From: Bacteroidota bacterium
Lineage (GTDB): Bacteria; Bacteroidota; Bacteroidia; JABEUT01
Assembly (NCBI GenBank): GCA_013289395.1
Contig: JABCZY010000011.1
Span: forward strand, 1 to 34,456
Direction of reading: 5' to 3'
DNA length: 34,456 nt
In this document: positions 1-34,456 of the stretch, in pieces
How positions within the stretch are numbered: the first letter of the stretch is position 1
How the letters are laid out: every line of letters starts with the position of its first letter
Program-made: the position numbers and the translations under genes
Notes under the pieces: model-generated
What the model saw: only the letters and a program-made list of their open reading frames with translations
What the model was told of the DNA's origin: nothing
The model's database searches: none

Positions 1-1146
1 GCCATCAACAAATTTCTTTGGCTGATTTGCATAGTACTTATATATAACCTTCGAAATACCTACGTTCGATGACATTTCAAATGCACGTTGCACAGTTACC
101 CAACCCGATACATCGTGTTCAGCATCATGCATTACACGGTCAGCATATTGGTGTGTACCATTTTCAAGATTTATGGTGTCGCTATTATTTACATAACCAT
201 CTTCCATTGCTACTATTAAAGAAGAGAGCTTGAAGGTTGAACCTGGCTCTGCAGCTTCGCCCAATGCGTAGTTATATGACTCCTCGTATTTTTCAGCAGA
301 ATCTTTTCGCGCTAAATTGGCAGCAGCCAGTACACGGCCAGTCTTCACTTCCATAAGCACAACACAACCATGGTCTGCATGGTGCTTTATAAGTTGCTCA
401 CGCAAAGAAGTTTCGGCAACATCCTGATAATTGATATTAATAGTAGATACTACATCTTCTCCGTTTTGTGGTTGAACATCATCATCCGTATTAATAGGAA
501 CACGAACACCACCTGCTAATTTTTCCATTAATATGCGTCCGCTATCACCTCTTAAGTATTCGTCAAATGCACCTTCAAGGCCCACGCTGATATTGTCGCG
601 TGTATATCCTATTGTACGTTCTGCCAGGTCACGGAAAGGCAATTCCCGTTTGTAATTCTGTTCAACTATCATTCCACCTTTATTCCTGCCCAGGCGGAGA
701 AGAGGGAAATGTTTTACTTTTTGCAGCTGCTCGTACGATGCAGCTTTGTGCAACAACACATATCTTGAATCGGCTGAACGTGCACTCTTTAGCAACCTGT
801 AATACTCGTCAGCTGATTTATCTTTAAATAATTGCGCGAAGCAACGGCTGAGTGAATCAATTTTAGAATTGAACAACTCATCCGTGAGGTAATCAGTATT
901 TACATCCATCGCCACATCATAGTATGGTAATGATGTTGCAAGCAAATTACCATCGGCAGCGTAAATATTTCCACGCATGGCCTCAATGGTAACATAACCT
1001 GTGGTCATGTTGGCAGCCGTAGCTTTCCACTTACTTCCCTGCACATACTGTATTGTTATTATCCTTGCGATAATAACAACACCCAATATGCACATTGATG
1101 CATATAAGAGGTACGTACGGAGCAATGTGCTTTTTCTCGCTTCCAT
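1..1146 (-). CDS. ftsI: Penicillin-binding protein, FtsI/PBP3 type (3' end beyond window)
   Basis: Septal peptidoglycan transpeptidase. The frame is open from the ATG at 1146 to the window edge, 382 codons, so the C-terminus is missing. An N-terminal membrane anchor lies at about residues 11-29, followed by a PBP dimerisation-type region. The transpeptidase domain shows the active-site tetrad STFK (catalytic Ser303, preceded by EPG) and the second motif SSN (359-361). The third motif (KTG) would lie outside the window. The start codon abuts the ftsL stop with no gap, so the two are translationally coupled in the mraZ-rsmH-ftsL-ftsI order of division/cell-wall clusters. Family and domain are certain; choosing FtsI over another class B PBP rests on the gene order. 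Confidence 0.93.
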   Translation of the reverse strand, partial: MEARKSTLLRTYLLYASMCILGVVIIARIITIQYVQGSKWKATAANMTTGYVTIEAMRGNIYAADGNLLATSLPYYDVAMDVNTDYLTDELFNSKIDSLSRCFAQLFKDKSADEYYRLLKSARSADSRYVLLHKAASYEQLQKVKHFPLLRLGRNKGGMIVEQNYKRELPFRDLAERTIGYTRDNISVGLEGAFDEYLRGDSGRILMEKLAGGVRVPINTDDDVQPQNGEDVVSTININYQDVAETSLREQLIKHHADHGCVVLMEVKTGRVLAAANLARKDSAEKYEESYNYALGEAAEPGSTFKLSSLIVAMEDGYVNNSDTINLENGTHQYADRVMHDAEHDVSGWVTVQRAFEMSSNVGISKVIYKYYANQPKKFVDG

Positions 1147-1596
1147 TTATTTACTTGCTACTTTATTATCAATTACAATTTTATCGGGCGGTATAACCGA
1201 TTCCTTCAAACCCATCTTTGCTGTTGCCCTTGCCACTTCCGATTCCTTACTCAGGTACATCAGCTTTGCTTCTGCTATCTGAAACTGGGTATTCAATTCT
1301 TTTATCTGGGTGTTCAAGGTATCGAGCTCCCTGTCTTTTCCCTGTGCGAAGTATCCGTTAGCGATATATAACAAGCATAGGAATGCAACAAAAAACAAGA
1401 AAGGCATTTGCTTGAGCGTATTATCAGAAATAAGAAAACGCCCGCTTACAACAGAAGAAACCGTACGCCCAACCGCATTACCCTTTTTAGTGGTAGCAGG
1501 TTCAGGGGCAGCTTCAACTGCTTCAGGAGCGGAATTCAACATTTCCTCCTTTGCCTTTTGTTCCTGGTCTAATTCTATTTTTAACCTGTTCTTCAT
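1147..1596 (-). CDS. ftsL: FtsL-like cell division protein
   Basis: A 149-residue bitopic membrane protein expected to form the divisome FtsQLB-type subcomplex that controls FtsW/FtsI. The N-terminal cytoplasmic part (1-63) is charged with an Ala/Pro/Glu-rich stretch. One transmembrane helix lies at about 65-84, and a Leu/Gln/Glu-rich segment at about 88-125 looks like a periplasmic coiled coil. FtsL is poorly conserved in sequence; the call uses size, topology and position between rsmH and ftsI, which is where Bacteroidota carry their FtsL-like protein. It starts directly after the rsmH stop and ends directly before the ftsI start. Confidence 0.85.
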   Translation of the reverse strand: MKNRLKIELDQEQKAKEEMLNSAPEAVEAAPEPATTKKGNAVGRTVSSVVSGRFLISDNTLKQMPFLFFVAFLCLLYIANGYFAQGKDRELDTLNTQIKELNTQFQIAEAKLMYLSKESEVARATAKMGLKESVIPPDKIVIDNKVASK

Positions 1597-2505
1597 TTAC
1601 AATTTTTCTGCAATTCTCATTTTAGCGCTGCGTGCCCTGCTATTTTCGGTTATCTCTTCTTCGTTTGGCAGTATTGGCTTTTTGGTAATCGGCTCCATAG
1701 TCCTTAAATCGTGCCCGTACATATTTTTTTGCGGTATGCCTTCAAAATTTCCGCTGCGCATAAAGTTCTTTACCAACCTGTCTTCTAACGAGTGATAGGA
1801 TATAACCACAAGCCTTCCGCCTTTGTTCAACATAGTATCGCTCTGGCGTAATAGATCTTTCAGCGCATCTACTTCTTCATTCAATTCAATTCGCAATGAC
1901 TGAAACACTTGCGCCAAATACCTGTGTGCAGTTTGCGGAGGCGTACAAGGCTTAATAGCTTCTATCAGGTCACCGGTTGTGCGTATATGCTTAACTGTTC
2001 TTGCCTTTTCAAGCACACGAGAAAGATTTGCCGCATTGGTTATTTCCCCATACTCAGAAAACATTTTTTGCAGTTTACCAGCCGGATATGTATTGATTAT
2101 GTATGCAGCTGTAAGTGCTGACTCACTATTCATACGCATATCAAGCGGAGCATCAAAACGCGTAGAAAAACCTCTTTCAGGTGTATCTATCTGGTGCGAT
2201 GAAATACCAAGGTCCGCCAATATGCCATCTACCTTATCGATGCCCTTAGCGCTTAATTGCGCTGCCAGGTAACGGAAATTCGAATGCAGAATAGTTAAAC
2301 GTGAATCGGAATTACTGTTTGCAAGCGCATCCTTATCCTGATCGAAAGCTATAACGCGGCCGTTTTTAAGTTTCTCAAGTATTGCGTTGGTGTGTCCTCC
2401 TCCTCCGTAAGTAGCGTCGACGTATATTCCTCCATCTGTGATGTTTAACCCATTGATGCTTTCGCTCAGAAGCACCGGCCTATGATACATCTCCAATACT
2501 GTCAT
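1597..2505 (-). CDS. rsmH: 16S rRNA (cytosine-1402-N4)-methyltransferase RsmH
   Basis: S-adenosylmethionine-dependent methyltransferase acting on C1402 of 16S rRNA in the ribosomal P site. At 302 residues it is of normal length. It shows the glycine-rich SAM loop (DATYGGGGHT, about 30-39), the GILADLGISS motif (about 94-103) and the C-terminal ISYHSLEDR motif typical of RsmH/MraW. The start chosen at 2505 overlaps the end of mraZ by 26 nt. An in-frame ATG at 2490 (protein beginning MYHRPVLL) resembles family N-termini equally well and would cut the overlap to 11 nt. Either way mraZ and rsmH are translationally coupled. Confidence 0.97.
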   Translation of the reverse strand: MTVLEMYHRPVLLSESINGLNITDGGIYVDATYGGGGHTNAILEKLKNGRVIAFDQDKDALANSNSDSRLTILHSNFRYLAAQLSAKGIDKVDGILADLGISSHQIDTPERGFSTRFDAPLDMRMNSESALTAAYIINTYPAGKLQKMFSEYGEITNAANLSRVLEKARTVKHIRTTGDLIEAIKPCTPPQTAHRYLAQVFQSLRIELNEEVDALKDLLRQSDTMLNKGGRLVVISYHSLEDRLVKNFMRSGNFEGIPQKNMYGHDLRTMEPITKKPILPNEEEITENSRARSAKMRIAEKL

Positions 2506-2953
2506 TTGGTAGTTTACCCATTACTTCTTCTGCAAGGGCAGCAAAATCATCAGCGCCCTGCTTCATGTATTTATCGTATTCCTGTTTCGACCATATTTCA
2601 ATTCTGTTCGAGAAACCGAACAGCACCGATGTTTTATCAACCCCTGCAAACTGCATAAGTGGCTTAGGCAACAGCAAACGGCCTGAACTATCAAGCTCAA
2701 CTTCGGTCGCACCGTTATTGAATTTTCTTACGAACTCACGGTTCTTTTGAACGTACAGGTTCAGTGAATTAAGGCGGGCAGTTTCCTTATCCCACTCCTT
2801 ACGCGGCCACAGGTTAAGCTGTTTTTCAAGCCCGCGGTTAACAACAAATCGCTTTTGCTCTTTAGCAGGCAATTGCTTCTTGAACCCGACAGGAAGCATG
2901 AGCCTTCCCTTCTCGTCCAATTTGCATTCGTATTCCCCGATCAAAGCTGCCAC
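2480..2953 (-). CDS. mraZ: Transcriptional regulator MraZ
   Basis: A 157-residue protein with two SpoVT-AbrB-like swapped-hairpin halves, recognisable by CKLDEKGRLMLP near the N-terminus and ELDSSGRLLLP in the second half. MraZ proteins form ring-shaped oligomers and bind repeated TGGGN boxes upstream of their own operon, usually repressing the division/cell-wall cluster. It is the first gene of that cluster here, and a matching operator lies upstream at 2995-3019, so autoregulation can be inferred from sequence. Confidence 0.97.
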   Translation of the reverse strand: MAALIGEYECKLDEKGRLMLPVGFKKQLPAKEQKRFVVNRGLEKQLNLWPRKEWDKETARLNSLNLYVQKNREFVRKFNNGATEVELDSSGRLLLPKPLMQFAGVDKTSVLFGFSNRIEIWSKQEYDKYMKQGADDFAALAEEVMGKLPNDSIGDVS

Positions 2954-2976
2954 AATAGGTTGTTTTTATTGAGTTG

Positions 2977-2984
2977 TAAAAGTA
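2977..2984 (-). promoter_or_regulatory. Possible -7 promoter box of the mraZ operon
   Basis: On the minus strand this reads TACTTTTA, one mismatch from the Bacteroidota -7 consensus TAnnTTTG. It lies just downstream of the MraZ operator and 23 nt before the mraZ ATG, so a bound MraZ ring would sit immediately upstream of or over the promoter. Confidence 0.4.
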
Positions 2985-2994
2985 GTGAAAAAAT

Positions 2995-3019
2995 TCCCAC
3001 ATTTTACCACATTTTCCCA
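2995..3019 (-). promoter_or_regulatory. MraZ operator, three TGGGN-type repeats
   Basis: Read on the minus strand, the sites are TGGGA, TGGTA and TGGGA, each separated by the same 5-nt spacer AAATG, giving an exact 10-bp period (boxes at 3015-3019, 3005-3009 and 2995-2999). This matches the known MraZ-binding arrangement TGGGN(N5)TGGGN(N5)TGGGN. It ends 42 nt upstream of the mraZ start. Confidence 0.9.
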
Positions 3020-3215
3020 CTTTGTTGAAAACTTTAATTAATCGTTAAATTTTCGTGAACAGGAAATGTTTTTATGTCGCCCAATTGATAAGGAATTGAA
3101 GGGAAACCGGGCCATGAAAACGTTATTAACTATTCGGTGGGAGAAAAATGAAAATGTTCAAAAGAACAAGACGATTTTTAGTAAAAACCTGAAAAAAGGC
3201 CGAGTAAAATCAGAA

Positions 3216-3255
3216 CGGGAAAATCTGCAGGGGGAAAATGTGGGAAACCGTGTAA
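3216..3255 (+). promoter_or_regulatory. Second MraZ-box-like cluster
   Basis: On the plus strand GGGGA (3231-3235), spacer AAATG, TGGGA (3241-3245), spacer AACCG, then a weak TGTAA (3251-3255) keep the 10-bp period. A CGGGA at 3216-3220 lies 15 bp before the first. The AAATG spacer is identical to that in the bona fide operator upstream of mraZ. It sits 36 nt upstream of the -7 box of the acyltransferase gene. Only one box is a perfect TGGGN, so the assignment is tentative. Confidence 0.4.
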
Positions 3256-3290
3256 GAAGCAATGGTAATTTTCTGCCAAAAACATTTTCT

Positions 3291-3298
3291 TATCTTTG
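3291..3298 (+). promoter_or_regulatory. -7 promoter box (TAnnTTTG) of the acyltransferase cassette
   Basis: The sequence is TATCTTTG, an exact match to the Bacteroidota sigma-ABfr -7 consensus, 24 nt before the ATG at 3323. Its final TTG is in frame with the gene and could be mistaken for a start codon; promoter position argues for the ATG at 3323. Confidence 0.65.
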
Positions 3299-3322
3299 TT
3301 CAAAGCAGATTCAAGAGTGGCT

Positions 3323-4174
3323 ATGTTGCAGATAAATGTAGATGAGTTACTACGAACTAAAGCTTCAAAAGCTTACAGGTTCATTCCACGTTTCCTTATC
3401 AATTATGTTCGAAGAACTATTCATGAAGGCGAGATAAATAAATTTCTTGCCGAGAATGAAAATACCAGAGGGATTGCTTTTGTAGATGGAGCGCTGGCCA
3501 GTATGGGCGCCAATGTATCTATTGAAGGAATTGAAAACATCCCGAAAACGGGTGGATACATTTTTGCGGCTAATCACCCGCTTGGCGGGCTCGATGGCCT
3601 AGCTATTATAAACTCTATTGCTAAGGTTCGAACCGATATAAAATTCTTTGTGAATGAAATATTGCTCAACCTTAAAAACCTTGATGACATTCTTGTTCCC
3701 GTTAACATAAACGGCAATAGTACCCGTCCGATGTTGGAATTGGTTGATAACATATACAAGTCTGATAATGCTATTCCTATTTTTCCCGCGGGGCTTGTAT
3801 CACGCCGCCAGCCCGATAAAAGTATTAAAGACCTTCGCTGGAAAAAAAGCTTTATAACCAAAGCCAAGGACTACAAAAAAGATATTATTCCAATATGGGT
3901 TGAAGGCAGAAACTCAAACTTCTTCTACAACTTTGCCATGTGGCGAAAAAGGCTCGGAATCAAGGTGAATATTGAAATGTTCTTTTTACCGGATGAGATG
4001 TTTGGCCAGCGAAACAAGCGCATTGTGCTCCATTTTGGAAAACCCGTTTCTTTCACTACCTTTATGGAATGTAACAACGATGCAAAAATGGCCATTATGT
4101 TCCAGGATGCATTATATGATAAAAAAGAAAAAATAGTAAACGAGACTTTATTTACCAGCCCCATAAAATTATAA
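3323..4174 (+). CDS. PlsC-like lysophospholipid/aminolipid O-acyltransferase (GlsA/OlsA-like)
   Basis: A 283-residue membrane-associated acyltransferase of the LPLAT/PlsC superfamily. The catalytic NHxxxxD motif is NHPLGGLD at residues 84-91, and a substrate-binding motif FPAGLVSRR follows at about 153-161. Members with this NHPLGG-D signature include OlsA/GlsA-type enzymes that add the second, ester-linked acyl chain to lyso-ornithine or lyso-glycine lipids. It lies 21 nt upstream of an OlsB/GlsB-like N-acyltransferase, the partner that makes the lyso-lipid, which supports that role over ordinary phosphatidic acid synthesis. The ATG at 3323 is preferred to an in-frame TTG at 3296, because that TTG belongs to the promoter box. 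Confidence 0.8.
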   Translation: MLQINVDELLRTKASKAYRFIPRFLINYVRRTIHEGEINKFLAENENTRGIAFVDGALASMGANVSIEGIENIPKTGGYIFAANHPLGGLDGLAIINSIAKVRTDIKFFVNEILLNLKNLDDILVPVNINGNSTRPMLELVDNIYKSDNAIPIFPAGLVSRRQPDKSIKDLRWKKSFITKAKDYKKDIIPIWVEGRNSNFFYNFAMWRKRLGIKVNIEMFFLPDEMFGQRNKRIVLHFGKPVSFTTFMECNNDAKMAIMFQDALYDKKEKIVNETLFTSPIKL

Positions 4175-4195
4175 TACGCTAAACGATACGCAAGC

Positions 4196-5146
4196 ATGCA
4201 ACCCATCATCCCACCCGTTCCGGCCAATGTGCTGGCCTCTGAACTTACCCGCGACAAGTTTGTACGTAATACCAATTACGGCAAGAATGAAATTTATATT
4301 GTTACCTACCACAACTCACCAAATGTAGTAAAGGAAATTGGCCGCTTACGTGAACTCACGTTCCGCTATGCAGGTGGTGGCACAGGCAAGGCTATGGACC
4401 TTGATGAATTTGACACCGGCGAAAAACCATACAAGCAATTGATTGTATGGAGCCCTGAAGACAAGGCTATTGTTGGCTCTTATCGTTTTCTGCGTTGCAG
4501 AGATGCACAGGTAAAGCATGATGTAATACAATTAGCAACCGTAGAGCTATTTGATTTCAGTGCTAAGTTTTTAAAAGACTATTACCCTACCACAATAGAA
4601 TTGGGTCGCTCTTTTGTACAACCCGATTATCAACCTTCTTCTACAAACCGTAAGGGTTTATTTTCATTAGATAATTTGTGGGATGGCCTTGGTGCACTGG
4701 TGGTTGACAACCCCGATATGAAATACTTTTTTGGAAAAGTTACTATGTACAGGCATTTTAATGTGCGTGCACGTGATATGATATTATATTTCATGCAACA
4801 CTATTTCCCGAATAAAGAGAACCTGGTGGTGCCGCTCGATCCGCTGCCATTGAACCATGATATGTACAGATTCGCATCGAAATTAAAAGATAAAGATTAT
4901 AAAGAAGGACATGCTATACTTAACCAGTCTGTGCGTGCATTGGGAGAAAATATTCCTCCGCTGGTAAACTCATACATGAACCTTTCATCGACCATGAAAA
5001 CTTTTGGCACATGCCTTAATCCTGAATTTGGTGGTGTTGAAGAGACCGGAATCCTGGTGACCATACCTGATATTTATCCAAGCAAAAAGGAAAGACATAT
5101 TGACTCTTACCTGAAGCAAAAGGAAAAATATAAAATGCATTCTTAA
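4196..5146 (+). CDS. OlsB/GlsB-like GNAT N-acyltransferase
   Basis: A 316-residue GNAT-fold protein of the ornithine-lipid N-acyltransferase / 'putative hemolysin' family. Recognisable elements are the LRELTFRYAGGGTG segment with the following DLDEFD acidic motif, and the ELGRSFVQPDYQ and LWDGLGA segments further on. Known relatives (OlsB, and GlsB of Bacteroides) transfer a 3-hydroxyacyl group from acyl carrier protein to the amino group of ornithine or glycine. It sits between the O-acyltransferase (21-nt gap) and the hydroxylase (11-nt gap), presumably as one transcript. Sequence alone cannot say which amino acid is used; glycine is the commoner choice in this phylum. Confidence 0.8.
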   Translation: MQPIIPPVPANVLASELTRDKFVRNTNYGKNEIYIVTYHNSPNVVKEIGRLRELTFRYAGGGTGKAMDLDEFDTGEKPYKQLIVWSPEDKAIVGSYRFLRCRDAQVKHDVIQLATVELFDFSAKFLKDYYPTTIELGRSFVQPDYQPSSTNRKGLFSLDNLWDGLGALVVDNPDMKYFFGKVTMYRHFNVRARDMILYFMQHYFPNKENLVVPLDPLPLNHDMYRFASKLKDKDYKEGHAILNQSVRALGENIPPLVNSYMNLSSTMKTFGTCLNPEFGGVEETGILVTIPDIYPSKKERHIDSYLKQKEKYKMHS

Positions 5147-5157
5147 TAGATGATGCA

Positions 5158-5898
5158 ATGAGCCCAAAGCTATGGTTTGGTTCAAGCATGCGCCCTTACC
5201 CGGAAGATGAACCGCCATTTTATAAGCCTGAAAGCTTTACCTGGGCCAAGCATTTTGAAGAGAACTGGGCCATTATTAAAGAAGAGGTAGCACCGTTTAT
5301 TGCCGAAAAGGCAATTAAAAAAAATGCAGACTCTTTGCTTTATGAGCATTTTTCAGATGATCCGAAATGGAGTAAGCTTTACCTTTTCTGGGGCGCAAGA
5401 GTTTCAAATGACTTGCAGAAATGCAAAGTATTAAGCGGTCTTTTAAAGGAAATACCCGGCCTGGTTTCTGTTATGATAAGTTGCCTTGAATCGAATGCAA
5501 CTATACCGGAACATTCGGGCGATACCAATGGAACTATGCGTTGCCATTTTGGAATTGAAACCCCGGAAGGTTCACCTGATTGCACCCTAAAGGTAGGTGG
5601 TGAAGAGCAATATTACCGTAATGGAAAGTGGATAATGTTTAACGACGGGCATAAACATTCAAGCTGGAACAAAACAAACCAACGGCGTGTAATTTTCATT
5701 CTTGACGTAATACGGCCTGAGTTTATGCATAAGAAGAACATGATATGTGCTTTTATACTTACCCGATACGCATCATATTACTATAACCGTTCTAAGATTA
5801 TACACAACAGCCCAGCTTTTATAAAAACAATATTGTTTGGAATTGTGCTAAGTACAGTATATATAGGTAAGCCCATTTATAATTTATTTAAACGGTAA
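5158..5898 (+). CDS. Aspartyl/asparaginyl beta-hydroxylase family protein (OlsC/LpxO-like)
   Basis: A 246-residue Fe(II)/2-oxoglutarate dioxygenase. The AspH-type motif pattern is intact: PEHSGDTN with iron ligand His119, followed by CHFG (His130), then FNDGHKHSSW with the second ligand most likely His167, and Arg176/Arg177 for 2-oxoglutarate in RRVIFILDV. A hydrophobic stretch at about 221-240 suggests C-terminal membrane attachment. This family includes LpxO (lipid A) and OlsC (ornithine-lipid acyl 2-hydroxylation). Being third in a cassette with two aminolipid acyltransferases, it is inferred to hydroxylate an acyl chain of that lipid. It converges on a sulfotransferase gene with only 3 nt between the stop codons. 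Confidence 0.82.
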   Translation: MSPKLWFGSSMRPYPEDEPPFYKPESFTWAKHFEENWAIIKEEVAPFIAEKAIKKNADSLLYEHFSDDPKWSKLYLFWGARVSNDLQKCKVLSGLLKEIPGLVSVMISCLESNATIPEHSGDTNGTMRCHFGIETPEGSPDCTLKVGGEEQYYRNGKWIMFNDGHKHSSWNKTNQRRVIFILDVIRPEFMHKKNMICAFILTRYASYYYNRSKIIHNSPAFIKTILFGIVLSTVYIGKPIYNLFKR

Positions 5899-5901
5899 GG
5901 C

Positions 5902-6954
5902 CTATTTCAATACATCGCCCCACTCCGGCTTTATATTATTGCTGGTTTTCTTTTTGAATTTCGAGTAAGCAGCATGTACTGAATACCTTGTATACCTGAA
6001 CCTGGTAAAAGCCAGCCATACCCTGTATATAATTTTCCATATTGCAATTCTGAATACAGGTGCAATTACTGCAGCTTCCGCATGCGGATATCCATATTGT
6101 TGCAAGGCATATTTCCCTGTTATCTTCTCAACAATTGCAATATCCTTCGGCTTCAGGTCTTTTTTCCATTTATCAATATTCACTTCGCTTATCGGCTCAA
6201 ACATAGTTCTCTTATTCTCCTCCAGTTCTACACCCTTAACTAAATATGTATCTTTTATTTCTTTGCGGTTTATATCCTTCATGGCTTCACTATATGGTAT
6301 CCCTAAAAAGCTACACACCTGCTTCATACTACCTTCAACATCTTTCACCATATCCTCGTAGTGCAAAGTAAAATAGCTGGAAGGTCTTTTACTTTTATTT
6401 TTCTCAATAATACGGTTAAACATCAGCCACTGCAGAGACATGTAAATACTATTCTTTATTTTGTAAGTGCGCAATGTACTCGCTACATTATCTCTAGGAT
6501 CGCGAATAAGGTGCACAAACTTTGCTTCAGGAAATACCTTTACCAACATGTGAATGAAGATAGCATAAAAAGGGTTTTTATCTGATAAAAGAACAATGTT
6601 CTCTTTATTCCCTTTCATATAATAATAAACCATTTTACAAGCCAAAGGATAATCGAGATATTCAAGTGCAGAAAGCAAAAATTCAGCTAGTTTTTGCCTG
6701 TCGGGCTTCCAGAACTCAGCAAAGTAAAATTCCGTATATAATAGGTCTACAAATAAATTAACATCTGCTTCCGTCCATTTTTGTTTTCTACCAAATCGCC
6801 TGGCATGCATTATAATAAACTTCGACTCGGGTGGGGCAACCACGTTAGGGTGCGAATTAAATAAGGACTGTAACAAGGTAGTGCCGGAACGCCCCTTCCC
6901 CAGTATGAAAACAAAGGGCATATTCCTGATACTATCTGCTTCTTCGCTTGTCAT
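5902..6954 (-). CDS. Sulfotransferase family protein (copy 2)
   Basis: A 350-residue PAPS-dependent sulfotransferase (Sulfotransfer_3-like). The 5'-phosphosulfate loop is GKGRSGTTLLQ (19-29) and the 3'-phosphate site is HLIRDPRDNVAS with Arg151 and Ser159. No signal peptide or obvious membrane segment is seen, so it is probably cytoplasmic. The start ATG overlaps the stop of the upstream paralogue (TAATG), showing translational coupling. The acceptor is unknown: glycans, lipids or peptides are all possible. It faces the aminolipid cassette tail to tail. Confidence 0.88.
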   Translation of the reverse strand: MTSEEADSIRNMPFVFILGKGRSGTTLLQSLFNSHPNVVAPPESKFIIMHARRFGRKQKWTEADVNLFVDLLYTEFYFAEFWKPDRQKLAEFLLSALEYLDYPLACKMVYYYMKGNKENIVLLSDKNPFYAIFIHMLVKVFPEAKFVHLIRDPRDNVASTLRTYKIKNSIYMSLQWLMFNRIIEKNKSKRPSSYFTLHYEDMVKDVEGSMKQVCSFLGIPYSEAMKDINRKEIKDTYLVKGVELEENKRTMFEPISEVNIDKWKKDLKPKDIAIVEKITGKYALQQYGYPHAEAAVIAPVFRIAIWKIIYRVWLAFTRFRYTRYSVHAAYSKFKKKTSNNIKPEWGDVLK

Positions 6955-8003
6955 TACCTTTTATAGAAAAAATTCACTACGTATTTCAAATAGGCACGAT
7001 GGAAAAGATATACTCCCCGATGCTTAAGTAACACATAAAAATATTTATTTATAAATGCATACTTTATCTTAACCACGATCATCTGTAGCCCACTTATTCT
7101 GAAGTCTTTTTTATCGATATCTTTTTTGTACCCGTATGTTTTATACGCATAATCTCCAGCCACAAATTCAGCTGCTTCCTGCTCTTCCACACTCATCTTA
7201 TCTTTCCATTCATCAACATATGATGTGCTAACTGGCTCAAACACTTTTTTATGAAAGCGATTGAATTCATGCTCATCCTTCTTTTTATAAAAACTGGGAA
7301 ATAGCTTTTCATTATGGCCTTCTATCATATTCTGTTCGAAGGGAATATCAAGAAAGCTGCAAACCTGTTTCATTATGCCCTCAGGGTCCTGAACCAAGGA
7401 TTCGTATGTAAGGCTGAACCATTGTGCAGGCGATTTACTCTTAACCGATTCAATATGCTTATTCACCCTCATCCACCTATAAGCCATATCGGCTATACTG
7501 AATTTAATTCGTACAATTCTTTTATGGCTTAGGATGTTTCCACGATAATCTCTCACAATATGAATAAACTTTGCCTGCGGAAATATTTCTTTCAGCTCAG
7601 GTAAAAACCTATAATATAATGGGTTCTTATCCATGTATATTTTAATGTCCTTCCCCGTCTTATCGAAATGCTGAAATACAATTTTGCATACTAAAGGGTA
7701 GCTCAGTTTTTCCTTAACGCTCACTAACGAATCATGTAATTCCTCTTTAGGTATATTCCAAAAGTTTACAAAAATCTTTTCCACGTAAAGTTCATCGCAA
7801 AAAGTCGTAATATCTTTTACCGTCCAGTTTTGTTTTTTGCCATATTTCAAATACAGCATTATAATAAACCTCGATTCAGGTGGGGCCAGTACATTGGAAT
7901 GGTTATTTAGCATTACCTGCAATAAGGTAGTGCCCGACCTTTCCTTTCCTATTACGAAATAGAGAGGGGTTTTATTGATCTTATCTATATCCAATTCCAC
8001 CAT
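6954..8003 (-). CDS. Sulfotransferase family protein (copy 1)
   Basis: A 349-residue paralogue of the next gene with the same layout: 5'-phosphosulfate loop GKERSGTTLLQ at 19-29, the PPES motif near 41-44, DKNP at about 125-128, and 3'-phosphate site RDYRGNILS with Arg151 and Ser159. Near-identical motif spacing with clear sequence divergence points to an old tandem duplication, so the two probably act on different acceptors. It is the first gene of the pair, with a TATTTTTG promoter box at 8021-8028. The substrate cannot be told from sequence. Confidence 0.88.
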   Translation of the reverse strand: MVELDIDKINKTPLYFVIGKERSGTTLLQVMLNNHSNVLAPPESRFIIMLYLKYGKKQNWTVKDITTFCDELYVEKIFVNFWNIPKEELHDSLVSVKEKLSYPLVCKIVFQHFDKTGKDIKIYMDKNPLYYRFLPELKEIFPQAKFIHIVRDYRGNILSHKRIVRIKFSIADMAYRWMRVNKHIESVKSKSPAQWFSLTYESLVQDPEGIMKQVCSFLDIPFEQNMIEGHNEKLFPSFYKKKDEHEFNRFHKKVFEPVSTSYVDEWKDKMSVEEQEAAEFVAGDYAYKTYGYKKDIDKKDFRISGLQMIVVKIKYAFINKYFYVLLKHRGVYLFHRAYLKYVVNFFYKR

Positions 8004-8020
8004 ATATTACTGTACGCTTA

Positions 8021-8028
8021 CAAAAATA
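8021..8028 (-). promoter_or_regulatory. -7 promoter box of the sulfotransferase pair
   Basis: On the minus strand this reads TATTTTTG, an exact TAnnTTTG match, 17 nt before the ATG at 8003. It forms a compact divergent promoter region with the box at 8061-8068. Confidence 0.6.
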
Positions 8029-8060
8029 ACAGGTTATATGGTTTATATCCCCAAAATCGC

Positions 8061-8068
8061 TAAGTTTG
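8061..8068 (+). promoter_or_regulatory. -7 promoter box of the lipoprotein gene
   Basis: TAAGTTTG is an exact TAnnTTTG match, 27 nt before the ATG at 8096. The terminal TTG (8066-8068) is in frame with the gene and is a false start candidate. Confidence 0.6.
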
Positions 8069-8095
8069 TGTAAGATGCATGGGGCATTGCTTGCT

Positions 8096-9721
8096 ATGAA
8101 TAAATTCACAAAAATTGTTGCCTTTTTATTATTTATACCATTAATCTGTATTCTGTCGTGCCGGAAGAATTCGGGGCCCTCATGGGACACACAAATATTA
8201 GCCCCCCTTATAAAAACTTCACTTTCTGTCAATAACCTAATAACCAATGCCAATGCGGTTAGTAATGCCGATAGCTCCGTAACATTGGTATTTCGCGATT
8301 CGCTTTACAGCCTAAACATCGATAGCCTTTTTAAAATAAGGGATACCACTCTGATAAACTCTTACGTAAGCCCAATTTCTATACCTATAAACCCTGGCAA
8401 TTCTATAATACCTGGTGGGGGAACGCCCTCAACCACTACCTATCACCTTGGTAGTGTTAACCTGAGCAAGGCAGTTATAAAAACAGGCTTTGTTACATTT
8501 AAAGTAATAAGCACATTGCCACGCGTAACCGATTATACCTATTCTGTGCCAAGTGCAACAAATGGTACACCATTAGCTATTTCTGTCCAGGTTCCTGCAA
8601 GCACTGCTTCAGTAAAAAGACAGGAACGTGATACTACCATATCATTAAGTGGGTACACGGTTGACTTTACCGGTTTAAACCACAACGGATACAATACATT
8701 AATTACAGTTTTAAATGGAATACTCGACCCTGCAGCAGCAGCCTATACCTTAACAAATAATGATTCAGTAATTATTACCGCCCAGTTTTATGGCATGGTG
8801 CCGGAATATGGCCAGGGTTATTTTGGGGAAACGAAAAAAATAATCGGGCCTACGAAATCAAATTTTCCGCTATTTAATGGAATAACAGCCGGAAGCTTAA
8901 ACCTGAAGAGTGCCAGCGTAAACTTTACACTTGAAAATGGCTTTGGGGTTGATGCCCGTTTGTATATTGATTCACTTTACTCTATGAATACACGCCCGGG
9001 CGGAACAAATATTCCCCTTACGGCGAGTATTGTACACAATGCCATTAATATTAATCGTGCTGCAGCAACCATTGATCCACTATCTCCTGTAATACCATCG
9101 GTTCAAACTTTTTCGTTAACAAATGCGAACAGTAACATTGTGCAATGGATCGATAACCTACCAAATGCAATTGATTATAAGTTAGAGCTTACAACTGACC
9201 CACTAGGTAATGTTTCAGGTAACCAGGATTTTGCTTATTACGGTTATGGTATTAAAGCGTATTTAGATGTTTCAGTACCCTTGTTCGTTGCAGCCAATAA
9301 CCTTACCTTGCAAGATACGCTGTCGGTAAACTTTGCAAGTTCCAGCGAAACAAAGCAAGTGAAGAGCGGTACGTTTACGTTGTACGCATCAAACCTTTTC
9401 CCATTCAGTGCTGGTATGCAGGTATATATGCTCAATAGCAATATGCAAATAGCCGACTCTATTCTTATACCGGCTCAAACCATAGCGGCTGGGATTCCTA
9501 ATACCAACGGAATGGTAACAAGCCCTACTAATTCTATATTAACCATACCGCTCGATGCCAATCATGCCAATACCCTGTTCTCATCAAAGAGAATTGTGAT
9601 CAAGGCAGTTTTTAATATGGGCTGCAGCACCTGTACCCCAATTAAATACAGTAAAATTTATAATACTTACCAACTAAATCTTAAGCTGATAGGCAATTTC
9701 GACTATCAGGTTAAGGGATAA
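8096..9721 (+). CDS. Lipoprotein of unknown function
   Basis: A 541-residue predicted lipoprotein. The N-terminus is a lipoprotein signal peptide with lipobox ILSC, putting the acylated cysteine at residue 22, so the mature protein is attached to the outer or inner membrane. The remainder is Ser/Thr/Asn-rich with alternating hydrophobic residues, suggesting an all-beta structure; no catalytic motif was recognised. The ATG at 8096 is chosen because it places the lipobox at the usual distance and lies downstream of the promoter box. The next gene follows after 15 nt and is a predicted outer-membrane barrel, so the two may work as a pair. Confidence 0.78.
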   Translation: MNKFTKIVAFLLFIPLICILSCRKNSGPSWDTQILAPLIKTSLSVNNLITNANAVSNADSSVTLVFRDSLYSLNIDSLFKIRDTTLINSYVSPISIPINPGNSIIPGGGTPSTTTYHLGSVNLSKAVIKTGFVTFKVISTLPRVTDYTYSVPSATNGTPLAISVQVPASTASVKRQERDTTISLSGYTVDFTGLNHNGYNTLITVLNGILDPAAAAYTLTNNDSVIITAQFYGMVPEYGQGYFGETKKIIGPTKSNFPLFNGITAGSLNLKSASVNFTLENGFGVDARLYIDSLYSMNTRPGGTNIPLTASIVHNAININRAAATIDPLSPVIPSVQTFSLTNANSNIVQWIDNLPNAIDYKLELTTDPLGNVSGNQDFAYYGYGIKAYLDVSVPLFVAANNLTLQDTLSVNFASSSETKQVKSGTFTLYASNLFPFSAGMQVYMLNSNMQIADSILIPAQTIAAGIPNTNGMVTSPTNSILTIPLDANHANTLFSSKRIVIKAVFNMGCSTCTPIKYSKIYNTYQLNLKLIGNFDYQVKG

Positions 9722-9736
9722 TTTTATGTTTGCAGC

Positions 9737-10990
9737 GTGAAGAGAACGGTTATCATTTTTCTTACTTATTTAACTTCCTTTACAGTTCATGCACAGTGGA
9801 ACGATGGACTGACCGCGGTTCCGGCCCAGAAAGGCTTTGCTGTTGGTGTATATGGAGATGCTGATTACGCATCGACCTGCCTTACCACTTCATTTGCATT
9901 TAATATTGTGCAGGGTAATTACATTACCAATAGCATGAAAAAACAAGTATCATCTCAGTTACAAAAATTCAACCGGGCTGATGCAGAATTGAATTACGGC
10001 ATGTATGGTGTATGGTATGATGACACACTTAGCAGGAAAAGAGTTTGCAATTTTTTCTTTGCATTACGTCATAAGTCATTTATAAACACCACATTTTCGC
10101 CTGACATTTTTAATCTTGCTTTTTATGGCAATGCCATGTATGCCGGTAAGTCCGCCGTACTCATGCCTTTTTCGCTGAACATGGTTAGCTATCAGCAAGC
10201 CGAGGTAGGCCTGGTATGTACTAACTTTAACGGAAAAGCTGAGTTTGGCATAGGTGTTTCTGTACTTGCGGCACATCAACTATTAACCATCGATGAACGT
10301 AAGGCTTCTTTGTATACTGACTCCTCCGGACAGGAGCTGCAATTCAGTTCCGATGCTCAATCATACAGAAGCGATACCTCAGGCAATGCAGCATATACTA
10401 ATGGTTACGGAGCATCATTAGATCTGTACTTTAAAGCACCTTATAAATTAGGTAAACGTAATGGTACCATTTCGGTTAGCGCCACCGACCTTGGCTTTAT
10501 ATACTGGAATAAAAAATCGATATTCTATAATAAAGACACTTCATATAACTACAATGGTGTAACCATCAATAATATTTCAGACCTGCAAAATGTGAGCCTG
10601 AATGGAACATCAAAGGATAGTTTACAAAACAGGTTTCTGCCGTTTAAACAGAAATCGTTTTTTTATACAATACCTTCTACCTTAAGCATTAATAGTAATA
10701 CCGACTTTGGTAAGTATCACCTGGAACTTGGCTACAATTATATTTTCAATGCTAATATGGTGGGCTATGTTTATGCACAGGGCGATAAATACCTTACCAA
10801 TGGATGGATGACTGCCTTGCAAATAGGTTACGGTGGATATTCTACCTTGAATATGTCTATTATGGTTCAGCGGCAAAGCAAAAATAGTATGTACAGAATT
10901 GTGCTTAACCATATACCGGGCCTTATAGTACCAACCTATTTCGGTGGTGCCGGCCTTTACCTGGAATACTTACACTCTTTTGGGAAATAA
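9737..10990 (+). CDS. Predicted outer-membrane beta-barrel protein (DUF5723-like)
   Basis: A 417-residue protein starting with GTG 15 nt after the lipoprotein stop. It has a signal peptide ending near residue 20 (TVHAQ), then many amphipathic, aromatic-rich strands with Gly/Asn turns, the pattern of a Bacteroidota outer-membrane barrel. The C-terminus (GLYLEYLHSF) resembles a closing strand. The overall look, including the early FAVGVYGDADYAST-like segment, fits the DUF5723 family, but I cannot confirm this without a profile search. Function unknown; surface transport, scaffold or T9SS-accessory roles are all open. A strong terminator follows. Confidence 0.7.
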   Translation: MKRTVIIFLTYLTSFTVHAQWNDGLTAVPAQKGFAVGVYGDADYASTCLTTSFAFNIVQGNYITNSMKKQVSSQLQKFNRADAELNYGMYGVWYDDTLSRKRVCNFFFALRHKSFINTTFSPDIFNLAFYGNAMYAGKSAVLMPFSLNMVSYQQAEVGLVCTNFNGKAEFGIGVSVLAAHQLLTIDERKASLYTDSSGQELQFSSDAQSYRSDTSGNAAYTNGYGASLDLYFKAPYKLGKRNGTISVSATDLGFIYWNKKSIFYNKDTSYNYNGVTINNISDLQNVSLNGTSKDSLQNRFLPFKQKSFFYTIPSTLSINSNTDFGKYHLELGYNYIFNANMVGYVYAQGDKYLTNGWMTALQIGYGGYSTLNMSIMVQRQSKNSMYRIVLNHIPGLIVPTYFGGAGLYLEYLHSFGK

Positions 10991-11012
10991 TGAAAGACCT
11001 GATTTTAGGACA

Positions 11013-11047
11013 TAAAAAAAGCCGTTTCAAAGAAACGGCCTTTTTTA
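11013..11047. terminator. Bidirectional Rho-independent terminator
   Basis: An 8-bp perfect stem GCCGTTTC / GAAACGGC (11021-11028 and 11032-11039) with a 3-nt AAA loop is flanked by an A-run on the left and a T-run on the right. It therefore terminates both the plus-strand barrel gene and the converging minus-strand small secreted protein. Confidence 0.9.
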
Positions 11048-11062
11048 ATAGATTGAGACAAA

Positions 11063-11257
11063 TTATTTCTTGTCAGCAGGAGCTGCAGCTTTCTTGTCGT
11101 CTTTCTTGTCCATTTTCTTGTCAGACTTCTTGTCCATTTTCTTGTCTTCCTTCTTTTCGGTCTTCTTGTCAGACTTTGCAGGAGCAGTTTTGTCTTGAGC
11201 AAATGCAACTGTTCCAAAAGCGAACAGAAGAGCAGCAACGATTGATAACTTTTTCAT
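11063..11257 (-). CDS. Small Lys/Asp-rich secreted protein
   Basis: A 64-residue protein with a clear signal peptide (MKKLSIVAALLFAFGTVAFA, cleaved before QD), leaving a mature chain of about 44 residues made almost wholly of Lys, Asp, Glu, Ala and Pro. It carries tandem DKK-type units, including two copies of a MDKK-(S/D)DKK pattern. It is expected to be disordered and strongly basic. Short Lys-rich exported proteins of this kind are common in Bacteroidota, with no assigned function known to me. It has its own promoter box at 11288-11295 and terminator at 11013-11047, so it is a stand-alone gene. The start was chosen because it begins the signal peptide. Confidence 0.75.
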   Translation of the reverse strand: MKKLSIVAALLFAFGTVAFAQDKTAPAKSDKKTEKKEDKKMDKKSDKKMDKKDDKKAAAPADKK

Positions 11258-11279
11258 TTTTAAATGATTTTGTTGGTTT

Positions 11280-12242
11280 ATGTGGCGCAAAATTATAAAA
11301 ATTTCGGAAATCAAAGCTTTTTTGGCTAAAATATTAATAACAATCTGGTTATTAGTGTGTTTCGCAAATATTTCTACCGCCCAGTACCCAAAAAACTTTT
11401 TCACTCCTGCCACTATTCAAGACAATAACAGGCTCGTACCACTCGTAATAGCGCAGGGCGCATTATATAGTGGTTCCATGGTTGGCCTCAATTTACTCTG
11501 GTACAAAAATTATGCACATTCATCATTTCATCTTTTCAACGATAACGGCGAATGGCTACAAATGGACAAGTTCGGCCACACACTAACCGCTTACACATTA
11601 AGCAGAATAATGACGGCCCTTTATTCATGGAGCGGGCTCAACCGTTCCTCATCAGCCAATTATGGTTCGGCACTAGCAATGGCATACCAAACCAATATTG
11701 AAGTATTCGATGGATTTTCGAGCGCATGGGGGTTTTCAATTGGAGACATGGTGGCCAATACTGCCGGGGTTAGCCTTTTCGGTGTGCAGGAAGGAGTGTG
11801 GAAAGAACAAAGGATAAGTATGAAAATATCTTTCCACAAAAGCGAATACGCTGAATACAGGCCCGACGAATTAGGATACACTGATTTGGAAAGGAGCATT
11901 AAAGATTACAACGGACAAACGTATTGGTTTGCTATTGCCATTGCATCATTTTTACCAAAAGGAAATAAAGTACCAAACTGGCTTTGCCTCGATTTTGGTT
12001 ATGGCGCAGAAGGTATGGTGGGCGGTAGTGCAAACCCTATACTATATAATAGTAATGGTGATGAACTATTTTTTGACCGCTACAGACAATATTATTGTTC
12101 GCTCGATGTGGACCTTACCCGTATAAACACCAGGTCGAATGCACTAAAAGCCTTTTTCGGAACCGTTTCATTTATTAAAATACCTATGCCCACGGTAGAG
12201 CTCAGCAGGAAGAAATTAAAATTCCACTTACTCTATTTTTAA
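11280..12242 (+). CDS. DUF2279 family exported protein
   Basis: A 320-residue protein with an N-terminal signal sequence (hydrophobic core about 14-33, likely cleavage after STA at 34). The family-like motif QMDKFGHTLTAYTLSRIM (about 94-111) followed by further hydrophobic segments and DGFSSAWGFSIGDMVANTAG matches my knowledge of DUF2279, a Bacteroidota-enriched family of predicted periplasmic or membrane-associated proteins of unknown function. It diverges from the small secreted protein, whose promoter box lies inside this gene's first codons. Its stop shares the TTAA tetranucleotide with the stop of the converging transporter gene. Confidence 0.75.
   Translation: MWRKIIKISEIKAFLAKILITIWLLVCFANISTAQYPKNFFTPATIQDNNRLVPLVIAQGALYSGSMVGLNLLWYKNYAHSSFHLFNDNGEWLQMDKFGHTLTAYTLSRIMTALYSWSGLNRSSSANYGSALAMAYQTNIEVFDGFSSAWGFSIGDMVANTAGVSLFGVQEGVWKEQRISMKISFHKSEYAEYRPDELGYTDLERSIKDYNGQTYWFAIAIASFLPKGNKVPNWLCLDFGYGAEGMVGGSANPILYNSNGDELFFDRYRQYYCSLDVDLTRINTRSNALKAFFGTVSFIKIPMPTVELSRKKLKFHLLYF
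11288..11295 (-). promoter_or_regulatory. -7 promoter box of the small secreted protein gene
   Basis: Minus strand TAATTTTG matches TAnnTTTG exactly and lies 30 nt before the ATG at 11257. A TTTG lies 16 nt further upstream as a possible -33 element. The box lies within the 5' end of the divergent DUF2279 coding region. Confidence 0.65.
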
Positions 12243-13480
12243 GAAGCTCTGTTTGCAATGGCCCTCGAATGTTTTCCTGCTATTATATAGTATAGCCATG
12301 TACCTAACAGGTATAAAGCTGCGGTCATATAGAATATACTAGCGTAATCAACATTATTATTCCTGAGTACTTTAAATGCAATAGCACTTACATAATACCC
12401 GCCCCAGGCAATAGCAAACATAAGGGCACTTATTATTTCGCCATTTCTTTCTCCACCATAAATTATCGACAGCTCTGATGAAAGCGGCCCTGCCATATTC
12501 ATAAATGAATTGCGTATGAAGTATGCAATTACAGCAATTACAATAGCAATAGAATACATGTTATAATATTGTGTGCTTGCCATTAATACCAAAGCTGCAA
12601 CAGCTAATAACTGTATCCAGGTTATAGATGAACGCATGCCTGCAGTTCGTTTTAAATAGGGAATATATAAGGTAGATACAACTATTAATACTGATGATGA
12701 TGAGCTCATAAGTGCAAATGCGCCGGTACTTGTATTGTGAACATGCACAAAGAACAAACCAAGGAATGGAACGGTAAGTCCTGCCCCCAATGAAATAAAT
12801 ATGCAGGGAAGCAGTATATACAATATCCGTTTCCAGTCAAAATCATTGAGCAAATGCACCTTCTTTTTTTGTTCAACAGGAATCTGCTCATCAATTTTTA
12901 CTTTCTGCAAAAAGTAAAGATTCAGAAACCCTATAGCCGCAATAAGTATCAATACATTCCTTTCATTGAAAAGTTCTTTATCTAATTCGTTCAAAAATCC
13001 TACCATCCATCCGCTTATCACAGTGCCCAATGCAATAACAATGTAATGGAGTGATATAGCACTTGTTTGATGCTCAGGTTTTTCATTCCGAATTATATAT
13101 GGCAAAATTGCGACACTAAAAAAAGAAAAGAACACACCAATAAAAAATTGAGTTATATCAATAAGCAATTCATTATAGTATGAAATAGCCAATAAGGATG
13201 CTATGGTGAAGAGAGGCATCAGTATTCCGGTTGCAATAAAAAAACTCTTAAGCTTTCTTCCTTTAATAAAAAAACCCAGCGGAATACTTGTAAGCACTAC
13301 TCCCAAAAAACGGTACGATACACATTGGGCGATCTCACCATCAGTATACTTTGCCACATGCATATACAATGGCAAAATATACAGCAATGCATTTGCCACA
13401 AGCTGAATAAAAAATTCAGCTACTATAATATATAGAATAGGTTTTTGAATAGAGGCATAATCCTTACGGATATCTATCAT
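12239..13480 (-). CDS. MFS transporter
   Basis: A 413-residue polytopic membrane protein with about twelve hydrophobic segments, a cytoplasmic loop between the two halves (Lys/Glu-rich region near residues 197-215) and the general look of a major facilitator superfamily permease. The substrate cannot be told from sequence. Its ATG overlaps the miaA stop by 4 nt (ATGA), so it is the last gene of a pRiA4b-like / miaA / MFS operon. The stop overlaps that of the converging DUF2279 gene. Confidence 0.85.
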   Translation of the reverse strand: MIDIRKDYASIQKPILYIIVAEFFIQLVANALLYILPLYMHVAKYTDGEIAQCVSYRFLGVVLTSIPLGFFIKGRKLKSFFIATGILMPLFTIASLLAISYYNELLIDITQFFIGVFFSFFSVAILPYIIRNEKPEHQTSAISLHYIVIALGTVISGWMVGFLNELDKELFNERNVLILIAAIGFLNLYFLQKVKIDEQIPVEQKKKVHLLNDFDWKRILYILLPCIFISLGAGLTVPFLGLFFVHVHNTSTGAFALMSSSSSVLIVVSTLYIPYLKRTAGMRSSITWIQLLAVAALVLMASTQYYNMYSIAIVIAVIAYFIRNSFMNMAGPLSSELSIIYGGERNGEIISALMFAIAWGGYYVSAIAFKVLRNNNVDYASIFYMTAALYLLGTWLYYIIAGKHSRAIANRAS

Positions 13481-14394
13481 GGCTTTACAGTATCAGTGGC
13501 AGAACTAATATATGTATATATATCTTCAACTTCGTCTGGTGAGAACCACTTTATTTCTTCATCTTTTTTGAACCAGGTAAGTTGCCTTTTAGCATAATGC
13601 CATGTATTTGTCTTTATGTTTTGAATGGTAGTGTTCCAGTCGTTCTTTCCTTCAATGAAGTCAAATATCTCACTATACCCCACTGTTTTTAGAGAGCCGA
13701 GCGCCCTTTGGGGGTATAGCTTCATACATTCTTCAAGCCAGTGGTTGCTTATCATTTGGTCAACCCGCTGTTCTATTCTTTCTCGCAATACTGCTTTATC
13801 AATATTCAAGCCTATCTTACAGACAGAAAAATCTCTGCTAACGGCTTTCTTTTTCCTGAATTGAGAATAAGGCAAACCGGTTTGGTGAATAACTTCAAGT
13901 GCCCGTATAAGGCGGCGTGGGTTTTGCTTATCTACTGTTTCGTAATATACAGGATCCTTTTCCATAAGCTCCTGTTGAATTACTTCAATACCTTTTTCCT
14001 TTAATATACTTTCATATTTTTCCCGCAACTCAAAATCAGCCTCAGGCAATTCATCAAATCCATTACACAATGCTTTTACAAAAAGTCCGGAACCACCAAC
14101 CAGTATTACCTTATCATGCGTTTTAAATAATTCGTGTATACAGGCCAATGCTTCCTTCTCATACTTTCCTGCATTATACTCATCACGTATAGATAGGTTG
14201 TTTATAAAATGATGCGGTACTTGTTGCAGTTCATCGGGTGAAGGCTTAGCAGTTCCAATCTCCATTTCTTTATAAAATTGGCGTGAATCAGTAGATAATA
14301 TCTCTGTTCTGAATTTTGCTGCTACATGTAATGAAAGTGCTGTTTTTCCGACAGCAGTAGGGCCTACAATTGCTACCAGTAATTTAGTTGACAA
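13477..14394 (-). CDS. miaA: tRNA dimethylallyltransferase MiaA
   Basis: A 305-residue enzyme that transfers a dimethylallyl group to N6 of A37 in tRNAs reading UNN codons. The P-loop GPTAVGKT (11-18) and the STDSRQFYKEMEIGTAKP segment (35-52) are diagnostic, as are NPRRLIRALEVI and the C-terminal YAKRQLTWF motif. Length is normal for the family. It starts 11 nt after the upstream acidic-tailed protein and overlaps the downstream transporter by 4 nt. Confidence 0.97.
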   Translation of the reverse strand: MSTKLLVAIVGPTAVGKTALSLHVAAKFRTEILSTDSRQFYKEMEIGTAKPSPDELQQVPHHFINNLSIRDEYNAGKYEKEALACIHELFKTHDKVILVGGSGLFVKALCNGFDELPEADFELREKYESILKEKGIEVIQQELMEKDPVYYETVDKQNPRRLIRALEVIHQTGLPYSQFRKKKAVSRDFSVCKIGLNIDKAVLRERIEQRVDQMISNHWLEECMKLYPQRALGSLKTVGYSEIFDFIEGKNDWNTTIQNIKTNTWHYAKRQLTWFKKDEEIKWFSPDEVEDIYTYISSATDTVKP

Positions 14395-14405
14395 TGCGCG
14401 AAGGA

Positions 14406-15071
14406 TTAAACTTCTTCTTCTTCCTCGAAACCGCTTTCTTCCTCAAAATCTTCCGGGGTCTCTTCTTCTTCAGCAGCTACCATATCCACATCGCCTTCCA
14501 TCTCTTCAGCTGTTTTGGTTCGCAATGCCATAGGCCCTTCCTCAGCTCCTTCTTCTGCTTCGCTAAAGTGTTCTGTTACTTTATGCACGTATTTACCAGG
14601 CTCTTCAACCGGCAATTCATCTTCGTCGTCCTCATCACCCACCAGATCAGCAGGTGTTGTTACTTTATATTGTGCCGGCGCTGTACCATTTGATTTGGCT
14701 ATGCGTGGGTAATCAACCGGTGAATCAGGCAATATTTTTGAAAGTTCAACAAATAACACCCAGCAGGTTCCGTCGGGGTCAAATTCATATACAAACTTCT
14801 GGTGAGGATCATCTACAAACTTGGCGATTTTTGTTTCATGCATCCATGTACCTGCTTGCAAGGCTTTCCGGCTACGCAGTATTCTTATTTCTTTACCCTT
14901 GCGCCATGTATCGTTACTTACATAAAAAGAGGCACTATGGGCATCATCGAAATTAATGGCCTTTTGTATAATAAAATGAAAATCCTCGAAAGTCTGGGTC
15001 GATTTAATTTCAATATCGCGCCAAATACTTTCGTGGTCCTCAAAAAATACCTTAAAGCGATATACTGACAT
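14406..15071 (-). CDS. pRiA4b ORF-3-like protein with acidic C-terminal tail
   Basis: A 221-residue protein. The first ~125 residues fit the plasmid pRiA4b ORF-3-like fold (YRFKVFFEDHESIWRDIEI start, later a FVYEFDPDGTCWVLFVEL segment that parallels the family's F-Y-x-DxGD-x-W motif). From about residue 145 the chain becomes extremely acidic, with long Asp/Glu runs and a poly-Glu C-terminus, probably disordered. The family is found both as transposon or plasmid passengers and as chromosomal genes; function is unknown. Here it heads an operon with miaA, so it looks resident and not mobile. Two tandem promoter boxes lie upstream. Confidence 0.78.
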   Translation of the reverse strand: MSVYRFKVFFEDHESIWRDIEIKSTQTFEDFHFIIQKAINFDDAHSASFYVSNDTWRKGKEIRILRSRKALQAGTWMHETKIAKFVDDPHQKFVYEFDPDGTCWVLFVELSKILPDSPVDYPRIAKSNGTAPAQYKVTTPADLVGDEDDEDELPVEEPGKYVHKVTEHFSEAEEGAEEGPMALRTKTAEEMEGDVDMVAAEEEETPEDFEEESGFEEEEEV

Positions 15072-15086
15072 AGGTGCTGTTTTTTA

Positions 15087-15113
15087 CAAATATAATTACT
15101 ATAAGCAAATATA
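15087..15113 (-). promoter_or_regulatory. Two tandem -7 promoter boxes upstream of the miaA operon
   Basis: On the minus strand TATATTTG occurs at 15106-15113 and again at 15087-15094, both exact TAnnTTTG matches, 16 nt and 35 nt before the ATG at 15071. They may represent two start sites, or one used site and one chance copy in an AT-rich leader. Confidence 0.5.
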
Positions 15114-15151
15114 GAAAATAGATCATTTTCTGCAAACTCCTATCCCGGAAA

Positions 15152-16051
15152 TTATTTCCGCGGGTGAAAACGCAAAATAGCATCGCGCAGGTATTCCCTG
15201 TCGAGATGGGTATATATTTCAGTAGTAGTAATGCTTTCATGGCCAAGCATTTCCTGCACTGCACGCAGGTCCGCACCACCTTCAACCAAATGGGTAGCAA
15301 ACGAATGCCTGAAGGTATGCGGGCTGATGTGCTTATGCAAACCAGCTTGTTCTTTTAGTTTCTGCAAAATGAGAAAAACCATAACCCTCGACAATTTATT
15401 TCCGTTCCTGTTCAGGAACAAAATATCCTCAGCCCCTTTTTTGATACTTAAATGACAGCGAACACCCTTCATATATATACTGATGAATTTTGCGGCTCCA
15501 TTGCCCAAAGGCACGATGCGCTGTTTATTGCCTTTACCTATTACGCGTATATACCCTTCATCAAATGAAACATCTGAAATTTTGATCCCGACTAATTCCG
15601 ACACACGCAACCCACAACAATACAGCACTTCAAGCATCGCTTTATTTCGCTGGCCTTCGGGCTTACTCAGGTCTATCTGCTCTATTATCATGTCAATTTC
15701 TTCCACGCTAAGCACTTCAGGTAATTTCCTGGGAAGCTTCGGAAGTTCTAGCAGATCGGCGGGGTTTTGCTTAATGGCATCTTCCATAAGCAAGTATTTA
15801 TAAAAAGCCCTGATGCCCGATATAAGCCTGGCCTGGCTCCTTGCCACTATCTCTGACTCCCCTATCCAAACCAAAAACTCCTGCAGGTTCTTTAATTCAA
15901 CTTTTTCGGGAGACAGATCATATTTCTTTTCCTCAAGAAATCGCTGAAACATTGCCACATCGTGGTAATATGCTTCAAGCGTGTTTTCAGAAACAGATTT
16001 TTCGAGGCGCAGGTATGCTTTAAAGCCATTCAATGCCGACTTCCAATCCAT
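15152..16051 (-). CDS. Xer-type tyrosine recombinase (XerC/XerD)
   Basis: A 299-residue site-specific recombinase of the size of XerC/XerD, which resolve chromosome dimers at dif with FtsK. The N-terminal SAM-like core-binding domain is followed by a catalytic domain with all expected residues: Arg149, Lys173, His245-x-x-Arg248, His271 and nucleophile Tyr280. The phrasing EVLYCCGLRVSELV and the length fit the housekeeping XerD type better than a phage integrase. It begins 2 nt after the glycosyltransferase stop, so it is co-transcribed with envelope genes. XerC versus XerD cannot be settled here. Confidence 0.93.
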   Translation of the reverse strand: MDWKSALNGFKAYLRLEKSVSENTLEAYYHDVAMFQRFLEEKKYDLSPEKVELKNLQEFLVWIGESEIVARSQARLISGIRAFYKYLLMEDAIKQNPADLLELPKLPRKLPEVLSVEEIDMIIEQIDLSKPEGQRNKAMLEVLYCCGLRVSELVGIKISDVSFDEGYIRVIGKGNKQRIVPLGNGAAKFISIYMKGVRCHLSIKKGAEDILFLNRNGNKLSRVMVFLILQKLKEQAGLHKHISPHTFRHSFATHLVEGGADLRAVQEMLGHESITTTEIYTHLDREYLRDAILRFHPRK

Positions 16052-16053
16052 TT

Positions 16054-17082
16054 TCAGTAAAAATCGCGGGAATCAAGTTCAGAAAATACTCTTTTACCTT
16101 GTAGAAAATATTTACGTACAATACTACGGCGGTAAATGGCTGAAACTTCAGGGTCCGTAACTGTTGCCTGCACTTTTTTTCGTTTTGCCCATGTCTTTTT
16201 CATGGTTCTGTAAAAATGAGCATGCGCCCTGGTAATGGCCCAAAAATCACCCAGATCACCTTTCAATAGAAAACGAAATGCAGCAAGCCCATCCAATACC
16301 ATGCGTTGAAAAACCATTTTGCTCAATGCCCTTGCAGGGAGATTTTTACAAAGTATGATCAGGTTATTGCGGAAGTTCAGGTATGTTTTAAATGGGTTTG
16401 ATTTAGGCAGCATTCCTCCGCCATAATGCAATACTTCTGAATTGGGGCAGTACATAATTTTATATCCCTTTAGTTTCATTCTCCAGCAAAGATCTATCTC
16501 TTCCTGGTGAGAAAAAAGGTCTTCATCGAAGCCACCCATTTCATGAAATACAGATGCTTTTATAAATAAGCACGCCCCCGTAGCCCAAAAAATTTCCTTC
16601 TCATCATTATATTGCCCTTCATCTTTTTCAATGGTATCGAAAATACGGCCGCGACAAAAAGGATAACCGTATACGTCAATATATCCCCCAGCGGCACCGG
16701 CATATTCAAACATTTGTGGCTGGAAGAATGATTTTATTTTGGGTTGAACCGCAACCACCTCAACCCTGTTCTTCAGCATTTCTACCGGTCCTTTTACCCA
16801 ATCGGCGGTAACTTCTACATCTGAATTAAGTAACACATAATAATCAGCCTTTATCTGGCTGAGCGCCATATTATACCCAACAGCAAAACCGCCATTCAAT
16901 GGATTCTGTATCAAATGAACATCAGGATAATTTTTCTTCAGATATTCGACAGAATCGTCATTTGAAGCATTGTCGGCAACATATATATCAGCCTGGTTAG
17001 CAGTATGTGCAACAACCAAAGGAAGAAACTGTTCTAAAAACTTTTTTCCGTTCCAGTTCAATATAACCACTGCTACCTGCAT
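16054..17082 (-). CDS. Family 2 glycosyltransferase
   Basis: A 342-residue GT-A fold enzyme, likely acting on surface polysaccharide or lipid-linked sugars at the cytoplasmic face of the membrane. The N-terminus VVILNWNGKKFL and VADNASNDDSV are typical of the rhamnosyltransferase-like GT2 group. The metal-binding motif is LLNSDVEV (84-91), and the acceptor/catalytic region HQEEIDLCWR (191-200) is preceded by GGFDEDLF. A C-terminal amphipathic, basic part follows. It lies 19 nt downstream of the GWxTD gene and 2 nt upstream of the Xer gene. Donor and acceptor sugars are unknown. Confidence 0.92.
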   Translation of the reverse strand: MQVAVVILNWNGKKFLEQFLPLVVAHTANQADIYVADNASNDDSVEYLKKNYPDVHLIQNPLNGGFAVGYNMALSQIKADYYVLLNSDVEVTADWVKGPVEMLKNRVEVVAVQPKIKSFFQPQMFEYAGAAGGYIDVYGYPFCRGRIFDTIEKDEGQYNDEKEIFWATGACLFIKASVFHEMGGFDEDLFSHQEEIDLCWRMKLKGYKIMYCPNSEVLHYGGGMLPKSNPFKTYLNFRNNLIILCKNLPARALSKMVFQRMVLDGLAAFRFLLKGDLGDFWAITRAHAHFYRTMKKTWAKRKKVQATVTDPEVSAIYRRSIVRKYFLQGKRVFSELDSRDFY

Positions 17083-17101
17083 ACTATTTCAATCAGGTAA
17101 A

Positions 17102-18676
17102 TCAGCGTGGATTATTGAATAAGTCCTGTGTATTGGTTGCATTCTGGTTAGGCATAGGCAACGTATTATCATCTACACTGGTAGGTGGCATAAGCAATTG
17201 ACCAAAGAGCACTTGTTGCCATTGCCTGTTTTGCACCTCGCCTTTTGCTGTTGAATGCAACAGAACAAAATCATTAGTAGCCAATGCAGGCTCATAAAAA
17301 ATGAATTTCTTATCCGATTCTCCATCTGCCAGTTTATAATATTCCCATATTTCATATGGGTAACTATCGGCATTAATTGTTTCCTGATCGCGTTGGCTTG
17401 GTGACCCATATTGAAGGTAAACCCTGCCCCTGTCTGTTTGATAGCCTTTTTTGTACGATGTACCAAACTTACGGTTGACCAATAATACCTGGGCATGATA
17501 GTCGTCCCAGGCTTTCTTTGGATCAGTTGGGTTATGAGCCACCCAAAAATTATAAAAGAATCTTTTCAGCATGTTTTCATCAGATCCCTGGCTTATTGAA
17601 TTGATAAAATACCTGTCATCAGAATGCGCTATAGGACCAAGCGAGCTGATATAATCCCTGAGTGAGTCCATATTTTTTATTGACTCCACAAAGGTTCCGG
17701 CAATATTTACGTTAGTTAGGTTTTTATCTACCGATGCCATTGTAACAGCAGGATTGTTCCGGATAAAACCAAAACTACGTGAGGTTAATACTTTATTATC
17801 CTTATCAATAACATCCACTACCAGGTCATACCTTCCCGTATGCAGTTTTTCAATATTAAACCCTCCCAAAATAGGCACTACAGTATCGGCAGTATGAACT
17901 GCAACCTTCGTATAATCACTTAAAACAACCTGGCTTTCTGCTGACTGAAGGTAATACTTCACCACAAATTTTGAAGCCTGAAGAATTTTAGGGGTGTTAT
18001 ATATTTCAGTATAGAAGCTAAGCGTTTTCATCTCTTCCGGGTAAAAACTATATACATACGGAATCATATTATAACCACTCTTACTTATAGCGCTTGAACT
18101 TTCCGCAGGTGAGTAAGACATAAGCAATTCAGCATCTGATATAGCTATACTATCTGATGAATACCCTACAGACACCTTACCTTTTACAGAAACAACTTTT
18201 GCCAAAGGGTTATTAACGTCTTCTATTTTTATTTGAACGGAATAATCTCCCTTAGACAACCAATATCTTTTAACGCCACTGAAATCAGGCCTTCTGTTCG
18301 CGCTGTCGGTAGTTCTTTTTGAACTTATACTATCATCTTTATCAGGTTGGGCAGGAACCTTTACTTCTTTCAAGGCCATTTTTTTATTTGTATCTCCAAC
18401 AAAAGGGCTCAATATGTTGTATGTATCCGATTTTTTCACGCTATCGCCCTCCTTAAACTCGATCGATATTTTTACTTTCCCTTCATATTTACCATCAGCC
18501 TTTTTTTCATACACAATAGTGCTTCCGGATATAGTAATGTATGTTTCAAAATACGTATTGCCTGATGGTGTAACAAATGAAGCTGTACTCAAATAAGCCT
18601 CAGGGCTTTTTGTTTGGGTAAATGCTCCCATACTGCTCAGCAGTAATCCGGTTAATATGAATCTTTTTATACGCAT
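17102..18676 (-). CDS. GWxTD domain-containing exported protein
   Basis: A 524-residue protein with a signal peptide (residues 1-21, ending AFTQ). The middle is beta-rich, and the C-terminal third holds the GWxTD module: FFYNFWVAHNPTDPKKAWDDY, then RKFGTSYKKGYQTDRGRVY starting just before Gly411, and YGSP. The name-giving motif is GYQTD here, an aromatic swap at the Trp position. GWxTD proteins occur in Bacteroidota and relatives; their role is unknown, though many sit near cell-surface or peptidase genes. It is the first gene of an operon with a glycosyltransferase and a Xer recombinase, with its own promoter box. Confidence 0.87.
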   Translation of the reverse strand: MRIKRFILTGLLLSSMGAFTQTKSPEAYLSTASFVTPSGNTYFETYITISGSTIVYEKKADGKYEGKVKISIEFKEGDSVKKSDTYNILSPFVGDTNKKMALKEVKVPAQPDKDDSISSKRTTDSANRRPDFSGVKRYWLSKGDYSVQIKIEDVNNPLAKVVSVKGKVSVGYSSDSIAISDAELLMSYSPAESSSAISKSGYNMIPYVYSFYPEEMKTLSFYTEIYNTPKILQASKFVVKYYLQSAESQVVLSDYTKVAVHTADTVVPILGGFNIEKLHTGRYDLVVDVIDKDNKVLTSRSFGFIRNNPAVTMASVDKNLTNVNIAGTFVESIKNMDSLRDYISSLGPIAHSDDRYFINSISQGSDENMLKRFFYNFWVAHNPTDPKKAWDDYHAQVLLVNRKFGTSYKKGYQTDRGRVYLQYGSPSQRDQETINADSYPYEIWEYYKLADGESDKKFIFYEPALATNDFVLLHSTAKGEVQNRQWQQVLFGQLLMPPTSVDDNTLPMPNQNATNTQDLFNNPR

Positions 18677-18689
18677 AATTATTCTCTTA

Positions 18690-18697
18690 CAAAGTTA
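18690..18697 (-). promoter_or_regulatory. -7 promoter box of the GWxTD operon
   Basis: Minus strand TAACTTTG, exact TAnnTTTG, 13 nt before the ATG at 18676, which implies a very short leader. Confidence 0.6.
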
Positions 18698-18867
18698 TGA
18701 AAAACAATAATGCCACTATCCTAGCTTTTCGTTTATTTTGATACTTCGAATATAGCCAGAAATGGCTGAGAATTAAGCCCCTACTTATCCTTCACCATAT
18801 TATAAGGAGTGAACTGTGAAAAAACGGCCGCGAATGGAGAGGAATAATTCAATTTAAGATACTTTCT

Positions 18868-18875
18868 TACTTTTG
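18868..18875 (+). promoter_or_regulatory. -7 promoter box of the SDR gene
   Basis: TACTTTTG matches TAnnTTTG exactly, 18 nt before the ATG at 18894. Its last three bases form an in-frame TTG that could be misread as a start. Confidence 0.6.
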
Positions 18876-18893
18876 AAACATATAAAAAACAGC

Positions 18894-19658
18894 ATGGAAA
18901 AGATAACCTTAATAACAGGAGCAACTGCAGGATTCGGAGAAGCAATAGCACATGAATTTGCTGCGCATAAGTATAACATAATTATTACTGGAAGAAGAGC
19001 TGAGAGGCTTGAAAAGGTAAAGGGTGAATTGGAAAAGAAACATGGTGTTAAGGTAATGGCCCTGAACTTTGACGTACGCAAACTGGAAGATGTAAAAAAG
19101 AATATTGCATCATTACCCGCTGAATGGCAAAATATAGATGTGTTAGTTAACAACGCCGGATTGGCAAGTGGGTTAAATAATATTCAGGAAGGCGATACCG
19201 AAGATTGGGAAAAGATGATAGATACAAATATTAAAGGCTTGTTATATGTTACCCGTACCGTTGCACCCCTGATGATAAAGAATAAGAAAGGGCATATTTT
19301 CAATATTGGTTCAGTTGCCGGTAAGGAAGTTTATGCAAACGGCAATGTGTATTGCGCCACCAAACATGCGGTTGATGCACTTACCAAGGCTACACGCATT
19401 GATCTGTTACAGCATGGCATTCGTGTCACAGGCATATGCCCCGGTATGGCTGAAACAGAATTTTCTATTGTCCGCTACCATGGCGATGAAGCTAAAGCAA
19501 AGAATGTATACAAAGGCATTGATGCATTAACGGCGCAAGATATTGCCGAAGTAATATATTTTGCAGCATCGCGCCCGGCGCATGTGAACATAAGCGATGT
19601 AGTTATTACACCGACACAACAGGCGACTGCTACTTACGTAGTGAGAAGGGAGGCTTAA
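18894..19658 (+). CDS. Short-chain dehydrogenase/reductase, YdfG-like
   Basis: A 254-residue classical SDR. The cofactor loop is TGATAGFG (8-15) with GRR at 33-35 indicating NADP(H) preference, the NNAG motif is at 86-89, and the catalytic residues are Ser140, Tyr153 and Lys157 (YCATK). The overall pattern, including the end [20 protein letters not shown], resembles the YdfG group that oxidises 3-hydroxy acids such as L-allo-threonine and serine; the exact substrate is inferred. The ATG at 18894 is chosen because it puts the cofactor loop at the usual distance and lies after the promoter box. Its stop overlaps that of the converging fumC. Confidence 0.9.
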
Positions 19659-21046
19659 AGAGAACCTATCATCTTCTTCGGGTCAACCCACTGATCGAAC
19701 TGCTCGTTGGTAACAAGGTTCAGATCTAATGCAGCCTGGCGGAGTGTTTTGTTTTCCTTATGTGCTTTCTTGGCAATTTTGGCAGCATTCTCATAACCAA
19801 TATGTGTATTGAGTGCAGTAACCAACATCAATGAATTTTCAAGGTTCTTGTTAATATCAGCAAGGTTTGGTTCTATACCAACAGCACAATGTTCATTGAA
19901 TGAATTACATGCATCGCCGATCAACCTCGCAGAGTTAAGCAGGTTGAAAATGATTACCGGTTTAAATACATTCAATTCAAAATGGCCATTCATACCTCCT
20001 ACACTTATTGCCACATCATTACCCACTACCTGTGCGGCAACCATTGTCATAGCCTCACACTGAGTAGGGTTTACTTTGCCAGGCATAATTGACGAGCCCG
20101 GTTCATTCTCAGGAATTAATATCTCACCTATTCCGCAACGAGGACCCGATGCAAGTAAGCGAACATCATTTGCAATTTTCATTAACGATACCGCTAATTG
20201 TTTTAGTGCACCCGATGTTTCCACCATTGCATCATGTGCCGCTAATGATTCGTATTTGTTCTCTGCCGTTACAAATGGTAACCCTGATACCTTGGAAATT
20301 TTCTCTGCAACCAATACTGCATATCCCTTAGGAGTATTTAATCCTGTACCCACTGCAGAGCCGCCCAATGCCAATTCTGAAAGGTGTGCAAGAGTGTTTT
20401 TCAATGCTCTCAGTCCATGATCTAATTGCGATACATAACCGGAAAATTCCTGACCTAATGTTAACGGAGTTGCATCCATTAAGTGAGTGCGACCAATCTT
20501 AACAATATCCTTAAATGCTTTTGCCTTTTTATCCAGTGTATCACGCAATAACTGAACATTAGGGATAGTGTTTTCTACTATCAACTTATATGCTGCAATG
20601 TGCATAGCTGTCGGGAATGTATCGTTCGATGATTGTGATTTATTCACATCGTCGTTCGGGTGAATGGCTTTCTTTTCATCCATTAAACTACCGCCCAACA
20701 ATACATGTGCACGGTTAGCCACTACCTCGTTCACATTCATGTTCGATTGTGTGCCGGAGCCTGTTTGCCAAACAACTAATGGGAATTCATTATCAAGTTT
20801 TCCGGCTAAAATTTCATCACACACTTTTCCAATAATATCACATTTCTCTTTTGGCAATACACCTAATTCAGTATTGGCTTGTGCTGCCGCTTTTTTCAAA
20901 ATAGCAAAAGCATAAATCACTTCAATAGGCATTTTGTTTCCGCCTATTTTAAAATTGTTGCGTGAACGCTCAGTTTGTGCGCCCCATAATTTGTCAGCAG
21001 GTATCTGCACTGGGCCCATTGTGTCCTTTTCAGTTCTGAATTCCAT
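19655..21046 (-). CDS. fumC: Fumarate hydratase class II
   Basis: Iron-independent fumarase of the TCA cycle, interconverting fumarate and L-malate. The signature [11 protein letters not shown] begins at residue 317, close to the position in E. coli FumC, with [33 protein letters not shown] and GGSAVGTG also present. The start at 21046 ([11 protein letters not shown]) gives 463 residues and a family-like N-terminus; an ATG at 21070 would add eight residues. It is last in a minus-strand operon after the GIY-YIG gene. The stop shares TTAA with the converging SDR stop. Confidence 0.97.
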
Positions 21047-21084
21047 AGCTTTTGGTTTTAAGGTTTCCATGTTATTTTAAAATT

Positions 21085-21891
21085 TCAATTATTATTAAGT
21101 AGGCAAGCATTTTTCCCAAACTTCTCTTTAAATAGCACTTCTTTCTCAATAATTTCTTTAGGTGTAACTGTCTTAGGAAGTACCATTAAAATTGAAAAGT
21201 TGAAATTAAGTGAATATTTTTCATCTTCATAAACCAATCTTTTCAAAGTCTTATTTCCACCATGTCCATTGCTTCTAATATACGCGCTCCATCTTCCCCA
21301 AATTCCATCCTTTCCGTATGCAGCTCCCACATAAAGCATTCCAGTTTTTGAATCACTTATCAGATAAATCCCATTAATAATCGATAGTACATTTTTCCAG
21401 TCACTATATTGATTATTTACAATTTCTTTTAGCTCCCTATATTTAAGAGTAAAACCTGCATAATCTGTAAATTGCTGATAGTGAAGCCCATGTTGGATTT
21501 CTATTACTTCTTTCTCAATTTTAATTGATTGATGCCAAGCTCTCGCAGAAGATGGAACACCCCAATTTATTATAACCCGTTCCTTCAAGTCTTCAAAACC
21601 TGATTCTTCTCTTGTTTCGTAATGAAATCTTTTTCCAACTTTTTTTTTACTCAAAACCCTATATACCCCTATGAATCTTGACCTCATCCCATCCTCCCCT
21701 AAAAATGAAACTACATAATCAACTTTACCAAAAACATCTTGTGCCTGATTATTCTGATAATTGGTGAATGTTTTAGGGTCCTCACGATAATCATTATATA
21801 AGTCAAGTCCATGCTCTTTATGCCTTGCAAGTTTGATTCTTGATTTCTGATTGAGGCCCCTATTGAATAATAACTCCTGTATTGTTATCAT
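21085..21891 (-). CDS. GIY-YIG nuclease family protein
   Basis: A 268-residue protein with a C-terminal GIY-YIG domain: GIY at 174-176 (NGIYLISD), YVG at 187-189, the catalytic Arg at about 200 (WGRW), a likely catalytic Glu near 251 and a terminal Asn-rich NACLLNNN. The first ~165 residues form a separate domain that I do not recognise, with a VDYVVSFLGEDG segment and a GVYRV strand; it may determine target or partner. It lies 2 nt after the arsC-like stop and shortly before fumC. Its composition is visibly more AT- and Lys-rich than the metabolic neighbours, suggesting later acquisition. Role is unknown. Confidence 0.8.
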   Translation of the reverse strand: MITIQELLFNRGLNQKSRIKLARHKEHGLDLYNDYREDPKTFTNYQNNQAQDVFGKVDYVVSFLGEDGMRSRFIGVYRVLSKKKVGKRFHYETREESGFEDLKERVIINWGVPSSARAWHQSIKIEKEVIEIQHGLHYQQFTDYAGFTLKYRELKEIVNNQYSDWKNVLSIINGIYLISDSKTGMLYVGAAYGKDGIWGRWSAYIRSNGHGGNKTLKRLVYEDEKYSLNFNFSILMVLPKTVTPKEIIEKEVLFKEKFGKNACLLNNN

Positions 21892-21893
21892 TC

Positions 21894-22247
21894 TTATTTC
21901 AATAAAGTAATTACGTTTTGCGGTGGCCTGCCAATAATGGCCTTGTTTCCTTCAATGGCAATAGGCCTTTCAATAAGTATAGGGTTCTTGCTCATTACCT
22001 TTATCCATTCTGCATCGCTAAACTTCTTGTTCTTAAATTTCTTTTCGAAGAATGGTTCTTTTTTACGTAATAAATCGGCTGGCTTCAGACCAAGCTTCTT
22101 TAATAAATCTTTTAGTTCTTTTTCGGTGGGCGGAGTTTTAAGGTATTCCACTATTTCAGGTTCAACTCCTTTTTCTTCCAGTAAACATAATGCTTCTCTG
22201 CACTTCGAACAACGCGGGTTATAATATAAAGTAACCTTCTTTTTCAT
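21894..22247 (-). CDS. ArsC/Spx family thioredoxin-fold reductase-like protein
   Basis: A 117-residue protein of the glutaredoxin-type arsenate reductase family (YfgD/ArsC-like). The active-site loop is NPRCSKCREAL with Cys13 and Cys16. The C-terminal ERPIAIEGNKAIIGRPP motif carries the conserved arginine that binds the oxyanion in ArsC. The CxxC arrangement differs from classic ArsC, which has one catalytic cysteine here, so a general thiol role is possible. No arsenic genes are nearby; it sits 6 nt after pdxA and 2 nt before the GIY-YIG gene. Confidence 0.87.
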   Translation of the reverse strand: MKKKVTLYYNPRCSKCREALCLLEEKGVEPEIVEYLKTPPTEKELKDLLKKLGLKPADLLRKKEPFFEKKFKNKKFSDAEWIKVMSKNPILIERPIAIEGNKAIIGRPPQNVITLLK

Positions 22248-22253
22248 TGTTAT

Positions 22254-23348
22254 TTATTCTCCGTCCTGTTGGGCAGGTACTGATACTCTTAATCTATTTG
22301 CAACAAGTTTCTGGTATTCTTTTCTTGTCCTTACCAGGTCGCATGCCATAAACACTGCATGGCGGAATGATGCTTCCGATGCTTTGTTCTTTCCTGCAAT
22401 ATCATACGCTGTACCGTGGTCAGGTGAGGTGCGGATAACCGAAATACCTGCGGTAAAATTAACACCGGTTTCAAATGCCATATATTTAAATGGAATCAGT
22501 CCCTGGTCGTGATACATGGCAAGCACAGCATCAAATTTCTGGAATGCATGGTTACCAAAAAAGCCATCTGCCGGATACGGACCATATGCCAATAAGCCAT
22601 CCTTTTGCGCCTTATTAATTGCAGGTTTAATTATTTCCTGTTCTTCCTTACCTAGTGTACCACCATCGCCTGCGTGTGGGTTAAGGCCTAGTATTGCAAT
22701 GCGTGGTTTTTCAATACTAAAATCTTCCTTCAGGGTTTTATTCAGTATACTTAGTTTCTTCAATATCTTCTCAACCGAAATAGAAGCAGCCACTTCTGAA
22801 ACAGGAATATGCTCAGTCAATAAAGCCACTCTCAATTCACCTGATATAAGCATCATGACTGAATTGCCTTTCCCAAAACGTTGGTCTAAGTAACCGGTAT
22901 GTCCTGCAAAAGGAAATTCTTCGGAATGTGTATTATGTTTATTGATGGGCGCTGTAACCAATGCTTCAATCTTTCCTCTTTCTAATGCTTCGCAAGCGGT
23001 AGTTAACGATTTCACTGCATACAATCCACCAGCAGGAGTTTCTTTTCCCAACTCCATTGGAACTTCTTCGTTGTAACAATTATACAGATTGAACTTTCGT
23101 GCAGGAATATTATCGAGACTGTTGATCATATTATAATTGAAGTGCTCAGCCTGCAATACTCTCCGGTGATGTGCAATTGTTTTACCTGAACTGAAAAGTA
23201 CAGGTGTACATATTTCAAGCATGGTCGGATCAGAGAAAGTTTTGATAATAACCTCCAACCCTATTCCATTTACATCGCCCTGCGAAATACCAACTATTAC
23301 CGGCTTGCGGGTAGGTAATGGCTGAGGTGTAACAGGGGTTTCTAACAT
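22254..23348 (-). CDS. pdxA: 4-hydroxythreonine-4-phosphate dehydrogenase PdxA
   Basis: NAD-dependent oxidation step of the DXP-dependent pyridoxal 5'-phosphate pathway. At 364 residues it is slightly longer than usual because of a short N-terminal extension. The three metal-binding histidines are His179 (TEHIP), His224 (NPHAGDGG) and His279 (YHDQG), with GHTGYLDQRF at 149-158 and TSPDHGTAYDIAGKN at about 306-320. It lies 5 nt after the dCMP deaminase gene and 6 nt before the arsC-like gene, in one operon. Confidence 0.97.
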   Translation of the reverse strand: MLETPVTPQPLPTRKPVIVGISQGDVNGIGLEVIIKTFSDPTMLEICTPVLFSSGKTIAHHRRVLQAEHFNYNMINSLDNIPARKFNLYNCYNEEVPMELGKETPAGGLYAVKSLTTACEALERGKIEALVTAPINKHNTHSEEFPFAGHTGYLDQRFGKGNSVMMLISGELRVALLTEHIPVSEVAASISVEKILKKLSILNKTLKEDFSIEKPRIAILGLNPHAGDGGTLGKEEQEIIKPAINKAQKDGLLAYGPYPADGFFGNHAFQKFDAVLAMYHDQGLIPFKYMAFETGVNFTAGISVIRTSPDHGTAYDIAGKNKASEASFRHAVFMACDLVRTRKEYQKLVANRLRVSVPAQQDGE

Positions 23349-23353
23349 ATAGC

Positions 23354-23827
23354 TTATAATTTAACAGCTTCAGGTAATGTCATACGATGTACCGTAACAC
23401 CAAATTTTCTTAAAAAGTCAACTCCTTCGTCAGATGGAATTCCCTTGTAGTCAGCATATGAATTAAGATAATATACATGCTTTATACCGGCTGTAAATAT
23501 CATACGTGCGCAGGCAAGGCAAGGTGAAAGGGTAACATACATAGTAGAACCTTCAATACTTGCTTTATTCTTGGCTGCATATATAATAGCATTCTGTTCG
23601 GCATGAATAGCCAATGAACATCCACCTTTACTGTCGCGTGGGCATCCATGTTCAGCCCATTCTTCATCACAGTTATGTGTTCCGGCGGGCGGGCCATTAT
23701 AACCAAGCGATATAATGCGGGTGTCTTTACACATTACCGCTCCCACATGCATTTTAACACAGTGCGAACGTTGAGCCAGCTTTACGGCTAACTCCATATA
23801 TATTTCATCAAAACTCGGGCGATCCAT
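23354..23827 (-). CDS. dCMP deaminase family protein (ComEB-like)
   Basis: Zinc-dependent cytidine/deoxycytidylate deaminase, likely converting dCMP to dUMP for thymidylate synthesis. The zinc and catalytic motifs are HAE at 75-77 and PCLAC at 102-106, with an extra Cys/His cluster (HNCDEEW at 51-57, GCPRDSKGGC at 61-70) typical of dCMP deaminases. The ATG at 23827 gives the usual ~157 residues and lies 21 nt after a promoter box. The frame stays open for 53 more codons upstream, but those would read through the promoter and the palindromic repeats. First gene of the operon with pdxA. Confidence 0.92.
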   Translation of the reverse strand: MDRPSFDEIYMELAVKLAQRSHCVKMHVGAVMCKDTRIISLGYNGPPAGTHNCDEEWAEHGCPRDSKGGCSLAIHAEQNAIIYAAKNKASIEGSTMYVTLSPCLACARMIFTAGIKHVYYLNSYADYKGIPSDEGVDFLRKFGVTVHRMTLPEAVKL

Positions 23828-23848
23828 AGGGTATATTTCTAAGCCGTC

Positions 23849-23856
23849 CAAAAATA
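23849..23856 (-). promoter_or_regulatory. -7 promoter box of the dCMP deaminase-pdxA operon
   Basis: Minus strand TATTTTTG, exact TAnnTTTG, 21 nt before the ATG at 23827. It decides the start codon in favour of 23827 over upstream in-frame ATGs. Confidence 0.6.
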
Positions 23857-23879
23857 CAATTAAATATGGTAAATGACAC

Positions 23880-23999
23880 AACCTCTCAAAGGTTTGAATC
23901 CTTGTCATGGCTAAAGCCCGATTTCCTGTTGCATTCCGTTTAACCCCAGACTTAAGTCTGGGGTTATTATAATAGATATTAGTCAAGGACTTTAGTCCT
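23880..23999. repeat. REP-like cluster of spaced palindromes
   Basis: Three inverted repeats lie in the 229-bp intergenic gap between the dCMP deaminase and the APC transporter. The first is GGCT-AA-AGCC at 23909-23918. The second is a perfect 26-bp palindrome at 23941-23966, with arms rich in C (CCCCAGACT...). The third is AGGACT-TT-AGTCCT at 23986-23999. All three centres fit CTnnAG (CTAAAG at 23911, CTTAAG at 23951, CTTTAG at 23990) and are 40 and 39 nt apart. A smaller AACCT/AGGTT stem lies at 23880-23894. There is no T-run, so it is not a simple terminator. It resembles Bacteroidota REP elements mobilised in trans by RAYT transposases; no such transposase is in the window. Confidence 0.65.
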
Positions 24000-24027
24000 G
24001 ATCTATTAAATTTTATAAAGTAACCGT

Positions 24028-24035
24028 TACATTTG
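24028..24035 (+). promoter_or_regulatory. -7 promoter box of the APC transporter gene
   Basis: TACATTTG, exact TAnnTTTG, 21 nt before the ATG at 24057. The TTG at 24033-24035 is in frame with the gene and is part of the box, so it is not taken as the start. Confidence 0.6.
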
Positions 24036-24056
24036 CAACAGCGCTATATATATGTA

Positions 24057-25403
24057 ATGAGCAAAACTGCCTCTCCTTCAGCCCGTTTATTAAAAACCTT
24101 TTCGCTTGCGGCTGTTATATTCCTTACCGTTTCGGGTGGGCCATACGGACTTGAGCCACTAACACAATATGCCGGAAAGAATGGAGCGCTTTTACTTTTA
24201 TTACTTGTTCCGCTTTTGTGGGACCTGCCAAGTATTTTAATGGTATTGGAACTAAACAGTCTTATGCCCGTAAATGGTGGTTATTACAAATGGGTAGATA
24301 GGGCACTTGGCAAGCGATGGGCCTTTTTTGAAGGATGGTGGACCTGGCTTTATTCGTTTACCGACCTGGCCATTTACCCGGTGCTATTCGTTACCTATGT
24401 AGGCTATTTTTTTCCGGTCATTCAGGAATGGAAAGTGCCTATTATGCTTGTTATTATATGGGGCAGTGCCGGCTTAAATATATTGGGAATAGTACCTGTG
24501 GGAAGGGTTTCGCTTATACTTGGCGCAATTATAATCATACCTTTTCTTGCGCTTTTCGGAACTGCTTTTTTTAGTTCTTCCATACATTTTACTATGCCAA
24601 CGCCCAGCCTTAACGGAATTGGGTTTTCAGCTATTGGCATGGCGTTATATACGGTAATGTGGAATTTTCTGGGCTGGGACAATACAACTACCTATGCAGG
24701 TGAGGTTGATAAACCTGTCCGGTCTTATATCATTTCAACATTCATAGCCTTTGCGCTGGTAATATTTTTATATGTTGTCACAACATACATCACCCAAAAC
24801 TCCGGTGTTAATTTTGCTGAATTGAATGATAAAATGTACCCCTTACTCGGGCAAAAAATTGGTGGCCAATGGTTGGCAGCAATGCTTGCTGTAGGTGGTA
24901 TGGCAAGTGCTTTGGGAATATTCTCAGCAGTTATGCTATCTATATCACGCATTCCAAAATCAATGGCTGACGACAAATTATTACCCAAATGGTTTGCTAT
25001 TGAGCATAAACGGCTCAAAACTCCATATGTGTCCATATTGATCACCTCAATAGTTGTAAGTTTTATGGCATTAAAATCGTTCACTGAATTAATAGTGATT
25101 GACGTAATATTATACGGTGCGGGAATAGCACTCGAATTTATATCATTGGTTGTGCTACGCATAAAAGAACCGGATGCCCCCCGCCCTTTTAAAATCCCAC
25201 TAAACACATTTCTACTTACTTTACTAATGATATTACCAATAGGTGTATATGCTGTTGCACTTATAGGAGAATTAAGCAATCCTGAAGGTTCAAACACCCA
25301 GATATATTTTGCAATTGGAGCATTGCTTACAGCACCTATAGCATGGCTTGTTGTTAAATGGAGTAGTAAAGAGAATAGCACTACTGACACACCGAATATT
25401 TAA
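24057..25403 (+). CDS. APC family amino acid/polyamine permease
   Basis: A 448-residue inner-membrane protein with about twelve hydrophobic helices. The opening segment (LAAVIFLTVSGGPYGLEPL) carries the glycine-rich unwound helix 1 of the amino acid-polyamine-organocation superfamily, and PVNGGYYKWVDRALGKRW after helix 2 is a typical APC loop motif. Relatives import amino acids or amines, often by proton symport; the substrate cannot be told here. The ATG at 24057 is supported by the promoter box just upstream. It stands alone between the palindrome cluster and the peroxiredoxin gene. Confidence 0.9.
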   Translation: MSKTASPSARLLKTFSLAAVIFLTVSGGPYGLEPLTQYAGKNGALLLLLLVPLLWDLPSILMVLELNSLMPVNGGYYKWVDRALGKRWAFFEGWWTWLYSFTDLAIYPVLFVTYVGYFFPVIQEWKVPIMLVIIWGSAGLNILGIVPVGRVSLILGAIIIIPFLALFGTAFFSSSIHFTMPTPSLNGIGFSAIGMALYTVMWNFLGWDNTTTYAGEVDKPVRSYIISTFIAFALVIFLYVVTTYITQNSGVNFAELNDKMYPLLGQKIGGQWLAAMLAVGGMASALGIFSAVMLSISRIPKSMADDKLLPKWFAIEHKRLKTPYVSILITSIVVSFMALKSFTELIVIDVILYGAGIALEFISLVVLRIKEPDAPRPFKIPLNTFLLTLLMILPIGVYAVALIGELSNPEGSNTQIYFAIGALLTAPIAWLVVKWSSKENSTTDTPNI

Positions 25404-25425
25404 TTCCTTCGCATCAGGAAAATTA

Positions 25426-25433
25426 TACCTTTG
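25426..25433 (+). promoter_or_regulatory. -7 promoter box of the peroxiredoxin gene
   Basis: TACCTTTG, exact TAnnTTTG, 48 nt before the ATG at 25482, separating this gene transcriptionally from the upstream transporter. Confidence 0.6.
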
Positions 25434-25481
25434 CCTCCACTATTCAGCAATTAATTTATAACCCTAAATACAATAAACAAT

Positions 25482-25949
25482 ATGTCATTAGTTGGAAAAC
25501 AAGCCCCGAATTTTGAACTCCCTGACCAGGACAAGAATATGGTTAAATTAGATTCATTCAAAGGCAAGAACGTTGTTCTGCTTTTCTTCCCTGCAGCATT
25601 TACAGGTGTATGTACTAAGGAAATGTGCGAAAGCCGTGATTCACTTTCTTATTTTAATGGAATGAATGCACAGGTAATTGGCGTATCTGTTGATATGCCT
25701 TTTACATTAGCTAAGTTCAAAGAATTGAATCAATTGAATTTCCCTCTTCTTTCAGACTTTAACAAAGAAGCAATTACTGCTTTCGGTTGCAAATGTGATA
25801 CTTGGGTGATGAACCTGCATGGTGTTGCTAAGCGTTCTTCATTTGTAATTGATAAAGACGGCGTAGTTCGTTTTGAACAGATACTTGAAGTAGCAGGCGA
25901 TTACCCTGATTTTGCAGGTATTAAGAAAACACTGGAAGGATTGAAATAA
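25482..25949 (+). CDS. Peroxiredoxin (AhpE/Bcp-like)
   Basis: A 155-residue thiol peroxidase that reduces H2O2 and organic hydroperoxides in the cytoplasm. The active site is PAAFTGVC with peroxidatic Cys44, and a second cysteine at Cys49 has the five-residue spacing of atypical 2-Cys Bcp enzymes. An additional CKC pair at 103-105 is less usual and could act in resolution or metal binding. Length and the DKDGVVRFEQI segment fit the AhpE/Bcp group. It is monocistronic, with its own promoter box and a strong terminator. Confidence 0.93.
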   Translation: MSLVGKQAPNFELPDQDKNMVKLDSFKGKNVVLLFFPAAFTGVCTKEMCESRDSLSYFNGMNAQVIGVSVDMPFTLAKFKELNQLNFPLLSDFNKEAITAFGCKCDTWVMNLHGVAKRSSFVIDKDGVVRFEQILEVAGDYPDFAGIKKTLEGLK

Positions 25950-25970
25950 TTTTTTCAGGTTTTATTAAAT

Positions 25971-26003
25971 GGCGGCTATCTGAAAAAGATGCCGCCTTTT
26001 TTT
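25971..26003 (+). terminator. Rho-independent terminator of the peroxiredoxin gene
   Basis: Stem GGCGGC / GCCGCC (25971-25976 and 25991-25996) is extended inward by ATC/GAT after a one-base bulge, with an A-rich loop and a run of seven T. The T-run reaches into the stop codon of the converging cardiolipin synthase gene. Confidence 0.9.
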
Positions 26004-27183
26004 ATTCCTTTGAAAGCACCTTAAATTCAAACCAAAACAGGAAGCGGGTAAATTGAAATGAAACCCAACAAAGGAATTTTTCCCATACATTCATTTTCTC
26101 CAGGTATTCAGAGTATGTTACGTGGTGACATTGCGCTATTACTTTTTCCAGTTCATCTTTAACTACCTGGCAAAAAGCAGCATCGAACACCTCAATATTT
26201 GTTTCCACACTGCTATAATGGCTAAGATGATTTATATTATATGAGCCTATGGAAGCCCATTTATCGTCAACCAGGTTAATCTTTCCATGCAGTATGGTTT
26301 TATCCCATTCATAAATTTCCATTCCATGTCTGAACATCCATGCATATAAATACATAGTTGCACGCTTGGCAAGTTGCACGTCCGATATTCCGGGCACTAT
26401 TATCTTCACCTTTACTTTTCTTTTCAGTGCCCTCTTCAAAATTCTGAGTGCCTGATGCCCGGGCAAAAAATAACTTGCCATAAAGGTTACCGATACATGA
26501 GAATGCCTTATCGCATTCCGTAAACTTTTCGATATCTTATCTTTACCGAGTAACCAATCATTCTGGCTCACCTTAACAGGTATTGTTTCAGCATTCACTG
26601 TAGCTGGCGTAAGGGTTTGTAATAGTTTTTTTGTCCGCATTCTATATCCCTTGCCTTTCCAAAGTGCAAGGCAAACAGTTTTAATTTGAGTGCAAACAGG
26701 GCCTTTTATATATACCGCATAATCGAGCCAGGGGGTTTCCGGGCCATCAACGCGGTATTTATCTTCTACATTTATTCCTCCAATAAGCGATTCAGCCTCG
26801 TCACCCAAAATTATTTTATGATGCAATCTCCTTCCAAATCGCATACGGTAGTTTCGAAAAAGAGGTGAAAATTTCCTAAATTGAATACCACTCTGCTCTA
26901 TTTCTTTTATGGCGTTATTGCTTAAACTGTTTGAACCAAATGCATCGACCAGTAAATTCACTTCAACACCCCTTTTTACGGCATCTTTCAATGCATCGAT
27001 CACTAACCTTCCGGTAGAGTCATCAATAAATATATAGGTCTGAAAATGAATGACTTTCTTACTGTTTTGTATTACGGAAAGTGCCCGCTCAAAAAAATCA
27101 TTCCCACTTTTAACAAGCACCACCTCATCGGCCTGTGAAAAGCTGTTCCCTTTACGCTTTCTATATGTCCTGCTACCGCTCAA
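26002..27183 (-). CDS. Phospholipase D-like cardiolipin synthase (ClsB-like)
   Basis: A 393-residue enzyme with two HKD phosphodiesterase motifs, HHKIILGD at about 121-128 (followed by GG) and HGKINLVD in the second half (followed by SIGSYN). Such enzymes join two phosphatidylglycerols, or phosphatidylglycerol and phosphatidylethanolamine, into cardiolipin. There is no pair of N-terminal membrane helices, which is like ClsB and unlike ClsA. Basic N- and C-termini and a Trp/Phe-rich tail suggest membrane association. It is divergent from the SprB-repeat gene, with 241 bp between. Confidence 0.88.
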   Translation of the reverse strand: MSGSRTYRKRKGNSFSQADEVVLVKSGNDFFERALSVIQNSKKVIHFQTYIFIDDSTGRLVIDALKDAVKRGVEVNLLVDAFGSNSLSNNAIKEIEQSGIQFRKFSPLFRNYRMRFGRRLHHKIILGDEAESLIGGINVEDKYRVDGPETPWLDYAVYIKGPVCTQIKTVCLALWKGKGYRMRTKKLLQTLTPATVNAETIPVKVSQNDWLLGKDKISKSLRNAIRHSHVSVTFMASYFLPGHQALRILKRALKRKVKVKIIVPGISDVQLAKRATMYLYAWMFRHGMEIYEWDKTILHGKINLVDDKWASIGSYNINHLSHYSSVETNIEVFDAAFCQVVKDELEKVIAQCHHVTYSEYLEKMNVWEKFLCWVSFQFTRFLFWFEFKVLSKE

Positions 27184-27424
27184 ATTGTTGTTAAAACAGG
27201 GTTATACCTTATAAATTTCAGATGTGCGCTAAATTACAAATAAGGTTTAATAAGACCCTTAAATCACCAAAAAAGGGTGGTTTTTCACGAATTCCTTGTG
27301 TATAAGTTCAAATCTTTGTTCACAAAACGCGGTTTTAATCCATGCATATTTGCTTAATATTTAGTATATTGTATGCCAAATACTAATAGCAGAGCATTAA
27401 TCTAAAGCGAATTTTGAGGAAATA
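27184..27424. other. Intergenic region upstream of the SprB-repeat gene
   Basis: 241 bp between divergent genes, AT-rich. A near-consensus promoter box CATATTTG lies at 27345-27352 (one mismatch to TAnnTTTG), 73 nt before the ATG at 27425. No convincing box was found for the minus-strand gene, and no RNA gene or strong hairpin was seen. Confidence 0.4.
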
Positions 27425-30400
27425 ATGACATTTTTTTACAGGAAAATATTTCTACAGGCTATTGTTCTGGCTGGTTTTCTTTCAACAAATATTGTTGCTC
27501 AGCGAACTCAGTCAGCTGTAAAAAATGTATCTGCCCCCATAAAAAAGGGCCTTGAATGGAATGTTTCTCCTTTCGATAATAAAGTGTTTATAGAAAACAA
27601 GGGGCAGTTTGATATCAGTGATATAAGCAAAGACAAAGTTCTCTATTCAGCCACCATAGGCAGTGTTCAATTATATTTTACCTCGCATAGTATTCTGTAC
27701 AGCTATAATGAATATAGTAAAGATGCTACAGAAAAACCTATTGCACGTACACTAGTTGCCGACTGGAAAAATGCTAACAATAACGTAACTATAAGTGCCG
27801 AACATGGCTTAAGTTACGCCTATCATTACCCGAGCGGAAAAAGTAATACTATAATTGCCGGCATATACAGGAAAATAATTTATCGCAATTTGTATCCCGG
27901 TATTGATGTTGAATTTTACTTTCCCGATAAAAAAGAAGGTTTTGAGTATGATATAGTTGTTCATCCGGGAGCAGATATTTCGCAGGTAAAGCTTGCCTAT
28001 GGTAATGCAACTAATCCGATAATAGATTCGAAAGGAAATGTACTTACCAATACAGTGGTTGGAGAAATAACTGACCACACTCCTTCTGCTACGGCAGCTG
28101 ATGGCGGAACCGTTAAAGTGAAATATATAGTGAATGGTAATGAAGAAGGACTTCAATTTACCGGTACGTACGACAAAACAAAAACCATAACAATAGACCC
28201 TTGGACTACCAACCCTAAGTTTACCGGCACGTGTAACAAAGCATACGACCTTGATTATGATGTTAATGGTAACGTATATGTATACGGAGGTTATACTACA
28301 TTTCAGCTAGTAAAGCTTAATAGTGCCGGAACTATACAATGGGCATTTCCGGCTGGTAGTATTGACGGAGCCATATATGGTGGCCTGGCAGTAGACCCTA
28401 AAAGCGGAACATCGTATTTAATAGAAGGTGCCCGTGCGGCAGGTGTACGAATACTGAAGGTAAATTCTGCTGGAATACTTGTCACTACTTCAGGACCTGA
28501 TGCGAACATGAATGAAATGTGGCGGCCTCTTTTCAATACTTGTAATAATAACCTGGTAATTGGTGCCGGTGGAACCAAAGCCGGAGCTAACACACAGGCC
28601 ACTTTGGTTGATACTTCGTTTACAACCTTTACAAATGTTAACGTGCTTGGTGCAACTGCTGCAGGCCATAGCATGGTGCTGGCAACAATGGATCCATCAG
28701 GAGCTTCCTGTTACATGGCTGTGGCAAAATCTGCCGTAATTGACCCTAAAAAATTCAATAATGTATTGGTAAAGCTTCCCTTGCCTAGTCTTAGCCCAAA
28801 TTTATTTTCTGTTCCCGATGGCTATAAGTTTGTTGAGCTTGCAAGTATTAATTACGTAGGTAATGGAATTGGCGCTACAAATGGAATGAATGGAATGTCA
28901 GCAAGTTTGAATTGGCTATACCTGTATGACGGTGGCGAACTAAGAAGATTCGATAAAAAAACAGGCGCACTTAAAGATAGCGTAAAGGTTACAAGTGATC
29001 CGTATAGTTGGGGTGGTTTAGCTGCTGATATATGCGACAACATTTATGTAGGTTCAAAAAAATGGATAAGTGTTTACAATTCCTCATTGATCTTGGCTGA
29101 CACTATAACATTGCCTGATACTGTTTACGATGTAAAGGTTGATGCAAGCCGCCAGGTAGTTCTTGCATGCGGAAAAGGATTTGTACGTTCGGTTAATGTT
29201 CCCTTCTCTCCTCTTTCTATAGCCGGCACAAATGCTACCTGTTCATGTAATGGAATTGCCACAGCTAACTTATGTGGTGGTGCCGATACCAGCAATGTTA
29301 CGTATTTATGGAGCAATGGAAAAACCACACAAACCATATCGGGCTTATGTGGCGGGAAATATAAAGTAACTGTTACGCTAGGTGGATGTGTGCCTGTAAA
29401 GTATATTGATTCGATTAACATAATTCAACCAACACCACTGGTAGCAACCATAACTTCAAAAGCAAATGTAAAATGTAATGGCGGTGTTGGTAATGCCACT
29501 GTTACTGTTACAGGTGGCTCAAAGCCGTACAAATATTCATGGACTCCTTCGGGCGGAACAAATGCATTAGCTGACTCTTTATTTGCAGGAAGCTATACGG
29601 TTACTGTTACCGATTCAAATAAATGTACAGCAACAACTACAGTTCTAATAACCCAGCCGCCTGTTTTTACAGATACAGCCACCGGTAATTATGCGCATTG
29701 TGGCAAAAGCGACGGAAAAGCAATTGCAACTGTAACAGGTGGTGCAAGCCCTTATGTTTACGCATGGTCACCTGGTGGACAAACAAAAGCCAGTGCTACC
29801 AATTTAACGGCAGGTACTTATGTTTCTACTGTTACCGATGCAAATGGATGTACGGTGTCATCTGTTATCATAATTCCTGACTCGGGAGTATCTGCTTCAA
29901 TAAGCGGAATAACCGCTGAAAAATGTTTCGGACAAAGTACGGGTTCTGCTACAGTTAGTATGACCGGTGGAAAACCAGGCTACACCTATTCATGGTCGCC
30001 AGGCGGGCAAACAAATGCCACTGCTGTAAATCTCTCATCAGTATTATATATTGCCAGTGTTAAAGATGCTAACGGATGTATAGCCTCAGATACGGTTACC
30101 ATATTACAGCCACCAAAGCTTGTAATAAATATGGAAGCGGTTAATGTAGGCTGCACCGGTGGAAGTACCGGTAGTGTTACAGCTGCAACAAGTGGAGGAA
30201 CATCTCCTTATACATATTCGTGGAGCAATGGTGGTACCGATTCAACTATTTCAGGGCTGGATAGTGGAAGATATTCTGTTACTGTAATTGATATAAACGG
30301 ATGTTCGGCAAAAGATACTTCTACTATTACACAACCGGCAAAAGGATTGACAACGGTCGTAGTAAGCTCTAAGGGGGTTTCCTGCAATGGTGGAAAAAAT

Positions 30401-32890
30401 GGAACTGCAACAGATAGTTCCAGTGGAGGCACCGCCCCATATAGTATTAACTGGGGAATACCGGGAGATACAACAGCAACAGCAGACAGTCTTTCTGCAG
30501 GAACATATGTAGTTACTGTTACCGATGCAAATGGTTGCTCTGCCACTACCAGTATAGCCATTGCACAGCCATCTGCAGCACTTGCCGATACTATTATAAG
30601 TACAAATAATAAATGCTTTGGAGATAGTAATGGTACTGCATTTGTCATACCATCAGGTGGTACAAAGCCCTATACCTATTTATGGAGTCCTGTAGCAAGC
30701 ACAACTGATACCATTGTGAAACTTCCAGCAGGCACATATAACGTAAGTATAACCGACTCAAACAAATGTAATGGTGCGGGCTCTGTTACTATAACGCAAC
30801 CGGCTCACTTAATAATTGGAATAACAACAACCCCGACACCTTGCAATAAAAACAACGGAAGTGCTACAGCAATTGTAAGCGGAGAGCCATATACGTTTTC
30901 ATGGAAACCAGGATCAAATACCTCAGCGAAAGATTCAGGCCTTGCAGCAGGTACATATACGGTAACAGTTACCGATACCAGCGGTTGCAAAACAGATACT
31001 GCAGCAATAGTACCGCATAGTATTCCACCTAAGGTTACTGCAAGTTCTATTCCTGCTACTTGCGATAGTTCGAATGGATCGGCCATTGCCCATGCAACGG
31101 GCGGAGTTGGATCTTATACCTATTCATGGAAACCCGGTGTACAAACCGGTGATACGGCTACAAGAATCGGCCCCGGTATTTATACAGTTACAGTAAGCGA
31201 CTCAAATGGTTGCAAAGATACCGCCATTACCATTGTAGGCGATTCGGGTGTTAGTACAAGCTTTGGTAATATCAGCGACATAAGCTGCTTTGGCTTAACC
31301 AATGGAAGCGCTACAGCAAATATGGTAGGAGGAACCAGCCCATTCAATTATTCATGGAGTGATGGGCAAACTACATCAACAGCAAACAATCTTAGTGTTG
31401 GAACATATACCGTAATTATTACCGATGTACATAACTGTACAGTAACAGATACTATTAAAATAACACAGCCAGCATTGCTGACAGCCGCCATTCCGCAAGC
31501 CAACATTAAAAATGTAAGTTGCTTTGGAGATAGTAACGGAAGTGCCTTCCCTAATGTTGCAGGTGGCACCAAGCCATACTCATACGTATGGACTGACGGC
31601 GAGAAAACAGATACAGCAAATGCTCTTCCTGCCGGAACATATACGGTAACTGTTACTGATAAGAATTTGTGTGTAACTTCTGCAACAGCAATTATAACAC
31701 AGCCATTGCCACTTACAGTAACTACCAGTACCACTGCAGCTACCTGCGGAAATAATGGTAGTGCAACAGGTGCAGCGCATGGAGGTACAACACCTTATTC
31801 GTACACATGGGGAGGTGGCTTTGGTGCCGGAGTAACTATTTCAGCCATTGGCCCTGGCTTATATACTGTAACTGCAACAGACTCTAATGGATGTACCGCA
31901 ACCGATACTGCTAGGGTAATACACTCAGGGCAGACAGCAAATATTTCAGCCAGCCATAATGTAAAATGTTTTGGTGGTAATAATGGTAGTGCAACAGTAA
32001 GTGTAATTGGTGGAGATACATTACTTTACGGATACCAGTGGACGGGCGGGCAAACCAACGCAACTGCTTCAAACCTTGTTGCAGGTGTTGATACTGTTTT
32101 TGTAACATATATTGCTAATGGTTGTACCGATACTGTTTACGATACCATTACACAACCTTCAAAACTGAATGTTACGTATAACGATACTGTAAAATGCAAC
32201 AGCGCTACGGCAAATGTACAGGTAAATGCCACCGGCGGTGTACCGGGCTATACCTATTCATGGAATGGAACTACAGGCACAAATGCCAATGTAAGTATAC
32301 CTGGTGGTCCATATACACTTGTAGTTACCGATAAAAATGGCTGTACCGATACGCTCAAAACGACCCTTAATGTTTCCATCCTGAGTGCATTCTTTAGGCC
32401 AGAACCCGATACCATATTAGGCGGAGAATTTATCTACTTCAAAAATTTAAGTGCAGGAGCCAATAGTGCCTGGTGGAGTTTTGGCAACGGTAATTATTCC
32501 GACAGCCTTGACCCTTATCAACAATATGGTACAGCGGGGAAGTACGTCGTTTATTTATATGTAACAAATGCGAAAGGATGTCGTGATTCTTTTCCGCAAA
32601 CTGTTTATGTAATTGAGGATCTTTTCGTGCCTAATGTGTTTACACCAAACGGAGATGGAATTAATGATGCGTTCCATGTATCGGCAGGAAACATGAAAGA
32701 ATATGCCCTTTATATTTATAACCGTTGGGGTGAAAAAATATTTGAATCATACTCACCTAATATTGACTGGACAGGAACAAGTGATGCCGGTGTACCATAC
32801 CCTGACGGAACATATTATTACATTCTGAAAGCTACCGATTTCGAAAACAAAGTATACCAGCTACACGGATACTTAGAGCTTATCCGATAG
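27425..32890 (+). CDS. Giant SprB-repeat adhesin with T9SS type B sorting domain
   Basis: An 1821-residue cell-surface or secreted protein. A signal peptide (about 1-26, ending VAQ) is followed by a domain opening with IENKGQF (56-62) and running to TIDPWTTNP, like the DUF7948 domain of such proteins. Residues ~260-590 are beta-propeller-like. Fourteen SprB-type repeats of ~75 residues span 593-1651; each has a Cys-Asn/Phe-Gly start, GG-x-x-PY-x-Y-x-W, GTYTVTVTD-x-NGC and an ITQP end. A PKD-like domain (about 1652-1733) precedes the gliding-motility C-terminal domain (1734-1821; FTPNGDGINDAF, YNRWGEKIFES, PDGTYYY). Type B tails are exported by the type IX secretion system. Role: adhesion or gliding is inferred from SprB of Flavobacterium; many homologues are simply adhesins. 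Confidence 0.93.
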   Translation: MTFFYRKIFLQAIVLAGFLSTNIVAQRTQSAVKNVSAPIKKGLEWNVSPFDNKVFIENKGQFDISDISKDKVLYSATIGSVQLYFTSHSILYSYNEYSKDATEKPIARTLVADWKNANNNVTISAEHGLSYAYHYPSGKSNTIIAGIYRKIIYRNLYPGIDVEFYFPDKKEGFEYDIVVHPGADISQVKLAYGNATNPIIDSKGNVLTNTVVGEITDHTPSATAADGGTVKVKYIVNGNEEGLQFTGTYDKTKTITIDPWTTNPKFTGTCNKAYDLDYDVNGNVYVYGGYTTFQLVKLNSAGTIQWAFPAGSIDGAIYGGLAVDPKSGTSYLIEGARAAGVRILKVNSAGILVTTSGPDANMNEMWRPLFNTCNNNLVIGAGGTKAGANTQATLVDTSFTTFTNVNVLGATAAGHSMVLATMDPSGASCYMAVAKSAVIDPKKFNNVLVKLPLPSLSPNLFSVPDGYKFVELASINYVGNGIGATNGMNGMSASLNWLYLYDGGELRRFDKKTGALKDSVKVTSDPYSWGGLAADICDNIYVGSKKWISVYNSSLILADTITLPDTVYDVKVDASRQVVLACGKGFVRSVNVPFSPLSIAGTNATCSCNGIATANLCGGADTSNVTYLWSNGKTTQTISGLCGGKYKVTVTLGGCVPVKYIDSINIIQPTPLVATITSKANVKCNGGVGNATVTVTGGSKPYKYSWTPSGGTNALADSLFAGSYTVTVTDSNKCTATTTVLITQPPVFTDTATGNYAHCGKSDGKAIATVTGGASPYVYAWSPGGQTKASATNLTAGTYVSTVTDANGCTVSSVIIIPDSGVSASISGITAEKCFGQSTGSATVSMTGGKPGYTYSWSPGGQTNATAVNLSSVLYIASVKDANGCIASDTVTILQPPKLVINMEAVNVGCTGGSTGSVTAATSGGTSPYTYSWSNGGTDSTISGLDSGRYSVTVIDINGCSAKDTSTITQPAKGLTTVVVSSKGVSCNGGKNGTATDSSSGGTAPYSINWGIPGDTTATADSLSAGTYVVTVTDANGCSATTSIAIAQPSAALADTIISTNNKCFGDSNGTAFVIPSGGTKPYTYLWSPVASTTDTIVKLPAGTYNVSITDSNKCNGAGSVTITQPAHLIIGITTTPTPCNKNNGSATAIVSGEPYTFSWKPGSNTSAKDSGLAAGTYTVTVTDTSGCKTDTAAIVPHSIPPKVTASSIPATCDSSNGSAIAHATGGVGSYTYSWKPGVQTGDTATRIGPGIYTVTVSDSNGCKDTAITIVGDSGVSTSFGNISDISCFGLTNGSATANMVGGTSPFNYSWSDGQTTSTANNLSVGTYTVIITDVHNCTVTDTIKITQPALLTAAIPQANIKNVSCFGDSNGSAFPNVAGGTKPYSYVWTDGEKTDTANALPAGTYTVTVTDKNLCVTSATAIITQPLPLTVTTSTTAATCGNNGSATGAAHGGTTPYSYTWGGGFGAGVTISAIGPGLYTVTATDSNGCTATDTARVIHSGQTANISASHNVKCFGGNNGSATVSVIGGDTLLYGYQWTGGQTNATASNLVAGVDTVFVTYIANGCTDTVYDTITQPSKLNVTYNDTVKCNSATANVQVNATGGVPGYTYSWNGTTGTNANVSIPGGPYTLVVTDKNGCTDTLKTTLNVSILSAFFRPEPDTILGGEFIYFKNLSAGANSAWWSFGNGNYSDSLDPYQQYGTAGKYVVYLYVTNAKGCRDSFPQTVYVIEDLFVPNVFTPNGDGINDAFHVSAGNMKEYALYIYNRWGEKIFESYSPNIDWTGTSDAGVPYPDGTYYYILKATDFENKVYQLHGYLELIR
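29201..32377 (+). repeat. Fourteen SprB-type protein repeats
   Basis: Tandem coding units averaging about 227 nt (75-76 residues). They are clearly homologous at protein level, but diverged at DNA level: adjacent copies do not share long identical runs. The first copy is the most divergent (GTNATCSCNG start, LGGC in place of DxNGC). Some copies end in PDSG, PHS or GDSG in place of the usual TQP linker, alternating in parts of the array. Confidence 0.85.
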
Positions 32891-32893
32891 CTC

Positions 32894-33892
32894 CTACTTT
32901 ACAACTTCAATCAGTTTTTGTGCTTTATTTCCTTTATCAGTTATGGTACATATATATGTACCCGGAGCCATACCTACAGTATTTAAGGTAATTGTGTTTT
33001 TACCTTTTTCACTTATGATACTTTTACTCAGGTACAATTGTTTCCCGGAAATGTCGGTTAATTCAATTTCTACTTCCTCAGCATTGCCCGACATAAAACT
33101 CACTGCAAATGATCCGTTTGTAGGATTTGGATATATATTCAAATTTGAAATGTTATTAATTTCATTGACACCTAAAATAAGAGGCAACAATGTTACCTGC
33201 TTAATTGCATCAACTTTATTGCCCCATGTATCAGCCAGTCGCAGATCAAGAAGATAGGTACCACTAGTCAAGCCATGCGTGTTCCAGTTTGCAAGCAGGC
33301 TATTACTCACTTCATTCGTATCAATACTGGTTACAGGTGTCCATCCTGTATCTCCATTCAATTGGTAGAACAATTGCCAGTTCTTAAAATACATCCAGTT
33401 ACTGGTAGGCCCCCGATGAATCCATGCCGAGCCATTTATTGGAGCAATAGAGTCAGCAAATAAATTACCGGGCTGATTTATATTATCAAACCATGCATCG
33501 CTGCCGCTCAAGGCCTGTGGGTCGACAGGCACCGTACTTTGAACGACTATTAAAAGAGAATTATCTATTGCTTCTGCAATTCCTGTTCCACCTACCGTTG
33601 AATACCCGAATATAAAAAGGCTGCTCTTTTCACTTCTCACATAGCTTGTTACAGTAGCCCCGTTTGCAACAATGGTTGAGGTATCACTTGACCAATGATA
33701 ACCACCTGAACCATCAACCACATACGAATTGCCATACATTTTCGATGCATTTTCTGTTCCTATTTCACCTGCTATGCAACCACTTACATTTATAATTGAT
33801 TTATGAAAAACATAAAAACTCCAGGTTTGTACAGTACAATTGGTAAGCGTAAATGTACGGTCCGATAATGACTCACTTGTTATTACCGGTAC
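32894..33892 (-). CDS. T9SS type A sorting domain protein, 5'-truncated
   Basis: The frame is open from 33892 (after an in-frame TAG at 33893-33895) to the stop at 32894. The only ATG is at 33739, giving 281 residues with no signal peptide. Coding signal plainly continues upstream of that ATG (NCTVQTWSFYVFH, INVSGCIAGEIGTENASK), in the style of a parallel beta-helix protein. The C-terminal ~80 residues are a classic type A T9SS sorting domain (LNIYPNPTNGSF, ITLNTVGMAPGTYICTI, KLIEVVK), which requires a Sec signal to be used. Its absence means the N-terminal part is missing or displaced. It converges on the SprB-repeat gene with 3 nt between stops. Confidence 0.72.
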   Translation of the reverse strand, partial: VPVITSESLSDRTFTLTNCTVQTWSFYVFHKSIINVSGCIAGEIGTENASKMYGNSYVVDGSGGYHWSSDTSTIVANGATVTSYVRSEKSSLFIFGYSTVGGTGIAEAIDNSLLIVVQSTVPVDPQALSGSDAWFDNINQPGNLFADSIAPINGSAWIHRGPTSNWMYFKNWQLFYQLNGDTGWTPVTSIDTNEVSNSLLANWNTHGLTSGTYLLDLRLADTWGNKVDAIKQVTLLPLILGVNEINNISNLNIYPNPTNGSFAVSFMSGNAEEVEIELTDISGKQLYLSKSIISEKGKNTITLNTVGMAPGTYICTITDKGNKAQKLIEVVK

Positions 33893-34456
33893 CTATACAC
33901 ATACAGGGCCTATCATAGTTGTGCTTAATGGTGTATTGATTGTAAAACATGCCAATATGACCAATATTGGTGATATGTATGCGCTGCAAAAAGGCAAGAT
34001 CATCATTGATTCATCTACCGTTTCATTTCCACAAAATTATTTTTACCAGCGCTCGCTTGTGTTGGTAGGCAAAGCAAGTGCCACTATAAGTAACACAACC
34101 TTAAGCTATGGGGGATTCTCTCACAACCTTTCAGTATATGATACAGCACAAATAACTTTTAAAAATGTTACTCAACCCGATTGGATGACAACTGGAGTGG
34201 GTAGCCATGCGTCGTTTACTATAAACGGAACTAACCAGGCAGGCGAGATAATTATATCAGATTATTGCAATATAAATATTAAGAATGCAACATCTGTTTT
34301 ATTATGGCACCAGTTTCCTGACTCTTCGGTTGTTAACTGGTCTTTCGGTAAGCACGATACTGCATACGGATATAAGTTCAACAAAAGCCTTACAGGAATA
34401 AAAGGAGTTGAATACAATGTGTCGGCAGATTCGTGTTATAAAATCATGTGGGGAAT
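33816..34456 (+). CDS. Beta-helix-like surface protein segment, lacking its start and running off the window
   Basis: Plus-strand frame open from 33816 (after a TAA at 33813-33815) to the window edge, about 213 codons. The product from about 33860 (SDNDSLVITGTYTHTG, GVLIVKHANMTNIGDMY, KGKIIIDSSTVSF, ASATISNTTLSYGG, SVYDTAQITFKNV) has the short repeating valine/isoleucine strands and Asn turns of a right-handed beta-helix. No ATG with a signal peptide begins it: the nearest start-like codon is a TTG at 33840, and the ATG at 33803 belongs to another frame that stops after 21 codons. It therefore appears to be the inner part of a gene whose 5' end is missing here, head to head with the minus-strand C-terminal segment. 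Confidence 0.65.
33862..33889. repeat. Imperfect inverted repeat at the head-to-head junction
   Basis: Arms of 11 nt at 33862-33872 (CCGATAATGAC) and 33879-33889, matching in 9 of 11 positions with a 6-nt spacer. It lies where plausible coding signal on the two strands meets. It could be an inversion or recombination site, a trace of an amplification or assembly chimera, or chance. Confidence 0.4.

Follow-up and report, generated by a model that had tools for sequence, protein, structure and literature searches.

Phase-variable inversions of Bacteroidota surface loci are one described counterpart of the locus analysed here, the likeness being an inverted segment inside a surface-protein gene. 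A switchable DNA segment requires matching inverted sites. A second counterpart is found among the chimeras formed during multiple displacement amplification (MDA) with phi29. More than 85% of these are inverted, mostly joining sequences less than 10 kb apart through 2-21 nt of complementarity (Lasken and Stockwell 2007, PMC1855051); in another study more than 95% of the overlaps measured 3-13 nt and the distances were mostly below 5 kb (PMC5372508). Our locus shares with the inverted MDA chimeras its inverted orientation, a spacing within a few kb and the presence of several such joins in one assembly, and probably also a short complementary overlap. It differs in the manner of its detection: the published chimeras were seen in raw reads mapped to their own reference, whereas ours was seen in an assembled contig through comparison with relatives. 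A third likeness, to type A sorted proteins of the T9SS (TIGR04183 / PF18962), lies in the C-terminal sorting domain and in the signal-peptide-like N-terminus displayed by relatives; it concerns only the nature of the native gene and has no bearing on the inverted join.

One gene in two pieces

The stretch of DNA analysed (the window, 34,456 nt) is the entire contig C11 of a 52%-complete Bacteroidota assembly of 112 contigs (GCA_013289395.1, hereafter G000), so its right edge, position 34456, is a contig end. Two coding segments lie head to head next to this end. The minus-strand segment (32894-33868) is the C-terminal part of a broken gene, running from LSDRTFTLTNCTVQTW into a T9SS type A sorting domain that scores well above the cut-offs of both PF18962 (Por_Secre_tail; 56.5 bits against 27, E 3.5e-15) and TIGR04183 (50.7 bits against 23, E 1.3e-13). 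The plus-strand segment (33867-34454) is the N-terminal part of the mature product of the same gene; it is inverted, runs off the contig end and lacks the signal peptide and the first ~90 residues.

The assignment of both segments to one gene rests on separate searches of 100 relatives with a minus-strand query (32894-33889) and a plus-strand query (33816-34454). In nine genomes, six of them congeneric and three belonging to other families, both queries hit one and the same ORF, 635-713 codons long, on a single strand and with the N part first; in a tenth relative from a separate collection (L008), one ORF again covers both parts. Within the six same-genus genomes, the C part is 60-72% identical to these single intact ORFs, and the N part is 59-74% identical to the sequence upstream of it. 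The two parts are separated by 47 residues in 6/6 same-genus relatives and by 46-48 in the others counted, which places the native sites 723-741 nt apart (~730), with one outlier at 837 (G061). The inverted form was seen in none of the ten relatives searched with both parts, nor did any relative having both parts carry two intact genes head to head. In G000 each part is present in single copy, and the two do not overlap. The preliminary description of this DNA had proposed that one gene supplied both pieces, its C-terminal part and an inner part, brought together by an inverted join, and had called for comparison with an uninterrupted homologue; that comparison, in which ten relatives have the N part, the gap and the C part in one ORF, supports the proposal well.

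The native gene is best read as present in single copy and about 660 codons long, with a putative signal peptide, a beta-strand-rich region and a T9SS type A tail. The ORFs of relatives open with a hydrophobic, signal-like stretch, as judged by eye, which the fragment in the window does not have. A structure model of an intact relative (mean pLDDT 54.5) is rich in beta-strands and of reasonable confidence only at residues about 88-250. Because Foldseek comparisons with this model gave low TM-scores and an rmsd near 18, the beta-helix label is not confirmed; it is not needed either.

Downstream of the gene lies a convergent native neighbour at 27425-32890 on the plus strand, encoding an SprB-repeat protein with a T9SS type B (CHU_C) tail (Pfam/NCBIfam; the convergent ORF is also present in L003 and L004). 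It holds the matching place in relatives G008 and G004, where the intact gene is flanked upstream by a TonB-dependent receptor gene and downstream by the convergent SprB-repeat gene. The protein at 27425-32890 has 1821 residues, with 12 SprB repeat matches, a DUF7948 domain and the type B tail. In G000 the TonB-dependent receptor gene, which natively lies just upstream of the broken gene, was located at 1501-3577 of another contig (C85, L048), cut off by the contig end. Since C85 ends within this gene, the native 5' end of the broken gene is lost in a gap of the assembly.

The junction

Protein and codon alignments to relatives place the chimeric junction at 33866-33870 (TAATG); the plus-strand sequence across it is GTCCGATAATGACTCA. 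The minus frame runs without interruption from 33892 to its stop at 32894, and its homology to relatives passes the ATG at 33739 to reach the LSDR codons (L codon, 33866-33868). Because homology extends this far beyond it, the ATG is not the native start; an open frame without signal peptide continuing to 33892, as first described, is borne out. For the plus frame, a start at about 33860 without signal peptide had been reported. The signal peptide is indeed missing, but the frame is open from 33816 and homology sets in no earlier than 33867-33869, the Asn codon of (P)ND-S-L-V-I-T-G. An ATG at 33803, considered earlier as a possible start, is antisense to the C part and starts nothing.

These homology limits, at the LSDR and Asn codons, make the natural sequences of the two strands meet at 33866-33870, within the interval of about 33860-33890 first noted. 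The C part explains the sequence to 33868, perhaps to 33870, and the N part explains it from 33867, perhaps from 33866. An overlap of AA (33867-33868) is certain, and it would extend to the five nucleotides TAATG if the native codons were CCT and CCA. The size of 2-5 nt depends on these two native proline codons, which are absent from the assembly.

The two halves had been said to end exactly at an 11-nt imperfect inverted repeat. The repeat exists (33862-33889; arms 33862-33872, CCGATAATGAC, and 33879-33889, GTTATTACCGG, 9/11 matching), but it is not the join. An equally good inverted repeat occurs in 6/230 random 45-nt stretches of the window, and the right arm is ordinary coding sequence for V-I-T-G. 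The repeat is therefore regarded as incidental and was rejected as the cause of the join.

Similar joins elsewhere in the assembly

Flips of orientation were sought by setting some 588 kb of G000 contigs, C11 among them and together roughly a third of the assembly, against about 1.6 Mb of G008. Four flips were present in 243 kb of comparable G000 sequence: one in the window, two in contig C57 and one in contig C38. A bulk-metagenome relative used as control (G006) had none in 87 kb, a small sample that is not significant alone. All four flips, on three contigs, are no more than about 2 kb away from a contig end. Weak flags at L066 and L139, which stem from repeated or multidomain proteins, were put aside.

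At the left end of C57 (L113, 1-1900), a 2-hydroxyacid dehydrogenase gene (Pfam) is joined in inverted orientation twice in succession, near 112 and 677, and reads forwards, backwards and forwards again within 700 bp. The jumps are of ~267 and ~920 nt, and a join overlap of about 4 nt (GATG) appears by comparison with G008. In C38 (L054, 1-2193), residues 1-342 of an M17 aminopeptidase (Pfam) are joined in a false fusion ORF to the C-terminus of an adjacent HemL-like gene, which we take to be glutamate-1-semialdehyde aminomutase (HemL), recognised from sequence without a family search. The aminopeptidase is broken between NADAE and GR, the jump is ~2.25 kb, and the HemL-like N part is found next to the fusion in inverted orientation, cut off by the contig end; no clear overlap was resolved at this join. 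The HemL-like fragment also has an apparent single-base frameshift at about 203, perhaps an amplification or sequencing error. A reading of the C38 locus as paralogues sharing a common T9SS tail was rejected, its translation showing unrelated enzymes and a fused ORF. The joins in C57 and C38 are of the same type as the join in the window and very probably artefacts like it.

The three contig ends are alike in one further respect. From the 47-residue spacing of the same-genus relatives, C11 stops 139 bp short of the expected start of the native C part, that is, of the return point at which an inverted copy should begin; the corresponding distances are 153 bp in C57 and 141 bp in C38.

A probable amplification chimera and its rivals

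It is very probable that the feature is a chimera of an ordinary T9SS surface-protein gene at a contig end, generated, as we infer, by DNA amplification. Of the two causes offered in the preliminary description, a chimeric amplification join is strongly favoured by the geometry of the join, by C57 and C38 and by the relatives. The inverted orientation of the joined segments and their native spacing (~730 nt in the window; ~267, ~920 and ~2250 nt elsewhere) are those of MDA chimeras, and like joins affect unrelated genes of the same assembly at the ends of C57 and C38.

One could picture the event as follows. During MDA, a growing antisense strand would arrive at the LSDR codons; its 3' end would be displaced and, pairing over about 2-5 nt, would anneal to another displaced strand of like polarity close by, at a site in the gene some 730 nt upstream, after which synthesis would go on in the opposite direction. 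The product would contain, in order, the reverse complement of the C part, the N part, the middle and another copy of the C part in inverted orientation; the contig ends 139 bp ahead of this copy.

Four of the same-genus relatives are "BW..Nextera" MAGs, a naming that matches the Barre Woods soil study, in which sorted pools of 100 cells were subjected to MDA and made into Nextera libraries, and the reads were assembled with SPAdes (k 25, 55, 95), 200 bp being trimmed off every contig end (PMC7065516). By analogy with these relatives, G000 is presumably itself an amplified, cell-sorted MAG. The smallest k-mer of that study, 25 (PMC7065516), is far larger than an overlap of 2-5 nt, which argues that the joined molecule predates assembly. 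Trimming of 200 bp from the ends would roughly explain why the contigs stop before the return point; this account is suggestive only, since the offsets of 139-153 bp do not match one k-mer exactly and fit a 200-bp trim only roughly.

The other cause offered at first was a genuine, possibly phase-variable, internal inversion by a site-specific recombinase, turning the surface protein off. The product is a secreted T9SS protein and the inverted join is truly present, as this idea would have it. At the native sites of eight relatives, however, the longest exact inverted match is 5-7 nt, which is chance level, and none of the ten relatives has the inverted form. Nor was a recombinase found among the neighbours scanned (19655-32890), whose genes are phospholipase D-like, redoxin, permease, deaminase, PdxA, ArsC-like and fumarase-type. 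In the first two respects, and in the third as far as the scanned neighbours go, the locus departs from the phase-variable loci of Bacteroidota. Equivalent joins moreover disrupt metabolic genes in C57 and C38, to which phase variation of a surface protein does not apply. The suggestion is thus unsupported, and we regard such an inversion as very improbable. Hardly any more credit can be given to a segment within the T9SS surface-protein gene that flips without conventional inverted repeats.

Microhomology-mediated repair could have inverted or rearranged the DNA for real, a single time, in the lineage sampled, and it too would leave short microhomology behind. Such an event is highly unlikely, since roughly one third of a single genome yielded four inverted switches on three contigs, every one of them within about 2 kb of the end of its contig, and since the contigs stop at much the same distance from their return points. 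The head-to-head layout is all that a pair of distinct genes, divergent or paralogous and each deprived of its N-terminus, would account for. Such a pair is extremely unlikely, as both pieces match one ORF in every relative having them and are non-overlapping and single-copy in G000.

Implications

The join in the window is most likely an artefact made in the laboratory rather than a sign of phase variation, with whole-genome amplification before sequencing as its likely origin. Its significance is that of a warning: chimeras at the contig ends of G000 mimic inversions and give rise to spurious fusion ORFs and spurious head-to-head genes. Anything else that looks odd within about 2 kb of the contig ends of G000, and possibly of its amplified relatives, should be compared with relatives before any biological reading is placed on it.
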